A program made the position numbers and the translations under genes. Source: Halichondria panicea (Eukaryota > Porifera > Demospongiae > Suberitida > Halichondriidae). From it: DNA of 64,000 nucleotides. Shown here piece after piece: positions 1 to 64,000 of this stretch. The notes below the pieces were generated by a model. It ran no database searches, was not told the DNA's origin, and saw only the letters and a list, made by a program, of their open reading frames with translations. The first letter of the stretch is position 1; the number at the start of each line of letters is the position of its first letter. The stretch spans positions 5,990,250-6,054,249 of the forward strand of contig NC_087390.1 of the NCBI RefSeq assembly GCF_963675165.1, written 5' to 3'.

Positions 1-1520
1 TACGTATATCTATTTGATTGATGACGTTTAGTCTCCTCTACTATCTATGGCTAGATACAGCTGCATAGTGTGCGTTGACGCTAATACTGTAACCAAGTTG
101 AAGTACTTATCTGCAGCTCCCTGAATCTTGTAGCAGAAAAATGCTTGATCTGTTCCTAGAGCATCCAGGTCTTCTTGTCACACTCTGATAGGGACGGTCA
201 AGAGAGGTTGTCCAATAGCAGGGACTATGGTACACACGACCAGCAAAACAATGCTCACAGCAGCCATGCATGGCTCCCATATGCGCTGACAGCTTTTCAC
301 TCAGTACTAAATTAACACAGAGATATACACTACAACACAGTACATGTTATATAGACGTGCAGTGCATGACCATAATTATCTTATAGGTGACCACATTGCT
401 TCCACTTCTCAAGAATTGCATGCTGTGTACTGCATATTTCCTGGAACTTATTGTGGCTAGACTATATCACTTCTATAATTTTGCAGGAAATAATTTTATG
501 CTTAGTTTAATTTCATATACTGGTAGTCATGAATAAAGTAGAGATACTATATACATTATCAACTGCTACAGCATGCCATGGCACAGAAGTCAGTCAATAT
601 ACAGTATACTATAGGTCTAGATCTCTATTATTAATAGTGCATGACCACATGCATGCATGATAGGTGCATGACCATTACCACTTCTCAAGAATTGCTGGGT
701 ACTACTACAGGCAACTGCATACTTTTCTGGGAACTTTCATATCTGCCTGGCAATCATTCCATGCATGCATGCACTTTGCAATCTCCAACATGCATATAAT
801 ATAATAATATACATGCAATGCATGCACGTACGATTTTCCTTAATTACCGGATCGTTATATATAGGCTCACTCTATCCGACAGTCTTGAACTTCCATCATG
901 CACATGAGGTCATATATATATAAGTATACAAGTGGGTGAATGATCATTCTTTCCCGGCCGGAAATGGGGATGCCAGTGAGGTTGATAACGTAACGCGTGG
1001 GGGCGAGATTAGATCTACACATTCTGTCCACACCAGTGAAGGCTGTATAACACTATGCGCGTGTATATATTATGTTTGTGTCACTGCATGGGAGGTGGGG
1101 AAAGAGGTTAAAAGTTGGGATCAGTGGGGAACACAGTTGATTCAGAAGACCAGTCAAAAATTAATGTTGGATACATTAACTAACCTGCTTATTTTTATGG
1201 AGCTATATATATAGCTATAGCTGGACTTGCAAAACAAGGAGAAGCCCTTTTGGGGGACTGAATCTTCGTGAAACTTCACATTCATGATAGTTTTGGCGAG
1301 TTATTGTAATTTGTGATCACTAATTTAATAAAAGCACCGCGGGTGCTGATGCCTCGGTGGAGCTATAGGTGTCAATTAAAGCTACAGAAAATAAAGCTAC
1401 TAACTATTAGCAATACTTTTTATACACACATTATATCAGATGAACATTTTTGCATTGCTGCATATAGAGGTTCAAATGACCACACCCCTACAGTAGAGAG
1501 GTTTCAATACCGTGTAAACC
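1..1520. other. gene-free, repeat-rich left edge
   Basis: I see no supported gene here. The only longer open frames lack domain-like composition and splice context. A diverged direct repeat is visible: about 366-450 and about 663-738 share a GCATGACCAT start and a CCACTTCTCAAGAATTGC core. CATGCATG-type runs are frequent between 640 and 830. Part of 1320-1380 matches text seen again near 6785 and 28355 (a GATGCCTCGGTGGAG core), so it belongs to a dispersed repeat. Confidence 0.6.
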
Positions 1521-1541
1521 AATTTTCGAGGCACTAAATTT

Positions 1542-1632
1542 CGTGTTACTCAAAAATAACTCGCCTTAAATCAAATTGTTGTGTACAGCACTCAACTATT
1601 CGATTTAAGGCGAGTTATTTTCGAGTAACACG
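1542..1632. repeat. palindromic (foldback) element
   Basis: Two arms of about 34 bp are inverted copies of each other. The left arm begins CGTGTTACTC and the right arm ends GAGTAACACG. The loop is about 25 bp. This is the structure of a small non-autonomous DNA transposon. I could not define a target duplication. It sits directly against the LSM12 exon relic that follows. Confidence 0.75.
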
Positions 1633-1635
1633 TTA

Positions 1636-1800
1636 ACAGTTCTTTTTGTCCTCTTGAAACTTCAGTACCTACGAGTGTGTGTGTGTGTACAATAATGAAG
1701 TGGAATTGCAAAGAAGGAAACAGTAAATATACATGTAACTATTAAAATATCAGCTACTAGAGAAGCAGCTAAATGTGGACATCAATAATTGACATCAATA
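1636..1800 (-). pseudogene. LSM12 last-exon relic
   Basis: On the minus strand 1668-1636 matches the last coding exon of the intact LSM12 gene (10344-10312), including an AG acceptor just outside it. The stop codon is lost: the position reads TGT where the intact copy has TGA. Homology continues rightward to about 1800 into what is intron sequence in the intact copy. No other LSM12 exon follows, because gene X sequence begins at about 1826. This is therefore the stump of another module copy. Confidence 0.75.
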
Positions 1801-1825
1801 TAATTATATGAATAAATGCAACAAC

Positions 1826-2250
1826 AACGTTGCCTATAGGATCAGTCGGACAATTAGTGGAGCCTCACTACCTCCAGCACTGCATGGTGAGTTAGAGGGT
1901 ATGTGGTTTAGGGTATGTGCATGGTTAGGGTATTAATGGGGATGTGATTAAAGTACATGCATGAATATTAGTATATTTTACAGTGGATGAATGTTTATAG
2001 TTTGTAGTCGCCAGTACTACCATTATAATATAATTCTTTTCACTTTCTTGTTGGGCCAGAAAATAATTATACAATCACTTCAACAAGCAACTTCTATATA
2101 CCATGTTAGGTTTCACTTCTATTGTATCAACCATGCAGGGACTCCCCCCTCTGTACAACCTACCAAGCCCCACCCCCGGAGTTCTGCTCCTGAGAGACGA
2201 ACCACCCTCCCCCCACGCTATCAATTAAGGAGGCTGTTCCAATCATAGAG
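1826..2250 (+). pseudogene. gene X exon relics (Ser/Pro-rich protein)
   Basis: Two blocks match exons seen better preserved at 19.5-20.2 kb. Block 1835-1891 encodes the RISRTI..ASLPPAL segment and ends near a GTGAG donor. Block 2139-2240, after an ATGCAG acceptor, encodes a Pro-rich stretch with PERRTTLPP. The frames do not join cleanly and the second block soon hits a stop. They are read as duplicated remnants. The gap 2250-2530 holds nothing I can assign. Confidence 0.6.
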
Positions 2251-2532
2251 GCAATGCAGCTACAAGCAAGCTGATGACTATATGGAAGTATACCCTCTAT
2301 TGAGGCTCTAAACAATAGAATAGCTGTGTATTCTGCTCTCTTTGTTAGGCAGAACTATTACTTTCTATATAAATTATTACCTATGGTGTTTGTATATTCT
2401 CAGCAGTTGTACATGTAATGAATACCACATCTTTGCCAAAGTAAAATTAATAATTACACTTTACTAAGAGCTATATAGTATTTTACTATCTACAAAATGA
2501 GTCTGTTCCTCTCTTACTATTATGTTAGGGAC

Positions 2533-2979
2533 TCAACCGTTGAAATTATTGAGTATTGCTGGGAGAAGAAGAGACTGGGGATACTGCTTCTCTGCCACTT
2601 CCTCCTCACCGTCCTCCTCCTCCATAGCAGCGACCTCCTCCTCCAACTCCAATGCCATCTTCTGCAGCATCTCATTCAACTCTTCTCCAGTAGAATCCAT
2701 ATAATCGGGTTGTCGTCTGGGAGTGGGTGGGAGACACTCGACAAAGCCTTGCAAAATCCTTCTCAAGTTGAACCCCTCAATATCCACTTCATAAGATGGC
2801 CGATTATCCCTGCGGCCGATCTTCTGCAAAGCACATCCAGCAGTGTTCAAGATCTGAAAGAATTTAGACTTGAATCCATTGATTCTGGCCAGTTCTTCTT
2901 TGTCTTGATCGGTGAGGAGTGGTTTGCTGTGCACACTCACAAGCACAGCAAGCAAAGTAAGAGCAATGTAAAGCTTCAT
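2533..2979 (-). CDS. small secreted protein, 148 aa, unknown family
   Basis: This is a single-exon gene read from ATG at 2979 to a stop at 2533. The start is chosen because it opens a textbook signal peptide: MKLYIALTLLAVLVSVHS (basic residue, hydrophobic core, small residues before a likely cleavage point near residue 18). The frame is open further upstream but that part looks random. The mature chain is polar, with two cysteines (in GCALQ and VECLP, about 38 residues apart) that could form one disulfide. The C-terminal third is very acidic (Glu-rich, EEEDGEEEV) and would be a disordered tail. A TATA-like box lies about 65-73 bp upstream. No family is recognised. It could be an extracellular matrix, immune or venom-type peptide precursor, but the sequence does not decide. 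Confidence 0.65.
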   Translation of the reverse strand: MKLYIALTLLAVLVSVHSKPLLTDQDKEELARINGFKSKFFQILNTAGCALQKIGRRDNRPSYEVDIEGFNLRRILQGFVECLPPTPRRQPDYMDSTGEELNEMLQKMALELEEEVAAMEEEDGEEEVAEKQYPQSLLLPAILNNFNG

Positions 2980-3043
2980 TCTTCGTTTGAATTCTTGACT
3001 CGATCTTCTTTCACAAAAAATGAACAGAATTTGTTCGGTAGAA

Positions 3044-3052
3044 GTATATAAA
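3044..3052 (-). promoter_or_regulatory. TATA box of the secreted-protein gene
   Basis: On the minus strand this reads TTTATATAC and lies 65-73 bp before the ATG at 2979. That leaves room for a start site about 30 bp downstream and a short 5' leader. The position fits an inducible or tissue-specific small secreted gene. Confidence 0.5.
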
Positions 3053-3690
3053 TTCTCAATGTTGTCACTTGACAAATGAAATGTTATCTTGTATTTAGTT
3101 TCGGTTTCCTGAAAATTTTCCAAAATGATAATAAGCCTTGGGAAATAACTGTTGAATAGAGTCAACGTCAATTATTAATTTTATAAGATAGTGAGTTTTC
3201 ACAAATAGTACATCAGCTGGCCTTCACAATTAATGCATTTTAATTATCATGGGCATTCGGTATCAATGGTGGTTATAGTGTCTTTCAGCCCTCGGGCGTA
3301 AGTGCTATAATGAGTAATGGTGTTTTTGACTTGAACCGGCATGTACCTTAATTCAGTGTACATGTACATATACACTGAATTCAGGTATACGTGCATGATT
3401 GCCCCTACCTATATAGATAAGGTAAAAGGTGTATAGATACGGCAAGAGCAGATCACATGGAAATTATATATATGGGACTCAACAAAACAACTGCATGCAC
3501 AAAAATTAACGGCAATATAACTAGAATGATGAAACTGTTTGTCAGCCAGTTCCTCAGCTTTGTCTCCCTCCACCTCCTCCACCTGCTGCCATGAACAGTT
3601 AGCTCCCTCACTAAATCACTCTCAACCTCTCAGCTTTATCCCCACTCTCAATCTCACCAATACATGAAAGAATTTTTGCCGGAACTAGTA

Positions 3691-3754
3691 TAGCCTCCTT
3701 CACCGGCCGCGGCCTTCACTTCCCTGAGTGAAGTGCGGCCTGGGATCGAGGCTA
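3691..3754. mobile_element. 64-bp palindromic TAGCC element
   Basis: It begins TAGCCTCC and ends GATCGAGGCTA, with an inner palindrome around CTTCACTTCCCTGAGTGAAG. It belongs to the TAGCCTCGA family described in the findings. Flanks do not show a clear 9-bp duplication, so this copy is older or rearranged. It lies just upstream of the chimera start codon, probably in the 5' untranslated region or promoter. The stretch 3055-3690 holds no gene; a 45-bp inverted repeat occurs near 3345-3394. Confidence 0.7.
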
Positions 3755-3795
3755 TTCTGAATAAGAAGCTTCAGTTCAAATGTTCAACTTGTGAC

Positions 3796-6700
3796 ATGTC
3801 TCTGGTATCTAGATTCGAAGATATTGAGGCCACCACGGAGGTGCTCTCTCTTGGCTTAGAAGGAGGTAAGCTTGTCAATTTGGTCATGAGTTTTGATAGC
3901 CATACAGCATACATGTATAGCGCATACTACCGTACCGTAAGTGATGTACGCCACGTCATATCATATGTCAGCATCAGCATACTTTTTGAGTTTCCTAAAA
4001 GAAGCGCCTACCGTTGCTGTTATTTTTTCTGGCGCTTATAAAAGGCCTTTTTGAGACATCAAGGCAATTTTTGGTTTTCTCTCTCTCTCTCTCTCTCTCT
4101 CTCAGAGTTTGCTCAGTTTATCAACCAACCGATGAACTTGAGGAACCAACTACTGGCAGAGAACAACGAGCTGTGTACTCTTAGGGTGAGAAATATATCT
4201 GATAACTTGTGTGATAGCTTAGTAAGTAATTGTGTTGACGCCAAAAAAACTTAAAGCCTTAGGGTCACTTTTAACGTCATTACCCCCCCCCCAAACCTAA
4301 CGTCATAATGAAGTTAAGAAATGCAAAAGTTAGTCCCCTTAGAACGACATGTGTACTGTAGCTAGTAGACACTAAAAGTCTTGTGTGTTGATTATGGCTC
4401 GTTATATTGCAGACTCAGACTGAAACGGATAAGGTGAAGCTGAGACATGCAAGGTAAATTTGTCAACTACAGCTTAACTTTTGCTTTCATCATGTTTTAT
4501 TGCTTGTGCAGGAGCTCGTTCGATTATCAAATGAAAAAAAGACTTGAAGCTGAAGAAAACCTCAAGCAACATGTGGGTTGAGTGATACGTCGGTGGTGGT
4601 GGTTGGTACTAACCACCTCTAGACAATTTCTTAGTCCTGAGTTTACCATACGTAATAGCAAGAGTTCATTAGGAAGAGTACGCAACTCCACTTAAAACCA
4701 TAGTAGGCGTTTCTTCAAACTTACGTCGCAACCACATGCTGTTATAAACTTAGCCTCGATTCCAGGCCGCTCTCAGTTGAGAAAGACGGCCTGGTATACA
4801 CTGTCTGCGCATGCGTCAGTTGCCCCAAGATTCTTGGGGATCGAGATATCTTAGTAAATTAGTCAGTATATTGTATATTTTACAATGATGTCATTGCACA
4901 AATCACAGCAGTTTTAATAAAATAACACAGCTACTTACAACATTTACGACCTAGACTAGTGACTAGTTTTGTTGTGATGGCTTCTACTTCTGTTTTGCTC
5001 TTGCTCAAGCTCTCTCCAGTGTTGAAAAGTCAGATTTTGTCTTCTTTTGTACTGTGGTAGAGTGGTAGGCGTTTTTCTGTCAGTACCGACCGGCTCTGGC
5101 AAATCTACTTGCTTCCAGATGCTTGTTTGATGCCATCTCAGTAAGATCAGTGCTCCTCGTATAAGCTGCGCCTAGAGTTGTGATGGCGATTTCTCTCTCT
5201 TGACACTAAATAGTTTAATCAACCACGTGGGTGACCATAGTACAAAAGGTTAATTGATAAATTACAAAGAGTTTTACTAACAAATTTACTATTGAATCCA
5301 CCCACGCACAAACGGTGGTTACCAGGCCCTCTAGTGAGAGGGGCTGGGATCGAGGCTATTATAAACTGTGAAATCAAATTTGCAATGAACACAAACAGTA
5401 ACATTATCACTAATGTTATTCATTTACAACTGCCAGTAGGAAAGGCAATGAATAACATAGTCACTCATTGCCTTTCCTGCTAGTTGCGGTTACTACAGGC
5501 AGTATCTGTGACGTAAGATTGGAGGAATGCTTTTTGTGTACAGCTATTGGAGTTGCGTACTCTTCCTAATGAACTCTTGGTAATAGGCTTGGCAAATTTG
5601 TGTGTTATTTTGAAAATAGCCCCCACGTTGAAACTTGTGTGCACATCACTGGGCCCAGTTATGGCCTGTAATTATAACTGAAAGGTGCCTTCAAATTGTG
5701 TCTGTACTACATGTATGATACATGTGCCTCTAATTGTTTGCCCAGTTAAGGAGTATAAATCTATAATAGGTATGCATCGAATAAGTTCTTAGTTCGTTGT
5801 ACTGTTTTAGTAGTGTCCCTCTTATACTGTTTTCATTGTATTGTAGTTGTTTTTGCTAACTTATTTTTATCTCTCAGCGTTTTGTTTACGATTAACAACA
5901 CTCCTATCAATGTTTAACACACGCTTTTATCCAGGAAGTGTTTGAGGACAACTATCTCAAGTCCCCCACTGCTGTAAAGAGGAGGAGTTTGGTCAGCAGC
6001 TGTCGCTCACCCTCTAACATTCTCCTGGACGTCACCAACACACATGAGGTACATTTAATCTTTAACCAGTACACATACCGAGGCCATGTATTGTAGTGCT
6101 ATGTTTATGTACTGTACAGGATGCTCAAGTATCCATCTTGAGGGATGGCAAACGCTGGAAGAGAGTGAGTGTACAGTAACAGAGTCAGTGTGTGTAGTCA
6201 GAGATTAGTGTTGCTCTGAGTGTTTGATGTTGCAGCTACTGTGAGTACTGGTTGGTGTTTTTAAATCACTTTCTCTTTCTTTCTCTCCTCTGTGTCCAGC
6301 GTCGTACTGCCACCAAGAGGAGATCCAATGTGAGTAGTGTAATGGGAGGTTGGACATGGTCAAAAGGTGCACTAGAAGGCTAGCTATTGGTAGCTGCAAG
6401 AGTGAGAAGAGAGCTGCAAGGCTGCTGATGGCAGCCATTAATTAGACTTGAACTTTGGCATCGGTTAACAACAATCATGGTCGATCATTACCCACTCTTT
6501 GAGTTTGCAAGCAGCATGCAAATTAAAAAATGTTCATTATGTGTATAAAATTAAGCTACCGTATAGCGTGTAATTTTCGTGGGGCAAAATATTTTCGTGG
6601 TTGGAGGTCTGACCACGAATATTTTACCCACGAATGAAGCGACCTTGCCTACCTTTACCTGCATTGCAAGCTCCAACCACGAACATATTACCCACGAAAT

Positions 6701-9291
6701 GTCTCAATGTTGCTGAACCACGAATATTTTGTCCCCCGAAAATTACCCGCTATACGGTATTAGTAGCTTTATGTTATGTAGCTTTGGCATCTCCACCGAG
6801 GCATCAGCACCTGCGGTGCTTTCATTATTTAAGCTTCAAATTAATTGGGCTTGCTAATCTCATAGCTACAGCAATTTACACGTATCATTATCACCCAATT
6901 CCTCCATGCACACAGAGTGGCAATGCAGTCAATAAGATACCACCATTAGACAAGCACTTCAAGAAACCACCTCCACTCAAGAATCGCCGTACACCCAGCA
7001 AACAACACCTCAAGCAAATGGCCTCAGGGAGTGGAGAAGACGAGGAGATGGACGGTGAGTATGGGTGTGGTGTGTGGTGGGTGGATAAATACAATTCTAT
7101 AGGCTAGGATTGTCTGAGCTGGCAAGCCCTATTGAGTCATTGGCTATGACTGTGCATTAGGTTGTGTTGTTAACCCAAGGCGCGTGGGCGGCCACGGGCT
7201 ATAGTAGTCGTTTGGTTTGTTTGTGACAGGATCTACTCACCTGGATGCCACAGCACTGCGTTTACAGCATGGATAGCCTTTGTACAACAAGTTATTAGTT
7301 TTAATAGTGACAGAATTTCATGTTAAACCTTCGTTGTCAAATAAAAACGAGCAAAAGCTAAGAAGCTTGTGACTGGGTCTGCTTACCTGGATGCTCTAGC
7401 ACTGCGTTTACAGCATGGGTAGCCTCCACACAACAAGTCAGTACTTCTAATAGTGGCAGCTTTCAGTGTTAGAGCTTCGTTGTCTAATAAAAGCGAGCAA
7501 AATGTAGCTTGAACAGAACTTACACACTCCGCCACATGCGTTACTATAACTGAAGTGATCCTGTACCAGGTCCAGGAACAATGGAACAGGGTCACTAAAG
7601 TAGAAAGCTTGCTTTAGTTGACTGGGATCCTACTCCATGTAGGACCTGGATACTTCTCTGAGACTCCAGGCTTCTTTGCTGTGATCCTAATCCACAGTGC
7701 ATATATCTATAATACCACTATCTGTTCTCAAATGTTTCAGCATACCTCCAGTCTGGTTTAGTTTTATTGCTCCTGAGTTGCTGTGCAAGTCATACGTGAT
7801 AACAACATCACTATATGCACTGCATTATATCACTCTTCTGGTTTCTTTATAATCATGTCACCAGCCGAGGGTTTGCACTTCAGTGTTCTAGTTCATATGG
7901 TTAGCTTCGTGTGTTTTCAGCTTTATGACAGTTACTGTTTACATTCAACATTAATTTTCTCTAAACTTGTGATGCATATTAATTTATGAAGTATAATCTC
8001 TGCAGTGATCATCTGAATGCTTTCACTGTCATAACTGTACCCTCTAGAGTATTACAGTCAGGTTGTGGGATGTGATAGCCCGAAGTCTCCATAGCATGTG
8101 TTTGGACCTGTGTTAGCAGGCCACCCTCTATAATACAGCCACTGTTGATCTGTCCAAGGGTGACGACTACACAATATACAAATGCCCCCTGCATTGCTGT
8201 ACCCCCCACAGCTATAGACCTTACCACACCTCCTCCCTCTGAGAGTGTCATGGTAACCCCCACAGCCCCACCCCTCTATCCTGTGCTGCCATCAGCAGAG
8301 TCACCTCTTTCCTTAGGTGTGTGGAGTGTGCGTGTTTGTGTGTGTGTGTGTGTGTGTGCGTGTGCGTGTGTGTGTTTGTGTGTGTGTGGGTGGGTGTGGG
8401 TGTGCGCGTGCGTGCGTGTGTTTGATTATCAAATAATTCTGTTTGTGTTTTATTCACAGACCTCCCTGGTGTTGAGGTATTAGCTCGCACTACCGTTATT
8501 GTCACCAACTCATCCCAAACATTCGTCTGGGATGGCTATGGGTTCAAGCTCACCATACCCCAGGGCTCTCTGCCAGCTGGTGTTGACAAGTGTCGACTAG
8601 ACATCGTGGCCAGTGTAGCTGGACAGTACCAGTTTCCTGACAATCTCCAGTTGGTCAGCGGTATCTTCTGGGTACATACTTATCCTTCGGATCGATTTCA
8701 ACAGCACCTGACAGTCGAGATACAGCACTGTGCCAAGATGACCAGCTCCACCAAGCTCTTATTTGTGAGAGCATGTTGCTCCCAAAAGCATCTTCCATAC
8801 ACATTTGAGGTAGTAGACAGTCATGCATCATTCTCAGAGCATAACTCATATGGGGTGCTAGAAATCAATCATTTCAGTGGATATGGTATTACTGCCGAAA
8901 TAACAGAAGGAGTAGCAGCAGAACGACACTACATTGCAAGCCTTTACTATTTTGAGGTGTCTCCTTCTATTTCAAGAATTCATTTTGTAGTAACTTGGAA
9001 TACTGACATTCACAGTGAGGTATAGGGCTTAATTTTCTCCTATATTATAAAATTGATTTCATTATTCAGGCTGTGGATCAGCACTACAAAAAGAAGCGTG
9101 CAGTCTTGGAACAGTACTCAGCCTTGGAGTTCGAAAAAGATAGAATTTCCCTGAAAATAGAGGATGCAAGTGGTTGGGAAATAAAGGGCAAGTTGGGTCG
9201 TCGCCCGGTAGAAACCGGGCGACGCCCCAACTTGATTATGTACTTGAGAAGGAGTATGATGACTTCAAAATTTAGGGAAATTACTAACTGA
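3796..9291 (+). CDS. RacGAP1 N-terminus / ZU5 chimeric protein, 488 aa
   Basis: Exons: 3796-3865, 4106-4185, 4413-4453, 4512-4572, 5935-6048, 6120-6164, 6300-6329, 6916-7054, 8212-8316, 8460-9019, 9070-9291 (the last may be shared with a repeat). All have GT-AG borders and the summed length is 1467 nt with no internal stop. The first four exons encode the RacGAP1 coiled coil (VKLRHAR...DYQMKKRLEAEENLKQ). The next five encode the RacGAP1 linker (DGKRWKR, KHFKKPPPLKNRRTPSK), but the fifth is a shortened fusion of two RacGAP1 exons and others carry in-frame deletions. In place of the C1 and RhoGAP domains, a phase-1 intron leads into a complete ZU5 domain (about residues 229-415; LPGVEVLARTTVIVTNSS onward), then the start of a UPA-like region. 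The frame ends inside a SINE at 9189. Centralspindlin-type oligomerisation with a ZU5 scaffold is an inference. Expression is unproven, and a decaying duplicate is the alternative. Confidence 0.65.
4751..5358. mobile_element. 608-bp TAGCC-family DNA element in intron 4 of the chimera
   Basis: The left end is TAGCCTCGATTCCAGGCC and the right end is its inverted form, GGGATCGAGGCTA. It is flanked by a perfect 9-bp duplication, TTATAAACT (4742-4750 and 5359-5367). No coding capacity is visible. It fills much of the intron between the fourth and fifth chimera exons, the intron that in the later copies carries nested genes. Remaining intron sequence (4573-4741, 5368-5934) shows no gene. Confidence 0.85.
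6375..6540. repeat. dispersed repeat, copy 1
   Basis: This intronic stretch is an inverted, diverged copy of about 28330-28610. Shared text includes a segment with AGCTGCAAGAGTGAGAAGAG and GGTCGATCATTACCCA. It is non-coding. The second copy lies in the RacGAP1 intron that holds the nested genes. Confidence 0.55.
6557..6759. mobile_element. TACCGTATAGCG-family miniature element
   Basis: Terminal inverted repeats TACCGTATAGCG...CGCTATACGGTA enclose several TTTTCGTGG / CCACGAAT segments that also fold on themselves. Relatives with the same ends or inner CGAAAATT motif occur at 9875-10086 and 35284-35450, and a solo end lies near 58845. It is non-coding and lies in a chimera intron. Confidence 0.75.
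7232..7504. repeat. two-copy direct repeat of about 125 bp
   Basis: Copies at about 7232-7353 and 7379-7504 share CACTGCGTTTACAGCATG, then ACAACAAGT, then CTTCGTTGTC and AATAAAA.CGAGCAAAA. They lie in the large intron 7055-8211 of the chimera, which shows no gene on either strand. Confidence 0.65.
8330..8421. repeat. imperfect (TG)n tract in the RacGAP-ZU5 junction intron
   Basis: TG dinucleotides are broken by CG and GGG units. The tract sits in the short intron between the last RacGAP1-derived exon and the ZU5 exon. That makes it a plausible recombination point for the fusion. The left side of the intron matches the RacGAP1 intron starting at 36299. The right side does not. Confidence 0.6.
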
Positions 9292-9361
9292 ATTGTAAGA
9301 AAATATACGAAAAGTCCCCCAAGAGGGAATCGAACCCACGCCTAATCTATTATCTGATGCC
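9189..9361 (-). mobile_element. tRNA-derived SINE, copy 1 (head truncated)
   Basis: On the minus strand a pol III B box (GGTTCGATTCC type) lies near 9330. The body and a perfect terminal hairpin follow (9190-9235: CAAGTTGGG...CCCAACTTG with GTCGCCCGGT in the stem). It is nearly identical to the copy at 10579-10797. The tRNA head is cut near CTGATG, where gene X exon sequence begins. The plus-strand reading frame of the chimera runs into this SINE and stops at 9289-9291. Confidence 0.75.
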
Positions 9362-9706
9362 TGGAGCACTACAAGCCCAAGGTGAGTGTATTTCATGGCA
9401 GGGTTTGTGTGAATAGATTATTATGTGTAACAATGATTGCATGTGCAAAATGTACGAAATAATCTTGCATGGTGGCATCAATGGAATTTCCTGGGTACCA
9501 AGTCTAATCGTTCATGCATATAAACTTGTTTTGTAAAAAGAGGAGCTTTAGCATTTGTTGTGCAGTAGCTGTTTCGTAGGATCTGTATATAATGTAACTT
9601 TCATCTCTTGTCTCTTGTAGGGGTTCATTGGCGCCAGTGACTAAGGAGAGGGTGCTGAGTGTCGTCAGTGAGGAAGCAAAGAAGGAGACAGACGACTCAC
9701 AGACAT
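9355..9706 (+). pseudogene. gene X 3' end (truncated exon plus last exon)
   Basis: The first piece (9355-9380, ATGCCTGGAGCAC...AGCCCAAG then GTGAGT) matches the end of a gene X exon at 20414-20442. The last exon, 9620-9706, follows a TTGTAG acceptor and reads SLAPVTKERVLSVVSEEAKK...DSQT then TGA. Its frame is better kept than the homologous exon at 21570. The 5' exons are gone, replaced by a SINE joined at a CTGAT microhomology, so this is a stump. Confidence 0.6.
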
Positions 9707-9874
9707 GAGACGAAGGAATCACTGATCACTAAACTAAACTAAAACTGAAACTAGGTTTTAGAAGTGAAATATTACTTTAATTAGTTGTGTGCAGGAGTTC
9801 TCCTATATATTTTTTAATTACTGAAGTTTATTCTTAAATAAGTATACACGTAGACCAAATATTTTCATTACATA

Positions 9875-10086
9875 TACTGTACGGGTAGAAAATTTCGAGG
9901 GTGTAAATTTTCGTGCAATTCTCTTATTTGGAAAATTTCGCGGGTAGTAAATTTCGTGGAGTTAGGGTGTGTCACTATCTTGCATGCGTAAACAAAGCCT
10001 TTCGCGGGTTTTAATTTTCGTGTTCTGCAGCCACCCACGAAAAACACGAAATTAAAAACACCTCGAAATTTTATACCCGTACAGTA
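9875..10086. mobile_element. foldback element with TACTGTACGGGTA ends
   Basis: Inverted ends TACTGTACGGGTA...TACCCGTACAGTA enclose AAATTTCG(A/C)GGGT repeats that pair with each other. It resembles the TACCGTATAGCG family in its inner motif but has different ends. It is non-coding and lies between gene X and LSM12. Confidence 0.7.
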
Positions 10087-10311
10087 TAACAATTTATAAA
10101 GAAACATGTAATAGCACGTGTATAATTATTATAGAGGAAGTACAGGAAATAACAATGTACAAGTTGTGACTAGTTATAAGACACGACATGTCATGTGATA
10201 CAATACAAAACAGCAAAGCATGTGTTGTATAGAAAGAAATGTGGTATATGAGTGTTCAGTATACTATGGAGTTATTATAAGATGGTTCATGTGTGCAGAG
10301 AGATAGTTCAG

Positions 10312-11465
10312 TCAGTTCTTTTTGTCCTCTTGAAACTTCCGTACCTATGAGTGGGTGTGTGTGTGTGTACAATAATGAAGTGGAATTGCCGCAAAGAAGG
10401 AAAGTAAGTACATGTAACTATCAGAATCAGCTAATTATGGAGTGTGATTTACCAGTAATTAAATAGAGAAAACAGCGCTAAATGAAAACAGTGCTAAATG
10501 AGGACATCAATTACCTTACAAACAGTATATTGGCGAATTTCTTTTCGTATTGTAGAGGCTGAGTATCAATCATACGAAGGGCAAGTTGGGTCGTCGCCCG
10601 GTAGAAACCGGGCGACGCCCCAACTTGATTATGTACTTGAGAAGGAGTATGATGACTTCAAAATTTAGGGAAATTACTAACTGATTTGTAAAGAAATATA
10701 CGAAAAGTCCCCCAAGAGGGAATCGAACCTACGCCTAATCTATCATCTGATCTACTAAGCCACCACCTTAACCACTAAGCCGCACCTATTCTGTCCCTAG
10801 TGGATTGCAGACTTGCAGTGCACTTGTGAAAGAAAATTGCCATGTAGTATAATTATAATTATCATAATTTCATTCTAACATGTACAGTACATATATGTAA
10901 TACATGTAAAGCTTGCTCTTTTGTTAGCTAGGTCCAAACTGAAATAGATACCTATGATAGTATTCTTGAAAAGCTTAGTATGTACATGTACAATGTATCT
11001 GCATGAAATACATTTCAAGAATGCTTGCAATGATTTGACTTGACTTGTATACATGTAATTGTTTAGGGGGAGAGGGCAAGCCTAGAGAGAATTAAAGAGA
11101 GTCTGCCGAAATGGTTATCAGTTCAGTTTGCTTTCTACATGTTACCTAAAACAGTACAGTGGAACCCTCTATAACGGACACCTTTGAGGAGCCATGTTTT
11201 GGCCACTATACAGAGGTGGCCTTGAGTGGCTGTTTTATACACACGTGCAAGAGAGGGTAGGCTTAGAAATTATTATCTATTGTGGTTTTGCTGTAGAGCA
11301 ATTCTCTGTTGCAAGTGCACTGTAACCCACAGTAATAGCTCACCAACTTCTGAATCCTAGCCAGGAGACTGTTGGAACCCGTACAACTGTCAGGTGTATA
11401 AGGAGGGGAGATCCTGACATCACTCAATATCACTATATCACTGCTCTTCCACCGAGTGTCACTGT

Positions 11466-11500
<35 letters not shown>

Positions 11501-12242
11501 CGTGTGTGTGTGTGTGTGTGCGTGTGCGTGCGTGTGTGTCCATGGATAATAATATCCTTATCCGAGAACGAAAAATTTGGCAAGCTACTTTCGGGGAGGC
11601 CATAACTTCACTAAAAAGTAATATTAAGATGCATTGTGTAGCACTAGACAAGGCTTATCATGACATGCTCAGATTAAAGTTATGTAACGTACTAAACCTG
11701 TAATGGACCGATTTTGAAAGGCTAGATACGGTACTTACAGTTTTGCCAAAGAGTCGAACAGCTGTTGGGCCTCATCTGAAACATTAACCCCTCGGCTCTC
11801 GGTTTTCTTCCGTTTAGCGACAACGTTTTGCTCCAATCTTTGTTGCACCTTCTGCAGGTTAATGGCCGGGAGGTTTGTGGGTGCGGTGAGCTGGGTGTGG
11901 CCTGATATTTTGAGATCTGACACATGGTGAAGATTGATAATCTGGACGGAATCTCCAACAGAGTCAGTGGTTTCTTCTGAACGTTAGATAAGGTAAATAA
12001 TTAATTTATATATTAATTATAAGAACGCTATGACACCATCAAAAAACATTTATGTAGTACATGTATGTAACAAATTGTTGACAATAAGCGTATTGATTGT
12101 GAATGTAATTAAGAATTATGTTCGGAAGGATACTGATGATGACAACTTTCGTCTTCTCGTCCATAGCAATCACACTTCCCCTCAAATCATCTCCCCGACT
12201 GGTGGTACATGTCAGCAGAGCTCCTCCTGGTGGTACTGCCAT
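10312..12242 (-). CDS. lsm12: LSM12 homolog, 167 aa
   Basis: Exons read 12242-12134, 11976-11739, 11467-11344, 10344-10312; the sum is 504 nt, phases agree and all borders are GT-AG. The product starts MAVPPGGALLTCTT with an Lsm-type N-terminal barrel (LRGSVIAMDEKTKVV, then VQIINLHHVSDLKI). It continues into the AD domain typical of LSM12 (SRGVNVSDEAQQLFDSLAK, WKSSDIVILSDVRISPPY) and ends QEDKKN. Human LSM12 is 195 aa with the same order; it binds RNA-associated ataxin-2 complexes and has been reported as an NAADP-binding protein. Intron 2 contains a (TG)n tract (about 11470-11540). The gene is head to head with a RacGAP1 copy, 315 bp apart. This is the only complete LSM12 among three copies here. 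An unusual SINE lies just past its 3' end. Confidence 0.88.
10579..10797 (-). mobile_element. tRNA-derived SINE, copy 2 (full length)
   Basis: Read on the minus strand, a tRNA-like head spans 10797 to about 10710: an A-box-like TTAGTGGTTAAGG and a B box GGTTCGATTCC. An unrelated body follows, and the element ends in a perfect hairpin at 10579-10625. The tRNA cloverleaf is degenerate (ends do not pair), so this is a SINE and not a tRNA gene. It lies in LSM12 intron 3. No poly(A) tail is seen at the hairpin end. Confidence 0.75.
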
Positions 12243-12557
12243 TATAGCCCGGCCACTCTCTCTAACTCTAGCTCTTTAGGCAGGCACAGTAGTCCAGTAT
12301 ATATACAGTACAGTGCATGCATGCAGTAGATCAGATAGTAGGAGCATTATATAGAAATAAGTAATGGATTTTGCCCTTTGACCCCTTCCTTTCTTAGGGT
12401 GCAAAGGACTGTAAACTGGGTGTGGCCTATAATTTTCTGGTGCAAAATTTGAATTTAGGTCGCGGCGAGGAAACCACTCGTTTGATGTCCGGAGATTGAA
12501 CAAGAAGCGAAGACGTTTTCTATTGCTCTCCAAGAAACCTCAGTTCAAATATTCAAC
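12243..12557. promoter_or_regulatory. bidirectional LSM12 / RacGAP1 promoter
   Basis: This is a 315-bp gap between divergent start codons. It is largely conserved with 23868-24177, the equivalent gap of the next module. The conserved core near 12441-12510 has GCAAAATTTGAATTTAGG followed by CGCGGCGAGGAAACCA. TTTGAA matches the CHR element used by many G2/M genes in animals, and RacGAP1 is such a gene in mammals. That link is inference from a six-base motif. Confidence 0.45.
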
Positions 12558-13180
12558 ATGTCTACTCTGGTATCTAGGTTCGATGATATTGTGGCCTCCA
12601 CAAATGTGCTCTGTTCTGGCTTAGAAGGAGGTAAGCTTGTCAAGTTGGTCATGTTTTGTTTATAGCCATGTGGATACTATAAAAATGCATAGCTAGCTAG
12701 CTAGAGAGCATGTGTACTGTTTTCTTATGTTTGAATATTCTCTCTCTGTCTCAGAGTTTGCTCAGTTTATCAACCAACCGATTAACTTGAGGAACCGACT
12801 ACTGGCAGAGAACAACGAGCTGTGTGCTCTCAGGGTGAGAAATATGTGACAACTTGTGTGACAGCTACATGTATTAGCCTATTGACATTGATATTGACCT
12901 AAAGATAGGCAATTGTGCATATTGTATAAAAATTATGCTCTTTTCAGTGACAACAATAATATTGTCTTGACGCCATGCCATAAAAAGAATTTTTACTCTA
13001 GCACATGTGACCCCAAAAAATTCCATTTAAAGCCTTATACCTGTGTGTTAACTATGAGTTGTGCTAACTCAAGTGTGTTTTATCACAGACTCAGACTGAG
13101 ACAAATGAGGTGAAGCTGAGGCATGCAAGGTAAATTAATGAAATTGTTAATTGTAGGATTTCATGAATCTGCTCAGTCAA

Positions 13181-13300
13181 TACTCGGAGGATATGCATCC
13201 CCAGTATATCCTCCGCTACCATGGTTACATACCCGTTAGCTACGCCTTAGAGTAACGACGGTAGCAGATGATGTACATGTATAGGTGCATATTCTCCTTA
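13181..13300. mobile_element. CGGAGGATATGCA palindromic element, copy 1
   Basis: Left arm TACTCGGAGGATATGCATCC and right arm GGTGCATATTCTCC are inverted. An inner pair ATCCTCCGCTACCATGG also folds. Relatives are at 24771-24886 and 49256-49383. The same element sits in the same RacGAP1 intron 3 of both modules, so it predates that duplication. Confidence 0.7.
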
Positions 13301-14659
13301 TGTTTAGTATATCCTATGTACATGTAGAGAGAGAAAAATTATAAATTGTGATTGTCAGTACAGTGTACATTGTTTATGTTGATCAACTATATATAGCCTA
13401 AGGTTTTGCTTTCATCATGTGATGCGTGGTTTTGTTGCTTGTGCAGGAGTTCGTTCGATTATCAAATGAAAAAGAGACTTGAAGCTGAAGAGAACCTCAA
13501 GCAATATGTGAGTGGACGATTAGTTAATCAGGGATGTGCCCACACTGGTCAATGGTGGTGGTTGGTACTAACCACCTTCAGACAAAAATGAGCACTTAGG
13601 CCTAGTTAAATTATTAAGTGCATTAATAGGCTCTAAAAGAAGCAAATTTGTATTAAGATTAAGTATTGAAAAATAGCCACCACGTGAAAAGTGTGTGCAC
13701 ATCACTGGTAAGGGATAAGCGCTGTATTTCATCAATTAATCGCCATACATGTATGTGCATCAATGGCACGAACGTTGGTCTCGCTAACGACTTAAACCTT
13801 GCGCCTTGTATAACCTCAGTTAGTTATGTGTTTACCTCCATCTTAGTTACGTGTAAGAGTGCCTCAACTATAAAGGTTCCTGTATCAAAATTGTGTCTCT
13901 GTTTGTGTACAAGTAGTGTACATACTAATTGCCTGCTCTGTTGTTATGGCCCAGCTACTCGGTGATTATTGTAAAACTTAACTATTCTTTCTGCACCTCT
14001 CTCTCTACAATACAATACAATACTTTTGCTATTGATCCAATGCATTCTCGATTAATCCATGCACTCTTGTGTACTTACTGGTTGTACTAATGTATTGTGT
14101 ATTGTACATTAATTTTCACTATTATACTGGTCTGTTTATAATACTATCAATATCCTTCGTGCATGTATTTCATAGTATACACACTATTATATATACTGCA
14201 TTTATTTGTGCAATTTTGACCAGAATTTGATACTTTATTTCTTGTAACAATTACATGTATGTACATAGTACGTCTAGAAGAAGTGTAAACTGTGCGGTAT
14301 ACAAAAGGCTGCTCTGCATGTGTACATGTATAATTATACGTTTTCATTTGTACACATGCTGCATTCTAGTGGTCCTTGTGGTGATATGACTATGATAAGA
14401 CTCTCGGCTTTTAACTTTTAACTACCACTAATTAGACTAATAGACTAGTCCTCACATGTGTAACTTATGTAGTCACCTGACACTGGCTGTTTATCTGTTC
14501 CAAATCTCAGTAAAGTTTGAAGCATAGCAACCATTGTTTCTGTAGCAGTGCTAGTCATACCAAAGCTTTAGCTGTACATGTAGAATAGAGATATATCTTT
14601 TGATACTAGTTTGGCAGTATTTTTTCAAGTCTAGAGTCCATAGCAATTGTTTGGCAACT

Positions 14660-16048
14660 ATGTCTAAGGAAAGCAGTAAGTCGACCTCAACTGGAGTCTC
14701 GAATTCGACAAGACGAACTAGTCAACCACTCGACAATATGCCTAAACTTATTACAAATGAGTTTGAGTCTGGTTTTGATGATACGACAAATTCCGTCCCA
14801 ATTGTTGGAGAGGCAGAAACTACGAAAGGAGCTACTGCTACCACCTCTACTGTCTATTTTCCTGACTCAGAAACCCAACAGTCGTACATTGCGTTCAAGA
14901 AAGCCTTAGGTGATGGCACAGACACTACTATTCAAGGGGGTGGAATTGATGGGCAGGACGAGGAAGATCACAATCTGACTGTGGACACTTATCGTGAGCA
15001 AGAGAGCCCCATCTCTGAAGCTGTAGAGGAAATCAAATGTCACCAGAAACAAGAAATGGTGTTAACAGCAAGTCAGAAATCTGGAGCAAAATCTCTGGAC
15101 AGTGGAGCCAGAGACCCAATTAAAAATTCTGTTGATGTGATTATTCGTGAAAGTGAGCGAAAGAATACAATCATCAACAAATTAGAGGTGGAATTGGCTA
15201 CTTGCCAGCACCACGAATCTGAACTCCTAAAAGAGGTCGATCACCTTCGAGAGGAAAATGAAAAACTGGAGCATCAACTTATCGATCAAGAGAAGGAAAC
15301 TGAACGCACAAGAGAATATCACGAGAAAGAAATTGCAAGTCTTGAGTCCCAATTGAAAGTGAAAAAAGATGAAGTTAAAGTTGCCAAAAGTCAATTGGCA
15401 GTGGTTGAGAAAAAAAACGAGGAGGAGAAACAAAAGCTCATGGATGCAATTAAAATTCTTAAAGATCAACAAAACGAGTTAGAGTCAACTGTCAGCAAGC
15501 TTCAAGATGATCGCAAGAAAAAAGAGATAGAGAGTAGAGAATCGATTTTGTCTTTAAAGGAAAAATTAAACGAAAAACAAGTGCTTGAAAATGAACGATT
15601 CAAGGAACTTTGTGTCACTCAAGTGAAACTGGCTCAAGCTGAAGCAAAAATTTCAAGACAGAGAGAACTGTTAAAGGATAAGGACCTTGTCCTTGCACAA
15701 GAAAATAAGGAGAAATTGGAGTGTGAAAACGAACAGCTTAAGAAACAGAATGAATCGTCTCAAACTAAGCTCATAGAACTAGAAGATAAATTAAAAGAGC
15801 GATCTTCATCCACCAATCAACCAGTGTTTCAACAGCAATTATCTGAGGCAGAGTCTACTGCTTCTGCCAGCAGCCTCAAGCCCTCCACAGGAACACAAAA
15901 TTCACTGACTGAATCTACTGAAGTAGTACCAAGTCGTAGCACTTCAGAGCAAATCGCAGACTTTGAAACTGAAGCTGTTAAAGGGGATACACAATCAAAG
16001 AATGTAGGTTTTACAGTAGGCGAGGTTGGCATCAATGATAATCTGTAA
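14660..16048 (+). CDS. nested coiled-coil protein, 462 aa
   Basis: This is a single exon inside RacGAP1-copy intron 4. The start MSKESSKSTSTGVSN is chosen over an upstream in-frame ATG because it is shared with the paralog at 29975 and is preceded by similar leader sequence in both. Residues 1-160 are Ser/Thr- and acid-rich and look disordered. Residues about 165-390 are a long heptad-type coiled coil rich in Lys/Glu/Gln. The tail has the SSLKPSTGTQNSLTEST motif that the paralog keeps. No membrane segment or known domain is present. The 5' flank (14400-14650) is conserved with 29690-29970, which supports an own promoter and not merely read-through of the host intron. Function unknown; a cytoskeletal or scaffold role is a guess. 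Confidence 0.75.
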   Translation: MSKESSKSTSTGVSNSTRRTSQPLDNMPKLITNEFESGFDDTTNSVPIVGEAETTKGATATTSTVYFPDSETQQSYIAFKKALGDGTDTTIQGGGIDGQDEEDHNLTVDTYREQESPISEAVEEIKCHQKQEMVLTASQKSGAKSLDSGARDPIKNSVDVIIRESERKNTIINKLEVELATCQHHESELLKEVDHLREENEKLEHQLIDQEKETERTREYHEKEIASLESQLKVKKDEVKVAKSQLAVVEKKNEEEKQKLMDAIKILKDQQNELESTVSKLQDDRKKKEIESRESILSLKEKLNEKQVLENERFKELCVTQVKLAQAEAKISRQRELLKDKDLVLAQENKEKLECENEQLKKQNESSQTKLIELEDKLKERSSSTNQPVFQQQLSEAESTASASSLKPSTGTQNSLTESTEVVPSRSTSEQIADFETEAVKGDTQSKNVGFTVGEVGINDNL

Positions 16049-16169
16049 GACACTGCACAAGACAAGAACACCATTTAGATTGCAGAAATTGTACAAAGTA
16101 TATACAAAACAACAATGTAGTACATGTATAGTGTGATTGTATTGATTATCAGTTTACACATGGACTTAT

Positions 16170-16361
16170 TAGTTGGGCGTGGCTCGATCGTCCCTGACAG
16201 GAGGTACGTCGGGTTGCAAGCCTATCTGGGATTTGTTCTGCTGAACTGTAACCAAGCACGTGAAAAATGCTGCAATTTGATAGGTATAGTGGCGCAGAAC
16301 AAATCCTAGGTAGGCTTGCAACCTGACCTCCCATCAGGGACGGTCGAGCCACGCCCAACTA
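16170..16361. mobile_element. 192-bp TAGTTGGGC miniature element
   Basis: The arms TAGTTGGGCGTGGCTCGA and its inverse each run about 70 bp. Flanks are TGGACTTAT (16161-16169) and TGTACTTAT (16362-16370), a 9-bp duplication with one mismatch. It is an internally deleted relative of the 2.8 kb element at 59473-62252, sharing the end and the GTCCCTGACAGGAGGT and GGGTTGCAAGCCTATCTG segments. Confidence 0.85.
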
Positions 16362-16482
16362 TGTACTTATATGCAGTGCATGTGGGAGGGGACGGATACA
16401 CCCATCTACAGTAGCTAGCTAGCGAGCCAAGTATTAGCTATAGCTTTTTAAATCTACCGTAGACTAACTAGCAAGGTTTAAG

Positions 16483-16600
16483 ATGTCAACCTATGTGCCT
16501 GTTCTGCTGAACATTATTTGAGACTCATCGTGCATTTCTAATAGATCACATCTGTAGCCCACAGCTGTGGCCATGTATAGTTACATATTTCCTTGGTTGT
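16483..16600 (+). pseudogene. relic 5' end of the death-fold gene with a 12-codon ORF
   Basis: 16483-16521 encodes MSTYVPVLLNII then TGA, matching 32052-32090 (MTTYVPVLLDIF then TAG). Following bases (ATCACATCTGTAGCCCACAG) match the start of the CARD-like exon at 32133. The homology then breaks off into unrelated sequence near 16590, so the CARD-like start is lost in this copy. The stretch 16600-16849 has no gene. Confidence 0.6.
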
Positions 16601-16849
16601 CCAAGGAAATATGCAGGCCACACATAGTGATACAGTTACTTCCATCGAGGCAGCAGCCAAGGCATAATCCGATTGGCACTGGACTCACCCAGCTAATTTG
16701 GTGGGTTGGGCTGTAAAATGACCTTTTGAACCACAAATGCATTAATTAGAGCACATCATCACAAAGCTGTTGTGTATAAACTCAAAGAAGTTCGAAAGAG
16801 TCACTACTTGTACTCTACTCTAAGCTAGCTTACAGTAAAACCTTTCGCG

Positions 16850-17946
16850 ATGTCTGCAACCTCATCTACCCCTCTGGATCCGGATGTGGATAGATCTATA
16901 GATGTGTTTGCAAGAAATGAAGCTACTACAAATTGTACTCGTGTATCGGAACAGGGTTCAGTAGATTCAAGTCGCAGAAACACTGTCATCACTCATGAGC
17001 TGCCTGACACTAATGAGGTCATGGTGAAGAAATTTGAGAATGCAGTATCAAACCGTATTGAGGATCAGCTGGTAGATATCGAGCTGGAGACATCCCTAGA
17101 GAAGAGAGCCGACAATGTTCCAGGTGTTGAGGATGTTCAGTCATCATTGCCATTACCACAGCCATCTCAAGAAAGCAACTCAAAGCCACAAGGTAAACTC
17201 TAATGTCTGCATGGGACTTGATACAATTATCAGCCTCTAGTTAACTTATGTTGTGTGACTAGCATTCAGTATTTATCTGTAAAATTGTTTGTACAGTCAA
17301 AAAGATTGACCGCCAAAGTTTTCCCCTGCAAAAACATGCTACATCAGGAGGCCCTGGCGAACGTGTTGTAAGAAGAGGCAGCAAGCAAGAATCTTTCAAG
17401 AATGTTTCTGCTTTGTCTTGCGAGGATGATATAGATGTGGAGAATTATCATGATGAGTACAATTATCAAGACGAGTGCAGGCACCTTCGTCAACAGTTAG
17501 AAAGAGCAGAAAAAAATCTTGGAGAAAAACTAGAATATAATAAAATCCAACTGGACGAGCTGTACAAGCAGAAACTTATGATGGAGATTGAAAATCGTAG
17601 CCGTGAGACGGATATGGAACAGAAGATTCAAAGTTTGACAGCTACAAATGAACAGCTTGATGTGAAATTGAAGTTATCAAATGATGAACGTGAAAAGGAA
17701 AAGGAAACCCTCACAAACAAGCTGGAGCAAAGAAACAATGAAAAGGTGACACTTCGAGCACGCTGCAATGAATTTATGAATGAAGTCGATAAAGAGATAT
17801 TAAAACGCCTCGAATTAGCTGAACTTTTGAGATCAGTTACAGCAGATTTAATATCAGCTAAAAGAAACTGGAACGTTTTTAGCATAATTGTGACTACCTT
17901 TTTTATACTGTCTTTTATTTCATTTGTATTGGATTATTATGGTTGA
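16850..17946 (+). CDS. nested tail-anchored coiled-coil protein, 330 aa
   Basis: Two exons, 16850-17192 and 17297-17946, joined in phase 1 (993 nt in total). The N-terminal 114 residues include KKFENAVSNRIEDQLVDIE followed by LETSLEKRADNVPGVEDV, a shortened version of the CARD-like region of the paralog at 32.1 kb. The Death domain of that paralog is absent. Residues about 160-300 form a coiled coil (HLRQQLERAEKNLGEKLE onward). The last 26 residues are a single hydrophobic helix after a basic residue pair (KRNWNVFSIIVTTFFILSF...DYYG). This is a tail anchor, placing the coiled coil in the cytoplasm on an internal membrane. It may be a receptor-free remnant that retains only oligomerisation. 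Confidence 0.72.
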
Positions 17947-18802
17947 ATGACATTTTGTACAGCTATCAAAGCTTCAGAACACTTATTATGATGGCACAGT
18001 GATTAAGCAAGTGTGATCCAAGCTTAACAACTGGTTTCCAATAGTTGTTACATTGGAATGTTTTCCACAAATGCAGGAGAATCATAGTTACTATAATTCT
18101 CAATGCTTCCTGATACCAATAGCAATTAGAATTGACTAACCACAGTACACTTCTTTGCAAAAGAGAAGCTGACAGAATAAAAGAATATTCGTGAGGGACG
18201 CTCATTAATTATTCATGAGATAAATGTTTTTATTTATTCCGTGGCCATTGAAGAGTTTGTATGAATACAGGCAATGATAATGTTCATATTCAAGCTAAAA
18301 CTGTCTGTCTTTCCTTTGTATACTACACGAAGAGTACAGGATAGCCATCAGAGATCTGTGGTGGACACTAGCTTATTTCTGCGTCAGTTTTCTAGAGCTA
18401 CAGAGGCCGGCATGGAGTGACATACAAGATCTATACTTACCTTAGAGCCAGATGTTTAGATATTCTTTATTGTAATACTTATTCTGTCATATCTGCTCTT
18501 TTGTACTATCAATACGCAAAAAATAAGCCAAAAATAAACAGTAAAGTGAGCGCTGCAGCTCCGGAGTCTTGATTCTCTATGACATTTTTACATCTGGCCC
18601 TGCCCCATACCTCGTTATAATTATTAGATCATGCTTAAATAGGACATGATTATCAGCTAAGAAAACTGACGTAGAAGTTTTGTAGCTAGCTTTACCAAAA
18701 TTGCTGTACAGAGGCTGAGCGGGAACGCCCACTTTTCTTGCGTGGGCGAAACACTAAGATTTTTTGATGTGATTTATTTGTCCCTTACGTTTTTATCTAC
18801 AG
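17947..18802. other. non-coding end of the decayed RacGAP1 intron 4
   Basis: No gene is seen on either strand. The last 100 bases become similar to the sequence before RacGAP1 exon 5 of the intact copy. Confidence 0.5.
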
Positions 18803-19722
18803 GAGAAGCAATTCACTTTATCCTGGAACTGTTGGGGGACAAACTTAAATCTCTGCCTTCAGTCCTGCGTGAGTGGTGGCTGTGTGCCTGTGTGTAGACA
18901 TGGGTTTATGTACTGTGTGTTGGCCATGGTCTTTGTATTGGGGAAATTTGTTTGTCTCTAACTGCATTCAGTGCTTGAAATAGAGAATTGTCCCTTCAAT
19001 GTGGTGGTGCATGATTGTACGAATTTGTATACAGGAAGCTAGCCAACTTAAACAATCATTTGTAATCTCGTGTAACATTATTATATTAGTCTCTCTCTAT
19101 CTCTCCTCTCACAGCCACAGCTATCTGAGTGAGTCAGTGACTAGCAGTTGTCTCTCACCCTCTGACCTCTCCCTGGATGTCACCAACGCAGATGAGGTAC
19201 AGTACTTTTTTAATGTGTGTGCAATCCCTTTGTTCTGTACACATGTATTGTGACACTGTGCTTTTTTTATTGTGTGCTTTCTTTATTTTACTGTACAGGA
19301 TGCTCAAGTATCCATTTTGAGGGATGGCAAACGCTGGAAGAGAGTGAGTGTAGAGTCAGTGTGTGTAGTCAGAGATTAGTGTTGCTCTGAGTGTTCACAG
19401 AGAGTTTTTTCCTGTACATGTACATGTAGCTACTGTACATGACTGTACTGTTTATGGTGGATATGCTACATCTCTTACAGAAGTTGAAAACTTGTCCCCT
19501 GTTCCTCAGCAGTCGTTTAAGCCGCGGGGTGGAGCTAGTATTCGTCCATCGCTAAGCAGTTTGGGTACTGCTTTACCGTTGCCTAGGATCAGTCGGACTA
19601 TTAGTGAAGCCTCACTACCTCCAGCACTGGTGAGTTAGAGGGTATGTGGTTTAGGGTATGGAGGGTGTTGGTGGGTATGTGATTAAGGTGTATACATAGA
19701 TGTTACTATAATATTATTGTAG

Positions 19723-19876
19723 CAGAGGAAGTACGACACGCGTGTCTCGATTTAGCAGTTAGCCTCAGCAATAATGTTGAGCGTGGGCGGAATTATGCCT
19801 CGATTATCCGCCCACGCTCAGCGTTATTGCAGAGGCTAATTGCTAACTCAGGGCACGCGTGTTGTACCTCCTCTGG
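19723..19876. mobile_element. hAT-like palindromic MITE
   Basis: Ends CAGAGGAAGTAC...GTACCTCCTCTGG with long inverted arms (GAGCGTGGGCGGA / TCCGCCCACGCTC). It is flanked by an 8-bp duplication TATTGTAG (19715-19722, 19877-19884). CAG-type ends and 8-bp duplications are typical of hAT elements. It splits a gene X intron. Confidence 0.75.
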
Positions 19877-20539
19877 TATTGTAGTGCAGTTTGCATTAGT
19901 CACGAGTTACATATAACTTTTGGGGGGGGGGGACAGTATATACATGTACATGTACAGTAAAATCAACAATTGCAAGTCAACTAGCTACATGATATAAGTT
20001 GTTTATGTAGATTCACTCTGTCAACATCAATTCATCCTACAGCAATTTTTTCCACCATGCAGGGACTCCCCTCTCTCTCCAAGCTACCAAGCCCCACCCT
20101 CGGAGTTGCTGCTCCCGAGAGACGAACCACCCTCCCCCCCACTGAGAGGTGGTGCTATTGGCTCCTATCTCTCGACCTACCCCCTTTATCTATTGGAAGG
20201 GCCTCCCTCCCTCTGGTAAGAACCTCTGGAAATGATCCTCTACAGTCAATCCTTATCGTCAGTTGCCATACCCTCGAGGCGAACGTCAATAGATCCGTTT
20301 GCGGCTGACTCTACTGGGCCTACACGAAGGACCACCCCCTCCACACTAGGCCCCTTCTCATTGCCCACCACTCAGATGCGGAACCCTCTCGCTCGAAGTC
20401 CACCCATTCGTCTGATGCCTGGAGCACCCCCTACAAGCCCAAGGTGAGTGTATTTCATAGCAGGGTTTGTGTGCATGACTCTGTATACTGACGACATACT
20501 GCATACTGCATGCATCTGTGTACTACGATTGTGTACTAC

Positions 20540-21305
20540 CAGAGATACAAAAGAAAGGGGATTGGAAACGACCGCCCACGCCCTATGTAAAAGGACTGAC
20601 ATCCGGTGAAGCACTCCGTGTAATTATTGCGCTCGCAAATAATTACATGGAAAAGTTTTGTATCCCTGGTTTCTAGCTCTCCTATCCACTAGAGATCACT
20701 CAGGGCCTGGGAGATACTTGAGAGAAGTAAGCTTATACCACTGACAAGCTCTAAGTCCGTTGTCTTTACTCTGTTTCCAATTTTTTTGAGTTTAGCTTGA
20801 ATTACTCTATGTCAACTTTTCTCTGTCCCTCCTGTGAAGTCAAAACAGCAAAGGACATTGCTTGACTTGGTTATTATGTATCTAAGTGCTACATAGAATG
20901 GCTTCATGCTATAAATAAGCTGTACTGTTCATAAACGTTTGCAGTATAGTCCTTCAAACTGCTTTAGTATACTTTTAGACACGCCACAGGCCTGTCCCTC
21001 CTACGACTTCATAGTAAAGGCTATTTCTTCTTGCATAGCATTTATTTGTCTAGTAATAGTGGCTGCATGGCTTAGTCGACTTTTTAGAGCTAAATTCTCT
21101 TTACTTTTTAGAAAAATCAACATTAAAAATGATCAATTTCACTGTTTCTATGTACAGCACATTGTAGAGCAGTCAAGACTGGTAATGAGCATGCTGACTA
21201 TAAATATAATCCTTTGTAGTTTTAGCCACGCCCTATAACGCGGAATGCTTCACGCAAAAATTTCGTAAAAATTTCGTTTCCAATCCCCTTTCTTTTGTAT
21301 CTCTG
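20540..21305. mobile_element. 766-bp inverted-repeat element in a gene X intron
   Basis: Terminal inverted repeats of about 30 bp (CAGAGATACAAAAGAAAGGG and its inverse) are flanked by a 7-bp direct repeat GTACTAC (20533-20539, 21306-21312). A second inverted pair lies inside (GCCACGCCCTATA type). No transposase-like frame is seen. The end style suggests hAT. Confidence 0.75.
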
Positions 21306-22078
21306 GTACTACCGAATGTATTGCCAATCTTAATGGTGGTTATAACATTTTAAAAGGGCTTTTTCGTATCTAATCATTCATGCATATCCACCTTGTTAGG
21401 TAAACATTGTTTGCACTGCTTTGCAAATACTAGGAATAGCCATCAGCGTAATTATGAATCTCTAGCTTTGTTGTTTGTGTATTGTTTAACTTTGCAGTAG
21501 CTGCTTTGTAGGATCTGTAACTAGTATTAAAAATACATGCAAATGTAATTTTCATCTCTTCTCTTGAAGGCGTCCATTGGCACCAGTGACTAGAGAGGGC
21601 GCTGAGTGTCGTCAGTGAGGAAGCAAAGAAGGAGACAGACAACTCACAGATGTGAGACAAAGAAACCACTGACTAAACTAAAACTGAAACTATGTTTTAA
21701 TCATAAATAGTATTGGAAAGTGTGTATAATAATTATAGTTGCACTAGCTACTAGAACATAAATACTTGCAATTGTGTACAGTATGTAGTTCTCCTTAATT
21801 GGTATGACAATAAAATTATTATTGCGAAATACTGATATGCATAGGTAGCAACTTTAACATGTAAACACACTAGACCAAATATTTTCAACAATAATTATAT
21901 AGACATGTAATAACACACGAGGAAGTATAGGAAATAACGATGTACAAGTTGTGACTAGTTATAAGACACAACACGTCATGTGATACAATACAATTAAGCA
22001 TAATATGTGGTATACAAATGTTCAGTATAACTATACTATAGTTACAAGATAGTTCATATCTACAGACAGATAGTTCAG

Positions 22079-23867
<1,789 letters not shown>

Positions 23868-24177
23868 TATAGCTAGCTCTCGGCCACTCTCTCTCTAGCT
23901 CTAGCTCTATAGGCACAGTCGAGCTAGTCTAGTATAGTATCAGATAGTAGGAGCATTATATAGAAACAAGTAATCCATTCTTAGGGTGCAAAAGGTTAAT
24001 TGATAGACTGGGTGTGGCCTATAATTAGATTTGTAATCTGATTGGCCAGATATTTTCTGGTGCAAAATTTGAATTTAGGTCGCGGCGAGGAAACCATTCG
24101 TTTGATGTCTGGAGAGTGAACAAGAAGCGAAGACGTTTTCTATTGCTCTCCAAGAAACTTCAGTTCAAATATTCAAT

Positions 24178-27100
24178 ATGTCTACTCTGGTATCTAGGTT
24201 CGATGATATTGTGGCCTCCACGAATGTGCTCTGTTCTGGCTTAGAAGAAGGTAAGCTTGTCAAGTTGGTCATGTTTTGATAGCAGGCCATGGATACTATA
24301 GAAATGCACAGCTAGAGAGCATGTGTACTGTTTCCTTATATTTGAATATTCTCTTTCTGTCTCAGAGTTTGCTCAGTTTATCAACCAACCAATTAACTTG
24401 AGGAACCGACTACTGGCAGAGAACAACGAGCTGTGTGCTCTCAGGGTGAGAAATATATCTGACACTTGTGTGACAGCTATTAGCCTATTGACATTGACGA
24501 CGCTTTTTCAGTGAGAACAATAATATTGTGCTGATGCCATGCCATAAAAATAATCAACACATGTGACCCCAAAAATTCCATATAAAGCCTCATGTGTACT
24601 ATAGCTACTATAAAGAGACCTGTGTGTTGACTATGAGCTGTACTAACTCAAGTGCGTTTTATCACAGACTCAGACTGAGACAAACGAGGTGAAGCTGAGG
24701 CATGCAAGGTAACTTAATGAAATTGTAGCAATTCGTTTAATTGTAGGATGTCATGAATCTGCTCAGTCAATACTCGGAGAATATGCATCCTCAGTATATC
24801 CTCCGCTACCATGGTTACTCCGAGGCATAGCCGATGGGTATGTAACCATGGTAGAGGAGGATATATGGGTGCATATCCTCCTCGTAGGTGTACATACCTG
24901 TATGCAGAGAGAGAAAAATGGTGATTGCTAGTACACTAGTTATGTGGTTATCTATATACAGCCTAATGTTTTGCTTTCATCATGTGATGTGTGGTTTGTT
25001 GCTTGTGCAGGAGCTCGTTCGATTATCAAATGAAAAAAAGACTTGAAGCTGAAGAAAACCTCAAGCAATATGTAAGTGAACAATTAGTCAACCAGGGATG
25101 TGCCCACACTGGTTGGTGGTGGTGGTTGGTACTAACAACTTCTTAGTCCTGAGTTTACCGTGCATAATAGGCTATAAGAAGCAGATTGAGTATTGAAAAA
25201 TAGCTGCCACGTGAAAAGTGTGTGCACATCACTGGTTTAGGGGTATACCTCTAGTTAGCCCTGTTATGAGTACATGTAATTAATGGTGTCTCTAAATCAC
25301 CTACCTCTAATCGTGTACCCAATTAAGGAAGAATTGGCATATTTCATTGAATAATTGCCGTATCTTAATAAGAAGCCGACGAGGTTAAACGCTGCGCCTT
25401 GGACCTCAGTTAGGAATTATGCATCAGATGATGCACTACTGTAGCTATATAACTAATAAGTGTGTCTATAAAGATTTTTTGCTGATCACGAAGCTGAAAA
25501 CCCTGTTCAAGCTAGTTTCAGGTTAGAAAAAGTTACCTAGCTTCAAGCTGCACTTTTGAGGTGGCCCGCTGGATGACTTTAATGATGATGAATCACTAGT
25601 ATATGTAATTATAACTGTAAGTTATTTAAAGTACAGTCACGTGACTAGATTTGATCGATGTTATTAGCTGTAAATAAACTTGTTTAATCGATGAATTACC
25701 GTACCTCGAATCATGCGCCCAGTTATGAGTACTGTACATGTAGCTTTATAGTTACATGTCCTCAAGTAGTGTCTGTAAGTCTGTATGTTGTTAGGGGTAC
25801 AGTGCCTACATAATTATATCCTTATACATTAACCAATGTGATGATGTCATTATTCTACAAAATTTGGGAGGGAAGGTTCATCCCTCCCACTCTGACAGTA
25901 CTTAATTTTAGTTAAGGATGTTTTGACTTAATTATTGTAACTGTACCTCTCTTCAAGACTATTAATTTACTTTCAATACCCCACCTCACCATTTTCGTTT
26001 CTGTTTTCCTTACTCACACCTTTGTCTTATGCACATTGTTACGCATTCCTGATTTTGATATTTCGATAACACACATAAATTATATAGATTTATATATTGT
26101 GGCTAGCTTCATTTTTATGTTCGAAAATAATTATGGATTTCATGTCACATTTGTCAGTGCATTGTACATGTAATGCTGTGGCTATACTAAAGTCTATGAC
26201 CATTAAAGGACCATCTTCTCATGTGTTCCTATTGACCATACTTATTTAGTTGTGTTGCAATGCAGTCAGTAGGTACTAACAGCTAGTGGACCACTTTTTT
26301 ATACTATGCCGACTTTCATAAGTGCCTATGTGCATTTTACCATAATTAATGTACAGCTTTATGTACAGCTTTATGTCTTCATTGTACACAGTGACACGCT
26401 ACATAAAAATCTCAGCTTTTAACTTTCAGATTTCAGATATCTTGCTGTCTTGTTTTGAAATTATCTTTGGGTATCTAGAATGCTAATAGTTATGTTGCAT
26501 GTACACTGCACCTACGTACAGTATTACAGTGTAGGTACATGCATGTACATTGTGTACTGATCTGTAGATAGCTAATTTGATTGGTAGACTAGCCACTATA
26601 ATTATGTACACAATGAATATTTTAGTGTGGTACATGCTAGTTTTGTGCGGCAGTGTATGGGGCGAATTGCTGTTTAGATGTGATTATGTCATAATTTTGT
26701 TCTAATTAAATGCTTAGGATCAAGTATATTTTGATATTACACAGTTTAAGTTGTAGTTGTAGCAGTAAGTAATACAACATGTCACAAGATCAGGAACAAT
26801 CATCGAAGAACGAGCAAACAAATGTCACCCAGGAGTCAGGTTTTTCTGATAGAGTCGATGATTTGGGTCCTATTGGAAGTGAGCAACCTGTTACTGGCTT
26901 AGGAGCAGCTACCAATGGCCATGCTGTTCTAAATGGGGCAAGCATGTTTATACAAAACTTTGGTGATGTCCCCCCTGATTTATCAATTACAAGCCATGTA
27001 GACGAACTCGATCTTCTACCAGGCAGTGTGTCTGCTGCTTCTGGTAGTGACGTTGTTGGCGCCTCTCAACTAGTTGGTAACAAAGGCACAGTGCTCAAGC

Positions 27101-29104
27101 GTCGTGTATCAGCTTCTGAGTTGTCGTCATCTGATGAATCTCTCGATCTCGAAGCAGCACTCCAAAAAAACAAGATGAAGAGAAAGGATATCAGCAAACT
27201 CAAAAAAGAGCTTGACGCTACAAAGGAGAATTTTTCTATGGAACTTAAACAGCAAAAGAAGGGCAATGAAACTTTGATTTTTAAGCTCACACAAAAGGAG
27301 AAGGAGGTTGAACTGCTTAAGGAGTCTCATCGAGTGGAAATGGAATTGCTTCAAGAAAAGGTGCAAAAGAAAGATGAAGAGGTTCAAAAAGTTAAGGAAC
27401 AACTTGCTGAAACAGAAAAAAACAGCAACACACAAAAGATGGGCCTTTTGAAGCATGTACAAAAACTTCAAGAAGAATGCAAACAATTGATATCTCACAA
27501 CGAGCAAGAGAAAGATAAGTACGAGCAACAGATCGAAAAGCTGGAGCTTAGCTTGGAGCATGCCAAAATTGACGCCAAAAAAGCAGAGAGTGAATTAGCT
27601 GAACTCCATGTTGAAGTTGAAAAAAGCAAATTAAAACACAAAAAGAAGCGTCTACGACTGCGTGAGGAGATTGTGGAGTTAAGAGAGAAAATTTTAGCTA
27701 TGAGAGATCAAGAATCTAAAATAAAATTGGAAGAAGCAGAAGCTAGAGTAGAACTTGAGCGTGAAAAGCGTCGAGGCTCACTGAGCGTGTCTGAGGTTGA
27801 ACAACTAAAACAGCAGCATAAAGAAGAGCTTTCAAACATACAAGAAGAGTTTATCTACAGTAAAGCAGCTCTCGCAGCGCAAAAGAGTATCAGTGTCTCA
27901 AAGGAAGAACATGAAGCTGTTCTTAAAGCCCAACGAAGCAATAGTATTCCCAAGGAAGAACACGAAGCAACTGTGATGGCCAAAGATGTCGAAATAAAGA
28001 AACTAAAAAATGTATTGGCAAGCCAATAACTTTAGTTCAATCTAGTTTTTTTGTAAATAATTAAAATAAATATTTATTAATCAAATCTACAGTCATGTAT
28101 GATATATTGATGACACTGTACAACCCCTATTGCATTTCTAGCTACTGTATAGCAGGTAATATTTGTGGATTTCGTGTATATAATAATATTTTCAAGGATA
28201 GCAGTTTTTTTAGCGGATTTGTATATTGAATACACATTTTCTCGGCTTAGTAACATCCATAAAACATATTGGCCCTAGAAATTACCTGCTATAACTGTAT
28301 TGCGAACTGCATCCGCATGCTCACTTTTTGTGTTTTTCGTTTGCAAAATGCATTATGTGATGCCTCGGTGGAGGTGCCAAGGCTTATAATAATTATCATG
28401 GCGAACATTTTTGATTTTGCTGCATGCAGAATCCAGGGAAACTCAAAATAGTGGGTAATGATCAACCACGATTGTTGTTAAAAACGATCGATGCCAAAAG
28501 TTCAAATTTAAAATTAATGGCTGCATCAGCAGAGCCTTGCAGCTCTCTTCTCACTCTTGCAGCTACGGTACCAATAGCTAGCGTTCTAGTGCAGAGCTAC
28601 ATGTAACTTCTAAGTAGAGTAGCAACACTTGGTGAACAAGTTTTGCTACGCACTCTTCTGAAAAGGCTGCAATGGCATTCCAAGTAAGCAAAACTATCAA
28701 GAACGAAGCATTATTTTGCAAATCCACGAATTAATCTCAAAGAAAACATGACTAAATAATAGTTAGACACTGTTTAGGAAGTTTCTACATGATTTAGAAG
28801 CCCAAAGGGCTGGTTGTAGTATCCCGAACGCAGTGAGGGTTCTACTAGCCCTGATGACTTCTAAATCATGTGGAAACTTCCTAAACAGTGTCTAAACATT
28901 TTAGATCATAGCAACCATGAGTATTTAGCCAATCAGATTTGAATGTTCTTATCTAATCTTTGCTACATGATTTTCTAAGTGAAGTACAGGATTTTTAAAG
29001 TAAGTACATGATTTCTATAAGTTGGATAGAACACTTCCTTTAGCCAATCAAATTGCAGTATTTATGGCAAACATGATCTAAAAGCCTATACTTGGCTGTA
29101 GCAG

Positions 29105-29152
<48 letters not shown>

Positions 29153-32100
29153 ACCGTATACCTCGCTTGCGCATGCACACCATTATGCATGTATAATGTA
29201 CATTGTGTACAACACTTTATTATTGTACATGCATTGACCATAATGTATTACTAGAATATTTGCTGATGAAAAACCTTTGCGAATGAGCCAAATCACTGAC
29301 CCTTTGCGATCTAACTATTGCGTTCTGGCAAGGATCGTGTGTATTTACTAGTAGGTTTTGCGGATTTTATTGTTGCAAATTGATCAACTATTGCAAAGTT
29401 CGCAATGTTTGATGCTCGCAAAACATTCTAGTAATACGGTAGTGTACTACTGCAGTATTTATTTGTTCTATCTTGACCACAATAATATTTCCTAGCTTCA
29501 TCACTTGTACTAGAGTTATGTTATAATTATTAGTACGTGTATTATAATCGTTGTGTGAACTGTGGTGTATACAAAGCTGCTCCTGTACACATAAAATAAT
29601 GTGTACACATAAATAATTATACGTTTTCATTTGTACAAGCTTCATTCTAGTACAATGTACGTGGTCTTTGTGGTGATGTGTGATAAGATCGGCTTTTAAC
29701 TACGTGGCCAATAATTATATTCATAGATTTGTCTTCACGTGTTTCTAAGTCTGTAGTCACCTGACTGACACTGGCTGTTTATCTGTGTCCCCAATCTCAC
29801 TAAGACTAAAACCTGGAGCATAGAATGGCAATCATTGTTTCTAGAATCTGTTAGCATTGCTAGTCACAAGTAAAAACTTTAGCTGTAACATGTAGAATAG
29901 AGACATATCTTTTGATACTAGTTTGGCAGTATTTTTTCTAGTCCATAGCAATTATTTATTTTTTAGCAATTATCATGTCTAAGGAAAGCAGTAAGTCGAC
30001 CTCAACTGGAGCTTCGAACTCGACAAGACGAACTAGTCAACCACTCGATGATATGCCTAAACTTGTTACGAATGAGCAAGAGTCTGGTTTTGGTGGAGAC
30101 ATGACGAATCCGAGTGAAATTGCTGGAGAGACGGAAACTGGTCAAGGTGGTGCAGCATCTGGTTCAGACACATGGGCAGTCGTACCTGTGCCCAGTTCAG
30201 GGGCACAGACAAAAAGTGCCTATCAAAATGTCATGGGACAAGACACAGCTATTCAAGGTGTTGAAATCCCAACAGAAGACCAAGGAACAAATAGAGAGAA
30301 TCGAACATACATAAACGGTGATGGAAATTTGACTGTGGTTAGCTTGAATGAAACAGAAGGTGTTGTACCTGTGTTAGAAGCTGCAAATGCAAATGGGCAG
30401 CAGGAGATGGTCTTGCCATCTAATCAACAAAATGTATTGGGTGAACCTCAGGCTCAAGCAACTGGTATTGATGCTATTTCTAACCATCTTGTTGCCATAC
30501 AACGGGAAAGTGAAAAAAAGAATGCAGAATTAAAGAAAGTTAAGAAGGAATTGGCTGAATGCAAACTTAATGAATCACAGCTTAAAGAAGAGGTTGACAA
30601 ACTTACGAAAGAGATCGAAGAACTCAGAAAAGAAAAAAGGAACCTTGAACAGGAACTTCACCGAAAAGAGGAGGAAACCAAAAAAACAAAAGAAGAACAA
30701 CAACAACACATAATGGAACTTGAGGTGGAATTGCAAAAAATGGAAGTTAAAGTTGAAAGTGTTAGGAAACGATTAGCAGAAGTAGAGAAAGAGAGTGACG
30801 TGGAAACAAAGAAACTCAAGGAATATATCAAAACTCTTGAAAATGAACGAACAGACCTGAAATCCACTGTCACCAAACTTCAAGTTGATCAACAGAATAA
30901 TTATATTGAAAGCCAAAAGAAAATTTTTGCTCTGAAAGATGAGTTGAACAAAAAAAAGGACGAAGAAATCGAGCGAACTAAGAAGCTTTTTGAACTTGAA
31001 CTACAGTACTCCCGGGCTGAAACTAAAATTGCTAACCAAAAGACACAGTTATTGGAACAAAAGTGCCAACTTGAGAGGAATGAACATAAAGAACAGCTCC
31101 AAATTGAAAAGAACGAACACATACAGCAGCTCCAACGCGAGAAAGATTCTTCACAAGCACAAGTACAACGGCTGCAAAGTGAGAACGATTCTTCACAGGC
31201 ACACATACAACAACTGCTCAGTCAAATAAAGAAAGAGAACTCAATTGAAGGAGCCACAAATGAGCCGAAATCTTCCCAGACGACCCCCACTCTAGTTGAC
31301 CCCCCACCTTCATGTATTGATCACCAAACCTCTGAGACTGAATCGAGTGCCTCTCTCAGCAGCCTCAGACCCTCCACAGGAACACAAAACTCACTCACTG
31401 AATCTACTGGAGCACCAAGTCGTACTAGTAGTACTCCTGGAGACGTTGAACAAAGCACAGAGAGCATTGAAACTAAAACTAATGGAGATGTACAACCAGG
31501 GAAAGCAGGTTTCACGATAAGCGATAGTACACTCGATATACCCGAACTACAAGACACCACATAGGACAAGGACAGCACCCAAGCTAGTTAGATTGATGTA
31601 ATGATTTTATGGCTTATTTTTTTATTTTATATTGATGCATTATTATCAATCTAGATGGCGTGGACTTATGCTAAATGCATGTCTGTAGGACACACTGTAC
31701 CTAGTACCTTAGTAGCCTCCTTCACAAGGCCTCAACATCTTCAATGCGGCCTGGAATCGAGGCTAGTACCTTAATTCCGTGTGGGGGTAATTACCACGCC
31801 CATCTATTGGTTATCTTTGGGGGCGTGACGAACTTTTATTGCAAATAGCTTAGTATAGCCTCGATTCAAGGCCGATTAAAATAGGTATTTTAATCGGCCT
31901 GGTATCGAGGCTAAGCTTAGTACGTACATAGCTAGCCTCGATTCAAGGCCGATTAAAATCAGCCTGGAATCGAGGCTAGTACATAGCTAGCTAAGTATTA
32001 AAGCCGTTCTCATAGACAAGCTAGCTAGCTAGCTTACTACAAGGCTTGAAGATGACAACGTATGTGCCTGTTCTACTGGACATATTTTAGAATCATCACG

Positions 32101-35100
32101 CATTTCTAGTAAAAGAATTGGAACCTTCGATCACATCTGTAGCCCACAGTTGCAGAGAAGCTGATATCATCACCCAGGAATTCTATGATAAGCTGATACA
32201 AGTACCTGGTACGAATAAGCATAAAGCTAGGAAGCTTGTGAATGCTGTCTCTGATGGTATAGAAGCTCAACCTGTTGATATTGAACAAAAAAACTGTATT
32301 TACCAATGTTTTGTTGGAGTGTTACGGCAGGATTCGTTTGAAAAAGCTGCTGTCAAGTTGGAAGCGTCTCTTGCTGAAAGAGAAGAAAGAGCCAACAATA
32401 ATGTTGCTTGTACTGAGGATGTAGGCAATCGAGGGGACCCTCTTGACCAGACCATCACAAGCGACCATCGTGACGAGATTGGTAAGCACTTGTCCTACTG
32501 GAAGAAGTATGCCAAAGCTCTGAGATTGTGTGACGCAGAAATCGAAGGCATCGACGGTGACAAGACTTTGGATTATGTGATGAGGGGACAGAAAGTATTG
32601 GAGTTGTGGTCCCATAAGTATATTGCAACCTACCGTATTCTCGGTGAAGTTTGTCTAAAACTGGATCATCGTCATATTGCTGAAAAGATATGCCACCTTG
32701 CGAACGGTGAGTATAACAAGTATAATTTATATCCTTTAAGACCCAATTTTACTGGCTCTCGTAGTAGCAACTTTGTGTGTGTTGTTCGTTTTTGTATGTG
32801 CAGCATTCAAATTTATATTTTAATTTTACAGGTGATTTGTCAAACCTTTCTTGTCCTGATGATGAAATTGTGAAGGATAGTATTTACTTTGAAGCACCTC
32901 GTGTCTCAGAAGATGCGAGTAGTCCCATTGCATTTCCATCAACAGTAACATCACCAGATATGCCAGGACATCTGGAGGTAGAAACAATGCGTCCAAATCA
33001 AGCCACGTCGTATGATGGGAGACAAGAACAAGTTACTGACGGAGTAAGGCTGAGAAGAGATACCCCACAGCAATTGACAAGCATAATGGACTTTCTTCAC
33101 AATGCTCGGATGCAATCGTATGCTGACCAGTCTACAATCACTTCATACCAATACGAATGTGCTGATTTGAAGCAGCAACTTCACAACACAACAGAAGAAA
33201 AGAATAGGATTTTTAGAAAGCTCAAAGACAAGACGGACGAGTTAAGAACTTTACGATACCAAGACCGCATGACAGAGTCAGGATTGAAAAGTGATGCAGA
33301 GTCGGAGCAGGCTAAAACTGAGCAGCTTGAAGAGAAATATAAAAAATTACAAGAACATATTTTCAAATGTGAGCAAGAAAAGAAAAATCTTTTGGCTGAT
33401 CTCCAAACTTTCCGAAGTATGGAAAGCTATCTACTACAGCAAATCGATGAACTCAGAGAGGAAGTTCGAAAGCTAACTGGACTAACCGATAGAAGGTTTT
33501 GTTGTGCTACACTGTTGAGTCACAAACGGGACCGGCAGTTCATACTTCGTTGTGCTGTTTTCGTTGGTAGTGCTGTCAGTTGTGTTGTTTTTATTTTGTT
33601 GTCAATGTCTTTCCTAGCTTTTTTTTATTTCCTTATAATGCACAGGCATCGTTAATTTTCTAACAATCGTTTTAATAAAAAAATTGTTTCCAACAAGACT
33701 CGTGTCAACTTGTAAATACGGGATAACTATAGTATCAATTTTACATCATTGTTAATGTGCATCTAATTTTGATATTGCAGGAGAAGCAATTCACGATCAT
33801 CCTGGAGTTGTTGGGGGATAACAAGCTCAAGTCCCTCACTGCTGCAGAGAGGAGGAGTCTGGCCTTCCTCAAGGACAGTAAGGGAAAGATGATCTCTGCC
33901 TTCAGTCCTGCGTGAGTGGTGGCTGTGTGTCTGTGTATGCATAGGGCATTGCCATAGGCATGGGGTTCATGTACTGTGTGTAGGCCATGGTCTTGGTGTT
34001 AGCTATGGGGAAATGTGTTTGTGTCTAACTGCATTCAATGTCTGAAATAGAAAAATGTCCCTTCCAATGTGGTGGTGATTGTACTAAAAGTTTAGAATTT
34101 ATAACAGGAAGCTAAACCAGTACAGTAATTGTGTGTAACATACATGTACTATACTAGTCTCTATATATCTCCCCTCTCACAGTCACAGCTATCTGAGTGA
34201 GTCAGTGACTAGCAGTTGTCTCTCACCCTCTGACCTCTCCCTGGATGTCACCAACGCAGATGAGGTACAGTATTCCTAGTGTGTGTGGTACAATGTACCT
34301 ACCCTCTTAACATTCCCTTTGTTCATTGTGACACTGTGCTTTTATTATAGTGCTATGTTTATTTTACTGTACAGGATCTTCAAGTATCCATCTTGAGGGA
34401 CGGCAAACGCTGGAAGAGAGTGAGTGCACAGTAACAGAGTCAGTGTGTGTGTCAGAGATTAGTGTTGCTCTGAGAGAGTTTTTTTTATTTTATTACATGT
34501 GTATATTTACTGTTCCTCTCTCCTGTGTGTGTGTCCAGCGTCGTACTGCCAGTGTGGAGCAGGTTGATGTGAGAGTGACTCCACCCACCAAGATGAGGAG
34601 GTCCAATGTGAGTGCCAGTGTAGTGTATAGCGGGTATCTTCCTTTGTGCAAATGTTCGTATGAATTGCCTAATTAGTATTCTAAATAATTATATTCGTAC
34701 ACTTCAGGATAGTGATTTGAACCTAATGTTCTATAATCAAAATAACCTGCTATATACATGTACGGTATCAGGAGTGCATGTGATTTGAAGCATGATTGAA
34801 ATTGAGTTATGGTATTGTATGACTCCACACAATTATACCTTTTTACCCTTTAGAGCATATTCACCAACTATATGTGTAATTTAGTTGTGACACAAGTATA
34901 GTGATGTTTTGATGTATTCGTAGGCCTGTACATGTACATCATTGTACATACTAAGCTACAGAGCTTTACACTTGTGTACTATGTGTTGTATGCCCCACCA
35001 CACAGAGTGGCAATGCAGTCAGCTTAGCAAAACCCACTGAGGAGGGTGTACTAGAGCCCACCACTGACAGGAGGAGCACTCTCAGTCCTGAGGTCAACAA

Positions 35101-38100
35101 GATACCACCACTAGACAAGCACTTCAAAAAACCACCTCCACTCAAGAATCGCCGTACCCCCAGCAAACAACACCTCAAGCAAATGGCCGCAGGGAGTGGA
35201 GAAGACGAGGAGATGGACGGTGAGTGTGTGTGGAGTGTGTGTGGGGTGGGTGGAGAAATATAACTATATGAGCCCCCATTCAGTACCGTATAGCGGGTAA
35301 TTTTCGTGGGTTCGTTCAACTCGAAAACGGTGATTTTTGTGAGTAAACATTTCGTTTGACTTCATTGCTTGCGTTCCGGTAAGCCGTTTACGTGGGGACA
35401 AATTTCGTGGAGGTCAGCTTGCCCACGAAAATTACCGGCTGTGTACAGTAGTAATTGGCCCATGACTGTGCACATTAGGATGTACTGTTCATGTGATATG
35501 GTGACATGGCTTTTTGTGATTAATTAGTGATGACATGCCTCCGCAGAGTGATCTCATTACGTGAAATACTTTCGGTTTGGTCATAAGACCTATAAATATG
35601 GTCAAGAGTACATGTAAATGTACTCCTGATATGGTGTAATCCTCTAGAGTATTACAGCAGTTGTATTGTGATAAGCACAATGTATTCACAAGCATGTGTT
35701 TGGACCTGCTTGTGTTAGCATGCCACCTTTATCACAGTCACAGTCACTAGACTGGTTTCAGTCAAATCTGGTTTCTGTTGGTCTACCCAAGAGTCACCAA
35801 TCACCATTACACAATAATTATACACACCACACTAATCCCCCTGCATTGTTGTACCCCCCACAGCTCTGGAAAAGCTACATTTGTACAATAACACACCACA
35901 CTAATCCCCCCTGCATTGTTGTACCCCCCACAGCTATGGAAAAGCTACATTTGTACAATAACACACCACACTAATCCCCCCTGCATTGTTGTACCCCCCA
36001 CAGCTATGGAAAAGCTACATTTGTACAATAACACACCACACTAATCCCCCCTGCATTGTTGTACCCCCCCCCCCACAGCTATGGAAAAGCTACATTTGTA
36101 CAATAACACACCACACTAATCCCCCCTGCATTGTTGTACCCCCCACAGCTCTGGAGGAACTACTTGAAGAGATAACTGATGACCTCACCACACCTCCTCC
36201 CTCATATGAGAAGGTGGACCTTGAAAGTGTCATGGTGACCCCCACAGCCCCACCCCTCTATCCTGTGCTGCCATTAGCAGAGTCACCTCTTCCCTTAGGT
36301 GTGTGGAGTGTGTGTGTGTTCTTGTCATGTGTCTCTATATTGTGGGAGCACTTTTTGTTTGTGTGTCTGTACATACATGTGTGAATTTATGTGAGGCATA
36401 TTGTGTGAACCCCAGATTATATCAGCATGATTACATTCCAATGAATTACTTACAATTTTGTGATTTGTATGCACTTGTACTTTTCACATTGTTATGTTAT
36501 TATAGCGGAAAGTTTCGCTATTTGGCTCGAGAGTCCTCACAGAAATGTTATTCCAGTTTTAATTTTGCATTTTGCATTAACTGCTCTGCCCTCGAAAATT
36601 TGCACCTCACAAATATTTCCCACTATAATTGTTATACTTGTTACCACTTCTCTCAACTGTGTTGCAGGTAATGATATTGGTGACTCACCAGCATCCATAG
36701 TCATGGCTGGCTTCTTGAGCCCAACACTGGTGTCCCCCACTCCAGTAGCTAGCCCCTCTCAACTGTACAAGTCCCACTCTGACTACAACATGCAGAGAGT
36801 GAGTGTGTGCACCCCTAGCTTAGTACATGTACTAGGATTGTCTCACTGGCTTATAGACAAAAGTGAACATGTGATCCTTACTGCAGTTTGTGTAGCACTG
36901 CTTACAGTGTGTGGGGTGATTTTGTGAGGCCTTAAAATAATGTCAAGTGTATGAGTGTCTAACTTCCCCATTTCCTCTACAGCCCCATACATTCTTCACC
37001 AAGACCATGCTCAAACTGGAGACCATCTCATGCACAGTGGTGAGCACACACTACTCTGTGCTGACTTTATACTGTGTTTGCATACTGTGTGTGCTATTGT
37101 ATACTAGCACATGTGTACAGTGTACAAGTGTGTCTAATGTGTTTCTTGTCTTTCCAACAGTGCCACAAGAAGATCAAATTCTCTAAGAACCTACTAAAGT
37201 GCAGAGGTGAAGTTAGCTCATGATACACTATACATGTACGCCATTGTACTAGCTTTGTATGCAATGATGATTTGCTACGTGCTCTTATAGTTAGTGAAGT
37301 GTCCCCCCTCACTTTGGCTTGTGGTGATACCTCTCCCATTCTTTAGATTGTCGTGCCATATGTCATGAGGAGTGCAAGAACAAGGTGCCCGTCCCTTGCA
37401 TACCCAATGTGCCCACTCCCAAGAAGAAGCAACTATTGGTGAGCTAAGTCTATACACAATTGAAGCATGCTGCCTTGCTACTAACTAATGATGACCTGCT
37501 TTTCACATGTATCACACGTAATAATTATAGCTAGCTACTTTTTGTTGTAGCTTAATTTATAAAATTGGCAAGTTTTCCTCTGACCTGCACATGTGCAGCC
37601 TATACACACAGTACAGTGTCCCTCACTATACAACCATCACCCACTCTCCCTCCAGGATGCTCTGTCCTCCTACTGTCCCAACACTGTCCCCAGAGTGCCT
37701 GGACTAGTGGTACACTGCATCAGTGCCATTGAGAGCAGGGGACTGGCCACAGTCGGCCTCTACCGGGTACCAGGGTGAGTGGCCATGTACAGCCAGTGTA
37801 CCTCTGTGTATGCCTTAGCCATAACTATTCTTGCTCTTATTTGGGCATTTGTTTGTACATTGTAGTATGGTAGTGTACATCCATAGCTTTTCATTCCAAG
37901 GTTTTCCTTTTTACAAAGGTCACCCTATACTTTAGTGGTAGGTCAACATGTTGGGTACAGAAAATTCCCTCATTTGCTCCTGGCGGTGTACATGTATCAA
38001 CATAATATTAACAGAGATTTCTGTATAGTATAAGGCATCCAAGCTAGTACTAGTATTTGACTTTCTAGTGTAATGACCCTTTACATTTGTTGGTAAAGGG

Positions 38101-38141
38101 ACTCTATTGTAGAAAGCACAATACACACACACTCTCACACT

Positions 38142-38175
<34 letters not shown>

Positions 38176-39231
38176 GCTGACAAGACAGTTCGTGAGGTGA
38201 AGGAGAGGCTGTTGGTTGCTAAGGGCAACCCGGGACTTGACAAGGTGTCAGACGTCAACGTACTATGTGGAGTGCTCAAAGATTTCTTCATTAAACTGAA
38301 AGAGCCGCTACTCACCTTCAAGCTACACAGTACCTTCATCAAAGCCACAGGTGAGAAACAAAGCAGTAATTGGAATAGTCCCTTGTACAATAGCTGTGCC
38401 TATAAAGATACAATAGAAGATAGTATGCGGCAAAGCATACAATACACTACACTGCTGTAGCTCTACACAAAGCATTTCCATAATTTGAAGCTTTACAGAT
38501 ATTCACTGGAGGAACAGTTGATAACTGGGAAGAGAGCACTGCTGCATATTAATTGTGTATTTTCCTCTCCCCCCTCAGAGTGCACTTCTGATGAGGATGG
38601 GCTAGGCGCCACCCTGGAGGCCATTGCTTGTCTCCCTCCTCCCAACAAGGACACTCTAGCCTTCCTCATACTACATCTACAGAGGGTGGCTGCTCAACAC
38701 CAGGCCAACAAGATGCCAATGGTCAGTCTGGCTAAGGTGTTCGGACCAACTATCGTAGGTGAGCCACATCAGCAGATAATTATGTCTGTTGTGTTTAGTT
38801 GTACACAATTTCTGGTCCTTTGAGTGTCTCAATTTAACTACCAAATAATTATAATGTCGCATTGATTATACCAGGAGCCCATAGATAAGAGAAGGAGCGG
38901 CTGACTACGGGGATCACGTTTCGTAAGTGGTTATGACCGCATTTCCATATTATCCAGAGTCACTAAGTGGTTGAATCCCTACACGTGTTATACGCAATAC
39001 AAGGCTGCGGTTTGCAAGCACTTAGTCGCTTCCATAAAGGAAGTGCGGTTTCACCGGCAATTACGAAACGTGATCCCCGAGTATACGTTAAAGTCAGCCG
39101 CTCCTTCTCTTATTTATGGGCTCCTGATTATAGCTACAATAGGTTTGAATTTGCAAAAAGATTATTTCAATAATTATTTACCGTACATTCAATGTTTTCA
39201 GCTTCTTATTATCTCATTACCCTCCCCCCCT

Positions 39232-39286
<55 letters not shown>

Positions 39287-40051
39287 AGGACATGCTACTG
39301 CCAAGCCGGAGGCCTCAGTGATGTGGCAGGACACACAGAAACAACCTAAAGTGATGCAACGACTGCTCACCATCTCCCCAGACTATTGGAGACAATACCT
39401 CTCACCAGTTGACAACCCAGAGCCCCCAGTGTCACCCACTCTCTCTGCTCAGTCCAGCCCTGGAGTACTCAACTCACCAGCCACACCAGAACTGAGACCA
39501 GGTGAGTGGGTGGGAGTTAGGGGTCCAGTTTTTTTACTAGAGTATAGTGTTTACCATTTTTACCAACCATACATAGTGATACAGTTCTCGTTTCCAGTCT
39601 ATTGAGTGTTTGTAGTGAAGAATGTACATGTTCTGTGTTTGTTGTAGTTAATTACCTCTCCCCCCTCTCCTGCAGTACCTGAGAGTCCATTCCTTGGGTC
39701 CTGTCAGTCCCCCAGGAGTAGGGCCAGACCACCACACATGGCTAGGTGAGCACATTCATTAAGTACTAGGGTATCTAGCTTTGCAGGAACACCAGATGAA
39801 ACTTATACAGGTGACTGTAGATGAATAATAATAATAATGTATCGGTACTGAAGAGTATCATAATTGAGGGGTGTTTTGCTGCTGTCACCAATTGCTTTTA
39901 AAGTGTACATGACCACTGGTCACTACTATTCATAAATTCCGAGAACCAGTTCTCTCTATTCATTCTTTGTTTCCTTCCCTGCAGGCTCGGACCCACCCCA
40001 GTGACCAATAGAACCAGAAGAGCTGGAAACTTCTTTGCTCCCCTCAACTGA
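24178..40051 (+). CDS. racgap1: RacGAP1 (MgcRacGAP / CYK-4), 698 aa
   Basis: Twenty exons: 24178-24250, 24366-24445, 24668-24708, 25011-25071, 33781-33911, 34183-34264, 34375-34419, 34539-34607, 35006-35219, 36149-36298, 36668-36798, 36983-37039, 37161-37206, 37347-37438, 37656-37774, 38175-38350, 38579-38758, 39289-39501, 39676-39745, 39985-40051. All are GT-AG; 2097 nt in frame. Residues 1-85 are the centralspindlin coiled coil that pairs with the kinesin MKLP1. A Ser/Pro-rich linker follows. Residues about 360-410 are a C1 zinc finger with its full His/Cys set (CTVC, CRDC, HEEC, VPC). Residues about 430-600 are RhoGAP with arginine finger R461 in GLYRVPG and KVFGPTIV. The tail RRAGNFFAPLN matches the vertebrate end. 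It acts at the spindle midzone on Rho-family GTPases in cytokinesis. Intron 4 (8.7 kb) holds three nested genes. Confidence 0.93.
24771..24886. mobile_element. CGGAGGATATGCA palindromic element, copy 2
   Basis: Sits in RacGAP1 intron 3. Arms TACTCGGAGAATATGCATCC and GGTGCATATCCTCC are inverted, with the inner pair CTACCATGGTTAC. Same position as 13181-13300 in the other module. Confidence 0.7.
25072..26778. other. non-coding start of RacGAP1 intron 4
   Basis: No gene is supported. The first 500 bases resemble the same part of the decayed copy (13508 onward). The last 400 bases contain a stretch (CTCAGCTTTTAACTTT near 26410) similar to the leader region of the other nested genes, suggesting related promoters. 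Confidence 0.5.
26779..28029 (+). CDS. nested coiled-coil protein, 416 aa
   Basis: Single exon starting MSQDQEQSSKNEQTN. Residues 1-115 are acidic and Ser-rich. Residues about 120-415 are one long coiled coil (ELKQQKKGNETLIFKLTQKE, KHVQKLQEECKQL). Near the end two copies of a short unit occur (SVSKEEHEAVLKAQRSNS / SIPKEEHEATVMAKD). It shares layout and local sequence (ESGF near the start, KEKEVELLKESH in the coil) with the proteins at 14660 and 29975, so it is a diverged third member. AATAAA at 28065-28070 gives a poly(A) signal 36 bp past the stop, showing its own 3' end inside the host intron. Function unknown. Confidence 0.78.
   Translation: MSQDQEQSSKNEQTNVTQESGFSDRVDDLGPIGSEQPVTGLGAATNGHAVLNGASMFIQNFGDVPPDLSITSHVDELDLLPGSVSAASGSDVVGASQLVGNKGTVLKRRVSASELSSSDESLDLEAALQKNKMKRKDISKLKKELDATKENFSMELKQQKKGNETLIFKLTQKEKEVELLKESHRVEMELLQEKVQKKDEEVQKVKEQLAETEKNSNTQKMGLLKHVQKLQEECKQLISHNEQEKDKYEQQIEKLELSLEHAKIDAKKAESELAELHVEVEKSKLKHKKKRLRLREEIVELREKILAMRDQESKIKLEEAEARVELEREKRRGSLSVSEVEQLKQQHKEELSNIQEEFIYSKAALAAQKSISVSKEEHEAVLKAQRSNSIPKEEHEATVMAKDVEIKKLKNVLASQ
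28065..28070 (+). terminator. poly(A) signal of the nested coiled-coil gene
   Basis: AATAAA lies 36 bp after the stop codon of the 416-aa protein in an AT-rich tail. Confidence 0.6.
28330..28610. repeat. dispersed repeat, copy 2
   Basis: Inverted relative of 6375-6540. It begins near the GATGCCTCGGTGGAGGTGCC core and runs through TAATGATCAACCACGA and CTTCTCACTCTTGCAGCTAC. Further right, 28640-28735 resembles 23030-23125 (GCTACG...TTCTGAA, TTTGCAAATCCAC(A/G)AATTAA), another dispersed repeat. Non-coding. Confidence 0.5.
28762..28897. mobile_element. palindromic MITE
   Basis: Arms GTTAGACACTGTTTAGGAAG and CTTCCTAAACAGTGTCTAAAC, with the inner pair ACATGATTTAGAAG / CTTCTAAATCATGT, form a near-complete hairpin. 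It is non-coding. A (CA)n tract (29110-29154) follows. Confidence 0.8.
29975..31564 (+). CDS. nested coiled-coil protein, 529 aa
   Basis: Single exon, clear paralog of the 462-aa protein at 14660. Both open MSKESSKSTSTG(V/A)SNST and share MPKL.TNE.ESGF and a tail SSL(K/R)PSTGTQNSLTEST. Residues 1-165 are low-complexity and acidic. Residues about 170-430 are a coiled coil, ending in short repeats (KDSSQAQVQRLQSEN, NDSSQAHIQQLLSQ). The tail is Ser/Thr-rich. About 280 bp of upstream sequence is conserved with the other copy, so promoter and coding exon were duplicated together. No catalytic or membrane segment is seen. Confidence 0.78.
   Translation: MSKESSKSTSTGASNSTRRTSQPLDDMPKLVTNEQESGFGGDMTNPSEIAGETETGQGGAASGSDTWAVVPVPSSGAQTKSAYQNVMGQDTAIQGVEIPTEDQGTNRENRTYINGDGNLTVVSLNETEGVVPVLEAANANGQQEMVLPSNQQNVLGEPQAQATGIDAISNHLVAIQRESEKKNAELKKVKKELAECKLNESQLKEEVDKLTKEIEELRKEKRNLEQELHRKEEETKKTKEEQQQHIMELEVELQKMEVKVESVRKRLAEVEKESDVETKKLKEYIKTLENERTDLKSTVTKLQVDQQNNYIESQKKIFALKDELNKKKDEEIERTKKLFELELQYSRAETKIANQKTQLLEQKCQLERNEHKEQLQIEKNEHIQQLQREKDSSQAQVQRLQSENDSSQAHIQQLLSQIKKENSIEGATNEPKSSQTTPTLVDPPPSCIDHQTSETESSASLSSLRPSTGTQNSLTESTGAPSRTSSTPGDVEQSTESIETKTNGDVQPGKAGFTISDSTLDIPELQDTT
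31713..31765. mobile_element. 53-bp TAGCC mini-element
   Basis: TAGCCTCCTTCACAAGGCC...GAATCGAGGCTA. Flanks GTACCTTAG and GTACCTTAA give a 9-bp duplication with one mismatch. Confidence 0.8.
31856..31913. mobile_element. 58-bp TAGCC mini-element
   Basis: An almost perfect hairpin: TAGCCTCGATTCAAGGCCG against CGGCCTGGTATCGAGGCTA. Perfect 9-bp duplication AGCTTAGTA at 31847-31855 and 31914-31922. Confidence 0.9.
31933..31978. mobile_element. 46-bp TAGCC mini-element
   Basis: The smallest copy: TAGCCTCGATTCAAGGCCG joined to CAGCCTGGAATCGAGGCTA by a few A/T bases. Perfect 9-bp duplication GTACATAGC at 31924-31932 and 31979-31987. It lies only 19 bp from the previous element. Confidence 0.9.
32052..32090 (+). 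other. 12-codon ORF before the death-fold gene
   Basis: ATG ... TAG encoding MTTYVPVLLDIF, in the same frame as the CARD-like coding region that follows. The other module keeps MSTYVPVLLNII with TGA at 16483-16521. It may be an upstream ORF or the true first codons cut by a nonsense change. Confidence 0.45.
32091..33655 (+). CDS. nested CARD-like / Death / coiled-coil / membrane-anchor protein
   Basis: Exons up to 32706, and 32832-33655, joined in phase 1; at least 470 aa from codon 32118. The start is unresolved: the open frame begins after a TAG at 32088 and has no ATG before the Death domain. Either an upstream exon splices to the TTTTAG acceptor before 32091, or the gene is damaged. The first 90 residues are CARD-like (EFYDKLIQV, KARKLVNAVSDGIE, FVGVLRQDSFEKAAVKLE). 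Next is a Death domain (WKKYAKALRLCDAEIEGID, QKVLELWSHK, TYRILGEVCLKLDHRHIAEK). Exon 2 gives a coiled coil (LKQQLHNTTEEKNRIFRKL onward) and a C-terminal hydrophobic helix (about 33540-33640) with the tail MHRHR. It looks like a membrane-tethered death-fold adaptor. An AATAAA lies at 33674. Confidence 0.68.
35284..35450. mobile_element. TACCGTATAGCG-family miniature element, copy in RacGAP1 intron 9
   Basis: Left end TACCGTATAGCGGGTAATTT; right arm CCACGAAAATTACCGGCTG ending GTACAGTA. The right end is partly eroded. Inner TTTCGTGGAGGT / CCCACGAAAA pairs match the copy at 6557. Confidence 0.65.
35795..36148 (+). repeat. 70-bp tandem repeat of a 3' splice site
   Basis: Five successive CCCCCCACAG|CT acceptor sites end at 35863, 35933, 36003, 36078 and 36148; spacing is 70, 70, 75 and 70 bp. 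Each unit contains TACATTTGTACAATAACACA, ACTAATCCCC, TGCATTGTTGTACC and the acceptor. Only the last leads into the conserved exon 10. Splicing to an upstream copy would add about 13 codons and then a TAA. The chimera gene at 8211 has a single copy. Confidence 0.85.
38871..39125. mobile_element. 255-bp palindromic MITE in RacGAP1 intron 17
   Basis: Arms AGGAGCCCATAGATAAGAGA... and its inverse (TCTCTTATTTATGGGCTCCT) are more than 30 bp, with inner arms GGGGATCACGTTTCG / CGAAACGTGATCCCC. Flanked by GATTATA (38864-38870, 39126-39132). Non-coding. Confidence 0.8.
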
Positions 40052-40293
40052 ACACTAACTTTGAACTGACTGCACATGAACAATATAATTATTGCTTGTT
40101 TTAATACATGTACCATCACCTTGCATTCTAGCTTACGTGAATTTACACTCCGATAATTAATTATGTTGCTACATACCCCACACAGGGATCGAACAATAAT
40201 TATTATAGAGGCCTAAAAAGGGCTAGGGGCGGTGCACCCTGCAGCTGACCACAAAATTATTGCATGAGGTAGCTAATTCTAGATCTAGTTGAA

Positions 40294-41381
40294 ATGGCAG
40301 CTTTGAAAACTTTCGAGAGTAACTACGCGGATCTTGTTAGGATAGTTTCTCCGTCGATCAATCATGTAGCAGATGAATGCAGAGCAGCTTTGATTATTGG
40401 ACCAGACACATATGAGAAAGTCATGCAAGCATCCAAAATCCAAAGTGACAAAGCAAGAGATCTTCTCCAGGAAATATCCTCACGTATAGAGTTCCAAGCA
40501 AAGCAAAGAAATATCAAGCCAGAAAATTGTGTATTTACAATGTTTGTTCAGATTCTCAAGAAAGAGCCAAGTCTTGAGAGCATTGCTCTGAAACTGGAGG
40601 AAACTCTGGCTGATATTGAATTACGTTCTAGCCCAAATATTAACGCAGTCGATTCTGGTGTGGTTAGGGATCAGAGCGTTAGTGTACTTTCTAGGGAGGA
40701 TAGTATATCAGGGGACGAATCAATGCTGTTATCCGAGTCCGATGCTTCTCTGAATGCTCCAACAGCAGAAAGCAGTCAATCACAGGCACCAGTGTTTTAT
40801 GTTGGTGGAATAAATTCGAGTGTTAATTTGAGGGAGCAAATTTCAGACTTGAAGGCTACTGACGCTGAAAAAGAGGTTATAATCAAAGAGCTTGAGGATA
40901 AGTTAGAGACAACTACCCACGAGAAGAATGAGACTGAGCTGAAACTTAAAGCAGCCGAAAAAAGGATTGATTTGCTGTCAAAGGATAGTGACAAAAAGAT
41001 AGCAGAACTAAACAGTCATATAAAAGAGTTAAGAGAAAAGGCTGCTAGAAAAGAAAAAGAGGATGCAAGAATGAAAAAACAACACAAACAAGAGATAAGC
41101 AAGTTGGAAAATGAATTAAGTACGAACAAAGAGATGTTCAATGAAAACAAGATTCAGATGATGGAAGAAATAATTTATGTGGCCTAAAAGATAAAGTGAA
41201 TGCCTATCAGATAGAAGAGGAAAAGTTGAAGAGAAAAATAGAAGAGGCCAAACGCGAGACAGCAGAAGTAAGTCAGAAATTAGCAGAAGAACAGAAACAG
41301 AAACTGGAGACTGAGAATAAAAGGCTACAAGAAAAAGTAGCTCTCATGGTGAAGCAAATGGCAGAGATGAGTACTAAGTAA
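40294..41381 (+). CDS. CARD-like / coiled-coil protein with one frameshift
   Basis: The frame opens at ATG 40294 (MAALKTFESNYADLVRIV), 243 bp after RacGAP1 ends. Residues about 15-110 form a CARD-like death fold (SPSINHVADECRAAL, YEKVMQASKIQSDKARDLLQ, FTMFVQILKKEPSLESIALK) clearly related to the N-terminus of the 32.1 kb protein. Residues 170 onward are a coiled coil. The frame stops at 41185-41187, but coiled-coil coding resumes one base out of register (NLCGLKDKVNAYQIEEEKL, continuous to 41381). One extra base near 41170-41178 (GAAATAATTTATG) explains this. No intron fits in the gap. With the shift corrected the product is about 362 aa. This could be a real pseudogenising indel or a base-call error. 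Confidence 0.65.
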
Positions 41382-41915
41382 CATCAGTATAGAGACACAT
41401 AATAATATACCTCCATTATGTAATTTCCTGTTTGGTGCACGATCTTCCCTTTCTGGGTATAATTATAATAAGAAGACCTATAATATTATAGTCTCTAATT
41501 TGGCCTATATCATGTTTATTTTTAAATAATAATTATTATGGCCATGTGTTTTTGTGCAATAGCTATCTATAATATCGTGTTCTATAATTATAGTTCAGTT
41601 GGGCACTCCACCTCAAGCTTAACAACATGCATTAACACACATGCATCCATAAAGCCAGTAGAAATTGGTACAATTGTTATACAAATCATAATAATCATAA
41701 TAATCATAATTATTAATCATAATTGGTTGTCTCTAATGATTATTGTGAATCATGTGAGATAAAAAACTGTACACACTTAATTAATTAATAGACACCACTC
41801 CACGTTCCTTAACTTGATGTCCGTAATATTTACAAATGAGTTTTGTCTTTTGTTTTCTTGTGGGGAACTGCATAAACTAGTAAAATAGACCAACATGAAA
41901 AATGTTGTCTCACCT
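41382..41915. other. non-coding gap between convergent genes
   Basis: AT-rich with an ATAATCATAATAATCAT run near 41690. No gene seen. It should hold the poly(A) sites of the flanking convergent genes, but no strong signal is visible. Confidence 0.5.
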
Positions 41916-44900
41916 CTAAGTATTTTCAGTGGCCTCTAAATTGTCACCAGTGATGAGGGGTGGTTGAGACAAGTCCTCTATATATGACGGAGCAATTTAT
42001 ACAGTTTGCATTAAGAATTTTACTAACCTTTGACAATCTTGCAAATCTCAGTGGCTTCAGTAGCATGACCACAGCTTAGACACACATTAATGAGGTGATG
42101 ATAGGTGGCATTGAAGGCATGAAGCTGATGCCACTTCTCCAGCACTAGTAGAGTCTTCATTTCGTTGGTGCTCAATAGTTTATGATCATCTATGTCCTGT
42201 ATTTGAGACTGAGTCAGTTCCAGGGCTTTAGCGTACATTAGCCAGTTCGCAAGGAGAGGGGCTATTCTTTTTAAATTCTTCTCTGAACATTCTTTTTTTA
42301 AGAGATCTTCGTCGATGCCTACACGATATACCAACTGGTCCATATTCAACACTGGACACTCGATTGCCCTGACTGTGCCTATATACATAAACGATACAAT
42401 GTGATATTGTTGCTAAGGCATACCTAACCACCCACAGATACCTGATTCTCTGCCAGTCATGGTTATCAGGTCACCACAATCTGCACAAGAACAATTGAAG
42501 ACACCGACAGAAGCCAATTAGATCAATACCTTGCAGCCACTGATGAGGTGCTGGTGGGTATGGTGCATATCCCTGAGGTGCTTGTGTGTATGGTGCATAT
42601 CCCTGAGGTGCTGGTGGGTATGGTGCATATCGTATTTGTGGAAAAGTGTATCCTGCATGTATACAGAATAATAATGAGTCTCACTTTACACTTTACACGT
42701 TGCAAAGAGCAAACCTCGAGTGAATCCTGGCACTGATTGGAGCAGCGCTGCATGTGCAAAACATATAGTTACCTCAAGTTATACATTATTTTAACAACTT
42801 ACGGTACTGGGTGGGTGGTTGGTAGACATTGGAGGATGGTACTAAAGCACAACTTGGTGGAACTTGGTTCACGACAGAAGTATCTTGCCCTTTACTGGGA
42901 CGGTATGCGTCAATTTCAATCTGCATTTGGTTTGGTTCATCAGCACCATCCAGGGTAACCAAGTAGGAGCAAGCAGGGACTTCCACTCCAAGGTCTCGTG
43001 TTAAGGTAGCTTTCAATCGTCGTGATCTAATCTTTCTACCAGGTTTGAACGAATCCACTCTACTCTGACGTATCTGCAGATTTATAACGAACCAATAATT
43101 ATGTATCCTATAATTAGTACTATAATACTATAATTATACGTATATACAATGTTGAAAAATTACGATGTTTGATACAGTGTTCAACTTACGCATGGAGTGA
43201 CAGTTGGTAACAGATTCCACTCTCCAATGGTTACGCCACCAGCCATTGGAATGTCTAGAATTATTTTGTCTTTCTTGAACTCTACCTCCAAGTGTGACCT
43301 CTCTTTTGCTCCCACCTCTTTGAAGTACTCCTTAGTTGCCTATAAATCGTTAATTAATTAATTAATTAGCTAAATAATTTATATTATTATACAAGACTTA
43401 CAGTGATGTGGGCTTCATCATCCCATGTGATGACAAAATGAATTTCCAGTGTTTGGGGATCACATTGCTGATAATACAGACTGGCAATGTACTCTCTTTC
43501 CACATCCTCTCCTGTCACAGCTAGTCCACTAAAGTGGTTCAGCTCCAGTGATCCGTATGAGCTGTGCTTTGTGAACGAGCCACGCCCTTCAAGCTGCTTG
43601 AATGTGTAGGGCATACTCTCTTGGGAGCAATGTGCTCTCACAAATGAGAGCTTGGTGGAGCTGGTCATCTTGGCACAGTGCTGTATCTCGACTGTCAGCT
43701 GCTGTTGGAATCGACACAAGGGAAGAGGACGTATCCAGAAGACACCGCTGACCAATTGGAGATTTTCGGGAAACTGGTACTGTCCAGCTACACTGGCCAT
43801 GATGTCTAGTTGACACTGGTCAACACCAGCTGGCAGGGAGCCCTGGAGTATGGTGAGCTTGAACCCATATTCCGCCCAATAAAATGCATTTGCTGAGTTA
43901 GTGATGATAATGGTAGTGTGAGCTAATACTTCAACACCTGGGAGGTCTGTGTGAACAAGACACAATGAACACACAATACTGTATTGATATAGGTACTCAC
44001 TAAATGGCTCTTTAATCACTTCGATTTTCCCAGTAAAAGTATCTTGTGTCATTCCTTCAGGGATTGGTTCCATCTCATTCAGTAGGAGTCCTGTTTGCAA
44101 ATAGTGTTCCTCATTTTGTCTGTGAATTTCATTTTTCCAATATTTCGTTTTCTGCTGATTGAATGCTTTGTTTGGATGTATTACTTGTTCAGTTTCTCTT
44201 ACTTTTGATTCGCTATGATACTGAATTCGAAGTTGTTCATTTGTCATTTTCAACAACGCTTTCTTTTCTTCAACTATCATTTCATGCTCAGCTCGTTCTT
44301 CTTCAAGGTGATGTTCCAACTGGGCTCGAGATTGCTCTAAGACTTCTAACTTTCGCTGGAGTTCTGAAGTGTCTTTTAGGTATTTTTTTTCTTTCTCCTT
44401 TAATTTTACTTGTGTCAATTGTTCGTTCTCTACATGCTGCTCAATTTCTGCCAGGAATTCAGCTATCAACCGGGTTTTTTCCGCAAAATGTTGCTCAATT
44501 TGCTCTTGCCATTGCTTCCAAAAATAAGGTGGCTCAGTCATCTCAGAAACTTTAGCTGTATCGGAAAAAACAGATGAGTGGTATAAGTGTAAATTATCAA
44601 CTAACCCTGCAGCAAAGTTGGAGGCAATACTTCAGTAGTATAAGGAACAACCGAGTACGTACAACCACCGGTATCACACACTTCAAGTGGTGGCATCACA
44701 GTGGCTAGACTGAATTGTGACAGTTCAGCTCTAAACTTTGATGTGGTTTCTTCAACCTGACCTTCGACTGATACTAAGCCGGGTGACAGTTTCGAAGTTT
44801 GCGTATTATCAGTGTCTAACCCTGAGTCTTTGGGTGACGGTTCAGTACAAGCTTGTGGACTGTCATTGCAATTGTCAATGTTTGATTCCAACAGGAGACT

Positions 44901-45126
44901 AGTATCAGGCAACCGATGTGCATTCTGTATATGCAATTGAAAAGCTAAATCTAGATCTATAGCTATAAAAAACATCATTTTAGAGAGAGCAGAACTAGAT
45001 TCTCCTCATGCACACATGTTGTCTGACCTGGTGTGAATCAGGTGAGTTCCCAGTCTCATCTACATTCGATTCCAGTAGGGGAAGGCTCCTGAGTGACCTG
45101 CTGTGAAGGCACCAGCAGTTCCCCAT
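41916..45126 (-). CDS. coiled coil-ZU5-UPA-Death protein, 845 aa
   Basis: Exons (minus): 45126-45028, 44924-44606, 44555-44001, 43946-43402, 43340-43200, 43073-42803, 42747-42715, 42652-42530, 42480-42442, 42378-42028, 41977-41916; 2538 nt, phases agree. The start at 45126 is the first ATG before an open stretch, giving MGNCWC; it is the least certain point. Residues 34-139 are acidic/Ser-rich, and 140-260 a coiled coil. ZU5 is about 325-506 (VEVLAHTTIIITNSA, FKLTILQGSLPAGVDQC). A UPA-like module follows to about 643. Then come Pro-rich repeats (APYPPAPQGY type) and a Death domain at about 715-825 (NWLMYAKALELTQSQIQDID, FNATYHHLINVCLSCG). ZU5-UPA-Death is the cytoplasmic core of UNC5, PIDD and ankyrins, where ZU5 and UPA can lock the Death domain. 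Here there is no receptor part, so a cytosolic adaptor is likely. Confidence 0.82.
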
Positions 45127-45307
45127 TCGCTGCCAGAAGTTCTTAGTCTCGGTGTCATAGGCGCGAGTGACTCCAAATAATGACTCCCGGTCACTCCTAG
45201 CCTCGATCCCAGGCCTTACTTTTTCTTGCTGTTGTCACTGTTCATCCTGAAAGAAGTGAGGCAGCAAAGAAAGAAATGGGCGTACAGTAAAAAAGTAAGC
45301 TCTCCTT

Positions 45308-45364
45308 TAGCCTCGATTCCAGGCCGCTCTCAGTTGAGAGACAAGAGGGCTGGGATCGAGGCTA
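45308..45364. mobile_element. 57-bp TAGCC mini-element
   Basis: TAGCCTCGATTCCAGGCCG... to GGGATCGAGGCTA with the inner hairpin CTCTCAGTTGAGAG. Flanks GCTCTCCTT and GCTCTAACT match at 6 of 9 positions. A homologous uninterrupted sequence at 46160-46190 shows where it inserted. A solo TAGCCTCGATCCCAGGCC end also lies at 45198. Confidence 0.75.
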
Positions 45365-45497
45365 GCTCTAACTCTACGTCTATTTCTTTCTTTATTCCTC
45401 CAATTAATACCGTATTTTATCTTGTTGAACGATTAATACAGTATTTTATCTTATATAACTGGAAGCTCAGCAACATCCCTAAAACATGCAACTGTGG

Positions 45498-47023
45498 TAG
45501 TTGGGCCGGAGTCCAACCAACGCTGCGCTCTGGGTTGGGTATCAGTAGCCTCGTTCCCAGGCCTTACTTTTTCTTGCTGTTGTCACTGTTCATCCATAAA
45601 CATAAGAAAGACATAGTGAGGCAGCAAAGAAAGAAATGGGCGTACAGTTAAGAAAACGTAAGGCCTGGTTTGGGAAATCGCGTGATCCACAAGGATTTTT
45701 ATGAACGTGGGCGATATGTAGCCCACAATCGTGACGTAAGGTATTCTCCCACGCATTCGGAGTAAGACTGTACTGTACTGCACTGAGACAACCACCAAGC
45801 TGTGCTGCAAGTCAGATCAGAGAACCAGCGTGGCCAGCTCTGGTGGCAGTAGCTACCTGCTATGATAATGATGACTAAGCTATTCTACTATAGCATGTAG
45901 AAAGACACAAGAAAAGGTAATAGTGATAGAATCTAAACACACAATCTAGACTAGTAGATCATCTAGCTAAGCCTAAGGTATAGCTAGCTATAGTGCTTGC
46001 AAACTTCCAGTTCCAAGTCCATGTCCAGCTTGCTGCAGGCAAAGTTTTACTAGTCGTAGACCTCTGCGTGGGCAGTCCAACATCTCTAGCTCAGTATGCC
46101 CACGCTCATTTTCACCCTTCTACCACCCTTCTACCCTCACGCGACTTCCCGATACAGGCTCTCCTTTTTCCTAACTTTACGTCTATTTCTTTCTTTATTC
46201 CTCCAATTAATACCGTATTTTATCTCATTGAACGAATAATACAGTATTTTATCTTATTGAACGATTGTGATAAAGAACAGAAAAAGGAGAGCCTGTGTAG
46301 AGGCTAGGGTATCAGTACATAGCAGTTTTGTTCCACAGGTACTTGAGACAGAGTATGAATATTGTTTAATCTTTAAGTGGCTGACAACCGCATGGCTCAG
46401 GGGTGCGATATAAAGAAATCAATTAACTATTTGGATGGCTATTCTAGCTGACTGGATCTAGCTATAGTTGTTTTGGAATTCAAGAAAGACCTCAGACTCT
46501 TAGAGAAAGTAGAAGAATACTGTAGCCTGTAATATAAGATTTAGTACAGGCAGAAATAAACTTTTTCATAATAGTTAGACATCTAGCACAAGGAGAGGTA
46601 CAGCCAGCTATAAGACTACCCCAAGGCTTCTGAGAAGCTTTTCGAAGACCAAAGAAGGCATACATAACACAGGTTTTGTCCAAACTAATGATCTAATCTT
46701 ATTGGTAGCACAACAAAACTTAAAACAAAGACAAGTCCTTTTAATTAATTAATACATACTGTTCAAGCTTCATTCATAGATGCTAAGATAGACTATGCTT
46801 CTTTTCTAGTAGCCTAGATATCCAGCAGGAGCTGTTTCTGCATTCTCCAGAGAAATACAGTGTCCCAGCTCGCCTTGTCAGCTAAATTGAGCTGTAAGGT
46901 TTCCCACTTGAACGCAGCAATCTGATTGGGCTGCAAATTTCTTGCAGTGGGAACAAAACTGCTACATGTACATGTACTGATACCCAACCATGAGCGAAGC
47001 GTTGGTTGGACTCCGCCCAACTA
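45498..47023. mobile_element. 1.5 kb TAGTTGGGC-family DNA element inside the retroelement
   Basis: Ends TAGTTGGGCCGGAGTCCAAC and its inverse (GTTGGACTCCGCCCAACTA). Perfect 9-bp duplication CAACTGTGG at 45489-45497 and 47024-47032. It interrupts the retroelement reading frame in the Cys motif. It contains other repeats, including a palindromic 46155-46296 segment. No transposase-like ORF is seen. Confidence 0.88.
46155..46296. repeat. palindromic repeat with an empty retroelement site
   Basis: AGGCTCTCCTTTTTC ... GAAAAAGGAGAGCCT. The middle holds CAGTATTTTATCTTATTGAAC, the uninterrupted form of the site hit by the retroelement at 45440/47816. A second copy of this palindrome, split by the retroelement and by a mini-element, spans about 45290-45454 plus 47816-47880. 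Confidence 0.75.
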
Positions 47024-48115
47024 CAACTGTGGTGCAAACTTCTCTGTAGATCACGCCATGATTTGCCACATGGGGGGCTTCCCGACTATTCGCCACAACG
47101 AAATTCGTGACATCACAGCCTCACTGCTCACAGAAGTATGCCATAATGTCGCTACAGAGCCACCCCTCCAGCCCCTCACTGGAGAGCTCTTCTCTGCCAG
47201 ATCAGTAAACACAAGCAACCATGCTCGCCCCGATATTCGTGCAAGAGGCTTCTGGAACAACCACCAAGATGTATTTTTTGATGTAAGGGTATTCTACCCT
47301 AACGCACCTAGTAACCGTTCCGGAGATGCCTACAGGAGACACGAGCAAGCAAAAAAGAGGGAATACGGACAAAGGATCAGAGAAATCGAGCGGGGAGTCT
47401 TCATACCCTTAGTCCTCTCAACCTGGGGAGGAATGGGCAAAGAAGCAGCAACCTTTTACAAGAGGCTCGCTGACCTGTTATCCTCAAAAAGACAAAATCC
47501 GTACCCAGCAGTAATGGGATGGCTCAGATGCAGGCTATCCTTTGCATCGATCCGCTCTGCAATAATGTGCATTAGAGGAAGCCGTTCATCGCTGCACAGA
47601 CCTGTCTACATGGACAATATCAACCTTGTATCTCAGGAGGGGCGAGTCCCCCCCTGAATACATAATTCCTCTATGAACTACTTATATTCGCTTTGTTTTT
47701 ATTTTTGACTGCTACATAATTACTATCACTAAACTACCTCCTTCTTTTGTACAATGTAACTTTTTCTTAGCCCCGAGATGGAGAGCTTTCACGCCAAAAA
47801 AAAAAAAAAAAAAAAAGTATTTTATCTTATTGAATGATTGTGATAAAGACAGAAAAAGGAGATCCTGTGTAGAGGCTGGTCACTCCTACCTAGTCACTCA
47901 GGACCCCCAGTCACTCACACCTAGGAATAAATGACTCCCACCGGTCACTGACTCCTAGTCACAAATGACTCCCCCCTGGAAAAAATGACTCTCCCCAGTC
48001 CCCACTCAAATTTAACTTTGAGTGGAGGTCAAGTGCTACTAAGTAAGTACTTTAGGTTGAGGCGGGTATTCGAGACTAGTACTTACGTACATCCTCAAAA
48101 GACTGCACCATACAT

Positions 48116-49224
48116 AGCCTCGATCCCAGGCCGAGTTTTCGCTTTTATAACGGTTAGGCGAACAACTGGGCCTGGTACTAGTTGTCTGCGCATGCGTCAA
48201 ATTTTCATTGTATATTTGTGGTCGGCAAAAATATTTAATAAATCAATAATCGAAATTTGTACACAGAAAATGCACAGAGTGAGTACACAAAAGATGCACA
48301 TAGGGAGCTGCTTCACACAAAGGCCTGGGGAGTTGCCAGTTGTGCTGCAGCACAATTACAGTGACCCAGGGCAACTTCAGGATGATTGAATGCCTTCAAA
48401 TTACATTTCAAAAAGATTTAGCAGGCTGCTGGACTTCTGTGATTCTAGGCCCCAACTCGTAACTCAGTTAAATTTTGCTTGAGAAAACGTAGATTCTCTT
48501 GATGTCTCTGAGCTACCCAGCAACGCTCGAATGAGCAGGTCATACTCCAGTCCTGTGAGTATAGGACAATATTAAAAGAAACCAAAGACGGTTAAACCCT
48601 TACCTCAAACTGTCCAGTCTCGTCCGTTAGTATAGCCAAGAGGAGCACTGTTGGGATAGCTGGATATTAGCCATTGCTCCTAGATCCTGTACAGAGAAGT
48701 AGACATTTTAAATAATTATGTGTAGATCTATACATATTAAATTTCTCGGTTATAGTGTCATTGTCGACGAGCTGATGATGGCAGCACCAAGTTCTCTAGC
48801 TCACACTCTTCACTTGATCCACCATATTAATGATGAAACTATATAGTCTACCTACGTACCGGTAGATCTTGCCAAACATGAACAACACTTGATAGCATAG
48901 CCATAGGGCCCACACAAAAATATCTGACCTTAACAAGCTTGACAAAGCTTTATACCTCTTCCCTTGTTGTTCAGTCTTCAGAATAAGCTTCAGAGAAGAG
49001 AGAAGCTTCAACTAAGAGCCATTCCAATCGATTCCAATAATGATAAAACGGGAACTGACTTCTAGTACACGATGGTACACGAATATAAATGTCACGAAAG
49101 TGAACGAGAATATCCATTCGTCAGAATCTGACGAACGACTGACGCATGCGCAGACAACTAGTACCAGGCCCAGTTGTTCGCCTAACCGTTATAAAAGCGA
49201 AAACTCGGCCTGGGATCGAGGCTA
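48116..49224. mobile_element. 1.1 kb TAGCC-family DNA element
   Basis: Terminal inverted repeats of about 85-95 bp (TAGCCTCGATCCCAGGCCG, then TTTTCGCTTTTATAACGG, CAACTGGGCCTGGTACTAG, CTGCGCATGCGTCA). Perfect 9-bp duplication CACCATACA at 48107-48115 and 49225-49233. The interior has no convincing coding frame, so this is a non-autonomous element. The flanking stretch 47881-48106 also lacks genes and contains several GACTCCC/GTCACTC short repeats. Confidence 0.92.
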
Positions 49225-49255
49225 CACCATACAGTGACTATACGTATAGGATATA

Positions 49256-49383
49256 CCACACCTAAGAGGAGGATATGCACCCATATATCCTCTGCTACCG
49301 TGGTTACTCCGAGGCGGAGCCGAGGGGCATGTAACCACGGTAGCGGAGGATATATAGGGTGCATATCCTCCGAGTAGGTGTGG
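49256..49383. mobile_element. CGGAGGATATGCA palindromic element, copy 3
   Basis: Ends CCACACCTA...TAGGTGTGG; inner arms GAGGATATGCACCCATATAT and ATATAGGGTGCATATCCTC; centre TGGTTACTCCGAGGC. Best preserved of the three copies in this window. The following 49384-50500 shows no convincing gene; a frame at 49536-49853 lacks domain features. Confidence 0.8.
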
Positions 49384-50513
49384 CATATCTGACTTATACC
49401 ACGTGACCGCAGCACTATAAAAGGACCTCCCCCTAGCAACAATTCAATCACGATGCAGACTGCAAAAAAGAACAAGACTATGCCGGATTTTGCAGCCGTC
49501 AAAGAGCTAGTTGAGCAACATGTTGACTCCTACAGATGCTCAAGAGCTTCCTTAGTCCAAGCGTTGACCATTCGACGTCCCTTACTGGAGTTGCAAGCTC
49601 TTCTAATTCTTGGATAACTAAACCGCGCCCATGGACCCATGGAAGCTTAGCCATCTTGTTGGAGAGCACCTTCCATGTTTCTGCCGTCGCTTTGAGTCTT
49701 AGTACCGTCAAGCATGGCTCTTTTCTCTTTGCTTACTTTCTTGAACAAATGAAAAAACTAAAAAACAACTTGAAAAACTGTGCATGCCTGGGGCTGTATG
49801 CTAATATTCTATATATCCTACAGCTGTTGACCAATGAGATCAATTTGTGGTGACGTAAGTGTGGTATAATATACTATATACAATCAAATTCAAGACTGTT
49901 ATATATCTGTGTCTGTTGTGTCTGTGAGAGGCCTGTTACAAGTGATAATTTTTTGTCTATAGCTGTTCATTAACTATCGTTACTTCACTTAGTCAAACAC
50001 TCTGTTAACATTTTCACATCCACTGTAAAGCATTATAACAACATCCATCACAATAATTATGAAAAATAAAGTGCAAATAATTATTACAATGCATGAAAAA
50101 CAAAAACAGCAGTGGAAGATAACGAAAGCCTAAAAATTCTACAACTAGCTATAGCTATTCTCTAAGTGGAGATACTTTTATACGTATAATGATACCACGA
50201 GTTGCACGTATCACACTGCATGATCATTTCATCAAAGGAGTCAGGATGGAGACAAGGGCAGTATAATTATATATAGTAATCACAATACTGGAAATCATTC
50301 TGGTCTCTTGCGGCTATTCAGTTCTTTTGACTTCAAAAATCTTCTTCAGTTTCTCAGTTTCTCAGTTTCTCATTTTTGAAACAACGTACAAAGTGGTGCC
50401 TCATTTTGGGATGATGCATGTGGTCCAAATAATTGTCTCTGCAATTGGTGGTATGCAAAACTACAGTTGTTGCTGCCACTGTTCTGCTGCTGAATAAAGG
50501 CCACAGACAGTTA

Positions 50514-51663
50514 CGGAAGCCCGTAGGGGCCATTCAGTTCCACTCTAAGATTCCACTCTAGAATGCACTTCCACTCTGAAATTCCACTCTGGAATACACT
50601 TCCATTCTAAAATTCCACTCTGAACTTCCATTCTGGAGTGCACTTCCATTGTGCCAATCACATGATATCACGTGTCGGCCTCATCTTGTAGATCTACCAA
50701 GATCGTGTCTACCAGTGACTAAACTGCTCTGATAAATCGTTTGTGAGTATGGTATATTATTACTGTGTGTGTATACTATTTATTAGTGGACTCTGCAGTT
50801 GAGAATGGTGCATGTTTTTGATGACCTCCCACATGCAAGTAGTTATAATTATTTAATTGATATAAATTACTATTCTGTAGCAAGGGCTACTGAAATTCAG
50901 CCGTTGTATAGCTACACATCTTTGAGATTATAAATCTGACCCCTACACATACTGTAACAGTGTGGTATGTATTAAAGGAGTGTGCATGGGAGTATAGTGT
51001 CCTCATGCAGTGTAAAGTCCCGCCCACCAGCTCTGCCCTCTCTGATGTTCAACCAGAGTGGAGCCTGGAGGTATATGTCAAGACCGCAAAGGTCAGATTG
51101 ACATCATCTGCATGGTCTGTACGTGTTCAGGCACTTAGTAACAGAACTGGCAGCTATATGAACATTAAAACTGCAGCTAGAAATTTAGCGTTTATTGATG
51201 ATTTGTAACATTTATATCAATTTGTGCATGTGTTGGAGACAGCATTCATGTCCCCAATGCTGTCACCGTATAACAGTGGTTGTTTGATTGTGTCCTAACT
51301 ATGTTTCAGAATAATTATTACAAGCAGTAGCTGTTGGGGATAAACAAGATAAAAAACACAGGCCGGATTAGCCTGTAAGAATACCCATGCACTCTCAAAA
51401 TATTAACAAGTTTCTCAACTTCACTATATAGCCATTTTTCACACTGGATGGAGACAATAACACAATGGAATTTCAGAATAGAAATGCATTCTAGAATGGA
51501 ATTTCAGAATGGAAGTGCATTCTAGAGTGGAATTGCAGAGTGGAAGTGCATTCCAGAGTGGTATTTTAGAATGGAAGTGCACTCCAGAGTGGAATTTCAG
51601 AGTGGAAGTGCATTCTAGAGTGGAATCTTAGAGTGGAACTGAATGGCCCCTACGGGCTTCCGT
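50514..51663. mobile_element. long foldback element 1
   Basis: Ends GGAAGCCCGTAGGGGCCATT and its inverse, continued by about 140 bp of short alternating units (TCCACTCTAGAATGCACT type). Flanks AGACAGTTA (50505-50513) and AGACAGTAA (51664-51672) give a 9-bp duplication with one mismatch. The interior (50660-51470) has no recognisable gene. Confidence 0.8.
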
Positions 51664-52342
51664 AGACAGTAACCCATTGTGTGCTTGTACAGTTGGACGA
51701 TTTGCAGCTCAGCACTTGGCTCCATTTCTTTCCCATAATTATTAACCTTGCAACCTTACTCTTCATTCATATGCATTTAGGTCTACATTCCAGCTGTCAC
51801 TTGTTGTCTACTACTACCTTGCTTGCTCTTTATCCTGGCTCTTCATTCTAAATTGTTACAGGTTGTAAGATGGAAACAGGTCACATATATAGACTCACAT
51901 GCATTGGCCAGAACAAACAAGCATGTGCATAAGGAGTCATTCACTCCCGGGGGAGTCATCGAGCAGCATAGCAATGTATGCTGACGACATCGCGCTCTAC
52001 AGGTCAATCAGTTCACAATGTGACTACTCTAAACTCCAGGATGATGTGAACTCACTCTGCTACTGGATATCCCACAATCACTTGAAGTTAAACATTCAAA
52101 AATGTTGCTACATAGGAAGCACTCACTCACACTTCCAAACTCCACTCTTACTATTGACGACAATTTTTCTCTCTCAAGGGTAGATGTTTTCAAATACCTT
52201 GGCGTCACCTTCTCAAGTGATTTCTCCTGGACCAAGCATATTACTTCTACATGCAATAAATCGAGAAAACTTATTGGCATGCTCCACAGGAGCTTTTACA
52301 AATACTCGAAACCTGACTCTACCTCAAAATTATACAAATCTA

Positions 52343-53526
52343 TGGAAGCCCGTAGGGGCCATTCAGTTCCACTCTAAGATTCCACTCTAGAATGCACTTC
52401 CACTCTGAAATTCCACTCTGGAATGCACTTCCACTCTGCAATTCCACTCTAGAATGCACTTCCACTCTGAAATTCCATTCTAGAATGCATTTCCATTCTG
52501 AAATTCCATTGTGTTATATTGTCTCCATCCAGTGTGAAAAATGAAGTTGAGAAACTTGTTAATGAGTGCATGGGTATTCTTACAGGCTAATCCGGCCTGT
52601 GTTTTTTATCTTGTTAATCCCCAACAGCTACTGCATGTAAAACTGAAACATAGTTATAGGACACAATCAAACAACCACTGTTATATGGTGACAGCATTGG
52701 GGACATGAATGCTAATGATCTGTCTCCAACACATGCACAAATTGATATAAATGTTACAAATCATCAATAACCGCTAAATTTCTAGTTGCAGTTTAATGTT
52801 CATAGCTGCCAGTTCTGTTACTAAGTGCCTGAACACGTACAGACCAGATGATGTCCATTTAACCTTTGCTGTCTTGACATAATTATACCTCCATGCATGC
52901 AGGCTCCACTCTAGCCTCGATCCCAGGCCGCACTTCCCGCTACTTTCAAAGGCCGGTGAAGGAGGCTAGCTCCACTCTGGTTGAACATCAGAGAGGGCAG
53001 AGCTGCATGGTGGGCGGGACTTTATCCTGCTTTGAGGACACTATTATTATACTCCCATGCACACTCCTATAATACAGATACCACACTAGCTGTATATGTA
53101 GGGGGGGGGGGGGGGGGGGTCAGATTTATAATCTCAAAGATGTGTAGCTATACAACAGCTGAATTTCAGTAGCCCTTGCTACAGAATAGTAATTTAAATA
53201 ATTATAACTATAACTTGCATGTGGGAGGTCATCAAAAACATGCACCATTCTCAACTGCAGAGTCCACTAATAAATACTATACACACCACAGTAATATATA
53301 CCATACTCATGCACAAACGATTTATCAGAGCAGTTTAGTCACTGGTTTTAATAGTAGACATGCACGATCTTGGTACAAGATGAGGCCGACGCGTGATATC
53401 ATGTGATTGGCACAATGCCAATGGAAGTGCACTCCAGAATGGAAGTTCAGAGTGGAATTTTAGAATGGAAGTGCATTCTAGAGTGGAATCTTAGAGTAGA
53501 ACTACATGGCCCCTACGGTCTTCCGT
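52343..53526. mobile_element. long foldback element 2
   Basis: Same family as element 1, with the interior in opposite orientation relative to the window. Ends GGAAGCCCGTAGGGGCCATT and ACGGTCTTCCGT. Flanks ACAAATCTA (52334-52342) and ACAAATCAC (53527-53535). It sits in the retrotransposon relic and itself contains the 57-bp mini-element below. A G-run at 53101-53119 lies inside. Confidence 0.8.
52912..52968. mobile_element. 57-bp TAGCC mini-element in foldback 2
   Basis: TAGCCTCGATCCCAGGCCG ... GGCCGGTGAAGGAGGCTA. Perfect 9-bp duplication GCTCCACTC at 52903-52911 and 52969-52977. Foldback 1 has the uninterrupted site (GTGGAGCCTGGAG near 51058), which fits a recent insertion. Confidence 0.9.
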
Positions 53527-53977
53527 ACAAATCACTAATTACTACACAGTTTTCGATCCCATTCGCGACTTCTAATATTCCTTCTTCGCAGATACTATAA
53601 CAGCCTGGAATAAATTAGGTTTTGACACAGAGGGTATTTCTCTTGCATTCTTTAAAAATCAGTTACTGTAGATTAATTAAGTGTAATTTACATGTTCTGT
53701 TGTAGGTTGTTGTGTATTGTTTTTTGTGTAGGTAACTGATTTGGATTAGCTCCTATTCTGCTATTTTCTGTTACCTTTGCTGTATGCATTAATAAAAATA
53801 AAAATAAAAAGAGTCCCCCACACCTTAGGCAGGAATGACCGGGGGGGGGGGGGGTCACTTCCACCGGGGAGTCATTCATTCCTCTGACATCGGTCCCAGG
53901 CCGATTGAGAAGATCTAGAATCTATATCTATGTCACACACCCACACATTTACTCCCTCTCTTATTGTGTCCCTCTAG

Positions 53978-54096
53978 ATGTGGCTGAGCTGGAGGGTGGG
54001 GAGTCCAAGGTGACCAGACTCATCGGGGCAGCTGCTAGCATAGACAATGTCTGCAGAATGGACCCTCTTGGAACCAATGGATCACTGGAACACTAG
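53978..54096 (+). pseudogene. orphan exon resembling a PIKK/TRRAP C-terminus
   Basis: After a CCCTCTAG acceptor the frame reads DVAELEGGESKVTRLIGAAA then SIDNVCRMDP and ends LGTNGSLEH. The segment KVTRLI.AA.SIDNVCRMDP recalls the FATC domain that ends PI3K-related kinases and TRRAP. FATC should end in a Trp-containing tail. One base missing after CRMD would restore a W..W tail from the same DNA, so this may be a frameshifted last exon. No other exon of such a gene is in the window. Low certainty. Confidence 0.3.
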
Positions 54097-54306
54097 CTAT
54101 AGATCTAGTTAATAGTTGAAGTTCAGAACAACAATAATTACCGACTTTGTATTATCTATAATTAAGGTTTTATATCTGGTGCACATGCAGTTGCCGCAAT
54201 GTTATAATTATACAGATCTATCATACATAGTGTAAATAATGGATTTATGATGGATGCAGAACTGGTAAATAATAAACATGCATAATTACGAATTAGGCAT
54301 TGCTAA

Positions 54307-57300
54307 TTAGTCCAGTTCCGATGTGTCCTCACTTGAATCATCTATTCGAGGCCTTTTAGCGCTGGAACCTGGGAAACAAGGAATATTAGAGCTACGTAAA
54401 AATGCCTCTATCTATAGGTCGCTCAAGAGGAATCACTACTCAATACAAGAAGGTATATAATACTTCTCACCTTGCTCAGTGTATTTAATGGCCTCTCTCT
54501 TCTCACCAGTGATGAGGGGTGGTTGAGAGGAATGCTCTGCATGGGGAAAGGCAATTACTTAATTAGTCAACTGATAGGCTAACCGCTAACCTTTAACAAT
54601 AATACAGATACTTTCTGCTAGCTGTACATCTTTCTTCTGCAGACACACATCAACGAGGGTTGAGTAAGTAGCATTGAAGCCGTTCGCTTTCTTCCATAAA
54701 CTCAGGACTTGCTGAGCTTTCATCTCTGGATCAAGAAGATGGTCTGATTTGATACTGAGAATTTGTGGTTGGTTTAGTCCCAGAACAATTGCGTATTTCT
54801 GCCAGTTTGGAACGAAAGGAGCAATTTTCGTCAGATGTTCAGTAGAGCAAGGTTGATTGAGGAGGTCTTTATCGATACCAACGTGATTCACTAGCTTGTC
54901 GATGGTCACAGTTGGTTGAGGAGTAATAGCAGGGTGAAGAAGACCTGTTGGTGTGTGTGTAAGAATTGCGTACATATTATTTATATGACACAATTTTTTA
55001 CATACATACATAATTATAATTATATACGGACACAAAAAGTGACCTGAGAGGGAGCGACTTGTGCCTTGAAACTGTAGGGCATACAGTCGATCATGGTGGT
55101 CATAAGACCCTGGGGGGAAACCAACTAAGTACATGCATGTATATATATCATTGAGATTTATATACGTACCTTGTAGCGATGGGGCTGGTGCTGGATAATA
55201 GTCTCCAGATAGCTGACCTGGGATTGCCACTGCACTCATGGGGTTGGGCACTTGTGGAGGGGCTACTGATAGAGAATACACAAATTAATGTTTGGTTATA
55301 CATCGAAACAACTATACCTTGATTTGGATCCACTGGGTCCAGTACAATCCATATTTGGTTATCAGGTTCCTTAGTTCCTTTCAATGTTATTAGGTGTGAA
55401 CGTTTTGGTACCTTGCAGCCCCAGCTACTCTCAGAGAGAGTCGCTTCAAGTTTTGTGGATGGAACGGTTCTCCCCGGCTTGAAGGAGTCGACTCTTTTCT
55501 TAGATATCTGAATACAACAGACGCAAACTAGCATAATTAACTTTATAACAATTTGAGAAACATTACCTTTGGTTTAACAAGTGGTTTTAGTCTCCATTCA
55601 TCGATATCAACACCGCTGGTTATTGGTATATCCAGTGAAATATTTGAGTCTTCAAATTCCACTTCCAAAGTCAGTTTCTTTTCTGCACCCAACTTTTGGA
55701 AATAATATTGTGTTGCCTAAAGAAATAAAACAACAACATAAATAATGATACATTACGAAACCTCAAAATGTGTTTCATAATGCACCTATCAATTCCAGTC
55801 CCCACTACCCCCCATGCGGGCTATGTCGGGGTTTAGTGGGGATTTGATTTACATCAATATCAACTGCCCCACCCCAGGGGGCCTGCATGGTTGAAATCAA
55901 ATCCCCACTTCCCCTCCCATACCCCCCACTTAACAACCCCGGGATTTGACTACACGCGTGCATGTGCTATACTTTCCGGATATTACTGTATCCCCACCCT
56001 ATCCCGCACCTCGGGGTTACTTGCTGAATCAAAACCCCAACAAAACCCCACTATGTCCCCACTGTGCCCCGCAGGGGGGGGTAGTGGGGACTGACATTGA
56101 TAGGTGCATAAGATAATTATAATTATTAGGCACACAAAAAACCACAAAATCTGTCACTCACAGTATTATGTATTTCATCATCCACATTGATTGTGAAATG
56201 AATCTCCACGGTCCGAGGGTCGGCCTTTAGGTAGTATAGACTGGCGACATACAGTAGATCAACATCACCCTCCGCAGCTATTGCATATGAACTGAAATGA
56301 TTCACACTCAAACAACCGTACGAGCTGTGCTCGGTGAATGAGCCACGCCCTTCAAGCTGCTTGAATGTGTAGGGCAGACTCTCCTGGGAGCAATGTGCTC
56401 TCACAAATGAGAGCTTGGTTGAGCTGGTCATCTTGGCACAGTGCTGAATCTCGACTGTCAGCTGCTGTTGGAATCGACACAAGGGAAGAGGATGTATCCA
56501 GAAGACACCACTGACCAACTGGAGATTGTCAGGAAACTGGTACTGTCCAGCTACACTGGCCTTGATTTCTAGTCGACACTGGTCAACACCAGCTGGTAGG
56601 GAGCCCTGGGGTATGGTGAGCTTGAACCCATAACCAACCCAGTGGAAGGTTTGGGGTGAGTTGGTGACGATCACACAAGTACTGCCCACAACTTCAACAC
56701 CAGGGAGGTCTGAGTGGTAGAGAGAGAGTGGAAAATATAAATCCGTGTATTGTGTTTCTGAGAGTGTTTACCAAAACTGTGTATGGATTCCTGTGGTTGA
56801 CTCAAGACTTCAGTTGGTAGATGAGGATGTGATATGACATCTTGATAACCTATCAGTGGTCAGTGGGTGATCACATGTCAGGCTACACATCATGCACACA
56901 GTCACCCTCTGTCGTAGTGTAACTCACCTGGTTCAATCTTGAGTTCCTGCTTCACTGGAACCAGTTCTTTGCTCTCGGCTCGGAGATAATGATTCTCGTT
57001 TCGCAGGTGTTCAATTTCTGTATGTCACAGCTGAATCATTATAATTATAAGCCAATCCTTTACCTTTTTCTTGCTGGTGATTTATGTCCACTTGATCGTC
57101 ATACTCATCAGTCAACTGATCCAGCTCCTCCTGTAGACTCTCATAGTCTAGTAGCCGTCGTTTCACTTCAGATCTCAATTCAGTCACAGAACTTTCTCCA
57201 CCTAAAGAATCTGTACACACAAAAGTCGTTATGATAACCTCTAACCAGCTGTAGCTTGTTCCTTGTCTCCAGGGCTTAGCTGGACCTCTTGTTCTTTGTT

Positions 57301-59317
57301 TAGAACTGGAAAATTATACATGTATAGTACTACTATATTATACAGACCTCTACTCTTACTGTGTTTGCATTTTCATACCTTGTTCTTTGCTTGGCTGAAC
57401 TTCTGATTCAGAGGGCTGAGGTGAGTCCTCTATCTCTGGCAGTGACCCACACTTGGCTATCTGCTCAGTGAGTTGACCCAGGTCCATCTTCCTCAGGACA
57501 GTGAACAGGCCCTCCCAGGTAGGGGGGTAAGTTGGTCGCTTGCTTTTCTTCCAAGCATTGAAGATCAGCTCAACGTAATCACTAGGAGAGAGTGTGGGAG
57601 CTTTCTTTCTGTCTTTCACTAAAAGCTGTACTCCCGAGGTCATGTGGAATCGATACCGATCTTTAGAGAGAACTTCCATGAGATTGATACCATACGTGTG
57701 CAGTTGATGCAGCTTGGGCATGCTGAATTGTACATCACTGTCAACTAATGGTAATGAGCAAAAAATATGATAGTAATGGTAATTAATGTAATTGCTTAAT
57801 ATATCATAATTTATTATACCTTTTAAAAAAGCTCTGAACACCTTATTGCTGTGATTTTCACGTTTATCTCTCCCTCCGATAACCATTAGCTCTCCAGTTG
57901 GTAGCACAACAGCAGATGAATATTTCAGTGGTAGTGGCAGGTCAGCAACATGTACCCAGGACTGGGTGCTGGAGGAGAAGGCAGAGATGGCTGTTGTGAG
58001 GTTAGAAAAACCTCCTCCTCCAATGGACAAGAGACGGCCACCAAAGAAGGCAGCAGGTGAATAGTCAATAGGAGCATCAGGTAGCGTCTCCCATGGTGAC
58101 TTGTCGGATCCAGATATGAGTGATTGTAGTGATGTACGGAATACTTTTCCCACAGAGGTGATCAGGTACCACTGGTCACCATGGAGAACAGACTTGATGT
58201 CTTCTCCTGCATTTGCATTTGGTAGGGAGGGAGCAGTCGTCCACTGGCCATCTTTGAACACTTCCACAGAGGAGAGATTTCCTGAGGTATTCCACCCTCC
58301 AGCCACAACTATTGCAGATCCACTACTGACAGCAGATGGTGAACGTCGTGTCTCCTTCATAGGAGGCAGTGCTTCAACAAACTGTCCATCCCTCATCGTG
58401 AAGACTTTATTTGTTACATGTATCTTATGTGTAGGATACTCACGCCCACCCACCAGTAGCAGTTCAGAGTCATGGACAGCGAGGGTATAGCGATAGGTGG
58501 GTGTGTCTGTCACTGTCCATGTTGTGTCAACTCCAGGTTTGAATGAGTACAGTGTAGCTCCAGCTCTCCAACTAGGTTTAGTGTACCCTCCTCCAACATA
58601 GAGTGTTCCATTCAGATACACTGAGCGGGCATCTATCATCGCCACTGGTAGAGAGGGCCATTCCTCCCACTCCAGAGATGTTGAGGGATGGAGGATGTCA
58701 AGAGTCTGCATGGGAGAAGCCACAAGGTAAGCATAAATTATTTTTAGTGATGTCATTGAGCTAACGTTCTCTATTATACGCAGGTTGGAATATGCGATGT
58801 TTGTCAGAAAAAACCATGAACATTTATATACCCTCGAAATATACGCGCTATACGGTAGCACTTTTCTTTGGATAACTATATAGAGTTAGCAACATAACGA
58901 GGATATATATAATTATACCTTAGATCCCACTTTTTTAGTATGCACTTAATTTCCGTGTTCAAATTTACTGTGTTGAATATTATAACTTAAATAAACGTAG
59001 ATCGATTGTAGTCTTGTAGCCTCGGGGCCAGACCTAATAGCTCGAGGCCATTCAATCCCCGTGGGTTTTTACATAAAAACAGGTTGTAACTTACTACGCA
59101 AAGCCAGGTCAAATCCCATCTCCCAGTATGGGATCACATTTCAAGGTCAAATTAGACCCAGAGGTGGGATAGTGGGGCAGCACATTGATGCCATGCATAT
59201 AATACCATTGCCATCTAGATCTAGCTAGATCTAGTAGATCTATAGTTAAGTTATTAGCACATGTCTGTGGCACAGCTATAGGTCCTTTGTTTAACATACC
59301 TTGTCCTGATCAGCCAT
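54307..59317 (-). CDS. Kelch-death fold-coiled coil-ZU5-UPA-Death protein, 1058 aa
   Basis: Exons (minus): 59317-59300, 58705-57820, 57744-57379, 57305-57246, 57210-57064, 57017-56928, 56849-56772, 56709-56162, 55716-55567, 55507-55318, 55265-55170, 55109-55044, 54944-54591, 54536-54471, 54368-54307. All are GT-AG; 3177 nt in one frame, most introns phase 1. The start MADQDK follows a clean leader. Residues 7-300 are Kelch blades (TLYVGGGY, LLLVGGREYP, IVVAGGWNT, LLSIGGGG, LMVIGGRDK). Residues about 302-410 include a death-fold-like segment (PPTWEGLFTVLRKMDLGQL). Residues 444-520 are coiled coil, ZU5 549-731, UPA-like to 844, Pro-rich linker to 898, Death 905-1016 (NWQKYAIVLGLNQPQILSI, FNATYSTLVDVCLQKK). 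The tail has a basic AKRPRID motif, possibly nuclear. From ZU5 on it parallels the 41.9 kb gene. It looks like a signalling scaffold. Confidence 0.85.
55781..56108. mobile_element. 328-bp palindromic element in the Kelch/ZU5 gene
   Basis: Ends TGCACCTATCAATTCCAGTC and its inverse (GACTGACATTGATAGGTGCA), followed by CCCCACTACCCCCC / GGGGGGGTAGTGGGG. Rich in CCCCACT repeats. Sits in the intron between the ZU5 exon and the next. Confidence 0.75.
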
Positions 59318-59703
59318 CTTCTTTGTCACCCACCCTTTTTTAGATGCTGCAGCTTTCTACCTCCACAATCCTCTATAAGCCATGCAGGCAAATTGCAAAA
59401 TAGAAATTTTAAAGTGAGTTCTCATCAGATTGCAAATTAATTATAGTCACATGTTTAGACCATGCCTGCATGTAGTTGGGCGGAGCCCGACCGTCCCTGA
59501 CAGGAGGTCGGGTTGCAAGCCTATCTGAGATTTGTTCTACGTGTGTTTTTGTAACAAGTATGAATATCATTAATTTTCAAGTGGGTGTTAAACCACCTTA
59601 ACCGCGCAACACCCGCTGAATGAGTGCACATGTGAATTAGAGATTGCTCTTAGAAAACTGAAGACAAGCTAGTAGGGATAGATGATCTACACCACTCTGA
59701 GTA

Positions 59704-61760
59704 ATGTATTGCCTTGGATGTGGCAGTGACATAGCTGATAAACTGAAGGACAGCCGGAATGTGAACACCTCAAGCTCTGAAAACGTTGCAGCAGTATGGA
59801 AAGCATTCTTAGAAAATGAAGACCAGCAGGCTGTTGCAGATGTCGACAGCATCCTCAATGGTGGAGACAGCCAAAGAGTGCCCAAGATGTGCAAGAATTG
59901 CTTCTATTCTTACAATAGGTACACCAAACTTCATGACAAACTCCAAGAAAACATTAGAAAGGCCGCTGATGTTTTGGAACTACAACTCCCACTGCCAAAG
60001 AAACGTAAGCTTGATAGTTCACTGTCTTGGCAAACAACTAGGGCTCAGCCATCAGGATCTAGCACCCAGTCCCCTGAAGTTGCGGTGGGTGCCATTAATA
60101 TTCATTTTATAAGTCATTAAGTCTAGTTATTTTTACAGATTAAAGTGTGTTACAAAACTCCAAAAACATTCCTGCTCACTCCTAGCCGAAAACACATAGG
60201 AAAAGCTATTGCTCGTAAAAGCAGAAAAAAAGTTGCTATGGAGGCCTTAAAAGACCCAACCACCAGAAAATACTTATTGAAGATGGTCGGGATAGAATTG
60301 GCCAAAGAAGTGAAATGTATGTCATCAGAGAGTGCTAACTCTATCTTGCAGAGCCAGAATCCTGATGACCTTAGACAATTCAGTTGGGAAATGCTACTGA
60401 ACGAGCTCTCTATGTTTGCCCCTGTGTTGAGACAACTCCTGGATTTAGCCACTAACACCAGAGTCCGCCGTTCCAACACTGATGCTGTCATTGGGATGTG
60501 TGCAGCCATCCTTATCAACCATCGCAATCCAAAGATGAATTTGGTCCAACGAAGCAATGCCCTGGTTCTGTATGCTGGTCACAGCTCAAAGCAGGTGATT
60601 AAAACGTTCCCACGCCAAGTTGTCTAAAAGAACGCTATAGATTGCCATTTTCACTTAATTTCAAATCTGCCCGGGAACGAGGCTATAGTATAATTATAAT
60701 TACCGATATACAGACTGAGATTACTTTGTTTGCGAACGGTCGTATACTGTATAGGTCTATCAGCGACTACAGAGGTTAAATGTGACTGTATCACACTCTT
60801 CTGTGATTCGAATGCTAGACAAAGTTGGCGAAGGGTTTGATGCTCAGGTTAAGGAATGGAGAGATCGCCTTGTATCCACACTGGACAGTGGCAATGAAAT
60901 TGTAAGAAATTTGTAATTATTAATTCTTTTTAAAAAATATTATACAGCAAATTCAGAGAGCCCCCTGGATCACTTGTGAGAATGACGATATTGATCGGCC
61001 CACAGCATCCACCAGTGATGATTCGGACACGGACTCAGATTCTGACTCATCGTGGAAGAATTACTCACCCATCACCTCTGGGTCAGAAGACGAAGGTGAT
61101 GATGATCTCAGGAGCAACTCCTCTTCAAGTGATGTGAGTAATTTTGACAGCAGTGATGAAGAAGATACTCCAAGTAACCTTCCTACTTCTGGACCTCTTC
61201 ACCAGGGCTCAACTTCTAACGCACCACAAACTGGAAATATGGCAGGCGTCACATCCAATAAACACACTAAGCAGCAAGGTGCACATGCATGCATTATGTA
61301 TACTTTTTACTTTGTGTTTTTGCATATAGATCATCCAACAATGTACCATTTGGTTGGTGATAATGTGGACAAAGGAATAAAACAGCGGTATATGAGAGTT
61401 GGTACCAGTAAGCCGGATGATATTCACTACTTCCACTCCTATGCTGTCGGTGACCGAATTGACTTCATGAATCTCAGTGACCAAGTTATTCCGACTCTAC
61501 AGCAAAATTCTGAACAAGTTGCTGTTTCCTTATTACCAACATCTGACGATGATCTCGCTCTTCGTAACAACATGTGTATTCTCATGTCCAGAATCCTCTA
61601 CGAAAACATGGGATTCTTCAATCTAGCTTTTGATGGTGTCGTAGATTGGCACAGAGAGAGAGACCTTTACTCAAATACGTTGCTACCTGCATGCATGTAT
61701 AATGTGCAGATCATCTTGAAACCTTCATCATGCACACATCTATTTAAGTACTACAATTAA
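59704..61760 (+). CDS. transposon protein with zinc-finger-like N-terminus and DUF6589-like region, C-truncated
   Basis: Exons 59704-60084, 60139-60594, 60773-60901, 60948-61278, 61330-61760; phases agree (575 aa). The N-terminus has CLGCG...MCKNCFYSYNRY, two Cys pairs that could bind zinc. The middle has FSWEMLLNELSMFAPVLRQL and IGMCAAILINHRNPKMNLVQ. The last exons have YHLVGDNVDKGIKQRYMRVG and IHYFHSYAVGDRID. This order is seen in repetitive invertebrate proteins annotated as DUF6589. The name is from memory of the motif, not a search. The C-terminal part, where such proteins continue for several hundred residues, is missing. The gene may be the transposase. An Asp-Ser-rich acidic stretch (60980-61180) separates the two halves. 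Confidence 0.65.
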
Positions 61761-62054
61761 CAACAACTTACACCATTTAGAATCTACCTGGTCTTTCATG
61801 ATGGCTAAAAGAGGAGTCACAACCACCACAATTGAATGCCCTACTTCCTTCTTCAAGATCTTGTCAAGGGCTACTGGCAAGCAGGCATAACACAAGCTCT
61901 TTCCAAAGCCGGTTGGAAGAACAGCAAACACATCTCGACCTTCAATAAAAGCCAGAACTATATCAACTTGTTCAGGCTTCATGACAGGGTAGCCCGACTC
62001 TTTGGAAGCCTCAATGACACACTCCCTAATAAACTCTGATCTCTCCATCATCAA
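61740..62054 (-). pseudogene. RecQ-like helicase N-terminal fragment
   Basis: On the minus strand: KPEQVDIVLAFIEGRDVFAV (Q-motif region), LPTGFGKSLCY (Walker A / motif I), then VVTPLLAIMKDQV (motif Ia). This is the start of a RecQ-type DNA helicase. It ends at a potential GTAAGT donor about 61765, and the rest of the helicase is absent. Its position inside the inverted repeats of the transposon, back to the DUF6589-like gene, makes it transposon cargo and not the host RecQ gene. Confidence 0.75.
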
Positions 62055-62293
62055 CTAGCTCTGGTCTACTATTACTGCGTTGCGGTTACACTGCAGGATT
62101 GTGGTGTTGCACTTAAGAGAGTAATTAACTGGGTGTGGTAATGGTCTAGAATCTGCAATCTGATTGGGCGCCACTATAGTGGCGCTAGAACAAATCCCAG
62201 ATAGGCTTGCAACCCGACCTCCCGTCAGGGACGGTCGGGCTCCGCCCAACTAGCCTGCATGCACCCATAAAAAAGTTACTTATATAAACAGAG

Positions 62294-63865
62294 CTAGAAC
62301 ATCTCAATCTTACTGTATCTAGACACAATGACACAATTGTTCATGTCCACAGCTAAACCACACACAAGGTCCACTTGTTCACCCCCCTTGTTGCCAAGCA
62401 ACTCGACAAACTCCCCTTGTGATGAGAACAGGCACACACCATCACTCTCCCACTCACTGACATATAACACGCCCCCACCATCCATAGCAATTGCCCGAGG
62501 GTGCTTTAGTTTATCGCTACTCGTTGAACTTATAGCTGCCGATGATTTATGAGTGATAGATCGAATAAACTGTCCATCAGCTGTGAAGACTTGCACTCGA
62601 TTGTTGTAATAGTCCGATATATACAACACAGTGTTGGAATCGTCAATAGCGATATTCTCGGGGAAATTAAACAGTCCATCACTATGGCCTTCACTACCGA
62701 ATGAGCGCTTGAATGTGAGATGTGCAGAGAAAACTTGCACTCGATAGTTGACTTGATCGCAGACGTACAATCGATCTTTCTTCTTGCTGAAACAGATGCC
62801 CAAGGGAAGGTTGAATTGTCCATCCTCACTTCCCATGCATCCAACAGTAGCGATGAACTTCCCTTCCGATGTAAACTTCTGCACTCAATGATTACCAGAA
62901 TCGCTCACATAGATATTATCATCTTTATCAATCGCAACTCCTCTTGGTTTGTTAAATTTTCCATGTTCTGTTCCAAATCCACCGAATGCTTTCTTCTTAC
63001 CGTCTTGAGCTATGATCGAGACGTAGTTTGACTTGTACTCGGCAACTATCAGTTCACCTTTGCTGTTTGTTGCAATACCTTGCGGCTTGCTAAGACCTTC
63101 GATGATTCTGATTGGTTTACGAAGGCTCTCTGGCGACGGGGTAACGGCCACAGGGTACGGACTACCTTTGATGGGCCTATGATTGATTCTAATGTGAAGA
63201 CTGTGTTTCCCTCGGCTAACTGGCTGGTATGTGATCGTACGGCGACCATTTTCCCTCTTAATATCACATTTAATCGAAGCTCCTCTCTTGTTGTCTACTA
63301 GCTCAGCTGCAAGATCAAGTTTATCGATTAAATTGTCCACTGTAACGATAGTCTCTCTCCCATTTATTGCAAATCCCAATCCTTCTCCACTTGCAATGCA
63401 GTTATCAATCGCCACCTGTTCCGAATATACACTCCCAAAATCTTTGCAGTTTTGACCAATCTGCTCTGACTTGTCTCTGATAAATATCATATCTGCTTCG
63501 ATCTGCGGCTGAATTGTGGATGGTTCAAATTCGACCGTTATCTCTTGTTCTTCGTGGCCGACTTGAGTGGTTGCCTCGAGTAACACGTTGCTCATCTTCG
63601 TGCGAGAGAGCTCAACTTTTTGTTTGTGGGCCGACAAAATTTGTAGCTTTTGTTGAGCGAGGCTATCGAGCTGTGAAACCAGCTGTTTCTTGCGTTCTTC
63701 TATGATATGGATCAATGAGTTCATTTCTCGGTTTATTTTCGCTTGAAGTGAGGATTTCTGAGAGTTAATTCTTTGTTCTCGTTTGTCAAATGTCTTGAGG
63801 GCTTTGTCCAAGTGCCTCTTGACGACTTTGAGACTCAACACGGTAGTGGTTGCTGGAGTAGCCAT
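62294..63865 (-). CDS. coiled coil-filamin-NHL protein with one in-frame TGA
   Basis: Single exon. The start MATPATTTVLSLKVV at 63865 is preferred over ATG 63874, which is almost on top of a TATA-like stretch at 63882-63893. Residues 1-120 are a coiled coil of the B-box C-terminal type. Residues about 180-250 are a filamin/ABP280 repeat (LDLAAELVDNKRGASIKCDI, KGSPYPVAVTPSP). Then come NHL repeats (KPQGIATNSKGELIVAE, KPRGVAIDKDDNIYVSDSGN, FPENIAIDDSNTVLYISD). The frame is cut at 62885-62887 by TGA exactly where NHL repeats carry Arg (SGNH-R-VQKF); coding resumes at once and is clean to 62294. One CGA to TGA change explains it. RING and B-box of TRIM2/3/71-type proteins are absent. Either pseudogene, allele, or stop readthrough. 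Full length would be about 523 aa. Confidence 0.8.
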
Positions 63866-64000
63866 ATCCTGCATTTGGTAATAGTATATATAAGGTGTCC
63901 GACACGACTAGCTCTAGCTCTAGCTCTATAGCTCTACGATACTATATAGTAAGGGAAATGTCCTATACAAAAATTATACTAAGCCAAAAAAAGGAACCTT
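63866..64000. promoter_or_regulatory. promoter region of the filamin-NHL gene
   Basis: On the minus strand CTTATATATACTATT lies about 17-30 bp before the chosen ATG. The rest of the window edge has an AGCTCTAGCTCTAG run and no gene. Confidence 0.4.

Follow-up and report, generated by a model that had tools for sequence, protein, structure and literature searches.

An in-frame genomic chimera of RacGAP1 and ZU5 exons in the sponge Halichondria panicea

RESULTS

Layout of the locus

The window, by which we mean the whole analysed stretch of 64,000 nucleotides from the sponge Halichondria panicea, carries the beginning of RacGAP1 in three units, A, B and C, together with parts of a second gene, gene X (Table 1). 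Unit C is the intact gene, and its protein is present in the database as LOC135347852 isoform X3 (P0001). Unit A consists of eleven exons in a single frame. The GT/AG borders are in place at 10 of 10 introns, the phases are consistent at all exon borders, and 1467 nt including the stop stay open, encoding 488 amino acids, so that the eleven-exon reading proposed in an earlier note on this DNA is borne out. RacGAP1 is the source of residues 1-228 and a ZU5 exon pair that of residues ~229-453, and a dispersed repeat supplies the remaining 35 together with the stop.

Table 1. Coordinates of unit A, of the related units and of neighbouring ZU5 exons in the window
Feature	Position	Strand	Remarks
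Unit A, all eleven exons (3796-9291)	3796-3865, 4106-4185, 4413-4453, 4512-4572, 5935-6048, 6120-6164, 6300-6329, 6916-7054, 8212-8316, 8460-9019, 9070-9291	+	
Unit A exons 1-4	3796-4572	+	N-terminal stretch of RacGAP1 with the beginning of its coiled coil; A-branch dN/dS 1.17
Unit A exon 5	5935-6048	+	part of RacGAP1 exon 5 and part of exon 6; intervening intron and 75 exonic nt missing; acceptor shifted
Unit A exons 6 and 7	6120-6164, 6300-6329	+	RacGAP1 exons 7 and 8; exon 8 equivalent lacks 39 nt, in frame
Unit A exon 8	6916-7054	+	RacGAP1 exon 9, minus 75 nt in frame
Unit A exon 9	8212-8316	+	RacGAP1 exon 10, minus 27 and 18 nt in frame
Joining intron	8317-8459	+	donor side of RacGAP1 intron 10, (TG)n tract, acceptor side of a ZU5 gene
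ZU5 exon	8460-9019	+	enters in phase 1; HF/S motif with F at 8873-8875 and S at 8876-8878 (residues 367 and 368)
Beginning of post-ZU5 exon	9070-9183	+	corresponds to the exon behind ZU5 in the nearest relative (C14:4449572-4450305, whose match is 84% identical over query positions 21-747); shortened
Dispersed SINE-like repeat	9184-9358	+	encodes the last 35 residues (454-488), stop at 9289-9291; second copy at 10577-10751 (97%)
Gene X 3' tail fragments in unit A	9353-9760	+	attached to the repeat
Unit B RacGAP1 exons 1-4	12558-13507	+	conserved; differs from C by 1 nonsynonymous and 6 synonymous changes
Unit B remnants of RacGAP1 exons 5-7	18803-19343	+	frame broken
Unit B gene X 3' part	19490-21699	+	joined 3' of RacGAP1 exon 7
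Unit C, intact RacGAP1	24178-40051	+	20 exons, 698 aa, C1 and RhoGAP (5e-38)
Neighbour ZU5 exon 1	43408-43944	-	same reading frame opens with a coiled coil; Death match downstream (42026-42412); gene not assembled
Neighbour ZU5 exon 2	56150-56707	-	Kelch-like frame upstream (by eye, resembling P0033), Death match downstream; gene not assembled

Nine exons of unit A match exons 1-10 of the intact RacGAP1; the count is one short of ten since A exon 5 fuses parts of two RacGAP1 exons. Over the aligned positions, residues 1-228 are 85% identical to the intact sponge protein, with eight coiled-coil residues and 25 more amino acids missing relative to C. Sequence matches also confirmed the proposal that the intron joining the two halves has a RacGAP1 donor side and a ZU5-gene acceptor side. 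Unit A is a true in-frame genomic chimera that arose through familiar types of event. The intron preceding the joining exon contains a repeat of ~0.7 kb (7167-7893) that recurs at very many genomic places, some of them tandem arrays (204 matches counted).

In a Pfam scan of the chimera, ZU5 was the sole family, at 16.3 bits and below the cut-off of 21; neither C1 nor RhoGAP was found, while RhoGAP was readily detected in the intact copy, and neither UPA nor Death was found. The earlier note had described a complete ZU5 exon followed by a UPA-like exon. Both exons are indeed present, but the second is cut at 9183 by the repeat, leaving 38 codons of it, and UPA and Death are consequently absent. 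The repeat has at least 45 genomic matches (40 of 121 candidates scored), and its junction with the gene X tail has about six shared bases. By eye, one might guess a tRNA origin for it; ARAGORN and Rfam scans for such an origin were negative.

Tandem duplication across the border of gene X and RacGAP1

Gene X, the gene of a large membrane protein, appears to be intact immediately upstream of the window, as judged by eye without assembling the gene, and the membrane protein encoded at its end, also read by eye, has a tail rich in proline. Gene X stands on the left and the intact RacGAP1 on the right, with joins of RacGAP1 to gene X lying between them, an arrangement that implies a tandem duplication across two gene borders. 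Indeed, the anatomy of the locus shows that a tandem duplication across the gene X/RacGAP1 border left the chimeric units A and B and the intact unit C. The 5' part of one gene is combined with the 3' part of its neighbour, and both parents flank the product. According to PMC5460883, chimeras from tandem duplications in Drosophila yakuba likewise fuse a gene's 5' end to the 3' end of a different gene; unit A differs from the cases given there in having added the ZU5 exons of a third gene.

The number of RacGAP1 copies in the genome rests on exon DNA queries. RacGAP1 exon 9 gave two genomic matches (C and A), and exons 1-2 gave four matches at three places (A, B and C). A chance resemblance of A to RacGAP1 was rejected, since the exon queries match A, B and C alone. 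A haplotype duplication as the source of A was likewise rejected, the divergence being too large. The region is repetitive, as might be expected if an assembly artefact had united unrelated copies; yet the local matches between A and C (window 1-12000 against the whole window) are mostly 71-94% identical, which is more divergence than collapsed alleles would show, and they follow one another as a simple duplication history would predict. We regard such an artefact as scarcely credible.

Other features lie within the introns of the RacGAP1 copies. Intron 4 of B and C contains long coiled-coil frames (14660-16048, 26779-28029, 29975-31564 and 32091-33655), partly duplicated between the two units (14660 and 29975), and the frame at 32091 weakly matches Death and CARD, with scores under the cut-off. 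In the intact gene, a 70-bp tandem repeat (35837-36144) copies the end of intron 9 and its acceptor several times.

The ZU5 exon belongs to a dispersed family

The ZU5 exon has about 40 genomic matches (41 returned), on contigs C14, C8, C3, C17, C22, C1, C16 and C13. The nearest relative of the exon pair is the C14 copy given in Table 1, and the ZU5 exon of unit A is a mosaic of family members. A genome scan with PF00791 gave 27 matches, and the ZU5 place of unit A is not among them; the ZU5 of the relative P0033 (H. panicea LOC135347836) likewise scores low in Pfam, with 16.9 bits. In the search admitting proteins of 268-854 aa, P0033 is the protein closest to the ZU5 part (79% over 47% of the query), and it has the exon pair and its intron in common with unit A; its N-terminal part consists of Kelch repeats, whereas that of the chimera comes from RacGAP1. 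In other proteins the ZU5 module is annotated alongside Kelch, ankyrin or Death regions. Two groups of reading frames with ZU5 and Death matches also lie in the window (42023-45005 and 54586-58885, both on the minus strand). From the sequences, these multiple partners look like exon shuffling in the sponge. The ZU5 profile had no match in a PDB sequence search, Foldseek gave none at E <= 0.001, and the structure-comparison scores of ZU5 fall in a range that unrelated folds also reach.

Unit A carries the motif HFS, which is present in 23 of 34 aligned members of the ZU5 family, F-S being present in 32 of 34. PMC3210808 reports self-cleavage of PIDD at HF/S, and of CARD8 and NLRP1 at SF/S. The HF/S motif is thus common to the ZU5-like exon of unit A and the ZU5-UPA region of PIDD and of the CARD8-NLRP1 FIIND described in that text, whereas the chimera has its UPA cut off and has neither Death nor CARD. 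The earlier note had read the locus as an exchange of the C1-RhoGAP half for a scaffold domain. The loss of C1 and RhoGAP stands, but because the family carries HF/S like the self-cleaving PIDD, the label of a scaffold domain is too narrow.

Frame-preserving length changes

Is the open frame of unit A a matter of luck? The exonic gaps between A and C correspond to seven events, with runs of 3, 23+1, 75, 36+3, 75, 21+6 and 18 nt, and all are multiples of three once neighbouring runs are joined; the aligner split three events (23+1, 36+3 and 21+6), and 8 of the 10 raw runs are multiples of three. The first change is ambiguous, being either a gap of 3 nt or a change of 4 nt that brings in a new ATG. 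The local alignments show a single exonic gap, of 4 nt at the start codon, in a count that left out 6 of 19 alignment rows, including exon 9 and most of exon 10. Over introns and flanks, the same count gave 24 gaps, of which 4 are multiples of three and 20 are not. Other sponge proteins, inspected by eye, have sequence at the 24-, 75- and 39-nt gaps and partly at the second 75-nt gap, and these losses therefore belong to A. Assuming the intron rate over 660 nt, neutral evolution for a quarter to half of the path would give 4.8 to 9.6 frameshifts, with a probability of 0.008 to 7e-5 of finding none. The ZU5 exon pair behaves similarly relative to its nearest relative: it shows a 12-nt insertion and a net loss of 9 nt, which the aligner split into four runs, while none of the five gaps in the short intron of the pair is a multiple of three.

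Unit A could also be a relic that was dead from the outset and never selected as coding. Mismatch rates between A and C are alike in exons (46/420) and introns (79/688), in a count without exon 9 and most of exon 10, and the frame of unit B did break beyond exon 4. The absence of stops in the RacGAP1 part is unsurprising in any case (P 0.21 to 0.47), and is weak evidence. A relic of this kind would nevertheless be expected to carry several frameshifts, and no clear one is present; we consider this reading highly improbable. The kept frame of the length changes is the best reason not to dismiss unit A.

Amino-acid constraint differs between the two halves

Over the 228 codons of the RacGAP1 part, the pairwise comparison of A and C gave a dN of 0.088, a dS of 0.19 and a ratio of 0.465. 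Resolved by branches, dN/dS is 0.87 on the A branch and 0.06 for B/C, and 1.17 for exons 1-4 of A. A single ratio across A, B and C is rejected (2dlnL 7.0), and omega = 1 on the A branch is not (2dlnL 0.13). B contributes 84 of the 228 codons to this test and the other 144 rest on A and C alone; in this unrooted comparison of A, B and C, the A branch includes the B/C stem. With exons 5-10 alone, and thus two taxa, the A-branch omega of 20 is an unusable estimate. Where amino acids depart from the RefSeq form, the change is derived in A at 15 positions and in C at 6 (two of these at the ambiguously aligned start), with 14 left unpolarised, and 6 of the 52 positions identical in P0001, P0002 and P0004 are altered in A. 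The A-C mismatches fall on codon positions one to three as 22, 15 and 29, the third position still being favoured. On the A branch, the RacGAP1 half of unit A is without detectable amino-acid constraint in these comparisons and seems to be drifting.

The ZU5 exon has a dN/dS of 0.42 on the A branch and 0.427 in the family, with omega = 1 giving a 2dlnL of 4.55; this estimate used 12 of 22 sequences, and the mosaic nature of the exon blurs it for the branch. Compared with the nearest relative, its final 89 codons gave 0.25, and A against the comparison exon named in the earlier note (43402-43946) gave 0.38 with a dS of 0.61. The ZU5 constraint may predate the fusion. A dN/dS near 1 along the whole frame, which the earlier note had named as speaking against a chimeric gene, is thus seen in the RacGAP1 half and not in the ZU5 half.

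Of the 39 aligned residues that open the protein and form its partner-binding stretch, 9 differ between A and C, or 8 without the one that A has in common with B; in the next stretch 4 of 45 differ, and the changes are not significantly denser at the N-terminus (Fisher P 0.21 for 8 and 4).

The upstream region and the isoforms of RacGAP1

Upstream of the first exon, B and C are alike over about 800 nt, and A keeps only about 25 nt of this region. Where the RacGAP1 promoter of unit A would be expected, a small-protein frame with a signal-peptide-like start, as judged by eye, lies on the minus strand (2533-3171).

We found no protein spanning the junction in the search admitting 268-854 aa (best coverage 53% of the query), nor with a 234-aa junction piece and proteins of ~129-410 aa, where the best coverage among the 120 of 163 matches listed was 59%. 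Such searches pass over shorter, longer or exon-1-4-only proteins, and a RacGAP1 variant that starts in A would hide in the 90% cluster of P0001. Since the cluster of the intact RacGAP1 itself has ncbi and uniref sources only, transcript-derived matches are no evidence of absence here. A literature search returned no paper with both RacGAP1 and ZU5, and the texts available from it hold no apparent description of the fusion.

P0001 has G24, as encoded by exon 1 of B, and exon 1 of C encodes E24; residue 24 is the only one in exons 1-4 that distinguishes the two units. The annotated RacGAP1 isoform therefore appears to start in B and continue in C, which suggests transcripts of RacGAP1 that begin in unit B and are spliced over about 20 kb to exons of C, and the tandem 5' units may act as alternative beginnings of RacGAP1. 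By extension, exons 1-4 of A could be alternative first exons spliced to exon 5 of C, making the ZU5 exons irrelevant. The composition of P0001 and the conservation of exons 1-4 in B agree with this reading; the dN/dS of exons 1-4 in A and the loss of the upstream region shared by B and C argue against it, and we hold it to be improbable.

DISCUSSION

Here, we describe a locus at which the N-terminal exons of RacGAP1 are joined in frame to a ZU5 exon pair. We lean towards the view that unit A is a genuine and fairly young chimeric locus that originated in three steps, was kept in frame under selection for part or much of its history, and is now weakly constrained. This view is favoured by the frame and phases, the duplication map, the exon matches confined to A, B and C, the length changes, the contrast in dN/dS, the loss of the promoter and the failure to find a spanning protein. 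Against it count the pairwise ratio of the RacGAP1 part together with the third-position bias of its mismatches; a working protein would also fit the kept frame and the dN/dS of the ZU5 half.

In the first step, as the anatomy shows, the 3' part of gene X through RacGAP1 was tandemly duplicated. In the second, an exon pair of the multicopy ZU5 family became joined to unit A within a phase-compatible (TG)n intron; the join can be read from the DNA, and the route to it is our conjecture. In the third, the dispersed repeat and a junction with short homology shortened the ZU5 gene and attached the gene X tail, both of which are visible in the sequence. Unit A probably stayed in frame under selection over much of its history, and its RacGAP1 half would have lost RacGAP1-like amino-acid constraint; with the native promoter gone, it would now give little or no useful protein. 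If translated, the product would be a GAP-less N-terminal piece of RacGAP1 with a shortened coiled coil and a PIDD-type ZU5, and might cut itself between F367 and S368.

A more ambitious reading is that unit A is a functional chimeric gene, spliced as predicted, whose RacGAP1 front dimerises or binds kinesin-6 and whose ZU5 self-cleaves or binds partners. Consistent with this are the frame open across eleven exons with intact splice borders, the in-frame length changes, the ZU5 dN/dS on the A branch and over the last 89 codons, the retained HF/S and the annotation of the module with Kelch, ankyrin or Death elsewhere. Moreover, PMC4395295 states that residues 1-120 of CYK-4 suffice for a stable complex with ZEN-4, and that an artificial dimer of its first 40 residues forms a stable complex and alters the motility of ZEN-4. 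Relative to RacGAP1 / MgcRacGAP / CYK-4, the source of residues 1-228, the chimera is without C1 and RhoGAP, its coiled coil is shortened and its N-terminus has diverged. The RacGAP1-part dN/dS near 1, the substitutions in the partner-binding stretch (although not significantly above those of the next stretch), the missing residues, the absence of the ancestral promoter and the lack of a protein in the length-limited searches all speak against function, which we judge rather unlikely.

The earlier note had gone further and suggested a new protein able to bind centralspindlin partners without GAP activity. The absence of C1 and RhoGAP agrees with this suggestion, but a working protein is made less plausible by the dN/dS of the RacGAP1 half, the lost upstream region, the missing UPA and Death and the failure to find a spanning protein. 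A centralspindlin-binding protein is possible but not favoured on the sequence, because the N-terminus differs at 9 of 39 residues, the coiled coil is shortened and the RacGAP1 half is without detectable amino-acid constraint on the A branch. In the boldest form, which we offer as a speculation and think clearly unlikely, the protein would combine the dimerising, kinesin-6-binding front of RacGAP1 with a self-cleaving PIDD-type ZU5 into a GAP-less, division-linked adaptor that releases a C-terminal piece, as one of the products of a promiscuous ZU5 exon whose fronts in this sponge include Kelch, ankyrin, Death and RacGAP1.

In summary, our preferred reading of unit A is that of a young chimera under weak constraint, and the locus offers a clear snapshot of the birth of a chimeric gene, in which a tandem duplication across gene borders, a phase-compatible exon join and a truncation by a repeat are preserved with the parents adjoining. 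If expressed, unit A would couple an adaptor of cytokinesis with a ZU5 module that may cleave itself. The dispersal of this ZU5 exon over the genome behind several different fronts points to exon shuffling in the sponge.
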